Assembly (NCBI GenBank): GCA_035578155.1
Contig: JAPWDM010000060.1
Span: 144,001 to 208,000 of the forward strand
DNA: 64,000 nucleotides
DNA from: Brachynemurus nebulosus
Lineage: Eukaryota; Arthropoda; Insecta; Neuroptera; Myrmeleontidae
Direction of reading: 5' to 3'
Shown here: positions 1 to 64,000 of the stretch, one piece after another
Layout: the number at the start of each line of letters is the position of its first letter
Numbering within the stretch: position 1 is the stretch's first letter
Translations under genes and position numbers: made by a program
The notes under the pieces: model-generated
What the model was told of the DNA's origin: nothing
Database searches by the model: none
Seen by the model: the letters and a program-made list of their open reading frames with translations, nothing else

Positions 1-1382
1 GTTAGGAAAAGAATGTCTATTTGATATCATTAAATTGAATTAATATTTAATATATCTTTAAGAACTCTTATTTCTGACTTCTTGAAAAAAATATTTCAAA
101 GATGTCATATTTACAATTCAGAAAAATATCTTAAAAAAATATTTCTTTAAGACCTCTTTCTGATTTTTGTGCTGACTGGAAATTTAAATATAAAAAATAG
201 ATATAATTGCATAGGGGTGTTTTAGATTTATCATCCAATTTATTTTCGTAATGTTGCCTGGTATAAACATTGTGGGGCACATCGTATATACGTCTCAAAT
301 CGAATAACTATCTATTTGTGAAATTTCTGATTTTGACACACTTCCTATTGAAATAAATATGGAAAACCTGGCCTTCCTCTCAGCGGTTTTAACTGTTGGC
401 TAAACGGTGCCATTTCATTATTGATCTAAATAACAATTAACCATCTAACTGGATAACTATGCAGCCAAACGAAATAGGTAGTGCATCATATCATTTAACC
501 TGTTGTCTAGCCCCTAGCCTGAGCGTTTAAATTATTTATATAGTAGCATTTTAAATTAAATAATAATTGGGTATTTGACTGTGGTCGTAAAAAAGGCTAC
601 TTTCATTTTCAAATGATTATTTAAGTTATAAAACTACCAAATATTGCAATTTTACAAATAATATCGCTCAAAATTATGAAAATTTTATTTTTAAAAAATT
701 ACGCAATTTACGCTAATGATGACGCAATGAGAAATAAATTAATTTGAAATGGCTTACGTCACCGTTCAGTATTTCAAATGTTACTGTAGTAACCGTAGTA
801 ACAAAATAGTTGTCATTATATTTCTCACGTTATTTTGCGTACTATATTAACAACCGGAGTTGGATTTATAAAAGCTAATAATTATAATCTGCCGGGAATT
901 GATCCTTTAATGGTATCATGATATTCAACAAAATTTAAAAATATAAAGACTTTTGTGCAATTATAAATAAGGTATTGTCTTTTTTTTCGAAAAATAGATA
1001 ACATACACGACACTAAATGGAAATAATTTTTTATTACTCATGCGAGCGAAGTACTAACTTGGCGCACACATTTCTGTACGCAAAATAGCTGTTTGCCCAC
1101 TGTACTCTTCCTACATACTTTTTTGCGTGCGAAAAGTAATTTTCCACACGCAAATTGACAATAAAACACGCAAAATTTAATCAAAACACGCAAAGCCGCC
1201 TCTTGACTTTTCATTTAATAAATATTTCATAATTATTTCTATAGAAACCACCAATAAAGTAATTTAAACAATAATAATTAATTCAGAAAAAAAGACGAAC
1301 ACTTAAAAATATTATTTTAAAAACTAATTAAAGTGTCAAAAATAGTAATAATAATAGAAAAAAGTATGTCAAATTCGTAATA

Positions 1383-1530
1383 AAAAATAGTATGTGCAAC
1401 TCGTGCGGGATTGTCGATTGCCCACTCAAGCGAATGAGCGCACTCACTACGTTCGTGTTCTCAACTTCGCTTTCGTGGGCAATCGACAATTTCCCACAGT
1501 TATTGCACAATATACTATTTATTTTTACTT
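1383..1530. repeat. Fold-back (MITE-like) element
   Basis: Two arms read towards each other: GATTGTCGATTGCCCAC at about 1408 and GTGGGCAATCGACAATTTCC at about 1477, with weaker pairing outward through an AAAATAGTAT-like segment. The short open frames on both strands here only reflect the palindrome. No clear target duplication was found. Confidence 0.55.
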
Positions 1531-2145
1531 GTGAATCCGCAAGACAGTCGTATGATGAAGATGTAATAGGATATGTGTCACTGAACGTGAGGGAAATTAC
1601 ACATCGTTAATGTAAAATTTGTCCTGAACCTAAAATTCATGCCAAATCTTGTTCAGTTTGGGTCGAGAAATAAATAACACGCAACAAGTAACTAATTAAA
1701 AATGAAATGTTATACAATAATTTAATAAAAAAAAAAAAAATTGCTCTTAGGAGAATGATTGAATTTTTTTTTAGTTTTGGCAATGAAATTTGAGCCAATG
1801 CCATGTGATTTAAAGTTCTCGAATTTTGTTCTTGTCTGTCGTATTCATTTCAAAAATAAAACTGTGAAAAAATGACAACAAAATACTTACAAACAATGCT
1901 TACTATAATATGGGCCATTTGACAATACTGAGCAGTGACGTCATGCTTTGCCATGTAAAGAAATGATACTGTTTTAGCGGAAAATTTTTAACACATATAA
2001 AAAGGCTTTTTTCGCCTATTATCGATGTAATTTAAAAAAGAAAAAAGTATTTCTAACATCATATTAGAGATACCTATTTGAATAATTTAAAATACTTTTT
2101 AAAAAATTATCAAATACCCAATTTCAAATTTGAGATAATAATTTT

Positions 2146-2149
<4 letters not shown>

Positions 2150-2240
<91 letters not shown>
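2150..2240. repeat. (TA)n microsatellite
   Basis: About 90 bases of uninterrupted TA dinucleotides, ending about 10 bases from the splice donor of the cysteine dioxygenase exon. Confidence 0.97.
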
Positions 2241-2242
<2 letters not shown>

Positions 2243-2252
2243 AAACACATAC

Positions 2253-2497
2253 CTGTAACGATCAAATTTTGCGAATTTCTTCCATTCACTTGGATTTGAT
2301 TTATAGGATTTCATTAAGTAGCTAACATATTCAATATTCACTGAATCACTTTCAAACACTTTATGTAATGCTTTAATTAAATCATTTAAGGTAGCGATTG
2401 TTGGTAATGAATCAATCGATTTCATTATTTCAATATTATTTTCTTTTGTCTTGCTCTTTAATTTGTAATCATTCTCATTGTTTACATAGACTTCCAT
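2253..2497 (-). CDS. CDO1: Cysteine dioxygenase, first coding exon
   Basis: Cysteine dioxygenase is a cytosolic non-haem iron enzyme that oxidises cysteine to cysteine sulfinate, the entry step to taurine and sulfate. The exon encodes about 81 residues from an ATG at 2497 and ends at a strong donor (CAG|GTATGT, GT at 2251-2252). Its second half has the family's N-terminal region: a TLNDLIKALHKVF helix, an acidic NIEY turn, and NPSEWKKFAKFDRYR, which matches the xPxEWxxxAKFDxYR block just before the cupin core. The cupin histidines lie on later exons, not in this window. The first 30 residues are lysine- and asparagine-rich and not diagnostic. An in-frame TTG nine codons upstream is not taken as the start. 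This is the only clear host gene here. Identity rests on recognising the conserved block. Confidence 0.8.
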
Positions 2498-4202
2498 TTT
2501 TAAATCTATTAACAAACATTTCAATGGAAATTGGAAATAAGAATGAAAATTAAAAGTGAGTGTACATAATTTAAAATGTATTATAGAAAATATTTCATTA
2601 GTAAGTTAAGTTTAATCATTAGTATAAGTCATTAATTTGTTGTTTGTAAATTTTTTTAGAAATAATAGTAATGATTATAAATATCAATTTTCCAACTAAA
2701 CAGTTAAATTTCGACTCAGATTAATTGCATACGTAATACTTAACACTTTATTTATAAAATAAGATATACTTCATATGCATATTAATTTTTATTTCCAAAA
2801 ATACATACATGCTTGACACCTTATTTAAGTACTAATTGTCGGCTATTCAAATATTTATTATACAAAGAAATTACCACGCGTTTCAAAAAATTTAATTTGA
2901 AATCAAAAATGAAATTATTTTGAAGCCTGTATTTTTATAGAGTTTTGCAATTAAAATAAATACACACAGAAATATTAACACATATTCAGGACCGGCGATA
3001 GAAATCACGGGCCCCTAGGCAGAGGCAAAAATTTTTAAACATTTTTTTCCTTAAAAATACAATTGATGAAAAAAAACGTCTTCACACTTTGTACGGGCCC
3101 TTTGTTGTTTTTATCTAATTTGTTTGAATTTGTTTATTATTATAAATTAATAATTTTATTTTACTTACTATTATTTTAAATTAGCAAGGTTACTTTTATA
3201 TAGTTTCTATTTTTTTTCAACGGTATTTTTGTAGTTCAATGGTATAGGCTGGCATACAGTTAAAAAAAAATTATGATGCTTAAAATTGGTACCAAAAAAT
3301 GGGTATTAAAAAATGTGACGGTCTACGTATAATGGAGTACAGATTACGTACAATTACATAAGTACAGATAGTCGGAAAAAACGTACATTCGCGTACCACT
3401 GAACTTTATTTATTATCCCTAATACTTTTTATAAACATATCTTTCATAGCAAGTTCACAAGAAATTCCTAAAAATAGCCTATTTTTTTAGCCGACGAACT
3501 AGACTACACCCTTAATTTAAGTAGGTAAAAAGTTCTGTTGGTTAGTATTTTTTTGAATTAAAGTGTACACATTTTATCCGTGCGACGACAAGATATCCAA
3601 AAACTTAACTTACCAATGATTATTTTATTGTTGAAAAAAGATTTAAAATTTGAATACCGGAATATATTTAGTTTTAAAAAGTGGACTAATAAATTTAATC
3701 AAAAATTTTTTATAAAAAGATATAAAAATTACAAAATAATTAATGTTTTAAAAATATTTAATTTACACGTACACTTTTATTTTGAACTGTAATAACAAAA
3801 AATTTTTAAATATCAATAATTATCAAATAGACCTTGATATCCACACTGATTGGAACTGAATATGGTCCGTGTAATGTATGTTGAAGAATGTTCAACAATA
3901 TTATTAAAGATGAGCCCAAAGTTAAATAAAAACAGTAGTTCAAGAATTAGATAACGTTTTTATCAATGAAATGTAATGATGAAACAATATTTTCTTATTT
4001 CTTCTTATTTTTACTATGGATCATTTCTTTTTTAAACACGGTACACACTTCTATCAGTATATCATATAATAATTTACATGTATACGCTAAATACGACTAA
4101 AAGTAAACCATTTTATGATTTGATGCGAAATTTCTCTTATTTAAATTTCTACTATACCTATATATACACAACAGTTATTTAGAAGTCTATGGATTAATTA
4201 CA
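2498..4202. other. Non-coding AT-rich flank upstream of cysteine dioxygenase
   Basis: No coding region, RNA gene or clean repeat boundary can be supported. It would contain the promoter and any 5' untranslated exon of the cysteine dioxygenase gene, but no distinctive promoter element stands out against the AT-rich background. Confidence 0.4.
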
Positions 4203-4895
4203 TATGAAGGGCACAGGGGAAAAACGATCAGAGTCACAAAAAATAAAAAATGTCAAAATCCATACAGTTATGTTAGCAGTGCAGAATATTGACCTCGTGT
4301 TAACATTACACGTGAAAATCGAACATAGTCCGTGATATGCAGAGGAAGTACGATGATAGTCCAAATTTTTTTGCTGAAAAATGTGCCTATAATACATGAT
4401 TCGATGTCAAATTTCACGAAAACGGGTAGCCGTATATTTTCTGCAGGCATGGCGTTTTCTAGCTAACTATATTAGTAATTAGTGATGGGTATATTCGAAT
4501 GAAAATGAATCGATCATTCAATTATTAAAATATCTCGATATAACTCGAGATATAATAAAATCATTCGATTATTTTTCAACCGAACTGTTTTAAAAATATC
4601 CGAAATAAAACATATTCGATTCTTTTAAGTGATCTTACAAAATATCAGGTAATAATTATTTAGTCGGTCGTCATATCTATTGAAAACAGACAACAGTTTA
4701 AATAAAAAAAAGGTTTTATGATAACTATGATTGGCGATATTTTGCATAAGATGAATAGTACAACCTAGCAGGGGTGCTTCCTTATTGATACGTTAACGGT
4801 CATGACGCTGTATGTGCATCGTCAAGTAAAATCTAACTAACTATGGCACAACGCTGTACTACGTCAACAATTATATATATACAGTGTATTAGTTG

Positions 4896-5345
4896 GAGGG
4901 ATGTGACAAGGAGTGAAAAAAATCGATTACTAAATAATCGATTTTTCTCTTTTTAATATAAATCGATTTGTAAAAAATCGATTTTAGAAGAAATAATCGA
5001 TTTTTGCGAAAAATTCGATTTTTTTTAATTATTCGAAAAATTCCATACTTTTCTATATAATAATAAAACTACCAGATTAATATTAACAATTATTTAGAAT
5101 GAAGATTAGCTAAAATGGTAAGTGTCAAAGATAACCAAAATGACAGCCTTCTGGTTTTAAAACTAAAAAACAAACCAAGATTTTCTTTCAGTTTTCAACT
5201 TAAATAATAAGGAAATAATAGTGTAATTTAGATAATCGATTTATTAAAAATTGGTTGTTATTATTTAGAGAATCGATTATTAAAAATCGATTATAAGAAA
5301 AAAATAATCGATTAATATAAAAATCGATTATTTTTCACATCCCTA
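4896..5345. mobile_element. hAT-type MITE with ATTAGTTG target duplication
   Basis: The 450-bp element starts GAGGGATGTGA and ends TCACATCCCTA and is flanked on both sides by the same 8 bases, ATTAGTTG (4888-4895 and 5346-5353). The inside is built from many AATCGATT motifs in both orientations, allowing extensive fold-back. No coding capacity. Eight-base duplications and an AGGGATG-type terminus point to the hAT superfamily. Confidence 0.85.
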
Positions 5346-5833
5346 ATTAGTTGTCAAAATACTGTGCTAGTAGGGTGTTTCGTCATTATAGATTATGACC
5401 ATCAACGTTTTAAAGTGCCGACTATTAAAATGGAAAACCGATAATACTGTAATTAGTAATGGTTTAATCTCTAATGGACATTAATATTATAAAAATACCC
5501 CTGTCGCAGCATCTGCATAACATAGCGAATTTCCAAATCTTGGGCACTGGCGGATCTCATCTAAGACCTGTACCTATTTAAAATAGTTTAGCTTTCTAAG
5601 AGTAAAAGAATTTTTAAAATCGGCTGGGTAATTAGTTTTGGTATTTTTGGGGACCCAAGAACCCGAACGAATTTTGTGCAGCATAGTTGTATCCATCTAA
5701 AATAATTTAGTTCTCTAGCAGTAAGAAATTTTTTAGCATCGGTTCGATAGCTTATTACTGGCGTTTTCGGATCTGCAAGATCCCGGTGGACCTCATTAAA
5801 AAATCAGTTCGACCGTATATTCTAGGCGGACTT

Positions 5834-5995
<162 letters not shown>

Positions 5996-6069
5996 CCGTT
6001 GTGCAGCATTCTACGCCGCATTTGCATCCGCAGGACAGTTGTGGATCTCAGATAACACAACCTGTACCT

Positions 6070-6540
6070 ATCTAAAATAGTTTACCTCGGTAATAGTAAA
6101 AAAGTTTCAAAATCGGTCAGTTATTTTATTTTGACACTTTTAGGTCTTACTGATACTGTCAGACCTTACATAACGTAATCTATATGTATCTAAAATAGCT
6201 TAGCTCCCCAACAGTGAAAAAATTTTCAAAATCGGTCGGTTAGTTTATTTTTGACACTTTTGGATCCGATGGACCTTGGCAGACTTTACATAACGTAATC
6301 TATATTTTTCTAAAATAGTTTAGCTCTGTAACAGTGAAAAAATTTTAAAAATCGGTCGGTTAGTTTATTTTTACCACTTTTGGGTCCCATGGACCCTGGC
6401 GGACCCTAAATAACGTAATGTATGTCTATCTAAAATAGCTTAGTTCCCCAACAGTGAAAAAATTTTCAAAATCGGTCGGTTAGTTTATTTTTGACACTTT
6501 TGGATCCCATGAACCCTGGCAGACCTTACATAACGTAATC
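6070..6540 (+). repeat. 120-bp tandem array, family F copy 1 (first part)
   Basis: About four monomers, each beginning TATCTAAAATAGTTTAGCTC and containing TTTTCAAAATCGGTCGGTTAG and GACCCTGGCGGACC. The array stops abruptly at 6540 and resumes at about 8603-8960 with three more monomers, so the sequence between is an insertion. Confidence 0.9.
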
Positions 6541-7334
6541 TATTATGTACCGAACCAACTTCGTGTAAGTTCGGTACATAATAAGATTGGATTGTGTAGA
6601 ATGAATAATTATTGAGTTTTACATCCATATTGAATAAACGCAAGAGGTATTGCTTGTGTATTGTATGTATTTCATGTACCTGTGAACTCTGTAGTTCGAT
6701 TAAACGATTAAGACTTGTAACAGTACTGCTATCTAGCGATGTATATAAGTACTTCAAAGTAACTGGTATTGTTCAAAGTAACTGGTATTGGGGACGCAAA
6801 TCCCGAGTAAGTAGTGAATAGTAATGACGAACAGAAAAAGGAGTGATGAGAGGAGAGAGAGAGTAAAAAAAAAGTTTGAAATGGCGGATTGATAATGAGT
6901 TAAGTTAGAAACTGTTTTGGAAAATTAACAAAAAATTGATATTAAAAAAAATATTTAAAAATAAAATAATATAAAAAATAATCAACCAATATATTTGAAA
7001 TTATAAAAACAAAAGGAAAACCTATAAGTAAAATATTATCATTACTTAAACCAAAAGAAAACAAAATTAATAAAATACATGTGCTTTCGTGTTTAACCTA
7101 CAAGAGAATATTATATTTTTTTTTTTAAAATATTCCCTGTGTTTCATTTATCTACCTTGGAACCATAAAATCTACATCAAGAAAATCTTCCAGTTACGAT
7201 AAACTCATTAGAAATAACTTTCGTGATATAATAAATACGTTGTCTTTGTAATTTTGTGTTTCTAATAAAGAAAATCGTAGTTAATATTTTTTAAACCTTT
7301 ATTTATTTCTAATTTTTATTATATACATAATTAA

Positions 7335-8290
7335 CCCTAGAACGACAAACTTATTTTTTCTACTCTTAACCTACAAACTGGGGTATATATTTACCCCACG
7401 GGATTTTTGGTCGTAAAATCGATCTGACAGCAGCAATTTCACTTATAAGAACGCGAATTTGTTCGTTTTTTCATGCTGAAGAGAATGGTGAAGAGTAAAT
7501 TCAATTTAATCAAAGCTTAGTCGGTGAAAAATCTATTTAAATAGCTGAAAGTGTTCAAAAACGCTCAAATTGTCATTTAATAAACAAAAATTGATAACTA
7601 TTTTTCTAATGAACCGATTTTCAAATTTCAGACGGTATTTTAAAGAGGACACAAGGGACTTCAAGCATACAAATGACATCATGATGTTTTGCCAAAAAAG
7701 TCGATTTATTTTGGATTTTGAAAATTAAAAAAATTGGGAATTTGATATGTGGAAAAATCAAACAAAAATGCATGAAATTTTAGTTTTTAAGAATATATTT
7801 CATTTTTTTTCATACAAAATGTAAAAAAAAGGAGAATTTAACTTATTCAAAGGCACTACAATCGCTGCAATATATATTTCCATGATTCTCGCAGGTCGGT
7901 CGCTTGCACTTCGTGCAATATATTCGCGTTTTGCGGTCTTCCTCGAGGACACAAGCAGCATCGGGCTGGCTATATCTAATGTTTTGTTGCAAAATAAGGT
8001 CATTATAAGTGAATCCAAATTATTTTAGCAAGAAAAATAAAAATAACTTACCTACACAAAACACTGACGTAAACTACAAACTGGGGTACATATCAACCCC
8101 ATACTAGCTTCACGTTTTCCCCTCGTCACAGTAGACAAGAAACCGCAGGGTTTCCCGACCTCACTCTACTGTTAGAACCTTGAACTAAATTATGGTATAG
8201 GTGTTCAGTCGATAATGTTACTGACTAATTTAAAAACGTAGTTTAAAGTTTACCTGGGGTAGATTTCTACCCCAGTTTGTCGTTCTAGGG
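7335..8290 (-). mobile_element. piggyBac element relic with TTAA target sites
   Basis: Terminal inverted repeats CCCTAGAACGACAAACT (7335) and AGTTTGTCGTTCTAGGG (ends 8290) are flanked by TTAA on each side (7331-7334, 8291-8294). TTAA duplication and a CCCTAGAA-type terminus are diagnostic of piggyBac. A second inner repeat, CTGGGGTA with TACCCC, occurs near both ends. At 956 bp it is far shorter than an autonomous piggyBac (about 2.5 kb) and keeps only the C-terminal transposase tail. Confidence 0.92.
7843..7990 (-). pseudogene. piggyBac transposase C-terminal cysteine-rich domain, remnant
   Basis: On the minus strand, in a different frame from the longest open frame here, the sequence reads RKTRIYCTKCKRPTCENH followed by a second YCxxC pair and a TAA stop at 7843-7845. 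This Cx2C...CxxH...Cx2C pattern at the extreme C-terminus is the zinc-binding domain that piggyBac transposases use to recognise their ends. The catalytic aspartate region is absent, so this is a remnant kept by a non-autonomous derivative. It lies inside perfect piggyBac termini, which supports the call. Confidence 0.8.
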
Positions 8291-8602
8291 TTAACTTTAA
8301 TAAAAACAAGTCGTCAAGTGCAAGTTGTACTTGCGCTAACAGTGTTCCGTACAATCAGTTGTTTCTAGGAATTTTTTATAACGGGATGTGAAGGTGGATA
8401 AAATATTTTTCCTAATAAATAAATTTTATTCCTAAAGTATAACCCATTTTTTGATTTCAGAACGATCGTGTTCGTATGTGTCACATCGTGAACGTATGTG
8501 TCCGGACTGTTATATTTTAAGAAGTTTTAGTTATGACCACTGATGGTGAGGGACATTACTTAGTGCGTGTCAAACACGCACTTGACGAATTTTTTTTTTA
8601 AT

Positions 8603-8960
8603 TATCTAAAATAGTTTAGCTCTGTAACAGTGAAAAATTTTCAAAATCGGTCGGCTAGTTTATTTTTGACACTTTTGGGTCCTATGGACCCAGGCGGACC
8701 TTACATAACGTAATCGATATTTATCTAAAATAGTTTAGCTCTGTAACAGTGAAAAAATTTTCAAAATCGGTCAGTTAGTTTATTTTTGACACTTTTGGGT
8801 CCTGTGGACCCTGGCGGACCTTACATAATGTATTCTAAATCTATCTAAAATAGTTTAGCTCTGTAACAGTGAAGAAATTTTTAAAATTGGTCGTTTAGTT
8901 TATTTTTTACAATTATGGGATCAGTAAATCCTGGCGAAACTCATACAAGTCTAGTACTCT
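8603..8960 (+). repeat. 120-bp tandem array, family F copy 1 (second part)
   Basis: Three further monomers (starts near 8605, 8724 and 8843), the last decaying into the array-exit sequence also found after the array in copy 2 (about 14140). Confidence 0.88.
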
Positions 8961-9875
8961 AACAGTAAGAAAAGGGTTCTAAGGATCTCATATAACTTAT
9001 GGCAGTCCGTAAGCTTCTTGCGGACATCATTTAATTAATTAATTCAAATACTTTAACTTACTAACTGTGAAAAAATTTTTAAAATCGATTGGTTAATTAA
9101 TTTCTGTCCTTTTTAGGTCCCGAAAACCTTGACCTCACATAAAATACCTTAAATCCATTTGAAGTGGTTTAATTTTTTAACATTATTAATTATTAGTGAA
9201 AAAATTTTCAAATTCGATTCAAAATATTTTTCCGTGCATACATAATATGTACATTGTACATATTTTGTTTTGTTTCATATTTAATAATATATCATAACAT
9301 AATCTTCAATTTCTTGTTTACTTAAAAATTCAATAAAAAAAAAAAAAAATTCTTCATTACATTAGCTTAGAAAATCTGTTTAATTTACATTTTTCAACAT
9401 GAGATAGAACCATGCTAATTATAATGCAATAAATGAGAAACAAAACTCTATACATGTATATGTGTTATAACACATGTATGTGAATAGCCTTCACTTGTTC
9501 TCACAAGATTCTTTAATAAAAAAGTGAAATATTTTTATACTTCATAAAGAACTGAGATAGAAATATAAATTACTTATTACAATGACAAAGAGAGCAAAAT
9601 AAGGCAATAGTGAAAATTACGATTTTCTCGAAAACTACTTAACATAGAAAGAAAATTATAAGAACATTTTCTTCATAATTTTTTTTTCCTTTTCAACGAT
9701 GTAAAAATCGAACTGTCTTATGATAGGATCGAATGATAAAAAATGGCCAGAAAACCTACTTCTGGGCATCCGACGTGTCTGGCTAACGAACTTAGTCAAG
9801 CCAATTCAGAATCCAGTCCGCACACAAAATTTCATAAGCGTCAGACGTTTCGTTCGAGAGTTATCGTGGGAACAC

Positions 9876-9879
<4 letters not shown>

Positions 9880-9952
<73 letters not shown>
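9880..9952. repeat. (TA)n microsatellite, 3' part of family F copy 1
   Basis: Pure TA repeats placed between a GTTATCGTGG-type left flank and AATTTTAGTGAATATC, exactly as at 18799-18893 in copy 2. Confidence 0.97.
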
Positions 9953-9955
<3 letters not shown>

Positions 9956-10507
9956 TTTAGTGAATATCATTTTCGTATTCTAGGGACCTCAAAACAGATT
10001 TCTGCCATAGTCCCGGACTCAGATTGCGTCATGAGACCACTGTAATAGCTGAATTTCGAGTTTTCGAAATTCGCTAATAGGTTTTTGAAAACAATATGAT
10101 AAACCACCTAAAAACAAAACAATTTTAATTTTTTATCGCATCTCAATAACTAAATAATATAACCGATAAAAATAATCGATAAATAATTTTTAGAAATAAT
10201 CGAAAGAAAATAATTGATAATAATAATCGAATGGAACATAGTCGATAAAAATAATCGAATGAAAATAATCGATAAAAATAATTGGATGAAAATAATCAAT
10301 AAAAATAATCGAATGATTAATCGATTATTAAAATCACTCGATTAAATATAATCGATCATTGAAATCAGTCGATTACTCCCATCACTATTAATAATAACCA
10401 CCGAAGGTTTGGACAAGATCCTATGTGTGGTTTTCAAGCAAAAAATGCTCCCCTAAAAAATTTAGTTTTTATGACTCTAATTTTTTTTGCCCTGTGCCCT
10501 TCATATA

Positions 10508-10855
10508 TTATTTACAATTTACATATTTAAACAATATAAAATAATGACTCCTCATCCGCGACTTCATCAACCGTGGATCTGATTATTTACAATTTTAGAC
10601 AGAACAAAAAATAAATAAATAAAAAATAAAAGATATTTCTTGATTCTGTGAATTTAATCAAAATTTCTCTATCATTACATTTCTCTGAATTTTGACTATT
10701 TTTATTCTGCCATTCTAAAACAGGTAAAATTAAATAATTTCATTACATAATTATGGGCAATTGCGGACAGTAAATAACCTTTTTCTACAATCTTAGTGGA
10801 AAGTAAGCTTTTACGCTCTGTGAAGAGAGCGCAAAATGTGTATTTGCCGACGACT
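10508..10855. other. Non-coding AT-rich spacer
   Basis: Between the outer inverted-repeat element and the next fold-back element. Nothing recognisable was found. Confidence 0.4.
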
Positions 10856-10860
10856 CTAGT

Positions 10861-11715
10861 TGCCAAGCAACAAAGTACTACTTTTCGCTTTAAAGCGGAA
10901 AAGTAATACTTTGTCGCTCGCTCAATTTATATTTAATTACAAATCGGGTAAGCGTTGTTTATATTTTCTATGGCAACAAATAAACAGATTCTAAAATTAT
11001 CATTTTTATCGTAATCAAGTGAAATATTAATTTTATTAAATTTCAAAATAAGTACAAAATATTAATTAAAAATAATAAATAGCTATAATTAGTAAATAAT
11101 AAGAATAAAAAATTTAAAAAAATCTCTACATATATGATGGAAATATGTCATAATGACAGTGATTTCTTAAGTACACCTCCAGATATTGCTGAAGCTGCAA
11201 AAATTATAACATTAAAGTAAATATTACCGTCCATTATTATTTTTTCAAATATGTTTTAAATAAAAAATACATTTTATAAGATTATAGAAAAAATCCTAGG
11301 CTCCTTCAAAAGCCACACACGTAAATAAGCCACTTATACTGGGACAATTTGTATCCTTTTTACGTGCAAAAATGATGAAAAGCCGTTTCACAGAGCCGGC
11401 GCAACCATATAGGCGCATTAAGCGATCGCCTAGGGCGCCAGAAATCGAAGGGTGCTAAAAATCTGCGGACGTAAAAATTAAAAATTTTACAATTACTGTA
11501 TGTATTTTTATTAACTAAATTCACTTTCTAAACTTCTAATAAAATTAATAACTCACTTGATTACGATAAAAATAATAATTTTAGAATCTGTTTATTTGTT
11601 ACCATAGGAAATACAAGCAACGCCAATCCGATTCGTAATTAAATACAAGTTGAGCGAGCATCAAAGTACTACTTTTCGCTTTACAGCGGAAAAGTAATAC
11701 TTTGTCTTTAAATTA
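10861..11715. mobile_element. Long inverted-repeat element, about 0.85 kb
   Basis: Arms of about 180 bases (10861-11038 and 11536-11715) are inverted copies. Each carries its own near-palindrome, AAAGTACTACTTTTCGCTTT against AAAGCGGAAAAGTAATACTTT, then a CGCTCGCTCAA-like block and AAATAAACAGATTCTAAAAT. The middle contains a 28-codon open stretch (11134-11219) ending near a possible donor. It reads MEICHNDSDFLSTPPDIAEA, possibly the first exon of a captured protein. A GGCGCC-rich palindromic patch at 11398-11450 looks like the end of another element. Confidence 0.55.
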
Positions 11716-11857
11716 AATTTCAAAATAACTACAAAATACGAAAACTATTGCTTAATTACCTATAAAAAAAACTGCGAGCACTGTTAATATAGGACACAAG
11801 GAGTTCCCCAGGTGTCCTTAAATGTTAATCTAAAGTACGAATATAGAAATAAAAAAA

Positions 11858-12007
11858 TTTTAAAATAAAAAGACAATCTTACTTTACTAATACCAACGGA
11901 TGAACAGCCTGTTCGTTAATGGCTATACGGGCCGCCGAAACATATCACAGACATAACTTTAAATAAAGTGGTATTAGTAAAGTAAAATTGTCTTTTTATT
12001 TTAAAAT
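11858..12007. repeat. Hairpin MITE, about 150 bp
   Basis: Left arm 11858-11895 and right arm 11969-12007 are near-perfect inverted copies (ATAAAAAGACAATCTTACTT against AAGTAAAATTGTCTTTTTAT) around a 73-base loop. Transcribed, it would form a stable stem-loop. No target duplication is clear. Confidence 0.75.
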
Positions 12008-12146
12008 GGAATATCATAAAATAACACTCAAATCTATCAAATATAAAAATTTTAAGCAAACAAAACAATTAAAATTATAATCTGTGGTTAAAATATAGAT
12101 AGTTACAAACATGAGACAGAAATATGTATCTTAAACAATTTCTTAC

Positions 12147-12148
<2 letters not shown>

Positions 12149-12237
<89 letters not shown>

Positions 12238-12281
12238 TATATATATATAAAATATAATTATAATATATTATTATATTATAT

Positions 12282-12352
<71 letters not shown>
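12149..12352. repeat. (TA)n tract with AATAT-rich middle
   Basis: Two TA tracts of about 80 and 65 bases separated by an interrupted palindromic stretch of TATAATATATTATTATATTA type. Confidence 0.95.
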
Positions 12353-12359
<7 letters not shown>

Positions 12360-12773
12360 TGCTTATAAGATTTTACAACTTTTAGCAAAGGAGCTCAGAT
12401 CATGTATAGTCATTATCATATATACAAAATACCCCTGTCGCAGCATCTCCATAACATAGCGAATTTCCAAATATTGGGCACTGGCGGATCTCGTCTAAGA
12501 CCTGTACCTATTTAAAATAATTTAGCTTTCTAAGAGTAAAAGAATTTTTAAAATCGGCTGGGTAATTAGTTTTGGTATTTTTGGGGACCCAAAAACCCGA
12601 ACGAATTTTGTGCAGCATAGTTGTATCCATGTAAAATAATTTAGTTCTCTAGCAGTGAGAAATTTTTTAGAATCGGTTCGGTGGCTTATTACTGGCGTTT
12701 TCGGATCTGCAAGATCCCGGTGGACCTCATTAAAAAATCAGCTCGACCGTATATTCTAGGCGGACTTTATGTA

Positions 12774-12780
12774 ATATATA

Positions 12781-12873
<93 letters not shown>
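12774..12873. repeat. (TA)n microsatellite in family F copy 2
   Basis: TA repeats with single interruptions (TATTTA, TATGTA). Confidence 0.95.
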
Positions 12874-12877
<4 letters not shown>

Positions 12878-12952
12878 AACCCGTTGTGTAGCGTTCGACG
12901 CCGCATTTGCATCCGCAGGACAGTTGTGGATCTCAGATAACACAACCTGTAC

Positions 12953-14140
12953 CTATCTAAAATAGTTTACCTCGGTAATAGTAAAAAAATTTTCAAAATC
13001 GGTCAGTTATTTATTTTTGACACTTTTAGGTCCCACTGACACTGTCGGACCTTACATAACGTAATCTATATTTATCTAAAATAGTTTAGCTCTGTAACAG
13101 TGAAAAAAAAATTTTCAAAATCGGTCAGTTAGTTTATTTTTGACACTTTTGGGTCCCATGGACCCTGGCGGACCCTAAATAACGTAATGTATATCTATCT
13201 AAAATATCTTAGCTCCCTAACAGTGAAAAAATTTTCAAAATTGGTCGGTTAGTTTATTTTTGACATTTTTGGATCCTATGGACCCTGGCAGACCTTACAT
13301 AACGTAATCTATATTTATCTAAAATAGTTTAGCTCTGTAACAGCGAAAAAATTTTCAAAATCGGTCGGTTAGTTTATTTTTACCACTTTTGGGTCCCATG
13401 GACCCTGGCGGACCCTAAATAACGTAATGTATATCTATCTAAAATATCTTAGCTCCCTAACAGTGAAAAAATTTTCAAAATCGGTCGGTTAGTTTATTTT
13501 TGACACTTTTGGATCCTATGGACCCTGGCAGACCTTACATAACGTAATCTATATTTATCTAAAATAGTTTAGCTCTGTAACAGTGAAAAAATTTTCAAAA
13601 TCGGTCAGTTAGTTTATTTTTGACACTTTTGGGTTCTATGGACCCTGGCGGACCTTACATAACGTAATTTAAATTTATCTAAAATAGTTTAGCTCTATAA
13701 CAGTGAAAAATTTTCAAAATCGGTCAGTTAATTTATTTTTGACACTTCTGGATCCTATCGACCCTGGTAGACCTTACATAACGGAATCTATATTTATCTA
13801 AAATAGTTTAGCTCTATAACAGTGAAAAAATTTTCAAAATCGGTCAGTTAGTTTATTTTTGACACTTTTGGGTCCTATGGACCCTGGCGGACCTTACATA
13901 ACGTAATCGATATTTATCTAAAATAGTTTAGCTCTGTAACAGTGAAAAAATTTTCAGAATCGGTCAGTTAGTTTATTTTTGACACTTTTGGGTCCTGTGG
14001 ACCCTGGCGGAATTTACATAATGTATTCTATATCTATCTAAAATAGTTTAGCTCTGTAACAGTGAAAAAATTTTTCAAAATTGGTCGTTTAGTTTATTTT
14101 TTACAAATATGGGATTAGTAAACCCTGGCGAAACTCATAC
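12953..14140 (+). repeat. 120-bp satellite-like tandem array, about 10 monomers
   Basis: Monomer starts fall near 12953, 13073, 13196, 13316, 13436, 13556, 13676, 13795, 13915 and 14035, a very regular 120-bp period. Each has TAGCTCYSTAACAGTGAAAA, a TCAAAATCGGTCRGTTAG core and TCCYATGGACCCTGGCGGAC. Monomers at 13196 and 13436 (with TATCTTAGCTCC) and those at 13316 and 13556 are more alike than neighbours, giving a local 240-bp higher-order unit. Confidence 0.92.
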
Positions 14141-14676
14141 AACTCTAGTACTCTAACAGTAAGAAAAGGGTTCTAGGGATCTCATATAACTTATGGCAGT
14201 CCGTAAGCTTCTTGCGGACATCATTTAATTAATTAATTCAAATACTTTAAATTACTAACTGTGAAAAATTTTTTAAAATCGATTTGTTAATTAATTTTTG
14301 GCCTTTTTAGGTCCCGAAAACCTTGACCTCACATAAAATACCTTAAATCCATTTAAAATTGTTTAATTTTTTAACATTAATAATTATTAGTGAAAAAATT
14401 TTCAAAATCGATTCAAAATATTTTTCCGTGCATACATATGTACATTGTACATATTATGTTGTTTTGTTTCATATTTAATAATATTATATTGTAGCATAAA
14501 CTGTAAAGGAAATTATGAAAGTTTTAGAATCGGCGCAAAAGCGGAATTAAAATAACAAATATATAGTGAAAATAACTGGCCCAGAGGTGCTATAATAAAA
14601 CGTTATATTTTTCGTAGGCAACCAGCCGACTTCAATAGCCAATAAACATAACGTTAAAAATTATTTATATAAAATC

Positions 14677-15976
14677 ATGCATCAAAATATACAGTGTTTA
14701 AGTAATAAAGTTGAAAATTTAGAATTAATTTTAAATCGTGAAAACATTAGTTTTCTTTTACTAAGTGAACATTGGTGTCTAGAAGAAAACTTAGAAAATA
14801 TTAATATTGATAACTATAAGTTATGTATTACAGCAGAAATCATTTTAAGCATGGTGGAGTTGGTATATGGGCAAAAAATTCTGTTATAAAATTTGTGATA
14901 AACTGTTAAAAAGTGATAAACTAAATTTAGATGGTTTCACTATGGATAAAGTTTTTGAATGTAGTGGTATAAAAATAGACTTAACCGGTAAGATATACTA
15001 CATGTGTGTTATATATAGGTGGCCAAACAGCGATATCGAGTTATTTTTTGAAAAATTAGACAATCTATTAAGATATTTAAAAACCGAAAAAAGGAACGTT
15101 ATTATAATGGGGGATCTTAATATTGATTTCATGAAAAATAGTCTTCTTAAACGTAAATTAATTGACATACTTGATTCATATGATTGTCGAAATATTATAA
15201 ATACAGTGACGCGTATCTGTGCAACTTCAAGTTCTGCTATAGACTACTTAATAACCAATAAAGATCTTGAGTTAATAAATGTGGATGTTATTGATACTCA
15301 TATCAGTGATCATACCGCTCAAGTTTTAACAGTGCAGAGCTGTGGTAAAATGGGAAGGAATGAACATAAAAAAGTTTGCAATAGACTATTCAATCAATGT
15401 AATTTGGAGTATTTTGGTTATATGCTAAATAATGAATCTTGGGTTGATAACGATAATTTTACAACATTTGCAGAAAGTTTTAATTATTGCTTCGACGCAT
15501 GCTTTCCGAAAGAAACGCGTAATATTTACCCAAGAAATAAAACTTGGATCACAAAAGAAATTATTGAAGAAGGAGCGTTGCTCAGAGATCTTTATAAAGT
15601 AAGGCATCAGAATAGTCAGCTGGAAGAAAAATACAAAATATTGAAAAAGAAACATCAGTCCAATATAGAACAAGCTAAAAAACGAGCTATTTTCAGTAAT
15701 TACATTGACATCCAAACTTGTAGTGTTAAAGATGTTTGGGATGGAATTAATGAAGTTTTGAACAAAAATAGTCAAAAACATGAGAAAATAAATTTAGAAT
15801 ATCAAAATAGATTAATAGAGACTCCCAAAGCTATAACGGAAATATTTGCTGATTATTTCTTAACAGCTGTATGTAATAAATTAAGAGAACATTTTGAAAA
15901 TAATCTGTCACCGTGCTGTACCACAACAAGAAAGGTGTTTGAAGACAATTTTTTTGGAACCGACACATCCAAATGA
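14677..15976 (+). pseudogene. LINE endonuclease domain, frameshifted
   Basis: The first segment (ATG at 14677) has the N-terminal QNIQCLSNK and LLLSEHWC motifs of APE endonucleases, which nick target DNA for target-primed reverse transcription. Reading is then lost: HGGVGIWAKNS occurs in a shifted frame near 14850, and a further shift leads into the frame open from about 14867. That frame has IIMGDLNIDF, SSSAIDYLITN and DTHISDH, the catalytic Asp/Asn and final Ser-Asp-His signatures. A lysine-rich linker follows to a stop at 15976, where another frameshift separates it from the reverse transcriptase. Confidence 0.85.
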
Positions 15977-17312
15977 AGTTTGCAACATTATAATGAGTCT
16001 ATCGAATAAAAATTCTACGGGTCCGGATGAAGTACCAGCAAAAATATTAAAAAATAATGCTCATTTTTTAGCATCTAAATTAGCTCCAATTATTAATGAC
16101 ATAATAGAAACGGGACAATTTCCTGAAGAATTGAAACTTAAACCTATTTTTAAAAAAGGCGAACATAAAAATGTTGCCAACTACAGGCCAATATCAATGC
16201 TTTCCATATGGTCAAAAGTTATTGAAAAAACAGTATGCAGAAGAATCATGGATTTTCTGGAACATAACAAACTATTGTCTCCTGTGCAACATGGCTTCAG
16301 AACGCTTAACTCAACTATCAGCGCTATATTTGAATTTTACGAATATTTAGCAAAAGCGCTTGATGATGGACAGCATGTTATCAGTTTGTTTTTTGATCTG
16401 AGTGCAGCATTCGATACAGTTAATCATCACTTTCTACTTCAAAAATTAGAGAAAATTGGAATCAGAGGCGATTGCAGCAAGTTAATTGAATCCTATCTTG
16501 AAAATAGAAAATTTTTTGTAGAAATTGAAAATGAACACTCAGAAATCAAAGAGCTTAAAGTTGGGGTACCACAAGGAAGTACAATTGGACCGCTGTTATT
16601 TATTTGTTATGTGAATGATTTATCAGAGTATGTGGACATTGGAAAAATAATCATGTACGCTGATGATGTTACTGTTTTGGTTAAAGCCAAAGATACAGAA
16701 GAAGTTAAAAATTTAGCCAACGAAGTGCTTACCAAATGTAAATTGTGGTGCTACAAAAATCATCTAATAGTGAACATAGACAATAATTTAAAGTTCTCTG
16801 AACAAGTTGATGCGGTATGTAAAAAGTTGAACAAATGCTCTTACCAGATAACCATCTTGACAAAATATCTTGATCAAGATCAATTGCTAATATTTTATTA
16901 TGCTCATGTATTTTCTGCATTAAAGTACGGTATTGCTATGTGGGGAGGTTGCGCTGAGGCTAAGCGCATACTGATCATTCAAAAAAAGATCCTAAGAAAA
17001 ATATTTAAAATAGGTGCAAGAGTTTCGTGTAAAGATTTTTTTAGAAAATGGGGTATTTTGACTGTACCTGGAGTTTATATATACGAGTTAGTGGCAAATA
17101 CAAGTAGCCACTATAATACAAGATTTAAGTCATCATATGATTTTTCACACAGAACATCCTTTTATGAGAAAACACCGTTGTATGTAGATTATAAAGCATT
17201 TGATAAATTACCAACGGAAATACGTAGGGAAGAGAAATTTGTTCAATTTAAAAACAAATTAAAAAATTATTTAATTAATTTGGCACCTTATGAAATAAGT
17301 GAATGTTTGTAA
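15954..17312 (+). pseudogene. LINE reverse transcriptase, internally deleted
   Basis: The open frame contains the ordered RT blocks: GPDEVPAKILK, FKKGEHKNVANYRPISMLS, LSPVQHGFR, LFFDLSAAFDTVNH (first catalytic Asp), GVPQGSTIGPLLF and the active site YADDVT at about 16650. Shortly after, CYKNHLIVN joins directly to IDNNLKFSEQVD. In related enzymes tens of residues (a KTK-type block) lie between these, so an in-frame deletion is inferred. The C-terminus ends with FDKLPTEIRRE and a stop at 17310-17312. The ATG at 15894 lies in the shifted overlap and is not a real start. Confidence 0.88.
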
Positions 17313-17360
17313 TTTTTGACGACTGTATACCTTTATTTGGTCATTTCTAATAAATATTAT

Positions 17361-18177
17361 TTTTTTTTTTTTTTTTTTTAAAATTGGGATACTGCTGCCG
17401 GTGGATGGCGCGGTCAGCAGCACTCGGCGACATCGCCAACAGAGGGCATGCGCCGCCACAAACAGTAAAAATAAAAACGACACATAAAGACAGGGACACA
17501 TAAATGCACTAGACAATGGACAAACATACACATAATAAAATTCACCGATGAGCCCTGCCATCCCAGGGCTTCATAAAGAGCGGACAGTCCTTGGTGGCGG
17601 TACGCTAAGTACTAGCCAGAACGTCCGGTCACCAAGGACTGAAAAACCAACAATGAAACTCCCCCGAGGTGTAAAGGGCCTCGGGGTGGAGGAACCTGAC
17701 TAAACAAACTCAAAAAAAAAAAAAACAAATTAATAAATAAATATCACAGAGCAGTACCACAAAACGGTATCACAGAAGAACTTATTGCGTCACTGGGCAG
17801 CCACTGGCCAACCAGTGACGCTACAAGGAGTTAAAACAATACCGCTGTAGAGCCATAACAACAGGCCTACAGCGGCATAACAAAATATCACAGATAAGGA
17901 ATATTTAATAACAAATAAAGAAAAGGCAACAAAATATCACAGACAGTTATCACAGTAACCCACTGCACTCATAGAGGGGGGAACTAAGCCATCCAGTGGT
18001 GCAGTGGGGATCATAACAACACCGCTGGGGGCCCCAAGGACCTCCAGTGGCAAGAAACACATACGTGGGACAAAGACAATAACAGTAAACAGAAAAAATT
18101 ATGTGTTAAATGATTCTGTTTGTCTTATTTATTACCTAACCATAGCCCCGTTAGCCTGCTAGCCAGCTAGCAGTATA
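17361..18177 (-). mobile_element. Dong/R4-like non-LTR element, 5'-truncated 3' end
   Basis: Read on the minus strand this matches the 3' half of the plus-strand element at 19162-21215. Shared pieces include GCTAGCAGGCTAACG, repeated TGTGATATT units, GTCCTTGGTGACCGGAC, CCCTGGGATGGCAGG, GATGGCGCGG (as its complement) and an end CCCAATTTTAAA with a long A run. It is 5'-truncated, and its 5' side abuts a 65-bp (ATT)n tract. No coding sequence is retained. Confidence 0.7.
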
Positions 18178-18179
18178 AA

Positions 18180-18242
<63 letters not shown>
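18178..18242. repeat. (ATT)n microsatellite
   Basis: About 21 ATT units directly abutting the 5' end of the truncated minus-strand Dong-like element; the probable target repeat. Confidence 0.96.
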
Positions 18243-18245
<3 letters not shown>

Positions 18246-18795
18246 ATCTTCAGTTTCTTGTTTATTTAAAAATTCAATAAAAAAAAATTCTTCATTACAT
18301 TAGCTTAGAAAATCTGTTTAATTTTCATTTTTCAACTTGAGACAGAACCATGCTAATTATAATGCAATAAATGAGAAACAAAACTCTATACACGTATGTG
18401 TGTTATAACACATGTATGTGAATAGACTTCAGTTGTTCTCACAAAATTCTTTAATAAAAAAGTAAAATATTTTTATACTTCATAAAGAACGGAGATATAA
18501 ATATAAATTACTTATTAGACTAACAAAGAAAGAAAACTAATATAAAAGTGAAAATTCATACATATCTTCATAATCATCTTCATAATTTTTTTTTTTTTGG
18601 CTTTTTAACCATGTAAAAATCGAACTGTCTAATGATAGGATCGAATGATAAAAAATGGCCAGAAAACCTACTTCTGGGCATCTGATGTGTCTGGCTAAAG
18701 AACTTAGCCAAGCCAGATCAAAATCGAGTCTCCATACGAAATTTCATAAGCATTAAACGTGGCGGCATATATATCGTGGCGAAAGTTATCGTGGC

Positions 18796-18896
<101 letters not shown>

Positions 18897-19097
18897 TTTA
18901 GTGAATATCATTTTCGTATTCTAGGGACCTCAAAACATATTTCTGTTATGGTCTCCGCCGGAGGTTGCGTCGTGATACCTACTGTAATAGCTGAATTTCG
19001 AGTTTTCGAAATTCGCTAAAAAGAAGAAGAATAAAAAATTATTAAATAAATAAACAGAAAGAGTGTAAAAATAAAGAAACGTTTAACAATAAATAAT

Positions 19098-19161
<64 letters not shown>
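19098..19161. repeat. (AAT)n microsatellite
   Basis: About 21 AAT units immediately before the plus-strand Dong-like element. Confidence 0.96.
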
Positions 19162-19163
<2 letters not shown>

Positions 19164-21215
19164 CGCCCTGTGGGTGGGGGCTTCACTTTGCAGAATTTGC
19201 CCACAGTAAGTCCTGCTTGTCGTAAAAGGCGACTAAAAGGACAACCCATTAGGATGGTGAAAACAAGAAAAAGGCCTCGGAAAACTGCCGCTGCCGGTGG
19301 AGCGACCGGGCGCATCAGGGTCACCACTGAATGTGACAGCTCAGATCACGGTGACGACAGGTTGGGTTCTAGGCAGCCACCTGTCAGCTGTAACAACACC
19401 TTCAGCCAAAATGCTACTGCCCTACTTACGGAGCCGCCAACACCTTTGGCTCAGCCGACTTTAAGTGTTTCCTCGGAGCATCCTTTGGGGACCACTAAAG
19501 CTGGTAAGAAGCGTGTGCGTATGCAATGGACAGATGAACTGAATGAATTCATCGTACGCACATACTTCCAAGTTACTAGACTTGAAACGGACAAAACTGG
19601 TTACCGTACGAAATTACATCAAGAGTTCGCGCGCACCTACCCTCACCTTAGTCGCGTCACTGAACAGAGACTGGCAGATAATAATAATAATAATGCTGGG
19701 CTAAAATCCAACCTCACGTCCCCGTTCGTGCCCGGCGGGCAACTGTTAGCTTCGGCTAGCAGGCTAACGAGGCTAGGGTATTTTTTTCGACAAGGATGAT
19801 TGTCGTAGGATCGACAGTGTGGCATTCTCGTATTGAGCGAAACTTCACCGATAGTCTAGATTGTGCGTAGTTGGGAATTGGGGCTGACGCTGCTCAACTG
19901 ACTGACGAAAGTGAATGTAGTAGCTGGTATGGGCATGTTTACCAGTCTCGTGAATCGAGTCAGACGAGTCGAAAAGTGATATTTTATCTGTGATTTTGTT
20001 TTAACCAAGCTGTGACGAATCTGTGATCCTTGTTATGCCACCCTGGGTTTTCATGCCTGCGGTGGTATTTTTCAAATATTCCTGTGATATTTCCCTGGCC
20101 TTGTTCTTGTCATTTCGATGGGTAGGAATGCGGCTCCCGACGCACTCGTTCTCATCGGCCACACGTACGAGTCGACGTCTGCCCGAACAGCTTGAGCGAG
20201 CTCGCCCAGTAAGGAGACGTCGTCGTCCCTCGTACGGATGCGTTCGTGGGCGTTGATATGGCGGCTTCCGCCCCGTCGAAGTGATACGAACACAGGTCAG
20301 ATGTTGACTTTGTGATACTCTGTGGCATTGTCCCGTTCTCTGTAGCCTCGACTCGGACGAACGTGGCTTAGTCATCGTACCGGTCTCCCGTGTAGGTTGA
20401 CCCCGACATCTGACAGAACGGCACATGTACCCAGTAATCAGTTATCTGACAGAATAGTACATGTTGCTCAGTAATCAGATGTCACTGTCCCTACACGTGT
20501 GAGTTCCTAGGTGTTGACGAAGCCATTTCGGAATTGTTGAGACTATGGGGAGCGGAATCGTGCCACAGAGCAAGAAATTTTTGAAATCTGTGATATTGTT
20601 GTTTTTATTTTTTAATAAGATTGTGTGTAATCCGTTTTGTTTTAACGATGTACCACCGAGGGCCTTTTCCACCCGAGGTGGTACATCATTTTTTTTTTAT
20701 TCTTATCTGTGATATTTTATTGTGCCGCTGTGGGCTTGCCGTTGTGGCCCCTCAGCGGTTTTGTTTTTAACTACTTATTGCGGCACTGGTCGGCCTGTGG
20801 CTTCCCAGTGACGTAATAAGATTTTCCTCTTATTTTCTGGTGATATTATTATGATGTTGTTTTATTGTGATATTTTTACTCAGATTTCTCCGCTCCGAGG
20901 CCCTTTACACCTCGGAGTTTCATCGTTGGTTTTCAGTCCTTGGTGACCGGACGCTCTGTCTAGTACTTATCGTACCGTCACCAAGGACTGTCCGCTCTTT
21001 TTAAGCCCTGGGATGGCAGGGCCCATCGATGGATTTTATCATGTGTATGTTTTGTCCCTTGTCTATCGCATTTATGTGTTCCTGTCTGTTTTGTGTATGT
21101 TTTTATCTTTACCGTTTATGGCGGCGCATGCCCTCCGATGGCGATGCCGCCGGGTGCTGCTGACCGCGCCATCCACCGGCAACAGTACCCCAATTTTAAT
21201 TTAAAAAAAAAAAAA
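19162..21215 (+). mobile_element. Dong/R4-like element, internally deleted, in TAA repeats
   Basis: The element starts after (AAT)n with CGCCCTGTGGGTGGGGG, contains an N-terminal ORF piece, then jumps via a short (AAT)n (about 19678-19693) to a 1.5-kb 3' untranslated part. It ends CCCCAATTTTAATTT plus a poly-A run and (TAA)n. The reverse transcriptase and endonuclease are missing. Dong elements of the R4 clade are known to insert into TAA repeats. The 3' region has several potential hairpins and recurring TGTGATATT motifs and matches the minus-strand copy at 17361-18177. Confidence 0.65.
19170..19695 (+). pseudogene. N-terminal ORF fragment of Dong/R4-like element
   Basis: The frame begins without a clear ATG (GTG at 19170; first ATG at 19253), has CRKRRLKGQP, a basic TRKRPRKTAAAGG stretch, a serine/proline-rich linker and then RMQWTDELNEFIVRTYF and HQEFARTYPHL. 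The tryptophan-containing WTDELNEFI helix looks like the Myb/homeodomain-like DNA-binding region before the RT of R2/R4-type elements; this is from general recall of such proteins. Coding ends where it hits an (AAT)n stretch read as polyasparagine, so the downstream residues are not part of the protein. A non-autonomous relic. Confidence 0.55.
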
Positions 21216-21550
21216 AATAATAATAATAATATATAATAATATATAATGACAGCCGTCTGTCATTGAGCCAACATCTACGCTTCCACAAAAGTCTCGTCGT
21301 ACGAACCAGTGTACACCAAAATAGACGCATAACACCTCGTTTCAAGCAACAACAACAACAATATAAGGAGTGATGTGACAAACCCGTCCGTGAATGTACT
21401 ACGGTACTTTTACGGATTGGTTTGGCACATTACCCTTCCACAGAGCCTAATACCTTGCATAATGCCGGTATAGGTGAATGTTACCCAGTACTGTCCTACT
21501 GAGTAGTGAGCGCCAGGTTGGCGTAAAAGTCTATAATAATAATAATAATA
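21216..21550 (+). mobile_element. Second TAA-flanked non-LTR tail (Dong-like?)
   Basis: A 0.3-kb unique segment lies between TAA-type repeats (21207-21236 and 21531-21550). It ends GCCAGGTTGGCGTAAAAGTC directly followed by (TAATAA)n. This is the same arrangement as the neighbouring Dong-like copy but with unrelated sequence, suggesting the 3' end of another TAA-targeting family. Confidence 0.4.
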
Positions 21551-21751
21551 AAAATGAAAATAACAATGAATACATACAAAATTACACAAATATATCTTCA
21601 GTAACATAAAGAAAAAAAATAACATAAATAAATAATAAAAAAAAAAATAAATGTACCTATTAGGGATCAACTTAACAAATAAAGATATGAGTCTTAGGCA
21701 AAAAAAAGAAAAAGAACAATAAGTATACAATAAATAAACAAGGAGAGAAGG

Positions 21752-21989
21752 TTATTCGTTTAAAACAAAAGAGCGAGTACACATGACTGTTTTAACAAAG
21801 GCAAAGATCCTTTTCAACTCTGAAATACTTCCGACAGTAAGTAATTTTGGAATAGTGGCTTCTTCTGGGGAAATGCCAATTTTATCAAAAAGTTCTTTTC
21901 GAGTAAAACTGTATAAAGGACATTTTAATAAAACATGGATTAGATCCTCCTTTTCACCCAAGTTACAGAGTGTACAGTTTAACTCACTG
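21752..21989 (-). pseudogene. LINE reverse transcriptase C-terminal fragment
   Basis: Minus strand reads CTLCNLGEKEDLIHVLLKCP and continues to a stop at 21752. The CxxC...H...C pattern followed by a proline is the zinc-knuckle-like C-terminal motif of jockey-like LINE polymerases. The 5' side is cut by the inverted-repeat element at 21990, so only about 80 residues remain. It may belong to the same lineage as the tail at 24642. Confidence 0.7.
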
Positions 21990-23154
21990 TCATCAGTCTA
22001 CAGAATTTAATTTATTAGTTAGGAAAATAATTCAAATATCACTAACAATAAATATCTTAAATGAGTTTTTAGTTAATTGTACTCTTTTTAGTTAATACTA
22101 CGTTTCTTAAAAAACGGTGGCAACCCTAGTCACAGATATACCTATAAAAAGTTATCCTACTAAAAACAAACCACCCATAAAATCTATAAGTCTAGCAAGT
22201 ACTTATACACATTAATATTTTTTGTCTGTATCAACATCTAAAAACATTTCAGTTCTTTTTTGACAATCCTGGCTGAACTAAAACACTTTTTTAAATTTTT
22301 TATTGTTAAAATCGAAACGTTTCTTGAAAACGGTTAAAATTACTATATTTTACATTAAAATGTCGACACAATCACCTCCTAGTTAACTACCCCTAGACTT
22401 GATGCTAGAAAATTAAGAAAAATCAGGTCAATTAGATTTTTTTACGTAGATGATTGTGATTGTGATAGAGTTATAAAATTCAAAAGGATATTTTAAAAAT
22501 GTCTGTATTCGCTATGAGCTTTTGAAATTTAAATTTATTTTTCTTATTGACAAAAAAAAAAATGAATGTGCAAAATTCTTTACGATTAGAATGCTTTATT
22601 TATACATTCTAATCATAACAGTATTCTCAATCAGGTAGAAAGTTACCTTAAAACATTATTGTTTCAATATAGTGTACCGTATTTTTTTATGCGGTTGTAG
22701 CAAACTCTTATTAATCTTAGTAAGGTGTAAACATAATCTAAATATTCTTGATAATTTTTCTATAAAAAATGGAACAGATATATTATAAAAACCTTATGCA
22801 ACTGAGAGAAATAAAATATAGCTGAATCGTTGAATTGGATTAAAAAAACCATGACACGCCACTTACAAAGCCTTTTTTTCGAATGTAGCATCGCAAAACA
22901 TGAGACAGAATTAATTTGACTGTGAGTGAGAGTGTAATGGAAAAATATTTATAGATTTTATGGATGTTTTTTTTTTTAGAAGGATAACTTTTTATAAGTA
23001 TATCTGTGACTAGGGTTGCCACCGTTTTTTGTGAAACATAGTATTAACTAAAATAAAAAAAGTACAATTAACTAAAAACTCATTTAAGATATTTATTGTT
23101 AGTGATATTTGAATTATTTTCCTAACTAATAAATCAAATTCTGTAGACTGATGA
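21990..23154. mobile_element. 1.17-kb DNA element with about 200-bp terminal inverted repeats
   Basis: Both ends start TCATCAGTCTACAGAATTT and stay nearly identical for about 200 bases, including GTTAGGAAAATAATTCAAAT and GCCACCGTTTTT (right arm about 22947-23154). An inner stem (GATTAGAATGC ... ATTCTAATC, about 22584-22613) lies mid-element. No transposase is encoded. No convincing target duplication: flanks are CACTG and TTTTG. It abuts or interrupts a LINE tail on its left. Confidence 0.85.
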
Positions 23155-23845
23155 TTTTGTAGATAAAAAAATAATCCTAAGTGGCGTCTGTATTAGAGAA
23201 AAGTCTGAAAAACGGGCGTAGAATCTCACTGTTATTAATTATTGTCTTGTAGTCTTTTGAAAAATTATTTTTTGAACTTGAATCGGTTAATAGGAGGAAA
23301 TTCGTTGTTATGCAGATGCTGCGACAGGGGTATTTTTATTTTTATTTTTTATTTTTTTTGTTTTTTTTTTTGTTTTTTTTTTTTTTTTTATAAAACGATA
23401 AAATAATTATATTCGAAAAAAAATGTTATGACTGTCGAAAAGTTCAGTTACTAGATTATTTAGATCCAAAAGAAGTTTACGAGAAAAAGAGACTACATTT
23501 AAAAAAAAATCAAAATAAACGAAACCTGCAAGAACAATAAAATTTAATACAAAGAGTGAATCAATTTTCGTTCATAGAATAATGGTTCAGAAACCTGTCT
23601 TAGTTTACAAAGAATAATGAGTCAAAAACCTATCTTATATGATTTTTTCTGCTCCTTACAGTAGTGTAATAAAAATTCCGAAAAACTTTTGACTTTCGAA
23701 AATTCGTCTTTTAGTCCTTCTCGTAAATTATGTAGTTTATTTAGACTATTTAGTTCAAAAACGCATGTTACGTAATTTTTTCTACTCTTTCCGATAATAT
23801 AAACAAAATTGAAAAATTTTTTAGTTGTAGCAAATTTAGGCAAAA

Positions 23846-24003
23846 ATGGTTGTTTTCACTAAAATACCCCAAAGAGAAAGTTCTGGACACCAAGCGTGTC
23901 TGGCTGAAGAAACTCATTCAAAGATTTGGGGTTTTCAACGTTTCACCAGATTTCATAAAAATAGAATGTATCGTTCTCGAGTTTTCATGTTGACACCCAT
24001 AAA
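23846..24003 (+). repeat. Diverged fragment related to family F 3' part
   Basis: TGGACACCAAGCGTGTCTGGCTG, CAGATTTCATAAA and GTTCTCGAGTTTTCATG correspond, with divergence, to 9745-9880 and 18655-18795. A minus-strand copy of the family F start (GATGCTGCGACAGGGGTATTT, 23313-23333) lies 0.5 kb away in the opposite orientation, so more than one broken copy is present. Confidence 0.5.
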
Positions 24004-24030
24004 TAAATACATAAGTACATACATAGTATG

Positions 24031-24700
<670 letters not shown>

Positions 24701-24852
24701 TTTCTACTTTATTATCCAAGATTGGAACATCTTATTGTTAGAATGATTTATCTGTCACCATGGGCATTCTGAGGATTGAGAACCAGCAACTTTTAAACAA
24801 CCTTTTTAAATACATATACGTGACTAGTGCAATAAAGGCTATTGACAGATGA

Positions 24853-25844
24853 GCATGGGTAGAAATGCCCTCGCATGAATTGTGTTGTCTTTTCCTTCTG
24901 CTAACTGCTACCGATATATGATTGAAATTTACTGAGTTTCAGTCCTTAAAAATTCTTTAGGAGGTGTATTTTCTTATTAAAATTAGGATTTTAAAAATTT
25001 TGTTTCAAGAATATATTGTGGGATATTAAAAATGTCCTGGTTTTAGGTACCTATACAAAAGAAATTATGGAGGATGTGATAGGTAGATGTATAGAAATGA
25101 CGAAATTATAAAAGTTTAGAAACTAATCTCTTCGGATCTCTAGAGACTATGTAGTGTCTAGCCTCTCCGTTAGCAAATAAAATATTATTTAGTCGAAAAC
25201 TTCCTTATTTTGTAAAAATTAACATGATCCCATTGTTTACTGTATGTATTCTAGTATTTTTATTATTTAAAAAAAAAAAAAAAAATATTAAGTAGATTAA
25301 AATAATTGACAGATTCAAATGATTCGAACTGTTAGTCGCGAAAAATCTATAACATCGTATTTCATTATTTTAATATATTATTTACTGTTATTTTTGTAAA
25401 TTAACACTTTATCATCAATCAAAAAAAATGAAGTGATAAACTTTGCTTATTTTTTATACATTGTATATATAAATAAGTGCATTGATTTTTTATGTTAATT
25501 TTCTTGATAAAATCGCAAAATAGATATTTTCAAAAATAAAGTTCTTGTTTTTGTTGTTTTACCTGTATTTCGCATATCTTTTAAAATTTTTATTTTTTAA
25601 TTTTCGAGTACCACTTAAAAAAAATCCTGGAAGTTAATTATTTAACCCTTTGCACTCCAGCACAATTGTGAATGGAATTTATTGAAATCGACATAAATGT
25701 TCGGTCAAATGCTCTGTCAGTGTTTCTAAAAAGGTATTCCGCGAGTCCGCGACACATAAGTGTTGTCTAAAGAAAATCTAGGGTAGTTTTTATTTTAACA
25801 ATATTTTTCGGTAATACCTAAATTTATTCTTTTGTGACTATGTA
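24853..25844. other. Non-coding AT-rich region
   Basis: No coding region or recognised element was found. Contains short homopolymer runs only. Confidence 0.4.
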
Positions 25845-26520
25845 GGTGTGCTGTGAAACTTTTCTTCATTGGATCAGTTCTCAGGTTAATCAATTTTTTT
25901 GATCTTACAAGGAGCATCACGGGGGTGTACCCCTCCGATTTTGTTTATTCATTGATATATTGTAGAACATCGAAAAATAAGAGACACGTATTTTTTTTAG
26001 CGGCTGTAAAACGGTTTGAAGGGGTGAAATCACCCTTCAAAAATTGGGGTAAAAATTTAATTTGTCAAATATTTCGAAAACGGTAAGAGACAGAGCAAAA
26101 GTTTAAATTGGCGATGTTACTCTTTTTTAAAGAGCTATCTATTGATATGCAACTTGCTTAAATTACATCAACAGGGGTGGTTGGGGGTTAAAATTTAGGG
26201 GTTAATTTTGCGAAAAGGGGGTAAAAAAGACAAAATATTATAATTTTGTTTACAGATTTCAAATCTACGTGAAAAAATCGAATTGAGCGGTTTTTGCTCA
26301 ATTTAATAATATTAAGTTTAGGGATAAGTAACTAGAGGGTGACTGTGTTGACATAATCATACTATTTGAGTTATTCAGGAACTTCTTCATGGAAAATAGC
26401 TTAAAATAATTATAACATCGTAAAAATGAGATTTTCGAATTCAAAATTCAGTTTGATCAACATTGAAGAAGGGGGGGGGGGGGAATCACCCTTCTAAATT
26501 ACATTACGTTTTCATACACT
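25845..26520. repeat. Diverged GGGGTxAAA-type interspersed repeats
   Basis: Several degenerate units contain AAATCACCCTTCAAA, GGGGTAAAAATTT, GGGGTTAAAATTTAGGGG and an ending run of G (26470-26484). They resemble, at low similarity, the tandem units at 62860-63480. The 77-codon frame inside has no recognisable protein. Confidence 0.45.
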
Positions 26521-26558
26521 CATTTATGTTATTAATATACTGGCGGAGGATAATAATG

Positions 26559-28033
26559 TCAAAATAAGTGCTTCGGACTATCCATGGCATCTTTCCACTC
26601 TTTTGCTTTTGGGCCTGAAAGAGCTTCTTCCACGGTCTCTGGTTCCTTTAATAATACTGCTGAATCAGTCGGTTTCTCTTCATGACAAAAATATATATTA
26701 GATTTGATATTCCTCGGCCTCAGAGTTGTAGTTCTAGATGGCATAGGATCTTCTTCAAAACTCTCCGGTGTATAATCTGGATTATTATCTGATTCTGAAT
26801 TTGATAATTCACCGGTGTCATCAAACAATTATTCCTCTTCTGAATTTTCATTTACTAAAGTATCGGTACCAGATTCTTGTTTAGCAGTAGTTTCCGGTTG
26901 TTGCAAGGTAGTAAGCGGCATAATAATACAATTATTTTTAACTGCGTGTTCCAAGAAAACAACATCTTCTACTCTTGTATATTTGTTTTTTACTCTCATC
27001 ATACAATCTGTAGCCTTTAGTATAATCACAATAACCCACAAATATCATTTTAGTAGCTTTTGAATCCCATTTTTGTCTGTTTTCTTTTGGCACATGAACC
27101 ATTGCAGGATAACCAAAAATTTTCATGTTATTTAAATTTGGTTTTTTACCTGTCCACATTGTATATGGTGTCTTGTAATCCAAAGCTTTTATTGGTGAAC
27201 GATTTACGATATAAGCCGCTGTTGAAACCGCTTCAGCCCAAAATTTTTTTGGTAATCTGGAGTTCAAAATTAAACACTTAGCTCTCTCTACTAATGTGCG
27301 ATTCATTCGCTCCGCCATGCCGTTTTGTTGAGGCGTATATGGGTTACTTGTTTGATGCTGGATACCAGATTTACTCAGAAACAATTTAAACTCGTTATTT
27401 ATATACTCTTTCCCATTGTCTGAACGCAATATCTTTATTTTTTTATTAGTTTAATTTTCAACTAAATTCTTGAATTCTTTAAACTTTTCTAAAGTTTCAG
27501 ACTTGTTTTTTATGAAATAGACAGAAACCTTCCTACTGTAACCATCTATGAAAGTAACATAATACCTGGCACCTCCAATAGAACTTGTCTCCATCGGACC
27601 ACATAAATCAGAGTGAATTAACTGGAGCAATTCAGAAGCTCTAGTACCAGTATTTTTAAATGGTTGACTAGTCATTTTCCTTTCCAAGGGAAGGAAAATG
27701 TACAAACTTGATTATATTTTTTTAATAATTCAACCCCTTCTGCACTTTCTGTTATTTTCTGTAAGTCTGTGAAACTGAGATGACCCATTCTTTGATGCCA
27801 TAAATTTATATCTCGCTCATCTACTGTTGATAGCAATGCCGGTGCTTCTGAAACATTATTTAATATATACATGTTATTGCGATGCAACGCTGTCAATATT
27901 AATTTATTATTTTGATATATCTGACAACCATCTTTCTCAAATTTCACTTCACAGCCATTATTTACCATTTGACTTACAGAAAGTAAATTTACTGTTAGTG
28001 TAGGTACAAATAAAACATTTCTGATCTGTATTG
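26559..28033 (-). pseudogene. copia retrotransposon pol fragment: pre-integrase and integrase
   Basis: Read from 28033 downward: the end of the protease region (NVLFVPTLTVNLLSVSQ), the GAG-pre-integrase zinc motif with LWHQRMGHLSFTDL, then the Ty1/copia integrase with SDLCGPME (first Asp), RSDNGKEYINN (second Asp) and QQNGMAERMNRTLVERAK (Glu). The integrase C-terminal GKKPNLNNMKIFG block and an acidic linker follow, ending at EEALSGPKAKEWKDAMD where RT would begin. Breaks: a frameshift near 27690, an in-frame TAA at about 27453, and loss of frame near 26935. RT and RNase H are absent. The matching gag lies 21 kb away at 49282-49837. Confidence 0.9.
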
Positions 28034-28378
28034 TCCGTAACCCGGTGAACATTTTTCTGTAAATTTTATGTTACAGTGACGGAACTGAAAGTCACATGTT
28101 ACATAACATGTGAGTCACATGTGACTCATATGTAACTTACAATTTCCCACTTATAAACGTAACAATGTGACGTAACATTGTTATGTCCTTGTTACGTTTT
28201 AGGAAAATATAACTTTGATGTTACTTTATAGATAAAAATTACGCCTTCTTTTGCAAAAAGCAAATTCTAAAATTCCCTTTTTTTGTTTCTTATTAACATT
28301 ACATACACATATTACCAACTTATTGACATATACATACACCTAAATTATTATAATTATTATTATTATTTTTGTTGACTG

Positions 28379-28455
28379 TTGCAGGGTTCGAACCATTATC
28401 CAAGCTGAAGCATGTTTTAAATTATCGGCAGCCTTAACCACTAGACCAAACTTAC
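28379..28455 (-). ncRNA. tRNA-like module inside the MITE
   Basis: The minus strand has a box A-like TGGTCTAGTGGTTAAGG and a perfect box B GGTTCGAACCC about 50 bases apart. That is the internal RNA polymerase III promoter pattern of tRNAs. The sequence between does not fold as a proper tRNA anticodon arm. Copy 2 has the same module, altered, at about 47855-47930. Probably a SINE-like promoter remnant. Confidence 0.5.
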
Positions 28456-28974
28456 TTATGTTTTCTGATCGTTATACATTAATATATATCACAAAATAGT
28501 AAATAAAGCCTTACAAAAATTTTCATAAAAGTTTCATTTTTAAATCAATATGTAACAAAATTAACGTTGTTTTAAAGACGTATTAATGTTGTTTTAATGA
28601 AATGTTGCAATCATGACTCTTTTGTTATGTTTTTGTGACGTATCAATATTAATAAAACATTCGTTCATCCATTTCATCCATCCATTTTTGTATAAGTCGA
28701 TTTATGTTATTTGTTATATGGGTCATGGGGTTATATTATATATATATTATGGGGTTATATTATATAATATAACCCCATAACCGATATAACAAATAACATA
28801 AATCAACTTATACAAAAATGGATGGATGAAATTTAATTACATCAGACGCCAACAAGGGATAGATTGAAAAACTGCAGGAATCTTTAAAAGGATAATTCCT
28901 CACGAATTGATACATTTAAAATTAATATGGTAACAAAACATTTCACAAAAGTGACAAGTGAAATGTTTTATTAT

Positions 28975-29335
28975 TATTGATACGTCACAAAAACATAACA
29001 AAAGAGTCATGATTGTGATATTTCATTAAAACAACGTTAATACGTCACAAAAACATAACATAAGAGTACTGTTGTGACGTTTTGTTCAAAGTAACATTGT
29101 TAGGTCATCAGGACATAACAAAAGAGTCGTGGTTGTGACATTTCAATAAAGTAACGTTGATACGTCACAAAAACATAATATAAGAGTCATTTCTGTGACG
29201 TTTTATCAAAGTAACATTGTTAGGTTGCGAAGACATAACATAAGAGTCACACTGTGACGTTTTATCAAAGCAACCTTGATACATCATCTAAACGTAACAT
29301 AGCAGTCACAAATGTGACATTTTATTACAGTCACA
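28975..29335. repeat. About 60-bp tandem repeats in MITE half B
   Basis: Six units share the pattern TACGTCACAAAAACATAACA, AAGAGTCAT, GTGACRTTTYA and AAAGYAACGTT. The same units occur inverted at about 48370-48720 in copy 2. Confidence 0.8.
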
Positions 29336-29499
29336 ATGGCATGTAACTGTTACGTAACATACAGGTAACAATTAGGTATATAACATAAAACTCTAATTTT
29401 ATATAATTGTTATGTCACCCATAAGTCAAAAAAGTTACGTAACTTGTTATTTCCTTGTTACATTACATTTACATTCTATATTCACTGGGAATTTGTATT

Positions 29500-31440
29500 C
29501 AAAATGGCTCCTATCAGGAAAGTTTTGGGGTAGTTTTGATTTCTTCTATTTTATATGCTTTTTGGGGTGCTGAATCCGAATCTGAGGTTTGCTAACACAA
29601 TTTCGTGACCCAACATTGTAAAAAATGCAAAAAAAGCTAAAAAATCTCATTTATTGGCGGTTTTTTGCTTATAACTCGAAAATTGTCAACTTTTCGTAAA
29701 TAACTCTCCTATACAAAATGAAAGTAAACAAAATTTTCTACAAATTTTGTTATTAAAGTTTTTTTCTCCGACGAACCGTTCGGGTCCCAGCGCTGATTGA
29801 AAATTGGCGTATTTCGGCTGCCTCTGTAAAAACCGACTAAAATTCTAATATTTTATTTATTATTAAAGGCTGTCTTTTAGTAAATTCCTTCTAGTTTTAA
29901 GTTAAATACAGTGTAGACTAGTTTCGACTGTTATGTCACCATTCATTTTACAGCCAATTTCACAGACGAGTCAAGACCGCCTACGTTATCGTGCTCTTAC
30001 GTTCCCAGCATTGGAGCCCTCTTGTATGGTCCACGAGGTGTTCTCCCCTTCCTCCCACTTCCGTTCTATATGTTTTTGCAGCGCTCAATCTGAATCTGAT
30101 GTTTGCTAACAAAATTTCACGACGCAATATAAAAAAAAATTGCAAAAGGGTCAAAGTCTCATTTTTTGGTGGTTTTTTCCTTATAACTCAAAAACTTTAC
30201 TTTTTCGTAAATAGCGTCCCTGTACAAAATGAAAGTGCGTGAAATTTGTAGAAAATAGTAAATTCCTCCTAGTTCTCTGCACATACCTTATTTAGATCGT
30301 ACATGTAAACGTTCAGTTCATTTTTTCAAAAATTACACAATGTTCAAGTTATTTAATGCAGTCCGAAATTGTACAAATTCAGTTACAAAAAGATTGAAAT
30401 TATAATGAAAAGTTTTGAAAAATGATTACATATTATAGTCGGTCCACACTACATAAACTTTTGTTTACACAAACTGCGCAAACATAAGTTTGTGCAAACG
30501 AGGCATGTGGACGTGAAGTTTGCGCAGTGTAGATCGATTATTATATTATAATACATATAATTATATATTACATTGCATATGAGCAAAAATTGAGGAGCTG
30601 CTGTCGTTTAAAATATCTTGGCTGAGGCTCTTTGGAGACGGCGAGTCTTGGCACAAATTCGGATTGTTCTATCAACAGCGTCGGAGCTTGATTATCCGGA
30701 AAATGGAGGAGGTAGCAAGAAAACAACAACTTGTGACTATATCTCAAGGAGAGATTAATAAAAATAGATTGTGAGACTAGAAATATTCGTCTATTTCTTT
30801 CTTCAGTCTATTCTCGGTCTCTTTCTTCAATTTCTTCTTCGTCTATATTAATGATGTCTTCCGGGGGCTTGACGTTTTCACAAGCTCATCGAACGATTGG
30901 GGAGCAATTGAGGCCTGCTTTCCTGTAACCGCAATTACGTTACCAGCCTTTTTTACATTTACAAGAAATATGCAGAAGTATCGAGTCCGGGTCAAGACTC
31001 AAAGTGGTTATCACTGGTACGAGACCATTCCTTGTTCTTTTCGGTGGTAATATACGTGCGGTAACATCAAACAACATCGCTTTATTCAAAATAAATCGCA
31101 ATTGTAATAAATGAGAGTTTTTGTCGGTTTTTACAGAGACAGCCGAAATATGCCAATTTTCAGTCAGCGCTGGAACCCGAACTGTTTGTCAGGAAGTAAC
31201 AAAATTTGTAGACGATTTTATATACTTTCATGTTGTATAGGAAGGTTATTTACGAAAAGTTGATAGTTTTCCAGTTATAAACAAAAAACCATTAAAAAAT
31301 GAGATTTTTTAGCTTTTTTTTGCATTTTGTGCAATGTTCCGTCACGAAATTTTGTTAGCAAACCTCAGATTCGGATTCAGCATCCCAAAAAACATACAGA
31401 TTGGAAGAAATCAAAACTATCCCAAAACTTCTCCTAAAAA
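29500..31440. mobile_element. 1.9-kb inverted-repeat element
   Basis: Arms of about 330 bases (29505-29842 and 31124-31440) are inverted and diverged copies. Shared landmarks are TTTTGGGGTAGTTTTGATTTC, GGTTTGCTAACA, CGTAAATAACTCTCCTATAC and ATTTCGGCTGCCTCTGTAAA. A third, direct partial copy sits inside at about 30060-30280. The interior also has a GTCCACACTACATAAAC fold-back at about 30455-30520. No transposase was recognised. Confidence 0.7.
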
Positions 31441-31919
31441 AATACAATTTAACTGGATTATAAATATATTATTAAAAATTAAACTTGATTTTGTTATTAA
31501 CGCTTTACAGCTCGCATTTTCAGCAACTGAAAATAGCTAGAACAACCGTACTGCCGTGTCACACGAATGTCATGTATCTTGGGATATAACAATTACGCGT
31601 AACAACGTTTAAAGGATTCTACTCAATCTAATATAATAAGAGAAGCATAAAACTATATAAGCGCCAAATTGCCACGTTTACAAGATATGAATTTTTTGAG
31701 TGTATTCAAGAGTGTCTAAATTATATTGTTCTGCTTATATGTAGATTTCTTGAGAAATACAGTATTACAAAATTCGACATCTCACAGTTTCAGGTTAGCT
31801 CAGTTACAGTTTGATAACTTTGTAGACGCGAACACAGACTATAGAATATAGTGTAAAAATTTAAAAATTTTACAAAATGGAGTTAGTGTTATGCGTCTCA
31901 GGTACAGAATTAGTCTATT
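31441..31919. other. Unassigned sequence between inverted-repeat element and MITE copy 2
   Basis: No coding potential or recognised repeat. It ends exactly at the CCCAGTGAACATTTT start of the MITE copy that the Polinton split. Confidence 0.4.
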
Positions 31920-31934
31920 CCCAGTGAACATTTT

Positions 31935-32697
31935 AGTAGAATGGCTAGGCCGGTACGGCCGCACAGTAAAACCCCAATTCTCCGGACTACTTTTTGACGG
32001 TGTTAAGAACCGTGTAGTTTGGGGTCCTACTATACCTCGTGTATGGATTGACCTTTGACCCGGCACGTACCGAGTACATGTATCAAAATTTGTTGTTGAC
32101 ATTTGACCCCCACACGCGCTCATACTGTTGGCCTTGAAATTCCTAAGTCATGAGTAATCATCACTTCGACAAAATAAATTCAAGTTAACCCATTATGCAT
32201 CATCACAATTTATTCATCACGATTTTGATTTGTGTCAACCCATTACCCGCCATAGTTTTTGAATGCACACCTAACGCATGCGCAGACTGAATTTTACTAT
32301 ACAACGCATGCGCAGACTGAATTTTAGGCCACAATTTGATAGATGGGGTACACTTCCGCGTCAAAATGTGGGAAATACCCTAACTCGGGGGTGGCCCCAA
32401 ACTTTTGACACCGTATTGTACTTAAATTTTTGGTACACTACCGTGTCAAAAGTGTGGACCTCCCCGACCAAAAAGGTATCCGATCACTTTTGTGTACGTG
32501 CAAACCTTGGCCTTTGACCCCAACACGCGCTTGCCTTAATTGCGTCATCTTAAACGAAAATTGGGCGGCCGCTAAATTTTGTGGGGGGGCACTGTACCAA
32601 TCGCTACCGCAAAACTAACTTCAGACTCCAGGGTCCAGACTCCAGATTTCAGACTCCAGAATCCAGATTCCAGAGTCCATAGTCCAGATTTCAGACC
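31935..32697 (+). repeat. Polinton left terminal inverted repeat
   Basis: About 760 bases mirrored at 46510-47513. The terminal 100 bases differ from the right end by only a few bases. Two near-identical GCATGCGCAGACTGAATTTTA units occur at about 32276-32325. The inner edge (32621-32697) is a minisatellite of TCCAGA-type units (GACTCCAG, GATTCCAG, GATTTCAG). Confidence 0.93.
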
Positions 32698-33312
32698 GGT
32701 TGTATATTAAGAATATGTTATGTATACACTCTGTATATCGCCATTTAATTTTAATTTTATAAATACTAGTAAATGATTGTAGTCTTTATGTCAACAAAAT
32801 CTAACTAAAATAATTTATCACTTTTATCAGCATTGGAAAAATATTTGCTTAATTAGCAAAAAAAAATAATATGTTTGCAAATAAATTCGTATATATTACT
32901 GTAGAATAAATACTTGGATTATTTCTTAATATGTATACTATAATTTAACATGTTGTTTAATGTAAAAATTATAACAACATTAAGATTTGCTAAATTTTTT
33001 TATAAATTAGTAGTTTTGAGGTACAAAATTTATAGAATATCATCTTAAAACTTGCATCACAAATACATAATATAATTATAATATACAAATGCATGTATAC
33101 GGGTGTATTCTTATACAGGGTGTATCATGAAATATGCTTTTCAATTAGAATAATAAATAAGATTTTTTTCAGTACTTTCATAGGTTAACGAAAGTAACTT
33201 CTTCCTGTAAAAAAAAAGGGGAATTTAGGGTAATAATTAAATAAAACGTACATATTTTTTTTTTTTTAAATTTTATTTATAAAATATGTATACAAAAAAA
33301 AAAATAAAATTG

Positions 33313-33379
<67 letters not shown>

Positions 33380-33486
33380 CTTAAAATCTATTTATTTTCC
33401 ATATAAAAATTTTCTAAAAGAATACAATTTTCTAATGAACAAATTTTATCTGAATGGATCATACAGCGTCTTGAATAATAATCATC
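32698..33486. other. Polinton left non-coding part with (TA)n
   Basis: Between the left repeat and the first gene there is AT-rich sequence without coding capacity, including a (TA)n tract at 33315-33377. No feature was recognised otherwise. Confidence 0.5.
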
Positions 33487-33873
33487 TCAGAGAATGGAAA
33501 TCTTCGGTACATCAAATATTTCTTCCAAATTCAAAATCCACGGCTGGTTTTCGGTACCATCAAACAAATTTGAAATCCATTTCTTCTTTTCACCGCCCTT
33601 GACGTATATGACATCATACTTATTTAATATAGGTTTCAATATGGTATGAAGTTTATTGTACGGAATAAATCCATACGACCAAGGTATCCCATGCCAATTT
33701 CGGCAAAGCCAACGGGCTACTCGTTGATATTTCTTCGGCAACTCGTTGAAATCAAACGGTGCGTCGAATACAAGATGTAATATATCATCTGAATTTTCTG
33801 CAGCAATACCAACTTCATTAAAATAAAATTCGTTGTTAGCTCCTTGATAGCCTTGTATGTCAAGAAACGCCAT
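33487..33873 (-). CDS. Conserved Polinton protein, possible RNase H-fold (function unknown)
   Basis: An intact 128-codon frame starts MAFLDIQGYQ. It contains an FDFNELPKKYQ segment, WLCRNWHGIPWSYGFIPY, and IYVKGGEKKKWI near the C-terminus. I recognise this as a small protein that recurs in insect Polintons and related integrated elements, but its role is not established. The opening xLDIQG strand and the later IYVKGxEKxxW block could be a degraded DEDD exonuclease-like layout; that is inference only. It is the last gene of the minus-strand morphogenesis cluster, 80 bases after the capsid gene, and has its own TATA box 47 bases ahead of the ATG. Still open, unlike many neighbours. Confidence 0.72.
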   Translation of the reverse strand: MAFLDIQGYQGANNEFYFNEVGIAAENSDDILHLVFDAPFDFNELPKKYQRVARWLCRNWHGIPWSYGFIPYNKLHTILKPILNKYDVIYVKGGEKKKWISNLFDGTENQPWILNLEEIFDVPKISIL

Positions 33874-33919
33874 TTTTTACCGCCGCCGTAAAACTGAAAT
33901 TATTCACACAATCCACAAC

Positions 33920-33927
33920 TTTATATA
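33920..33927 (-). promoter_or_regulatory. TATA box for the 33487-33873 gene
   Basis: TATATAAA on the minus strand, 47 bases upstream of the ATG at 33873 and just beyond the capsid stop codon at 33953. Confidence 0.5.
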
Positions 33928-33952
33928 GAATAATTAAAAGTGGTGGGGGTAA

Positions 33953-35136
33953 TTAGGTATACTTTTTAACCAGGTTAGTTAGTGGAATGTATTCGAAAAT
34001 GGCATCATGAACTAAAATGGCTATTGCTGTCGTACCAGCTGGAATATCTTTATTACATTTAAATTCTAAACGAACATCAACTGAACCGCTTTTCAGTGAC
34101 TCATTTTGATGTGAGCAATCGATAAAAACTATCGGAGCTATAGTTTTAAAATTCTCCCAATTTAAGAGCGGTTCATTGAAATGATGATAGTATGAGAACG
34201 ATGATAGTATTGAAAGCGGGTATACATATCATAAAGTATTGTATACTGATTAATATCAAATTTAATATTCAAATCATCATTAGGGTACACTTGTGAATTT
34301 AGGTAAACTTTGAAATTATTTAAATCACAATGATCAAACTTAGAAACATTTTTATCCTTTTTCTGTAAAGCGAAAATGATATATCGCGGTTTTTCTAGCT
34401 GTATAGTTGTTTTTACAACCCAAGTGTTTTGTTGTGTAGTTGGTAATGCAGGTTGAATATAAGTTTCCCACGCTCTAAAACTAATCTGTATAGGTTCAGC
34501 TTTTTCAACATATTTTAGCAGTGATAATTTAATTTGATCTGAAACAGTTACATGTGGAACACGCCATTCGAGTTTATTTATTTCAAATTTCAACGAATCC
34601 AATTCTGAAACAATAACATCGTTGTCAGTTTGTGCACGAATAAGAATTAATTCATGCTTTGCGTTTAACATAATTTTTCCATGATCCTCAGCGAATCCCA
34701 ATAATTTTCTAAGCGGAATGCAAAAGTTAAAGTTGGCTTGTGGTAATTTTATTGTACAATCATTATCAATCGACCAACCAGCGTTTAGTAATTGTTTACT
34801 CTCACCATCGTTTAACGATAAATAATTTTTCAATGTCGATGTTAGACCAACATACCTAACACGTTCAAGTTCAACCCCATTTAATTCATACCTAATTTCA
34901 TCGAATAGAAAGGCAATACAATTATTAACCAGTTTTATATCTGGAACGGCATTTTCATTATTTAAAATTTTCCCCTCAATGTAAATAAAACTTTCACTAG
35001 GTAAAATGTACAAGTCCTGGTTTTGAATTAATATTCTAACTTCGTCATTATTCTTAAAGGATCGTAAAAAGGGCGCATATGTATGATATTCAAAGTTCGT
35101 AATGCTATCATCAATTTGTGAGGCACCAGGAAATAT
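33953..35136 (-). pseudogene. Polinton major capsid protein (double jelly-roll), broken
   Basis: This would be the hexon-like protein building the icosahedral shell of a Polinton virion. Coding sequence runs from about 35136, where no ATG is found directly after the preceding stop, through DSITNFEYHTYAPFLRSF, ILPSESFIYIEG, the DEIRYELNGVELERVR block and FAEDHGKIMLNAKHEL. At about 34170-34200 a short TACTATCATC duplication shifts the frame and gives an early stop at 34162. The genuine C-terminal part continues in the other frame with IVFIDCSHQNESLKSGS and FEYIPLTNL to a stop at 33953-33955. Total about 390 codons. The missing start and the frameshift make it non-functional. Fold assignment is from knowledge of Polinton capsids. 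Confidence 0.85.
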
Positions 35137-35292
35137 TTAATACGTCGCTGTATACCATTTTCTTTTAACTTTGTGACCCAATGCTTCAAGAAATGCTAAA
35201 CGTTCAGGTGAAATACGCTGTTGCTTAAATGCTTTACGTTTAATGGTATTCAACTGAATGAGCTCAGGCTGTAAAAACCCTCTACATATTAT
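35137..35292 (-). pseudogene. Small Polinton ORF upstream of the major capsid gene
   Basis: An open stretch without an ATG reads GFLQPELIQLNTIKRKAF, then QQRISPERLAFLEALGHKVK and a TAA at 35137-35139 immediately before the capsid frame. A short basic protein in this position is usual in insect Polintons; its job is unknown. The start is lost (an in-frame ATG is missing; the nearby ATG is out of frame). Confidence 0.5.
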
Positions 35293-35325
35293 ATAGCCTA
35301 GCGGCGGGTTGCTCCAGATTGTAAA

Positions 35326-35767
35326 TTAACATGGTCTCAAATGCAAACGTACTGTGATTGTTTCACCGCGAAAGTCAACCAAATCACCGTCTTGATCGAC
35401 AATTTTCAGCGAAAGAGATGTTAACTCTCTAACGGTTACTGGTGAATAGATTATATTTCGCGGTACCTCAACTATTTTATACCCTGGCGCAACAAGAGGT
35501 GAAAATTCGTGAAGTGTGTGAGCTAATATTAGATTCAATGCGTATTGCATTCACCTTCATAATACTGACAGGGTCATTAGATGAGTGAAGCTTGTTTGGT
35601 TCCAATATCCGTTTAGTAAACCCTAAAAGTGAACCAATTGTACTAGGTTTAATGAAATCAATAGCTTTATTGCTAATTATTTCGCATTTGAGTGTGTTAT
35701 TATTAGAAGTATTTCCCGATAAAGTTAATGTGAACGCCATGACTTCGTCTTTTGAAATGTCGAACAT
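35326..35767 (-). pseudogene. Polinton minor capsid (penton-like) protein, deleted and frameshifted
   Basis: Starts MFDISKDEVMAFTLTLSG (ATG 35767), runs through LKCEIISNKAIDF and IGSLLGFTKRILEPNKLH, and is shifted near 35545. The remaining C-terminal part reads HTLHEFSPLVAPGYKIVE, VPRNIIYSPVTVREL and DFRGETITVRLHL to a stop at 35326. This is the single jelly-roll vertex protein of Polintons. At about 145 codons it is clearly shorter than the family, and the SGNTSNNNTLKC join looks like a deletion of an internal segment. It lies between protease and capsid genes, the expected order. Confidence 0.75.
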
Positions 35768-35786
35768 ACGTGGGCGTTGATTTCTT

Positions 35787-36161
35787 TTATAAATATTTAT
35801 CACCATCACCGTAATATTTATTATAAAGAAACTCCAAACATAAATGACCACATTTATAGGAATTGTAATCTTGATATTTATTATAATTGTATGTAATATT
35901 GTTTCCACTAAGGTAGCGAGCCACTTCAAGCGGTGGTTTTAAATTACCAAAACTATCAAAATAATCTACCTGATTACCATTTTTCCAGTAACAGGTCCAA
36001 TGAGTACCAGGTCCGGTAGAACTATCTAAATTTAAAATACCGCATTCATTATACCACGGTCCACGTTTGGGTAAATTATCGCACATAAATACTCCACGAA
36101 AATGGGGTAAATATTTCGCATATTTACGTAAATCTCTATCTGTTAGTGCCCGCTCGGGCAA
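35787..36161 (-). CDS. Polinton maturation protease (adenain-like cysteine protease)
   Basis: An intact 124-codon frame. It would cleave capsid precursors inside the assembling particle. The catalytic set is visible in the expected order: His in GPGTHWTCYW (about residue 54), an acidic residue in VDYFDSFG (about 65-70), Gln in YNKYQDYNSY (about 97) and Cys in KCGHLCLEF (about 104-108). The N-terminal DLRKYAKYLPHFRGVF and the GILNLD strand also fit the Ulp1/adenain fold. Length matches the short Polinton form. Its stop lies 19 bases before the minor capsid ATG and its start 5 bases after the PLA2-protein stop, so the three are packed like a cassette. No break found. Confidence 0.88.
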   Translation of the reverse strand: MPERALTDRDLRKYAKYLPHFRGVFMCDNLPKRGPWYNECGILNLDSSTGPGTHWTCYWKNGNQVDYFDSFGNLKPPLEVARYLSGNNITYNYNKYQDYNSYKCGHLCLEFLYNKYYGDGDKYL

Positions 36162-36166
36162 TTTTA

Positions 36167-36940
36167 TTATAAGTTTTTTGGATACGGTTGCAAGTATAAT
36201 CCTAAACCTTTTCTATATGGTTTTATATACAAACCCCGGCCATTACGTATAGCAATAGCCTCCATCGTTCGGTTATGGCGTTCACTTTCATTCAACTTTT
36301 TTTGTGCCGCTTTAGCATCATTAATAGCTTTCGCAATTCCTGATGCACCACCCGCTAACACACCAGCTGCCGAAAGTGCCGCAAAAATTGGTAAAAGTGG
36401 TAGAATACCACCCGTTTTAGGTATTGGAATAATACGTGGTGTTTTAATTTTTTTACCCCTAGCTGCAACTTTAGCCGCTTTAAGAACAAGCTTTACAGCA
36501 TTATTAATTGGTTCACGTTTTAATTTTTTAACAGTACCACGTACACTTCTTCGCACTTGACCGAGTGTAGCCTTTTTGTTCACGCCCATACCAAGTTTTA
36601 CTTTCGCTTTTATGGCGTTTGTTACTGCCCACGCAGCAGCTTTTTCACCAAATTTTGCGTCTGAAGATTTAACTCGATCCCAGGCGGCGTTTGCTAAAAT
36701 TAAATCCGCCTTATGTCGATCAGAGAGATTTTTACTTTGCGAGTAAACGATATCGTGTGCGTTACAAGCTTCGTCTAATTTATTGATTCCCGGATCACCT
36801 CTTGCTAATCTTTCTTGTAATTTTGTACCCGGTCCACAATATTGATAGCCGGGTATGTGAAGTTCGAACGATAATTTGTTAATTAATGAATTAACAAGTC
36901 CACGACCACTTCGTTGTTGTTGCCGGTTGTGACGTAACAT
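36167..36940 (-). CDS. Polinton structural protein with parvovirus-type phospholipase A2 domain
   Basis: An intact 257-codon frame. Near the N-terminus it has GYQYCGPGT (calcium-binding loop YxGxG) and EACNAHDIVYSQ (catalytic HDxxY), then DRHKADLILANAAWDRVK, the pattern of the phospholipase A2 domain that parvovirus capsids use to leave endosomes. The remainder is strongly basic and then has an alanine/glycine-rich hydrophobic segment (LPLLPIFAALSAAGVLAGG, about residues 173-195). It ends with two GLY(I/L)(K/Q)PY motifs, reminiscent of core/membrane-active minor proteins. The ATG at 36940 lies 34 bases after a TATAAATA box. Being open while neighbours are broken, it is one of the best preserved genes of this copy. 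Confidence 0.85.
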   Translation of the reverse strand: MLRHNRQQQRSGRGLVNSLINKLSFELHIPGYQYCGPGTKLQERLARGDPGINKLDEACNAHDIVYSQSKNLSDRHKADLILANAAWDRVKSSDAKFGEKAAAWAVTNAIKAKVKLGMGVNKKATLGQVRRSVRGTVKKLKREPINNAVKLVLKAAKVAARGKKIKTPRIIPIPKTGGILPLLPIFAALSAAGVLAGGASGIAKAINDAKAAQKKLNESERHNRTMEAIAIRNGRGLYIKPYRKGLGLYLQPYPKNL

Positions 36941-36973
36941 TAGAACTGAATGCTGATAATATTTGATTCGAGC

Positions 36974-36981
36974 TATTTATA
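36974..36981 (-). promoter_or_regulatory. TATA box for the PLA2-domain gene
   Basis: TATAAATA on the minus strand, 34 bases before the ATG at 36940. It overlaps the stop codon of the upstream gene (36977-36979). Confidence 0.55.
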
Positions 36982-37276
36982 GATTCATGAAAAATTGAAA
37001 AGAATCAATTTCATGAACAGCTAATTTACAATTTTGATCACTTTCAATCAAATAAATCCTCTTTTCACAACAATTAGAAATTATAATATATAGATGCATA
37101 ATATCATCCTTTTCAATATGATTAAAAACTATTGACAACAATGGTTCATCAGAATCGTTAAACCATTTAATTTCATTGTTGTCGGTAACTTGTGGATCAC
37201 TGCAACAATTAAATTCATTGTTGACGAGTATACATTCAAGACCTAAGGTGCACCAATCCACGCTGTAGTGATTCAT
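36977..37276 (-). CDS. Small acidic Polinton ORF, function unknown
   Basis: From the ATG at 37276 the frame encodes 99 residues. It starts MNHYSVDWCTLGLECIL and contains CCSDP, IKWFNDSDEPLLSIVFNH, a hydrophobic MHLYIIISNCCEKRIYLIE strand pair and EIDSFQFF. It is acidic and cysteine-bearing, with no recognised motif or signal peptide. The frame stays open upstream of the ATG, but the promoter (TATATAAA at 37314-37321) sits there, so 37276 is the better start. It shares a compact divergent promoter with the ATPase gene. Confidence 0.6.
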   Translation of the reverse strand: MNHYSVDWCTLGLECILVNNEFNCCSDPQVTDNNEIKWFNDSDEPLLSIVFNHIEKDDIMHLYIIISNCCEKRIYLIESDQNCKLAVHEIDSFQFFMNL

Positions 37277-37295
37277 GATGACTACTGCGCGTAAG

Positions 37296-37321
37296 TATAT
37301 AAGGGGGTGAGTGTTTATATA
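37296..37321. promoter_or_regulatory. Back-to-back TATA boxes, divergent promoter
   Basis: TATATAAG on the plus strand (37296-37303) and TATATAAA on the minus strand (37314-37321) lie 10 bases apart between the minus-strand gene starting at 37276 and the plus-strand ATPase starting at 37384. Each TATA points to the gene on its far side, so the two transcription units overlap at their starts. Confidence 0.6.
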
Positions 37322-37383
37322 ATCAATCAGAAGCGTTAAAAATGCGTTTCGTAAAACAAAATGTTGAACTACCAATCAAAAAT

Positions 37384-38020
37384 ATGGATTTTGTATCAAC
37401 CACATTAGCTGAAAAAAAGCATGGCCCCTTATTACCGTATAATCTCTGGTCCTTCGGGGTGTGGCAAGACTAGCATTTTATTAAATTTATTAGAACATCC
37501 GAATGGATTAAGTTTTGAAAATATTTATCTCTATTCAAAATCACTCTGCCAACCAAAGTATGAGTATCTGAAACGCGTTCTCAAACCAATAAGGGGTTTA
37601 GGATATTTTACTTTTTCTAATAATGATGATGTTATAGCGCCAGAAGATGTGAAAGGTAATTCAGTTTTTATATTTGACGATGTTGCAACGGATAAACAAA
37701 ATAATATTAGAGCATAATTCAGTATGGGGCGTCATAAAGATGTTTCAGTCTTCTATCTTTGTCAGACATACAGTTTCATTCCAAAACAATTACTTAGGGA
37801 TAATGCTAATTTAACAGTTTTATTTAAACAAGATTTAACTAATATCAAACATGTTTTCCAAGAAAATGTAGGTAGTGACATGTCATTCGATCAGTTCAAA
37901 GAAATTTGCAATGAATGTTGGCGTGAAAGGTTCAACTTTTTGATTATAGATAAAGACAGTGAGTTGAATAGCGGAAGGTATCGTAAAAATTTCGATATCT
38001 TTATTCAAATTAAAAACTGA
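37384..38020 (+). pseudogene. Polinton genome-packaging ATPase (FtsK/HerA type), broken
   Basis: This enzyme would drive DNA into capsids. The ATG at 37384 begins MDFVSTTLAEKKHGPLLPY. A frameshift near 37435 moves to the frame with the Walker A motif ISGPSGCGKTSILL, and the Walker B strand SVFIFDDVAT is at about 37665-37690. An in-frame TAA (37715-37717) interrupts before FSMGRHKDVSVFYLCQTY (arginine/sensor region), after which the frame is open to 38020. So there is one frameshift and one nonsense codon in about 210 codons. It is the first gene of the plus-strand block and shares the divergent promoter. Confidence 0.88.
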
Positions 38021-38302
38021 TTTTTAAAAATCAATAACATATAAATTATTTCTATGTGAAATACCATTGTGTGTGCGGTCGAACCGAAATAGACTAACTT
38101 ATTCATTTTTACTTATTTTTTTCTCATTACTCTCTTTCGGTTAACTGAAATTAGTTCAGAAAACAAAATGAAAAGCTATATGCAAGTATCATTTACATAG
38201 TTCACTGCCAAGCGACCGCATACCTACTCATTATCAACATCAAAATATTTGCTCCTGAATATAGGCAATTACATTGCGTTACCAAGTGGCCCCATACCTA
38301 CT

Positions 38303-38514
38303 GGTGCAGTGCGGTCGAACCGAAATAGTGTGCAGTTGAACCGAAATAGTGTGCGGTCAAACCGAAATAGTGTGCGGTCGAACCGAAATAGGGTGCGGTC
38401 GAACTGAAATAGTGTGCGGTCGAACCGAAATAGTGTGCGGTCGAACCGAAATAGTGTGCGGTTGAACCGAAATAGTGTGCGGTCGAACCGAAATAGTGTG
38501 CGGTCGAACCGAAA
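38303..38514 (+). repeat. 21-bp tandem repeat in the Polinton centre
   Basis: About ten copies of GTGCGGTCGAACCGAAATAGT with scattered changes; an extra single copy lies at about 38070-38090. Its complement is open in one frame and would read a repeating FGSTAHY heptapeptide, but that is a by-product. It lies just upstream of the TATA box at 38550. Confidence 0.93.
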
Positions 38515-38549
38515 TCCCTGTTCAGTTCATCAGTTTGGGTCGGAAAAGC

Positions 38550-38557
38550 TATAAAAT
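38550..38557 (+). promoter_or_regulatory. TATA box for the 38623 gene
   Basis: TATAAAAT lies 66 bases before the ATG at 38623. TTCACATT about 20 bases downstream could be the initiator. The 21-bp repeat array ends 36 bases upstream. Confidence 0.6.
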
Positions 38558-38622
38558 GGCTGTGTGCACGTTCACATTGCACATTTGCTAGTAAACTGTA
38601 ATAGCATAAGCACGCACACACT

Positions 38623-39603
38623 ATGGATAACGAACGGGAGCTAAAACGAAAAATCATCAATGCTACAAAATCCATACGCGCCAAATACCGTGCGCTGAAA
38701 GATAGTCAGTTTAAATGAGAGAAAAATTTACAAGAATCATTTAAGCCAATAACGGAGCCACTTAAGGAACTAGCTGCTGAAATAAGAAACGAACCAATAA
38801 AAAGTTTCTTGCTTAAAGATGAAAAACCTAAAATTAAAAAAGCACGTCTTTCAACCGATTCTGATGTCGATATAAAGTCACGTTTTCTTAGTAATGATAA
38901 TAATGATGATGAAACTGAGATATTTAGGTCAACGCTTATGGAACAAAGTAGTCAACCTACAGCAACACCTTATGTGATGGAATAAAGTAGTCAACCTACA
39001 GCAAAACCCTATGTTGGTGCACTAGCTGAAAAATATCTCACGTTAGCAACCACACGTAGAGCTAAAAGAACCCTTGATCGTACCTATGGACCGCGTATAG
39101 ATGAGCGAACAAATAAATGGATAATTGGTAATTTTGAATGGGATATAATTGATGATAATTTTATTATTAACAACATCGTTTACCCCGGCATTGAAGGTTT
39201 CTTTGAGTTAATGTTTAAAAAATATCCAAATCATCATGTATACACAGAGTCGGATTTAGATACTTATAAGACCATTTTAAAAAGTACTAATGCGCATAAA
39301 AGAAGTTATAATATTAATGCACCAGTTAATTCAAATCAAAGTTATAAGTATAGAATAATTATAAAAAAACTTTTTCCATCGTCACCAAGGTACACGTCAA
39401 CACCCAAACGACAAACAACCGGTTCCGGTTTAATGCATTATGATGCTAATCAAACGATTGATTATCGTTATTGGAATGATATAGACGAACTTATCGATAG
39501 GCTAATATTATTGGTTGCATCACAGCAAGCTGTACATACCAATCATCAAAATGAGATACAAGCCATTTTAGAGGAATTGCGTGAGGCTGATGTAATAGAA
39601 TAA
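38623..39603 (+). pseudogene. Conserved Polinton protein of unknown function (DUF8207-like), two stops
   Basis: A 327-codon frame from MDNERELKRKIINATKSI to EELREADVIE. It is interrupted by TGA at 38716-38718 and TAA at 38983-38985. Features: a basic coiled N-terminus ending RAKYRALKDSQ, PITEPLKELAAEI, an acidic variable linker with a 39-bp direct duplication (38937 and 38976; the second stop lies in the second copy), AEKYL, then the conserved core RTYGPRIDERTNKWIIGN, VYPGIEGFFELMFKKYP, TESDLDTYKTIL and WNDIDELIDRLILLVASQQA. I recognise this core as a protein common in insect Polintons; the domain name is from memory. Possibly structural or regulatory; unknown. Confidence 0.7.
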
Positions 39604-39641
39604 ATACAGGTGATCAACCTGATTAGATAGTCATTTCAAAC

Positions 39642-39993
39642 ATGAGCGTTGACAAATTCGGTCGATTCAGCAGTGGCGGAAAGGCCGCTTCCATTAATTT
39701 AACAACGAATGGTGATTACGATATGAAAGGTAAACGTCTGACGAACGTTCACACACCTAAACATAATGCTGATGCTGTTAACTTGGCTTTTCTTAATGAA
39801 GCGCTTACTAAAATTTCGGACGGTATGAACACTTGAAAATTCACATAAACAATTTGAATCAATTGCGACCGCAAAACTTAGTCATTTGGAGAACATGGAT
39901 AATGAGTTGAAAATGGTAATGGAAACTATTCCAAATACGGTATTTAAGGAGGAATTTCACGTTAAATTTAAGCAATTAGAAAATAAAATATAA
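39642..39993 (+). pseudogene. Small Polinton coiled-coil protein, frameshifted
   Basis: Starts MSVDKFGRFSSGGKAA, then TTNGDYDMKGKRLTNV and a DAVNLAFLNEAL segment. At about 39834 a one-base shift gives an early TGA. The other frame continues LSHLENMDNELKMVMETIPN and a lysine-rich end to a TAA at 39991-39993. The MSVDKFGR start with a following xxGDYDMKGKRLTNVxxP block is typical of a short Polinton protein of unknown role, perhaps a fibre- or spike-like trimer because of the heptad pattern. That is inference. Confidence 0.6.
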
Positions 39994-40006
39994 TTTATTT
40001 CGAACC

Positions 40007-40014
40007 TATATAAG
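40007..40014 (+). promoter_or_regulatory. TATA box for the integrase gene
   Basis: TATATAAG lies 42 bases ahead of the ATG at 40049. A short MPTVQDE upstream frame (ATG 40033) overlaps it. Confidence 0.55.
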
Positions 40015-40048
40015 CAACTCACTGTAAATACCATGCCAACAGTTCAAG

Positions 40049-40975
40049 ATGAGTAAGGTTAAAGAACAAGTTGTAAGCGAATTACACAGACCAGCTCGTA
40101 AAAATTTCAAAAGACGTCGTGTTATAACTAAGGGTATTGATGACTTATGGCAGGCTGATCTTGTTGAAATGGGTGCTTATGCGAAAGAAAATCATGGATA
40201 TAGCTACCTGTTGACAGCTATTGACACATTTTCGAAGTATGCTTGGACTGTACCGGTAAAAGATAAATCTGGAGCGCTTGTTACTGCTGCCATGGAATCA
40301 ATATTCAAACAGAGCAAGCGCACACCGACTCACCTTCAAACAGTCGACGGCCGAGAATTTTTTAATAGTAACTTTAAGGCGTTAATGGAAAAACATAATA
40401 TTAATCATTACTCTACGTATAGTACGTTAAAAGCTTCAATCGTTGAACGTTTTAATCGTACCATTAAGAATAAACTTTGGCGTGCTTTTTCTCTAAACGG
40501 TAATTATAAATGGTTGCAATTAATTAACGATTTAGTTGATGAATATAATAGAACAAAGCATCGTACAATCAAAATGGCTCCACGAGATGTCACTGCTGAT
40601 AATGAAGCATATTTATTATCTAATGTATACAGTAATATAAAAATCGCTGGTGCAGCCAAGGATAAAGTTAACGACTTTGTTTGAATTAGTAAATTTAAAT
40701 CAATCTTTGAAAAAGGTTACACATCGAATTGGTCTACGAAATTTTTTAAAATCGTCAAAGTTCAACATACAAATCCGGTTACATATCTACTTGAAGATAT
40801 CAACCAACGTACTATCCGAGGCAGCTTTTACGAGTATGAACTACAGAAAGTTAAATATCCTGATGTGTACCTCGTGGAACGAATTCTGAAGAGACGTGAT
40901 GGGAAAATATTGGTCAAGTGGCTTGGTTTCCCATCGGATAACAACAGCTGGATTCAAGAATCTGATATTGTTTAA
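40049..40975 (+). pseudogene. Polinton retroviral-type integrase with chromodomain, one stop
   Basis: This would insert the element and make the 6-bp duplication. A 309-codon frame with a single in-frame TGA at 40682-40684. The rve core shows the catalytic triad in DDLWQADLVEM (Asp), LQTVDGREFFN (Asp) and ASIVERFNRTIKN (Glu). After the stop come FEKGYTSNWSTKFFKIVKV (SH3-like C-terminal domain) and a chromodomain, VYLVERILKRRDGKILVKWL ending NNSWIQESDIV. The N-terminus (HRPARKNFKRRRV) is short and appears to lack the zinc-binding domain. It follows the small coiled-coil gene by 55 bases. Confidence 0.92.
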
Positions 40976-41164
40976 ACAATCTAATTTTTTGGTAATCTGT
41001 AAGATAAAAAGGTTTTTTCAAATAAATAACATATATATGTAAATACTTTACTTTTCTTTATTTTTTAAAAATATAAGTATGAATACAAAATATTTTCACA
41101 ATAAATGTATATGAAATATTTTTTACAATAAATGTATATGAAATATTTTTACAATAAATAAATA

Positions 41165-41920
41165 TTAAAAATTGTATGATTTGTTTATATATTCAATAAC
41201 ACCCGAACGTAATTGTTTCATGTTTTCAGGTAACTGATCCCATACTTGACAAATTCGTTGTGCATATTCGGGTATCATATATGCATACAGATGTTTCACC
41301 CAAATATCATATTTCAATAGCTGTTTTGTTAAGTATAATAACATATCGAAATTTCTGACTTTCGTATACAAATAAGGATGAGTCAGAAATATGTCTTCAA
41401 CGTGTGAAATCCGTGTTGCAAATGTCAATGGTTCACCAATGGGCGGTTGAAAGTTTTCCTCCATTTTCACACCATTCTTACACATTTCGCAGCGAATTTT
41501 CAAACCAGGTGGTCCATCAATATGATCTTGTTGTCATGGTCGATTATAATGTTCAAAACATGGTTCGCATTCTTGAAACATGGTTCTATAATCGGCTGGT
41601 AACCAAATCCAGGCGCGTTGTATGATTTTCGCACCATAACTTTTCAGCACATTCAAACTGATCCACTTGTAGATTTGAAGAAATGTTTCCAAAGTCAGTT
41701 CGTTCAGCAGCATTGGTTCACGTTCGAAAAATTCACCAATTGAAACATCCATTTTATCCCAGTCCATTGATTCCGGTTCAAACAATTTCAAATTTTGCAT
41801 TTTTACAATAGCATCAATTGTTTTTTCGTAGATATCAATCCGTTTACGTAGTATATCTAGTTCACTAGAAAATATTTGTAGCCGTTTCCAGTAAGCTGAT
41901 GATGACGATGCCATTTCCAC
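41165..41920 (-). pseudogene. Polinton protein with two CxxC pairs, function unknown, one stop
   Basis: One frame of 251 codons from MASSSSAYWKRLQIF (the ATG at 41920, or the one two codons on) to YINKSYNF, with a TGA at about 41520 in the middle. The N-terminal half is helical and acidic (LDILRKRIDIYEKTIDAIV; IGEFFEREPMLLNELTLETF). The centre carries CEPCFEHYNRP and, past the stop, IRCEMCKNGVKMEEN, a four-cysteine zinc ribbon-like arrangement. The C-terminal half has LTHPYLYTKVRN. It begins 8 bases after the polymerase stop, so it is likely co-transcribed. Not recognised as a named family. Confidence 0.55.
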
Positions 41921-41927
41921 TTGCGTA

Positions 41928-44900
41928 CTAATTTAACGAGTAATGTCCCCATGCTAAAGTATCCGTTTCCCCCTCCACAATATGTCGTTTCGTATCGTAC
42001 GGGCTGAGCGCCACCTTGTTCTGTGTCACACTATAAACGTTATGTTTCCTCGATTGTATCAGGTTTTGTTGCCGGTTTATGATTGTATTGTATTTTAGAC
42101 AGTCCACGTAATCGTTGAAAGTGATCTTTTCTTAACCACTGAGCTCTTTACACCTTTCGCTTTCTTCGTGTGATCCTCGCCGTCCACTTGACAACTATAC
42201 ATTTTCGATCTTAAGCCAAAAAACTTTGTAAAGATTCGACCATTTAGCTCGTCCTTCATTAACCCGGGTATTTTCTTATTTAGTCTAGGCATGTTATATT
42301 GATTATCCGCGCTGTAATCCGACGTATCAAAGTATTGAATATCACGTTTCATTATCTCGTAAACATCTGCGCACTTTATCTCGTAAATCAACGAATCCAT
42401 GTCTGTGTAATTTGCTGTTGTTCCCGAACGTTGGTTGTATGTAGTTATAATGGAAATTATAGACACACGTTTTTGAAATATCCAGTATTGCTTGCCCGAC
42501 GTATATTGGTTTATTCATAATTACTTCCGTTTTCGACCGCGATAAGATTCTCGTCAAATATGGTGCGGCTGTGGAAATTCGGTTTTGCTATCATAACTTC
42601 CGCACCATATCGTCCATACCGTTTCGTTAACAGTTTCACAATCGAGTGTTTCCACACATTTTCCATCGTTTTCCCGAAGACCGCGTTGTTTAGTAGTTTG
42701 TAGAGATTCTTCTCGAATTCGTTTCCCGCCATTTGTCGCAAAGCCGTGTTTAAATCTATGTAGGATTTGAGCCAAGGTGATTGATCGAATTGTAGCACTC
42801 TATGAATTTTCAATAATTTCATCCCGTGTTGTAGACATTGTTTCAGGTTTCGATAGTGTATCACGTATTTCTGTTTGTTGTATAGCGTTGCCAGTAACAT
42901 TTCCTGTTTTGTACCGGGTGCACACATTCTCTCTGGACATAATGGTAAATCGTTGTGTTTATCGTGTAGCTCTCTCGGGTATTCCAAATCCACTTCAAAT
43001 ATGTATCCTGTAGGTGACTCGTCGCTTATTTCTCGAACATCTATCTCGGCATTTTCCCTCCATTTGAAATTTCCCGTTGGTAAGTATTGTGACATTGTCC
43101 ATCCATATAAGTTGTTCACGTCGTAGTACATCAGGTATTTTGATTCCTCGTCCGGATCGTAGGTGTTCATATATTTATTGTTTGCTGTCGCGTATCGGTT
43201 ACTACACTGGCTCAATCCGCCTCGAATACCACGTTCAATGAATAATAAATGATCCACATCGGATATCAGTTCTAACTCCACTTTTGTATATTTTAAGGCT
43301 GCATCCCACGTAAGTCCCGGCGCCGTGTAATAATGAGCTGGATCTAATCCGTGTGTGCGCATGCACGTATCCCGAAAATTCTCAAAAACATCCGCGAGTA
43401 GTAGTATGTCCGTTTTCATATATAAAGCTGAATATTCTCCAAGCGTCTGTATGTTGAATGTATCCCAAACTTTTTGTGCGTGTATGTAGTCATCCACGGT
43501 GATATCGTTGTCGTTGAGTTGATGGTAGAATTTCTCCTGTGATGATAAACATGTTTCTTCCAATTTATCCCAGCCTGATATGTAGTCGTACCTTTGCGCG
43601 TAAGTAATTTGAAGTCGGTATTCGGAAAATGCGATTTAACTATGTTGAACTCGTTGAGGTATGAAGATAATTTATCCAAACTTGATGCCATAAATCGGAA
43701 AGAGTCGATGAATCTGAATGTAATTTCGCTGCCGGGAACATGTTTAGTGAATGCAATGTATCGTTCCTTGTTGATTGGTAGAAAGTCGACACGTCCCTCG
43801 AAGGCTATTGCAATATCTTTGATCACGAAATGTGCATCATAACCAGTCAAATTGTGGAATACGACAGGAATCATATGAAAATCCTTATAATTCAAGTTGC
43901 ATCCCTTGTGCGCAGGTCCATTGTACTCGCCGGTGAAGTGGTTATGGTCACGAACAGCAATATCCTCAGGTTTGAATGGTTTCTCGCAAATGTGGCACCC
44001 GGTACTTCGTTGTTTAAGTTGTTGTTGTTCTTCTGGTGTTAGCTCGTTCATCGGTACAATGTTTTCAAATATTGGTTCTAAGATGTTTTCACGTAACGTT
44101 GCCAGTTCTTCCGTGAACCATTTTTCGCAATTTGGTCCGCGGTATGGTCGATAGTAGCTTAGTTGATTGTTGTAGGAGCAGTGAAAGTAGTAACCGATAC
44201 TGTATGCACGATGTTGTTGGTACGTTGTTGTATTCTTCTGATTTCCGTTATCCGTCACAGGTTGTAGGAATGATTCCACGTCGGCGTAAATTATAAATGA
44301 AACACGTTTTTTGTTGCTATAATTCTTGAATGATATGTATTTGCTTTTCCCTTCTGGCATTATCACCCGACAGTTGTTCATGTTCACGCAGTCTTCTGTA
44401 TGTTTGATCAGTTTATCTTCTGTACGAAAGTAATTCAGGCATCGATCACAAATGTAATGGCGGTGGTCACGTTTTGATAATTGTCTTGATACAATTCGCG
44501 ATAAGTCCTTAATCGAACAGAAATGGTAGCGTAAATCTTGATCGTTGTCGTTGTCCTGTTCGTTGTCCTCATCCTCGTAATCCTCGTTCTGGATCATTAA
44601 AAGGTTTAGGTGATGTTCTTTTTTCTCTCTCGTTAGCGCAGCAGGTACGGTTTCAAAATGTCCATTTTGTTTCTTTAACACAAACACGTTAATTGATATA
44701 GCTGGGTTCTGTTTCTCGAATTTCCTCACTTGTTGGATCGTCATTGGAAATTGTATCCCGTCTAAATTTAGCACCGTTGAGTAGTGTGGGTACGCTGATG
44801 TTCTTTGAGCAATTTTGTTGTTAGCTGGATGAAGTGCAGATACTACTGCCCACGCGAAACAGGCGTCATCGTTGAAGTTTTCAATGTTGATACATGCTTG

Positions 44901-45684
44901 TTTTCGTTTTATTTCCTGCGGCAATTCGATGTAGCTTAATCCACGAAAAGGTGTATACTTGTTGATGTTCACGGCTAGGTTAATTATGGAGAACAATTCC
45001 CACCCGCTCCCCGACTCGGCAAATTCGCTCAATTTTCTTAGAATTAGTTCCTGTACGTGTTCCACCAAGCATTGTTTTAGATTTGTTCCACGATCTATTA
45101 TGATATTCGGAGTATTGAAGTGTTTCATGTCGTATTTATCCACATCACCATCCGAGTTAACGAATAACCCGCGAGACGTTGTATTCACTTTAATCGTCAG
45201 GTATTGTTTCAGAATATTTTTTATTCGTCGGGTGAACATTGACCTGGCGTCCTCTAAAAAGTCCTTTGGTTCTATGTGCTTTATGTTGATAACCACTCCC
45301 GTTCGTATCCGGCTCGCAAATGCTGATTCAACGTCCGCCCATTGGATTCTGTCCGACTGTTTCCGTTGGTTTCGATTCATACCAGCAACTAAAACAATCA
45401 ACATATTAAAATTATAAAAAAATCATTAAAAAAATTATAAAATTTATATTTGAAAAATAAAACTTACCATGTTTTTGTAGCGCCTTCATTCTAATACGAA
45501 ACCCTTTCATTTTTCCCGCACATGACTCGAAGTGTTTCCGTTGTCCCAAATTTTCTGCTCCACGTATAGCCTTGTTGATTAGTCTTATATTGGTATTTGT
45601 ATGTTTCATCCATTTTTCCAGTTCATCCACATCCCGTGTATCCATTTCCAGTAATGATATCGCGTTTCGTACATTTTCCACCAT
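41928..45684 (-). pseudogene. Polinton protein-primed family B DNA polymerase, with intron, multiple frameshifts
   Basis: This would replicate the element. Exon 1 (45684-45468; helical, DVDELEKWMKHTNTNIRL) joins exon 2 at 45388. The main frame to about 43570 holds CFAWAVVSALHP, an acidic linker, a C2H2 finger (CDRCLNYFRTEDKLIKHTEDC region), Exo I YADVESF, an endonuclease VII-like zinc motif (CHICEKPF ... RDHNHFTGEYNGPAHKGC) and Exo II NLTGYDAHF. After a shift at about 43570: Exo III YMKTDILLLADVF, Pol A YYDVNNLYGWTMSQYLP and Pol B KLLNNAVFGKTMENV. Further shifts at about 42540, 42440 and 42120 separate Pol C (YTDMDSLIY, where DTDS is usual) and the C-terminus (stop 41928-41930). About 1,190 codons in all. 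Confidence 0.93.
45389..45467 (-). other. 79-bp intron in the Polinton polymerase gene
   Basis: On the minus strand a GTAAGT donor after CATG (45462-45467) and an acceptor TTGATTGTTTTAG (ends 45389) bracket AT-rich sequence with frame loss. Splicing joins QKHG/V to AGMNRNQRKQ in frame and removes the hydrophobic intron-encoded residues. Splicing would need host nuclear transcription. Confidence 0.7.
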
Positions 45685-45749
45685 TCTAACTGTCACGTCG
45701 TTTAATGAAGCCCTTGTATTTAAAAAAAAATCTCGATACAAATTCTTGC

Positions 45750-46509
45750 AATAAAAACAATATTAATAGCTTGAAGACTGCTGAAGAAGTGATTTGAGGG
45801 GGCACGCGGACCTCAATTTATACGATTTTGACTACTCGACAAATTCTGGAGGGGAATCACAAAAAATGCTGACTCAATTGCGTTTAATTTTTACAACGCA
45901 AATAACCGAAGGTTAAAAGGTCAAATTCCTAGAAATTTATTTCGCATTTGAAACCTAATTGCTGACTAATCTTAAATAAACATTTTTAAAATTAAAACTT
46001 ATATAAACAAATTGAAAAAACCCCCGATTATTACCAATCCATAAATTAAAAATTCCGAGCAAACTATTTCGTATTTGAGATTAAACAAAGAAATTGCTGT
46101 GTTGTCAACATCTTAAATAAACATTTTTAAAATTAAAACATGGCTTATGTAAACAAATTGAAAAATATCTGAGTATGAGTCAGCAAAATCTTAAATAAAC
46201 ACATACCTATATTACTGATTTTAATGTAAACAAATTTATTTTGAATTCCTGGAACATTGTCCTAATGTCCTGAATGACATTAATGTAAACAAATTTATTT
46301 TGAATTCCTGGAACTGACAAGTTGTGACTTGCTTTTAAATAAAAATCCCCTCTGACTATGATGCAAACATATCATGAAATTACGTCATCCTGAGTCAGCT
46401 AAAAAATCTTAAATAAACAAACTCAAACCGTATAAAAGTCACGAGTTTTTATTAAATAAACAAATTAATTTCCTCAAGTACAATTGACATCCAAATTACC
46501 GGCAGTAGA
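45750..46509. other. Polinton right non-coding part with direct repeats
   Basis: AT-rich with recurring CTTAAATAAACATTTTTAAA, ATGTAAACAAATT and a 45-base direct repeat (AAATTTATTTTGAATTCCTGG at about 46232 and 46290). No gene. Could hold regulatory or replication-start sequence, but nothing proves that. Confidence 0.5.
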
Positions 46510-47513
46510 GTAGCGGTCTGAAATCTGGACTCTGGACTCTGGAATCTGGAGTCTGGAGTCTGAAATCTGGAGTCTGGACCCTGGAGTCTGAAGTTAGTTT
46601 TGCGGTAGCGCTTAGTACAGTGCCCCCCACAAAATTTAGCGGCCGCCCAATTTTCGTTTAAGATGACGCAATTAAGACAAGCGCGTGTTGGGGTCAAAGG
46701 CCAAGGTTTACACGTACACAAAATAAGTACCTGTACGCTTCAAAAAGTGATCAGATACCTTTTTCGCCAGGGGTCCACACTTTTGACACGGTAGTGTACC
46801 AAAAATTTAACTACAGTACGGTGTCAAAAGTTTGGGGCCACCCCTTGGGTTAGGGTATTCCCCACATTTTTGACGCGGTAGTGTACCTTTCGTTTAAAAT
46901 GACGCAATTAAGGCAAGCGCGTGCTAGGATCAAGATTTGCACGTACAGTACGCTTCAAAATGTGCTCGGATACGTTTTTGGTCAGGGGGACCACACTTTT
47001 GACACGGTAATGTACCAAAAATTTAAGTACAGTACGGTGTCAAAAGTTTGGGGCCACCCCCGAGTTAGGGAATTCCCCACATTTTGACGTGGTAGTGTAC
47101 CCCATCTATCAAATTGTGGCCTAAAACTCAGTCTGCGCATGCGTCGTATACTAAAATTCATTCTGCGCATGCGTTAGGTTTACATTCAAAAACTATGGCG
47201 AGTAATGGGTTAACACAAATCAAAATCGTGATGAATAAATTGTGATAATGCATAATGGGTTAACTTGAATTTATTTTGTCGAAGTGATGATTACTCATGA
47301 CTTAGGAATTTCAAGGCCAACAGTATGAGCGCGTGTGGGGGTCAAATGTCAACAACAAATTTTGATACATGTACTCGGTACGTGCCGGGTCAAAGGTCAA
47401 TCCATACACGAGGTACAATAGGACCCCAAACTACACGGTTCTTAACACCGTCAAAAAGTAGTCCGGAAAACTGGGGTTTGACTGTGCGGCCGTACCGGCC
47501 TAGCCAGCCTACT
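46510..47513 (-). repeat. Polinton right terminal inverted repeat, with internal duplication
   Basis: Mirrors 31935-32697 but is about 240 bases longer. A unit with CGCTTCAAAA, TTTTGACACGGTA, TGTCAAAAGTTTGGGGCCACCCC and GTTAGGGTATTCCCCACAT is present twice (about 46735-46900 and 46950-47090). The left end has it once. The TCCAGA minisatellite is at 46513-46600. Confidence 0.92.
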
Positions 47514-47806
47514 CATTTTTCTGTAAATTTTATGTCGCAGTGACAGAACTGAAAGTCACATGTTACATAACATGTGAGTCACATGTGACTCACTTGTAAC
47601 TTACAATTTCCCACTTATAAACGTAACAATGTGACGTAACATTGTTATGTTCTTGTTACGTTTTAGGAAAATATAACTTTGATGTTACCTTATAGATAAA
47701 AATTACGCCTTCTTTTGAAAAAAGCAAATTCAAAATTCCCTTTTTTTGTTTCTTATTAACATTACATACATATATTACCAACTTATTGACATATACATAC
47801 ACCTAA

Positions 47807-47841
<35 letters not shown>

Positions 47842-48930
47842 CTTTGTTGACTGTTGCAGGGTTCGAACCATTATCTAAGCTGGAACATGTTTTAAATTAT
47901 CGACAGCCTTAACCACTAGAACAAACTTACTTATTTTTTCTGATCGTTATATATTAATATATATCACAAAATAGTAAATAAAGCCTTACAAAAATTTTCA
48001 TAAAAGTTTCATTTTTAAATTAATATGTAACAAAATTAACGTTGTCTTAACGACGTATTAATATTGTTTTAATGAAATGTTGCAATCATGACTCTTTTGT
48101 TATGTTTTTGTGACGTATCAATATTAATAAAACATTCGTTCATCCATTTCATCCATCCATTTTTATATAAGTCGATTTATGTTATTTGTTATATGGGTTG
48201 TGGGGTTATATTATATATAGAATGTAAATGTGATGTAACAAGCAAATAACAAGTTACGTAACTTTTTTGACTTATGGGTGACATAACAATTATATAAAAT
48301 TAGAGTCCTATGTTATATACCTATTTGTTACCTGTATGCTACGTAACAGTTACATGCCATTGTGACTGTAATAAAATGTCACATTTGTGACTGCTATGTT
48401 ACGTTTAGATGATATATCAAGGTTGCTTTGATACAACGTCAGTGTGACTCTTATGTTGTCTTCGCAACCTAACAATGTTACTTTGATAAAACCTCACAGA
48501 ACTGACTCTTATGTTATGTTGTTGTGACGTATCAACGTTACTTTAATGAAATGTCACAACTATGACTCTTTTGTTATGTCCTGATGACCTAACAATGTTA
48601 CTTTGAACACAACGTCACAACAATACTCTTATGTTATGTCTTTGTAACGTATTAACGTTGTTTTAATGAAATGTCACAATCATGACTCTTTTGTTATGTT
48701 TTTGTGACGTATCAATATTAATACAACATTTCACTTGTCACTTTTGTGAAATGTTTTGTTACCATATTAATTTTAAATGTATCAATTGGTGAGGAATTAT
48801 CCATTTAAAGATTCCTGCAGTTTTTCAATCTATCCCCTGTTGGCGTCTGATGTAATTAAATTTCATCCATCCATTTTTGTATACGTTGATTTATGTTATT
48901 TGTTACATGGGTTATGGGGTTATATTATAT
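47514..48930. mobile_element. CCCAGTGAA-ended MITE, copy 2 (target of the Polinton), half B inverted
   Basis: The first 15 bases of this copy are at 31920-31934, left of the Polinton; the rest resumes at 47514 with the duplicated CATTTT. Half A matches copy 1 to about 48220. The right part (48225-48930) matches copy 1 half B in inverted orientation, starting at its outer end (ATAGAATGTAAATGTGATG). It includes a (TTA)n tract at 47812-47840 and an altered tRNA-like module. Confidence 0.75.
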
Positions 48931-49278
48931 CCCAGTGAACATTTTTTTGTAAATTTTATGTCAGTGACAGAACTGAAAGTCACATGTTACATAACATGTG
49001 AGTCACATGTGACTCACATGTAACTTACAATTTCCCACTTATAAACGTAACAATGTGGCGTAACATTGTTATGTTCATGTTACGTTTTAGGAAAATATAA
49101 CTTTGATGTTACCTTATAGATAAAAATTACGCCTTCTTTTGCAAAAAGCAAATTCAAAATTCCCTTTTTTTGTTTCTTATTAACATTACATACAAATATT
49201 ACCAACTTATTGACTTATACATACACCTAAATTATTATTAATTTTTTTTTTGTTGACTGTTCCAGGATTCGATCCATT
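48931..49278. mobile_element. CCCAGTGAA-ended MITE, copy 3, truncated
   Basis: Starts CCCAGTGAACATTTTTTTG and follows half A of copies 1 and 2 until TTGACTGTTCCAGGATTCGA, inside the tRNA-like module, where it meets the copia gag frame. Confidence 0.75.
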
Positions 49279-49281
49279 GGG

Positions 49282-49837
49282 ATAGTAAGCAGCAGAATCT
49301 GACAACTTGTAACAACTTAGTTTTTACATAATCAGCAGTAATATTCACACCAGAGCTCTCTAAAGCCATTATCATTGGTTTATAATAATCAGGGAGGCCA
49401 GCGAGCAGCAACGTACCAAGCCACGCGTCTCCTACAACAAAATTGATATTCTGTAAATTATGAGCTGTTGACATTACCTTATTAACATATTCCTCGACAC
49501 TCGAGCAATTTTCCAAATTGGTGGTAACCAGATCTCTTAATAATCCTACTTTTCTACTGAGCCCCAGGTCATCAAATACTTTTTCGAATTTTGTCCAAAC
49601 TTGTTTGGCTGTTGTAGCCTCCTGAATATGGACATAGTTAACTGGGTCTACCAAAAATATTATTTTCGACTTTGCTTTCGTATTTTTCTTGCTGTCAGAC
49701 ATGTAACCCAAGTCAGGTTCAATCTCCTGCCACAATTCTTCATGTTCCAGATAGTTTTTAACGGAAAATTTCCAACTTTAGTAATTTTCTCTTCCAATTA
49801 GCTTCTCAATTGTGCCCATTGATATTTGTGACACCAT
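49282..49837 (-). pseudogene. copia gag (UBN2-type) fragment, one stop
   Basis: From the ATG at 49837 (MVSQISMGTIEKLIGRENY) a TAA at 49778-49780 interrupts, then SWKFSVKNYLEHEELWQEIE, IIFLVDPVNYVHIQEATTAK, QVWTKFEKVFDDLGLSRKVG and LVTTNLENCSSVEEYVNKVM follow, typical copia capsid. It ends after YVKTKLLQVVRF where MITE sequence takes over; the zinc knuckle and protease are missing. Same strand as, and correctly upstream of, the pol fragment at 26559-28033, so both should be parts of one element. Confidence 0.88.
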
Positions 49838-49968
49838 TTTTTAATGTATTTTTCGTCAAAACTATACTGAAGGAGAAGAACGACCACGCCGGTTTTCTAA
49901 TTTGAATCCAATTTAATTACAGCACTTAATACTCGAATTACACTTTCTATTTTACTTTCGGACATATA

Positions 49969-49978
49969 GCCCATAACC
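49969..49978 (-). promoter_or_regulatory. copia primer-binding site
   Basis: Minus strand GGTTATGGGC directly after a CA dinucleotide (end of the LTR). It matches the internal initiator-methionine tRNA half-site used by copia elements, and lies 130 bases before the gag ATG. Confidence 0.65.
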
Positions 49979-50617
49979 TGATATTTTATGAAAGTATTTA
50001 ATGTAATTCCAGAATTATTTTAATTAAAAAAATACGATAAATTAAACAATGACTTTTATTTTTTATTTTAACAAAAAAAAAACATTAAATATAACAAATT
50101 ATATCACTATAGTATTTTACATAAAATTATATCAAGTAGTTATGTATTATTTAATAATCCTGTGTTGCAATTAATTAATTTCAACAATAACGAAATTAAT
50201 GTAAATTATCTACCTTAAATAAAAATTCAAACATATATCAAATAGAATAAAAATTAATTTTTGAATATTTAAAAATATTTTGTAACTTGTCACAATCAAT
50301 ACTTATTATTGTTAAAATAAATTGATTTAGGTAACTAGGAAAATATTAAATATTGGTCATTATTTTTTTAAAAAGGAGTTGCTATGAAAAAAAAATATTC
50401 ATTGATTTTAATTTTTGAAAAAATTCGTAAGAGGAAACATTCTTAAAAATTAAGTTGAAAATTAATTATTTAATTCATTAACTATTTAATATATTTGCTA
50501 AATTTTATTCATCAAAAAAATTAAAATATTGGCAGATATGGAAAGCAGTGGAGAATAAACGATTAGATTTTTGATATTATCAGAAGCAGTGCCATCTACA
50601 GAACGAATTATATAACA
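49979..50617 (-). mobile_element. copia 5' long terminal repeat (probable)
   Basis: The 3' boundary is fixed by AAATATCA next to the primer site. The proposed 5' boundary is TGTTATATAATTCGTTCTG at 50617, giving TG...CA ends and 639 bp. No second LTR is in the window, so the 5' end cannot be confirmed by comparison. Confidence 0.5.
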
Positions 50618-51264
50618 ATGCTGCTGGCCTGGGTGGTAATAACTTTTCTATTTTAATATCTTCAAGTGACGTCAGCGCGCTAAATTGTGATGTTTAAATA
50701 ATGATGATGTAAAATGAAAAATCATTTTTTTATTTTTCTGAAATAAAGGCGCAAATTGTACTCATAATATATTTTTGTGATTTTTTGACCTCAACTTAAA
50801 CTATTTTTGAAATAAATGAAAAACATGCATATTCCCTATTGTCCTGTATTTTACTCGGAAGTCTGTGAAAAACTCTAACCTCCGAGAAACCCTGACCTAA
50901 TAACAGAAAACGTGTTCAGCACACAACTGGGGAATTTTTTCTGACATTTTTAAAAGATGTTTAATTGAAATAAAGCTAATTCGTTAAAAAGCAATTGTTT
51001 TGAAATTTTAAAATAGCATCAGCTGTTTTTACTGACTGACAGACTATCTTACCCGCGTGAAGCTGGCCCCACCAAGAGCAGCACTAATTTTAGTGATAGT
51101 TCAAGAAACTAGTGCTCAATTAGTGCTAAGGTTTTCTTTTACATACGTCTTGAAAGACATGAAAATTTTTACAAATTAATTTGAAAGGAATTAACAAATA
51201 AATTCTTCCAATTCTCAAGTTTCCATAATAACAGAAAATAAATAAAAAAAATAAAATGTTGAAT
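50618..51264. other. Non-coding region between copia LTR and gypsy pol end
   Basis: Contains AGTGCT-rich sequence at about 51080-51125 (GCACTAATTTTAGTG, AGTGCTCAATTAGTGCTAAG) like that at 55790-56100 on the other side of the gypsy element, hinting that the gypsy inserted in such a repeat. No 3' LTR of the gypsy was found. Confidence 0.45.
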
Positions 51265-53238
51265 CTACAGATTCAATCGTTCCGGAGCGCGTTTTATTCT
51301 GGTGGACCGCCGAATCGAAACAATACTCTCATCCGCCTGTACTGGAATTTCAACACAATCATCTGATCGCACTCCGTCATGCGTTGTGGTTTCATTATTT
51401 ATTATACCATTCGGAATGTCTAGAATATCACTTTCTGGCAGTGAAATGTTATCCTCGGATGATACACGACTCATCCTTGGATTCTCCAGATCAGTATTTT
51501 GATTAATTTCGCGAATCTGATCAATATGACGTTTCCACGTACGTCCATCATCTAATAAAACTAAATAGTGTAGAGTACCTAAACGTGCTTTCACTGTACC
51601 GAACAGCCATTTCGTATTTGAAGTATAATTTCGAACTGAAACTCGTGTACCCAGTAATAGTTCTCTCCCCCCTAAAATTTCTCTCGATATAGAGGTATTG
51701 TTCATTTGTGGTTTGATGAAGTCCAATCGTGAACGAATTTCACGACCAAACATAATTTGAGAGGGTGATTTGTTTGAAGTACAATGTGGCATTATTCGAT
51801 ACTGAAATAACAACTTTGTTAAATCATATTCTCGGTTTGAATTATTTCCCATTGCTTTTAATGATTGTTTTAAAATTTGCACAAACCTTTCCGCCTGCCC
51901 GTTTGTTGCAGGGTGAAAGGGAGCGGTTGCTTTGAATTTTATATTATTTGATTTTAAAAAATTTTGAAATTCCATAGAAGTAAATTGTGTACCGTTGTCA
52001 CTTACGAATTGATATGGAATTCCGAAACGAGCAAATAACGAACGTAAAATTCTAATAATATTAAAAGAAGTGATTTCACGCATAATAAAAATTTCTGGCC
52101 ATTTAGATAGTGCATCGACTACTATGAAATAATACACTCCGTAAAAAGGTCTCGCGAAATCTGCATGAATCAGTTCATACACCGATGAGGGTGTTTCCCA
52201 TGGGTGGACTGGTACTTTTTGTGGATTATTTGCAATTTTATTACAGTTTGAACAACTTTTGACTATGTTTTCAATATCTAAATCAATTCTAGGCCACCAG
52301 CAGTAGCTTCGGGCTAAGGCTTTCATTTTAGTTATACCAAAATGAGCTGTATGAAATTCATTTAAAACTTCTTTTCTGAGCGTTTTAGGGACATACACTC
52401 GGATACCCCGCATAATACAGCCTGATTGTAACGCAAATTCATCTTGTCTTATATTAAAACGTAAGTCTGAAGGAATATATTTTCCGGTCCTAAGGGCTTC
52501 ATATAACGGTTGAATTTCCCCCTCTTTTTCCGTTGCTTTAGCTAACTGCTTAGCTGTTATCGGTAATGTTTCTATTTGTTGAATTTCAAAAATACCACTC
52601 GCTTCGAACGAAGTGATGTCTTCCGAACAAACAGGTAAACGTGACATACCGTCCGCATTTCCATGTTGTTTAGTGTTTTTATATCGAATATCGGATGTGA
52701 AAGCTTGAAGAAACAAAGCATAATGCTGCATACGTGTAGCACTTAACACGGGTATACCTTTGTTTGGTGAAAATATTTGAACAAGTAGTTTAGAATCAGT
52801 ATAAAGAATAAAACGTCTTCCGAAAAGAAAATTATAAAAGCGTTTAATTGCGAAAATTATTGCAAAACTTTCTTTATCTAACTGAGAATATTTTTGCTGT
52901 ATACGTGTTAGCGTTTGTGACGCGAATTGAATGGGTCGTTCCGTACCGTCGGGAAAAATATGTGAAATAACTGCGCCCACCGCGTAAGGGCTACTATCCG
53001 CCGCAACTACAAGCGGTAGATTTGGATCGTAATGACAAAAGACATTATCTGTTTGCATTTCCGATTTAATTTTAGTAAATGCATTTTCACAAGCCTTTGA
53101 CCATTTAAATTCGACATCATCTCTTAATAGTCGGTTTAGTGGATAGCAAATAGTACTCAGATTTTTGAAAAATCTACCATAGTATTGAACTAGTCCTAGA
53201 CAAGCTCGAACTTCTGATTTATTAGAAGGTTGTCTCAT
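51265..53238 (-). pseudogene. gypsy pol: RNase H and integrase (long open frame)
   Basis: A 657-codon open frame starts in the RT connection (EVRACLGLVQYYGRFFKNL). RNase H: LVVAADSSPYAVGAVIS, ASQTLTRIQQKYSQLDKES and YTDSKLLVQIF. Integrase: an HHCC finger (HTAHFGITKMKAL ... CSNCNKI), IHADFARPFYGVYY (Asp), VSDNGTQFTSMEFQ (Asp), NGQAERFVQILKQSLK (Glu), then a C-terminal region ending TRIKRAPERLNL. Wording fits the K02A2.6/mag group of Metaviridae-type elements. It is separated from the upstream frame by a degenerate 115-base stretch. There is no envelope gene downstream. Confidence 0.92.
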
Positions 53239-55250
53239 ATTCTGTATATAGCGTCAATTTTTGATTTTACTTTATGAATTCCGTGTTTATCGACGCGATA
53301 TCCACAATAATCAATTGAGTCTTGAAGGAAGGAACATTTATTTAAATTAATTTTTAAGTTAAAAGTCTTCTCAAAACTTCCTCTAACCTCTCTAAATGAA
53401 TGTCATCATTTGGTCCCGTTACTTTAATATCGTCTAAAAAGACTGTAACCCCTGGTATCCTTTTTAGGATGTTTTCTATCTCTCTCTGCCATATAGCAGG
53501 AGCTAATGCTATACCATAGAGCAAACGAGAGCATTCGTATAAGCCTCTATGTGTATTTAGCACTAGGTATTTTCTATCATCGGGATGTACGGGCATATTC
53601 AAATAAGCTTGACTGATGTCAATTTTTGAAAATTTATCTCCCCCAGCCATAGATGCGAAAAGTTCATCTACTGTGGGCAGTGGATAGTCATCCACCTGTA
53701 AGTACGGATTTAATGTGACCTTGAAGTCACCACATAAACGAATTTGCCCATTAGGCTTTTGCACTGGGACAACGGGTGTTGCCCATTCTGAAGTGTTAAC
53801 TTTTCTCAACACTCCTTGTGAAACTAAGTTTTTGATTTCTGTCTCGACTTTCGGAATTAATGCAAATAGGACAGGACGTGCTTTGAGAAATACAGGTTTG
53901 GCATTTGGCTTTAAAGTTAATCTCGCATACATATTCGTTATTTTCCCTATTCCTGGTTCTGTAACTTTGGAAAATTTGTTTAATAAGTCCTGTATATGTT
54001 TGTCTAACATTTGTGAACTTTCACGTATTGTGGAATTAATTTGGAAAACTTCCAACCAATCTAATTTAATTTGGTTTAACCATTCGCGACCTAGTAATGG
54101 TTCTTTATCTAATCTAACAATATACAAATTTAGTACGTATTCGATTTTTTTGTATTTAACTTTAACAGGAACATATCCTGTGACTTCAATTTTGGTACCA
54201 CGGTACGCTACCAGAGTGAGATCGAATTCCCGTATTACCTGGTTTTTGAAGAGTTGCTTGAACCGATTCATACCAATAAGGGTCACTCCAGATCCCGTAT
54301 CAATTTCAAATTTTACAGGAACTGATTTAACTTCTAGAGTTGCGTTTCTCTGGAGCACTGAATCTGTACATTCCACCATACAAATATTTGAAATATCGAA
54401 CCCTACGGAAGAAATAGAATTAGAATTTTGTGAACTGTGTTCAACTATATTAGTAACATTGTCAATGTAATTTGGTTCAATACAGTTTACATGACCTTTT
54501 GTAGCATTTTTACTTTTGAATTTGCCGCAAACTTTCGCTAAATGTCCTCTTATGTGGCATTTTGAACAAGAAACATTTGATTTATCACACTGATTTGCAA
54601 GGTGTGTTGGACTCCCACATCTATAACATGTTATTCCTCTGTTGTTACAATTCCTTTTGTTACCAGAATTCTTCGCATTTTGTTGCTCTTTGTTGAATTT
54701 AGTGCTTTCTTTCCGTTGAAAAGTTTGAATTTTTGCAACGACTTGCTTTTCGCCTACATGAAGTTGAGCAGCTTGTCTTAATGAAGTTTCTAAACTACAA
54801 ACTTTTCTAACCGCTTTTTTCAATTTTAGATCAATTGTCTCCAGAAGTTGACTTTGAATATTTTGGTTTCTCAAACCAAAAACGAATTGGTTTCTTAGAG
54901 CTGTATCTAAGTATGATCCGAATTTACAACCAGCAGCAATTTTTTGTAAAGCGACCAAAAACTCTTGCATGGACTCGCCCTCCTTTTGTTTTCTTTGCCA
55001 GAAACGAAAATTTTCCATGATTTCCAATGGTTCTGGGTTGAAGTATTCCTCCATTGTTGCAGTTAACTGTTCGTATGATTTATCGCTGGCGTTGGCGGGT
55101 GCCACTTTATCGCATAAAATGTCGGAAGCCTGTGGTCCCATGTAGTGTAATAGATACTGAATTGTTCAATCGTGAACGCTGTTTGAATGGTGATAAGGCT
55201 CTCTGCCATCTTCGAATAGTATCGAACGTATCGATTAAAATTTTATTCGT
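53239..55250 (-). pseudogene. gypsy gag, protease and reverse transcriptase, 5' and 3' frameshifts
   Basis: Main frame 55141-53354 (595 codons): capsid (MEEYFNPEPLEIMENFRFW, RNQFVFGLRN), two CCHC knuckles (CYRCGSPTHLANQC and CSKCHIRGHLAKVC, residues 172-205), aspartic protease EIDTGSGVTLIG (residue 281), RT with WATPVVPVQKPNGQIRLCGD, KFSKIDISQAYLNMPV and the active site VTVFLDDIKVTG. The gag N-terminus is in another frame (FDTIRRWQRALSPFK, about 55170-55230). Between 53354 and 53239, RT thumb sequence (CSFLQDSIDYCGYRVDKHGI) is split by two frame changes. The element is therefore dead but recent looking. Confidence 0.92.
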
Positions 55251-55350
55251 AATTCACAATGATGCAACACGTGTGTTTTGAACTTGAAAAAGAAGAAAAT
55301 GGCGTATATATTTACTGATTAAATTGTTTATCTTCAGTTTTCTTTTTTAT

Positions 55351-55362
55351 CACTCGTCGCCA
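55351..55362 (-). promoter_or_regulatory. gypsy primer-binding site
   Basis: Minus strand TGGCGACGAGTG, three bases after the LTR end ACA. TGGCGAC-type sites are usual for mag/K02A2.6-like elements. Confidence 0.65.
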
Positions 55363-55365
55363 GTT

Positions 55366-55672
55366 TGTTGTATATGTAGAAAGAAACGTTGAAATTGAAC
55401 GTTGAAATATTACACCAATATTTTTTATAATTAAATAATTTATTCATTTGAAATTAACAAAAGTAATACATAGGAGGAATGAATGAACTGAATACCTTAA
55501 CATGGTGTAACACAGTACTTGTCGTTCCCGCATAGTAGCGGTATTATATCTATATGATTGGTAGAACTGTCTCTATGTAAACTATAAAGTATAGATCGTA
55601 TGAATTATAGATATGGTTTGAATCTATGATTTGTATCTCTATGCTATGAATTGAATAAGTACCTATATAACA
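55366..55672 (-). mobile_element. gypsy 5' long terminal repeat
   Basis: Proposed as TGTTATATAGGTACTTATTC (5', 55672) to ATATACAACA (3', 55366), 307 bp with TG...CA ends and followed by the primer site. No partner LTR is seen near 51200, so the outer boundary rests on the TG/CA rule. Confidence 0.6.
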
Positions 55673-56232
55673 CAAAAATATTAAAATTGGTGCTCATTTG
55701 TATGACCCTGAAAAAGAGCCTTCTTTTTAGAGTAATGACGTCATCTAGCCCCACCCACGAAGTATTTTTCATTAAAAGTTATGTCGAAAGTTAGTGCTAA
55801 ATTAGTGCTATCGAATGGCATAAATATTAAAATTAGCACCCATTTATATGACCCTGAAAAAATAGTACAGTTTTTGGGCTCATGATATCATCTCGCCACA
55901 CCCACAAAATATTTAAGGAATAAATAATTTTTTGCTATGTGAAAAACTAGTACTAAATTAATGCTATCAATTGGCATAAATATTAAAATTAGTGCTAAAA
56001 AGGACTTACTTTTTCGGGTCAATTCTCTTACATATGAAATATTTTTCTTCAAATGTGATGCCACAAATTTGTGCTGAATTATTGCTATCGATTAGCATTT
56101 AGTACCTCGTTGAAAATTAGAGCTCATTTAGCATGAATGTGGTTGAGGATATCTCTTTAGTAAAAAGGACAAACAGTTTTACACATAAGTTATTTTGCCT
56201 TTCTGAGGACTTCAAAAGACTACTACCAGTAC

Positions 56233-56319
<87 letters not shown>

Positions 56320-57000
56320 ACGAACGATTGGCACATGCGTTTATAATAAAAAGTCGTGTAATAATTAGTGGTTATTTGTATGCTGGTGATAAAGTTTTAA
56401 TCTTTGGCAGTTTGATAAGTAAACTGGTACCATAAGAAAATATAAACACCGTCTTAGGGCTTCTAAGAGTTAGTTAATTTAAAGGAAATCACAATTGGAA
56501 ATTGAAGGTCAACAAAATAAATGTATTTTGTGTTACAATTAGTGTTCGAATGACACCTTTCGTCTTCAAAACTGATTTGGAATGCAGAGAAAATGTGTAC
56601 CATAGAATTTTTTTTTGTTCGGTCCATATATTATTGTTAGTACATGAGATACTGAGCGCTAATGAGCAATTCTAAATAAGCACTAATTTTAAAAAAATTC
56701 CATTTAATAGCACCCTTTTAGAACTAATTTCTAAAACAACTTTTAAGGAATATTAATTTGTAAGCAAGGCAAGGTGACATTATAACACCAAAAAATATGG
56801 GCTTTTTACTAGGTCATACAAATGAGCACTTAATTTAATTTTTGTCCTTTGATAGCACTAATTATTCACATAGGAAAAACTTATTTATTCCTTAAATATT
56901 TTGTGGGTGGGGCGAGATGACGTCATGAGCTCAAAAAGTAAAGATTATTTTTTCAGGGTGTGGCTGGGTGCTATTTTCTTTTCGTCTCAATTACTGAATT
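55673..57000. repeat. AGTGCTAA-rich repeats, direct then inverted
   Basis: Direct units of about 180 bases at 55690, 55790 and 55960. They share ATGACCCTGAAAAA, ATGACGTCATCT or a variant, CCCACCCACRAARTATTT and AGTGCTAAATTAGTGCTATC. Inverted counterparts lie at about 56800-56970 (AAATATTTTGTGGGTGGGGC and ATGACGTCATGAGC). A (TA)n tract (56237-56317) lies between. Likely one diverged fold-back element that the gypsy and TA tract interrupted. Confidence 0.6.
56237..56317. repeat. (TA)n microsatellite
   Basis: About 80 bases of TA repeats inside the AGTGCTAA-rich region. Confidence 0.97.
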
Positions 57001-57398
57001 AATTGGACATCAATTTGTGTTGATCTTTATTCATTTTACCTAAAATTATAAAGAATAAAACATTTGAAATTATTTGATTTTATCAAATATATGATAATAA
57101 ATTAATTTATGTTATTCACTTACTTGTTGATTTTGTAAAGTATTAAGTAACATTTATTTTCAATCACATTATTGGGAATGCTCTAGTAAAATTTTGTTAG
57201 TGAACGAAGTGAAATCAGTTCGAAATAAGATGAAATAATTAATGTTTCTACGTAATTCTGTTGATCGTAAACAGCATGCTTATTCAAGTATTTCGGATGC
57301 AACTTATTTGGGTATTAACCAGTACAGTTTATATTTGTGTCATATGAGTATTATGCAATTCAACCTTCAATTTTATTAACTTCCCATAGGAAGTTATT
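57001..57398. other. Non-coding AT-rich region
   Basis: Nothing recognised. Confidence 0.4.
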
Positions 57399-57717
57399 GC
57401 TGGCGTTCCAGACGAAAATTTTGTTAGCCTAACGTTAGCTAACGGAGCTTTGACCGTTACAAACGAGAGGGCTCTGATTCAAAAATTAATGCACATTAAA
57501 TATTTTTTCACGGTTTTTCACGGTATAAATACTTAATTTCTGAAGTACAGCCACGTTTAAAAATTATGGAATAAAAATAATCAGTCACCATGTTAGAAAT
57601 TGTTGTTTAATATATAATGTATATTAATTTTTTGAATGCGTGCCCTCTGGTTTGTAACGATGAAAGCTCCGTTGGCTAACGTTAGGCTAACAAAATTGTC
57701 GTTTGGAACGCCAGTAT
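57399..57717. mobile_element. Fold-back MITE, about 320 bp
   Basis: Inverted arms of about 80 bases carry CTGGCGTTCCA, TTTTGTTAGCCTAACGTTAG, AACGGAGCTTT and CCAGAGGGC (left 57399-57480, right 57637-57717), around an AT-rich loop. TA-type flanks are unclear. GTTAGCCTAACGTTAGC is itself palindromic. Confidence 0.75.
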
Positions 57718-60239
57718 TGTAATGGGTCCGATTTTACCAATCGCTAATTTTGACATATCTCCACGTTTCAAGGTCACTAGGATCCGAATCTATCGTTTTT
57801 AGCGTGATGTCTGTGCGTGCGTTCGTTAGTTCGTTCGTTCGTTCGTGATTAGATTTCATTAGATTTCATTTCATTAGATGCGTAATCAAAAAATGAAGAC
57901 CGGATAAAGTTTTCAGCAAATTCGGATTAGCGGTTTGTTTTTTATGGTAAAAAAACAGAATTAACTTTATTAAGATAACATAGATTATATGGATTTTTTA
58001 CCATAACATTATTATATAATGGCCTAAGAACCTTCCTTGATGTTAAAAACGCCAGTATATTATTATAAAATTTAAAAAAAAAAAAAACTAAATAAGAAAC
58101 TGTTTTTGAAATATATTTTGTCTCGCATATCTTGAGAACAAATGATGTTATCATTTGTTTGATAAGGGTGGAGCCCCCACCCTTAGGTACAGAAGGCGAG
58201 GCCTCCGGTATGGTGCAAGGGGCAAAGCCTCTATCGGGGGCCCAGGGAAGAAGTTGCCCGAAATGGAAAAAGAATTATTTATGTACAGTAGTCTCTAGTC
58301 TTTAAGGACACCCAATGGGAAATTGACAGTGTGGGTAGACCTGTCCCCCAAATTTTTAGTCTAAGTATTAAAAATTTAAGTATTAGTTGGAATATAAGAT
58401 TGTGTAAAAAAAAAAAATAATAATGTCTTTGGCATTGTTTTATATGGAGTCAACTTAATACATGTAGACAAACGCAGGCTCCGCTTGTATATGTATCAAA
58501 TTTATTTCACTTTTTACGGTAAAAGTGTATACTTTGTACAGGTTAGATTTATTAAATGTAGGCATGAGAATTATGTTCGTCATAGATTTTAAAGTTTAAA
58601 TTAGAAAAGATTGAATCATTTGAATGCCACCAAATGAAATTAGCTTATTGAGTTATTATGTTTATTAGAGGAAGTTATATATATGATAAGATGAATTCTA
58701 ATGAAATGTATTGTATTTAGGTATTACTGTGTTATGAGTATTGAAATGTGGTATTAATATATTTAGCTGAAATGAAGCTGTATGATGTTTTGTGGTATAT
58801 GAAGTTTTGTGGTATTCGAGCGGTACAGATTTTCTTAAAGTGACGTGTTTTATATCATGCCAGCTTTTGGTATATATTGACAATTAATCCGTGTACGTAA
58901 TGAAATTTTATTATATTTTCGGTATTCCAGATATATTGAGTATGATCCTTGATACAATGAATAATGACAAAATTATAGTGTAAATATAGTACCTTATGAC
59001 ATAGATTCTTTGAGATCATTTTACTTATCAAATTACTGATATTGCATTTACTGGTGTGACGAAGTTTTGAGCTGAGCTGTACAAGGTTTACGTTGATTCA
59101 CGAATGGTTTATATATTTTGAATAAATTATGACTAACAGAATTCAAACGGTTTAATATAAATATTTCACTTCTAATATATGTTATAAAAAAAAAGGCAAA
59201 AAGAAGAAGCTTTCTATGTATTATTGGAGAAACTTGAATAATGTTTAAATCTGAAATAAATTTCATTGAAAAATACCAAAATTATTAGAATTAAGTTAGT
59301 TAAATGCGTTTAATAAATTAAAATTATAATATCTGCGTTTGATTATGAATCTGTAAAAGGAAATTTTTTTATTTTGTGTAGCATCGAAATTTTAAATGTA
59401 TCAACATTCTATTTTGTTTGCGCGATTCATTCAAGGACAACTTTTTCTCATATATGTATAGTTTATCCCAGTTAAACTCACGCATGACTCATGCTAAAAA
59501 GTTTAAAAAGGATTGTATTAAAATTTCCCATTTCAGTTTGTTATTTACGTAAGGTACACAACAAACAAAGATAAATATAGAAAAGAATGTCCCAATGTTA
59601 CAGGATAGGAGATTTCAAAAACGTATGTCATATTATTTTGATTCAAAATAAACTGCTATAACCTTAGGAAAATAAATTTTACTAAAATTATGTATAATGG
59701 TTAGTTTTCATAAGAAATTAAACAAAATGAAATCTATTTATTATTTAATATTATTATAAATTATCTAAATTTACTATAAAATATAGTTGAAAGATGATTT
59801 CGATCAAATTTACTATAAAATATATATAAAATAAATGGGTTGGCAGCCCTTATTTAGTAATTGTTTATCTGGTTTTCTATTGGTTACATACAGTTACATA
59901 GGTTACATATACAGTTAACGCGGTTTACGTCAAACGTCTTAAGTACACTTAGCGTCTTTAACAGTTTTTAATATTTTATACGTGTTTTTTAGAATATAGT
60001 CTTATTTTTATATTATTTACGTTTAGTTTAATTATTCTCTTTATTCCTTTTTGTTATTTATTGTATCCTCATTAATATTATTATCATAGTTATTAATTTT
60101 TTCATATTTTAGTTGTCGTTCATAAGTGAGGTTATATTTTTTTGTATTTCGTTTTTTTAATTTATAGTAGTTTATTTAATTTTGTTCACTCATTCGATTT
60201 AGTGAGGGATACCTCTTTATATTATTAAAATGAGTTTAA

Positions 60240-60289
<50 letters not shown>

Positions 60290-60312
60290 AGTTAAAGAGT
60301 CAGTCTAAAGAG
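57718..60312. other. Non-coding region with GTTC repeats, G-rich patch and poly-A
   Basis: Holds a CGTTCGTT microsatellite (57826-57846) and a GC-rich patch with GGTGGAGCCCCCACCC hairpin and GGGGCAAAGCC (58168-58260) that looks like the end of another element. It also has long AT-rich stretches and a 46-base A run at 60243-60288. No gene could be supported. Confidence 0.45.
60243..60288 (+). repeat. Poly-A tract
   Basis: An A run of about 46 bases; perhaps a retroposon tail. It ends 24 bases before the start of the transposase exon 1. Confidence 0.9.
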
Positions 60313-61332
60313 ATGGTTTGGAATGTTCATTCATATTTCGAAAAAGAACCAGATAATCTAGGTCCATTTTTACCACTGGAATCAGTTCGACAGGTACATA
60401 TATTGACATTTATTTTAATTGTCAAACACAATTTACCAACTAATGTCTTATTACAATTTATTTAATTAAACGTTTTAGAGGACAGCAGAAGCTTGTGGCG
60501 TTAGTGAATATGCGGTTACAAAAGTTAAAACTGAGAAGAGAGCAGCAGGTGAAAATAGATTAAATTCTCCTCCAAGAAAGAGGTCTCGTTTAGCTTTGAA
60601 ATCGACTGAGGTCGACAATTTTACAAAAGATACAGTTTCGCGGCTGATCTATGAACTGCATTCCAAACGTATGTAACCATTACATTTTACATATTTTTGT
60701 TAATCAAACCTTTTATTATTATTATCTTGCTGTTTCTTGTGCTAAGTGTGAAACACTCACGTCGTATTTGTACTTTCTACAAAGTGTAACTTATTATGAC
60801 ACTTCTAAAGTTCTTATACAAATTTTAGAAGATTTGTAATCGTAAAGTTTACTCGTAATTGGTGTAAATATTATTTTATTTTTAGGGCTTCATATGACAT
60901 TGGATATCCTTCAGAAGGAATTAAAAAATCGAGAAATTTTCGAATTCTCCAGAAGTAGTCTATGGAGACTTTTACATAAAATAGGATTTGAATTTTCAGT
61001 AGATGACCCAAAACATGGTTTAAAAGAAAAAGAACATATCGCTGTTGATAGAGCACGTTTCTTACGGAGATATTTTAAATTAAAGGAAGAAGGCTGGAAA
61101 TTTTTATTTCAAGACGAAACTTGGATATTTCAGCGAGGATCGTCCAGGAAAACATGGCATGATAAAAATATCCAGAGTTTACCAAACAAGCCTCTGGGTG
61201 AAGGGAAGCGGTGAGTTTCATAAAAAATTAAAATTTATATATACACGTTTTTAAGATTCCCTACCCAAAACATCTAATGAAACCTTGCTGTTCTTAATTA
61301 AAATTGACATAGTGTTTGAAAAATTACCAAAC

Positions 61333-61404
61333 TGGATCGGCTGGGACTCGAACCCGGATCTCTTGGTTACCAGCCAAGCGCCTTACCAACTAGGCCACCG
61401 ATCA
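61333..61404 (-). tRNA. tRNA-Thr(GGU)-like module, unit 1
   Basis: On the minus strand it folds as a full cloverleaf: acceptor TGATCGG/CCGATCC, D arm GCCT...AGGC with box A TGGCCTAGTTGG, anticodon arm CTTGG-CTGGTAA-CCAAG with anticodon GGT, and T arm with box B GGTTCGAGTCC. There is a mismatch at acceptor pair 1 and in the T stem. The GGU anticodon is unusual for a eukaryotic tRNA-Thr gene and the copy lies in a repeat, so it is more likely a mobile tRNA-derived promoter than a working tRNA. Confidence 0.55.
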
Positions 61405-61682
61405 CTTGTTCGAGTGCCACTCCAATTCAGTAATCAATCAAACACAACCTCTCTCTAATGCGAGACGCAGTTTTATACTTTTAATTTCAAATGTTATCGA
61501 GTGCCTGTGAAACATTATTAGTGTATGGCGGATTTTTATCCGTATTTTTAAACATACACCAATATTCATATGTTCACTCAATGTTCAGCTTTGGCTGATA
61601 CTTGAACACTCGATGTACTTTGGCAAATGGCCAATTCATTATGTTAATTAAAATTGACATAGTGTTTGAAAAATTACCAAAC

Positions 61683-61754
61683 TGGATCGGCTGGGACTCG
61701 AACCCGGATCTCTTGGTTACCAGCCAAGCGCCTTACCAACTAGGCCACCGATCA
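61683..61754 (-). tRNA. tRNA-Thr(GGU)-like module, unit 2
   Basis: Identical module 350 bases downstream in the second unit; same anticodon, box A and box B. Confidence 0.55.
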
Positions 61755-62262
61755 CTTGTTCGAGTGCCACTCCAATTCAGTAATCAATCAAACACAACCT
61801 CTCTCTAATGCGAGACGCAGTTTTATACTTTTAATTTCAAATGTTATCGAGTGCCTGTGAAACATTATTAGTGTATGGCGGATTTTTATCCGTAACTGTT
61901 CTTAGCACAATATTTATTTGTTTATCAGAGTTCTGAAGATGATAAATTTGAGATTTTAAAATTTCAGTACGTATTTTTTTACTTAAACAAGTTTTGATAA
62001 ATTTTCTTTTGTTATTAGATACATCGTAGTGCATTGTGGAGGAGAAGATGGTTTTCTGCCGACTGCGTCACTAGTGTTTACAGCAACATCTAAATCATCT
62101 GATTACCATGACAATATGAACGCAGACAATTATAAAAAGTGGTTCGTCGAGAAAGTTTTGCCTTGCCTAACTAGTAAAACTGTCTTTATCATGGACAATG
62201 CGAGGTATCTTTCCCGTTTAATTGAAAAAAACGCCGTGAGCAGCGGGGCCCCATCACGGTAG

Positions 62263-62859
62263 TCGAATTTTCCCCTTCATCTTCGGTATTGAATGTCTAC
62301 AAGCGAAATGTGATTGAAAGTCTACAACCGAATTGTCATTTTGTTGGTTTCAAAACTGGTGATGAGTGTTCGGCTGATCGAGGCTTTAAAAAAAGGTTTT
62401 AAGTATTTAAGGGCTGTATCTCAGTAAATTTCAATTTTGTGCCGAAAACAGGTAGCAGAAAAAAAGCCAACACAATTCGTACGAGGACATTCCTGCCCAT
62501 GTTTATCCGCTAATTGCCTTTATGTTTTAGTTTTAAAAATTAAAAAAGGACCTTAAATAGTAAACTGGAAGGCCTTTATAAAGATATTTTTTCTTTCCAA
62601 AAAAATCCGAAATTTCTATTTTATAAATACTAAAAATCCAAAATTCCTAATTTATAAATAAACAGTGACTTTAATAACATTTTTAAATTACTTAATATGT
62701 ATGTATTTCATTTGTCATAAAAGTAAGTTCACTTTTTTTTAAATTTTTTAAAATTACTATTCGCCTACTTGTATTTAGAATAAACATAATGCTTTTAAAA
62801 CACATTTAACAATAGCATTCAATTCCGATGTAAAAATGGGAGAAGTGGGGGGGAAAAGT
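62263..62859. other. Non-coding region after the truncated transposase
   Basis: Begins with AGCAGCGGGGCCCCATCACGG, which replaces the rest of exon 4, then AAGTCTACAACCGAA-type repeats (about 62295-62335). Otherwise AT-rich and featureless. Confidence 0.45.
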
Positions 62860-63480
62860 GATGCGGACTCCCTACAAGGTACTAGCTGGATACTAACTGA
62901 ATACACGTACAAAATTTCAGCCCTCTAGGTTTCCTTATGGAGTCTCTAGACGTGTTAGAAAACAAGCAAAAATATTAAGGAAATATTGGCGTAAAAATCG
63001 TGGGGGTAAGGGTTAAAAGTTGAAACCTCCAAAAAACAGTGTCTGGCTATTAGCTTAACCTGTACACCAAATTTCAGCCCTCTAGGTTTATTTGGGGAGA
63101 TTTTGACCCGAACGAAACTGTTAAAAAACAAGAAAAATCATGTTCTTTTGGGTATAAAAATGGTGGGGGTAGGGGTTAAAAGTCGAGACCCCCAAAAGGC
63201 ACCCCCTTGATACTAACTCAATCCGAATACAAAATTTCAGCCCTCTAGGTTTATTCGGGTGACCTGTGCGAGTGGTACAAACTTCGAAAACGTCGAAAAT
63301 GCATGAAATTGTAGCTTAAAAATGAGGGGGGTGGGGGTAAAATATTAAAACCTCCAAAAAGCACAACCTAGGTACGAACTTTATCAACACACCAAATTTC
63401 AACCCTCTACGTTAATTCTGGGGGGCTGGGGGCCTGTTAGATCCAGCGAAAATCGTTTTTCCCCCCTCTACTCCCACCAT
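62860..63480 (+). repeat. Diverged tandem repeats of about 120 bp
   Basis: About five units (starts near 62870, 63005, 63120, 63225, 63350) share AAATTTCAGCCCTCTAGGTTTA, GGGG or GGGA after it, AAAAATxGTGGGGGTAxGGGTT and GAxxCCTCCAAAAAGCAC. Divergence between units is high. Similar to fragments at 25845-26520. Confidence 0.75.
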
Positions 63481-63730
63481 ATCATCCTAGGAAGCTGAAT
63501 TTTGGATATGTTGTAGATAATTGACCGAAACATTATTTAAAACCGGTTTGGAAAAGTTTTATTGCTTTTCCGCCCCCCACCACCCCCTTAAAGGTCGGGT
63601 CAGAAAATAAATTTGCCCAAAATTTGACCCCACTTTGATAGTATGAGGTGCCTCGAAAATGAGCCCCATTTACCAAATTTCATCTCTTAACTTCCATAGG
63701 CGGGCCCTACACAAATTAAAAGGTGGCGGG

Positions 63731-63735
<5 letters not shown>

Positions 63736-63797
<62 letters not shown>
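63736..63797. repeat. (TA)n microsatellite
   Basis: About 60 bases of TA repeats after AGGTGGCGGGAAAA. The last 200 bases of the window after it show no gene. Confidence 0.97.
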
Positions 63798-63801
<4 letters not shown>

Positions 63802-64000
63802 CATTTTTTTTTCTACATATTCGTGTTCTACGGGTCCGAAAACGGATAGCGCCCCTACTCTCGCCTCTCGCAGCTCTTATCGTATAGACTGTATAAGTCT
63901 AATTTTTCGGAGAAAATTCGACTAAAAATCCAACGTCCAGCTGGACAAAAGGCGAATTACAAAAGTATTTAGAAGAAAAAAACATTCCCCATGATAAAGA

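Follow-up and report, generated by a model that had tools for sequence, protein, structure and literature searches.

A full-length, decayed Polinton/Maverick inserted in a MITE-like repeat of Brachynemurus nebulosus

The window analysed here is a stretch of 64,000 nucleotides of B. nebulosus (contig JAPWDM010000060.1, positions 144,001 to 208,000 of the forward strand), and all positions below are counted from its first base. Between 31935 and 47513 it holds 15,579 bp that begin with AG, end with CT and are bordered on both sides by CATTTT. What kind of element is this, can its boundaries and its target be read, and in what state is it? We are highly confident that the locus represents a Polinton/Maverick that is full-length but decayed; its own integrase probably inserted it into a MITE-like repeat, with duplication of CATTTT. 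The features are collected in Table 1.

Table 1. Features of the element and of the interrupted repeat, in window positions.
Feature	Position	Strand	Remarks
Uninterrupted MITE-like copy A, empty-site comparison	28041..29490	+	ends CCCGGTGAA / TTCACTGGG
Interrupted MITE-like repeat, left part	31920..31934	+	15 bases; right part 47514 to ~48219
Target duplication CATTTT, left copy	31929..31934	.	
Left terminal inverted repeat	31935..32698	.	starts AGTAG; inner end approximate
Open piece, 129 aa, no assignment	33487..33876	-	
Major capsid protein gene, double jelly roll	33953..35136	-	two pieces, different frames
Probable penton (minor capsid) gene	35340..35770	-	at least two frames; just upstream of major capsid gene; open pieces
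Probable adenovirus-type cysteine protease gene	35787..36212	-	weak match
Protein with parvovirus-type phospholipase A2 (PLA2) domain	36167..36976	-	Pfam PF08398, E 9.4e-12
Open piece, 132 aa, no assignment	36977..37375	-	
Probable packaging ATPase gene (A32-like)	37409..38020	+	one in-frame stop
Minisatellite	38309..38515	.	21-bp unit, 9.9 copies
Open piece, 205 aa, no assignment	38986..39603	+	
Integrase gene (rve) with C-terminal chromodomain	40028..40975	+	one in-frame stop between both domains
Two adjoining open pieces, same frame	41165..41932	-	taken as one gene with in-frame stop
Family-B DNA polymerase gene	42095..45422	-	three pieces, different frames
Open piece, 116 aa, no assignment	45412..45762	-	
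Right terminal inverted repeat	46514..47513	.	last bases CTACT; exceeds left arm by extra stretch
Target duplication CATTTT, right copy	47514..47519	.	
Partial MITE-like copy C, empty-site comparison	48931..49278	+	

Results

At the left junction (31934/31935), CATTTT is directly followed by AGTAGAATGG, and at the right junction (47513/47514) CAGCCTACT is directly followed by CATTTT. Two 6-mers drawn at random from the window agreed with a frequency of 0.00075 (200,000 draws), so the duplication is not a chance agreement. The outer inverted arms (31935-32463 versus 46985-47513) pair over 529 bp without a gap and with 24 mismatches (4.5%), and the inverted repeat extends inwards to about 32698 on the left and about 46514 on the right. 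An extra stretch, which partly repeats its neighbour 216 bases away, makes the right arm (about 1,000 bp) longer than the left (764 bp). AG...CT ends with long terminal inverted repeats and a 6-bp target site duplication (TSD) are characteristic of Polintons/Mavericks. An earlier note on this DNA had described the boundaries as exact to the base; the ends, the long inverted repeats and CATTTT on either side were indeed all seen.

The same note had proposed that removal of the element and one CATTTT restores the start of a host repeat. When the flanks were joined (31920-31934 plus 47520-47830) and aligned with two copies of the repeat in the window, the repeat start was restored at 96-97% identity. 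The join matched 28041-28366 at 96.6% over 325 aligned positions and 48931-49254 at 96.3% over 324, with two gap columns each; 14 of the 15 left-flank bases agreed with the copy at 28041, and all 15 with the copy at 48931. The element therefore sits 15 bases from the end of the repeat. As only these 15 bases of repeat lie to its left, and BLAST of the left flank (31400-31934) against the rest of the window gave nothing at E 1e-8, one might suppose that the 15 bases match by chance and that the empty site was misread. With up to two mismatches allowed, however, this 15-mer occurs at only three places in the 64-kb window, all of them repeat starts, and the join carries on through about 310 more bases of the repeat, which makes a chance match scarcely credible.

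The repeat itself had been called a MITE. Copy A starts with CCCGGTGAAC and ends with TTCACTGGG, and the imperfect inverted end of 9 bases agrees with this label. By eye, however, no target duplication was seen at copy A, the sole copy with both ends, and for this reason we name the repeat only MITE-like. Apparent A- and B-box-like words on the reverse strand had suggested a tRNA-derived SINE, a candidate that was dropped; no tRNA model was among the hits of copy A in a permissive Rfam scan (E up to 5). The 20 Rfam matches listed for this copy were all under the curated cut-offs; most come from microRNA models that hit the central palindrome, and all were treated as chance. The window also holds a cysteine dioxygenase exon, for which 28 relatives were retrieved; the seven entries with an organism comprised six insects and one lobster, as fits an arthropod host, most likely an insect.

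A family-B DNA polymerase and an RVE integrase, both expected in Polintons/Mavericks, are present. The integrase gene matches Pfam rve (E 3.2e-13) and Chromo (E 8.6e-06), and its best match among PDB integrases has an E-value of 5.1e-05. Of the polymerase, the middle piece alone matches DNA_pol_B_2 (Pfam, E 7.7e-18, profile positions 137-386 of 468), and the outer pieces were assigned by position. The first piece contains an endonuclease VII-like domain (Endonuclease_7, E 0.0016, below cut-off; PHROG endonuclease VII, E 4.9e-05). The identification as a full-length Polinton/Maverick is thus supported by the termini and the duplicated target as well as by length and gene content.

A capsid gene set had also been claimed, and here the certainty differs from gene to gene. 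The double-jelly-roll (PY) major capsid gene is firmly present. Its two pieces match Pfam PF21738 (DJR-like) with E-values of 1.7e-91 and 6.2e-21 at contiguous profile positions, and at least 2,000 of 2,579 candidates were homologues. The structure predicted for the larger piece resembles PBCV-1 capsid chains at a modest TM-score of 0.40, its second half being poorly formed. The other members of the set were assigned from weak matches or position. The penton (PX) gene probably lies just upstream of the major capsid gene, as judged from the open pieces at this expected position. The next candidate probably encodes an adenovirus-type cysteine protease: it gave no Pfam match at 0.1 and a weak match (E 0.022) to the cysteine protease S273R, a protein of African swine fever virus. 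The putative A32-like packaging ATPase gene, likewise a probable assignment, has P-loop and Pox_A32 matches that are weak and fall short of the cut-off (Pox_A32 18.0 bits, cut-off 22.8). The PLA2 protein matches capsid/VP1 chains with a best E-value of 0.0005.

The 129-aa open piece belongs to no convincing family. It had one Pfam match below cut-off (E 0.078), no match in two further scans, one of them against PHROG, four homologue candidates of which none reached E 0.001, and PDB matches with E-values of 0.19 or worse; the mean pLDDT of its model was 40. Scans of viral_contigs with the major capsid piece, the integrase piece and 18 aligned capsid proteins found no relatives, and tblastn retrieved none for the capsid or the PLA2 protein from the phage collection.

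A stop or a frame change interrupts each of the major capsid, polymerase and integrase genes and of the probable penton and ATPase genes, and this copy is therefore a fossil. We predict that it can no longer move, except with help in trans. Some long-read assemblies commonly contain erroneous frame changes, and the copy could on that account be intact in reality. This is very improbable, since five or more genes are affected, in-frame stops are among the breaks (in the ATPase gene, the integrase gene and the pieces at 41165-41932), and the inverted arms have diverged by 4.5%. The insertion is unusually clean: its ends and the 6-base target duplication are intact, while most of the recognisable genes are broken.

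The right flank differs from copy A at 24 of 688 positions (3.5%), a divergence not distinguishable from that of the arms (24/529; Fisher p 0.38). The arms are nominally slightly more diverged than the repeat copies, though the interrupted repeat must predate the insertion.

An infectious adintovirus-like virus that inserted recently, in place of a resident transposon, could also have left such a locus. The element carries virion genes together with a parvovirus-type phospholipase, and the available text of one study reports similar genomes of 13-15 kb from Drosophila samples (PMC8363768). Arms that are 4.5% apart and at least five broken genes show, however, that the insertion is not recent, and we regard this origin as rather unlikely. 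A single copy is compatible with arrival by infection as well as with movement inside the host genome.

Discussion

We favour the reading as a Polinton/Maverick, whose history may be sketched from the known biology of the family. The active element would have replicated itself from its inverted ends by means of a protein-primed polymerase, and its integrase would have linked the new copy to host DNA across a 6-base stagger. Packing into virions would have been made possible by the genes for capsid, penton, ATPase, protease and phospholipase. Stops and frame changes would then have gathered after the insertion.

Base-exact boundaries and uninterrupted target copies nearby make the site a good marker for empty sites in related strains or species, and it is therefore useful for dating one Polinton insertion. 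That one element carries both a PLA2 and a double-jelly-roll capsid gene bears on the purpose of the phospholipase protein. Apart from these two points, the element is an ordinary member, one further copy, of an abundant and well-described kind.

In gene set and size (15-20 kb) the element resembles the Polinton/Maverick 'Polintoviruses' (PMC4028283), in which the penton gene is likewise expected near the major capsid gene; here, by contrast, the copy is decayed and the penton is a probable one, argued from position and open pieces. The available text on vertebrate Mavericks (PMC8097293) gives 6-bp TSDs and end motifs starting with AG, including AGTAGT, the first five bases of which are found at both ends of the present element. 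Intact vertebrate elements measure 12.7-24.6 kb; the terminal inverted repeats (TIRs) of vertebrate Mavericks span 46-1,447 bp, and 96% of these Mavericks are defective. Drosophila-associated adintovirus 1-3 are alike in their 13-15 kb, and the one described in the available text of PMC8363768 has PolB, integrase, capsid, protease and FtsK-type genes. Compared to these, the present element is integrated and broken.

The closest gene content is that of the Mavericks from Spodoptera frugiperda (Sf) cells, as far as the available text of the 2018 paper describes them (PMC5803895): the set is nearly identical, and the ATPase and protease scores are similarly weak. Sf Maverick 1 and 2 share with the present element a PolB with an endonuclease VII-like domain, an rve integrase with chromodomain and a PLA2 protein; their A32-like ATPase and adenovirus-type protease have probable counterparts here. 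According to the same text, the Sf Mavericks have no double-jelly-roll PY capsid homologue; their PLA2 protein is named CAP and is a different, capsid-like protein. The present element, in contrast, combines the PLA2 protein with a double-jelly-roll capsid gene. We tentatively propose, and would give it nearly an even chance, that the PLA2 protein of insect Mavericks may be an extra virion enzyme beside a double-jelly-roll shell, used for membrane crossing as in parvoviruses, and not the alternative capsid suggested for the armyworm elements. On that view, insect Mavericks would have been infectious viruses, entering cells from outside.

Element boundaries and terminal repeats

The element at 31935-47513 is a decayed Polinton/Maverick; it belongs to a known kind, and its insertion site is unusually clean. 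The earlier note had recognized a Polinton/Maverick here, with AG...CT ends, long inverted repeats and CATTTT on both sides. This was borne out by its ends, target duplication, arms (terminal inverted repeats), double-jelly-roll capsid gene, integrase and family-B polymerase. The left junction reads CATTTT followed by AG and the right one CT followed by CATTTT. Random draws of 6-mer pairs from the window were identical at a frequency of 0.00075. Aligned gap-free, the outer 529 bp of the two arms show 24 differences (4.5%). The inverted repeat extends inwards to approximately 32698 on the left and 46514 on the right, and the arms differ in length (~764 vs ~1,000 bp) because of an extra stretch in the right arm. 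In this stretch, 75 bp are a copy of the neighbouring sequence at 96%; a longer comparison was poor (29 differences in 192 positions, 42 gap columns). Arm positions 99-266 contained no mismatch, vs 24/529 overall. By hand calculation, if the 24 points fell at random, a mismatch-free run of at least 168 would arise with a probability of ~0.003; the block may be a conversion patch or constrained.

Features in and around the element (window positions)
Feature	Position	Strand	Remark
Cysteine dioxygenase exon (host gene)	2102-2605	minus	left end of window; Pfam E 6.9e-13
Copia-type pol fragments	26941-28070		adjoin start of copy A
Copy A, uninterrupted	28041-29490		starts CCCGGTGAAC, ends TTCACTGGG
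Palindrome, centre of copy A	28671-28832		~160 bp, ~91% self-complementary
Element	31935-47513		15,579 bp
Mismatch-free arm block	32033-32200		
Open piece	33487-33876		
Open piece	36977-37375		
Minisatellite	38309-38515		21-bp unit x 9.9; between ATPase and next open piece
Open piece	38986-39603		
Open pieces of one putative gene	41165-41932		
Open piece	45412-45762		
Copy C, partial	from 48931		
Copia-type gag fragment	49241-49777		adjoins far end of copy C
Gypsy-type retrotransposon	51265-55165	minus	long open frames
tRNA-Thr (GGT)	61333-61404	minus	
tRNA-Thr (GGT)	61683-61754	minus	starts 350 bases from the other

Empty site and host sequence

For the empty-site comparison, the element was removed together with one of the two CATTTT copies and the flanks were brought together. 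As the earlier note had proposed, this restores the start of a short host repeat: the joined flanks differed from copy A (28041-28366) at 11 of 325 aligned positions and from copy C (48931-49254) at 12 of 324. The right flank alone matched copy A over ~700 bp at 94.9% (BLAST); direct alignment gave 24 differences in 688 aligned positions, with 13 gap columns. On the left, the repeat contributes only 15 bases, 14 of them identical to copy A and all 15 to copy C, and the flank 31400-31934 had no other BLAST match within the window at E 1e-8. Allowing up to two mismatches, this 15-mer occurs only three times in the window, always at a repeat start. Given this confinement and the joined-flank matches, the empty-site reading is sound despite its short left part.

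The earlier label "MITE" stood in part. Copy A has imperfect 9-base inverted ends, and no target duplication of its own was seen there; we therefore call the repeat MITE-like. In copy A, the inner half, which adjoins the central palindrome, runs in the opposite orientation to the interrupted copy (28762-29481 vs 48930-48215).

The surroundings of the element contain gypsy-type, copia-type and LINE-type remnants. The cysteine dioxygenase exon continues into a TA-rich repeat. Of the 28 homologues found, the organism is named for seven: six insects (one leafhopper, two beetles, one lacewing and two Musca flies) and one lobster. The host is probably an insect.

Capsid and other genes

The major capsid gene lies in two pieces that match the double-jelly-roll profile of Pfam (E 1.7e-91 and 6.2e-21); they are contiguous in profile positions but read in different frames. 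A search of 5.8 billion proteins gave 2,579 candidates, at least 2,000 of them with E up to 0.001. An organism is named for 11 of the 120 matches listed, and each time it is an insect: nine of these rows are from flies, one is from a lacewing and one from a bee. The 324-aa piece was modelled with AlphaFold2 from 17 homologues. Mean pLDDT was 68, falling below 50 at residues 1-9, 108-127 and 286-324, and the second half of the model shows few strands. Among solved structures, the predicted fold came closest to a PBCV-1 capsid chain (E 8.0e-07, TM-score 0.40 by query length), followed by chains of the PBCV-1 major capsid protein VP54 (3kk5_A, E 1.9e-06) mixed with chains of the vaccinia D13 scaffold, itself a double-jelly-roll protein. 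Most named matches among the 50 listed from a viral library were capsid or capsid-like; the rest were uncharacterised or other.

Pfam also identified an integrase core with a chromodomain and the middle piece of the polymerase, whose first piece carries an endonuclease VII-like stretch. Another protein has a parvovirus-type phospholipase A2 (PLA2) domain. The capsid gene set claimed earlier holds for the major capsid protein; the packaging ATPase and protease are candidates with sub-threshold matches, and the penton gene is a putative one, judging from its place in the element and open pieces.

In-frame stops break the candidate ATPase gene, the integrase gene and the 41165-41932 pieces; the genes for the major capsid protein, the putative penton and the polymerase are interrupted by frame changes. 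Contiguous profile matches unite the capsid pieces and profile-match order those of the ATPase; from position, we infer one gene each for the outer polymerase, penton and 41165-41932 pieces. This copy is predicted to be non-autonomous.

Comparison with known Mavericks

Polintons are described in PMC4028283 as 15-20 kb elements with a polymerase, integrase, ATPase, protease and two capsid proteins. For vertebrate Mavericks, PMC8097293 gives AG-initial end motifs, 6-bp duplications and a predominance of defective copies. In PMC3671162, a PLA2 domain is named in a figure key, alongside mention of genome fragments from beetle and aphid. The insect Mavericks of PMC5803895 have a PLA2 protein, an integrase chromodomain and an endonuclease VII-like domain and are reported to lack a homologue of the major capsid protein (PY), whereas the present element combines a PLA2 protein with a double-jelly-roll capsid gene. 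Since a limited literature search on this combination in insect Mavericks returned only that paper, their co-occurrence in one element may be under-described.
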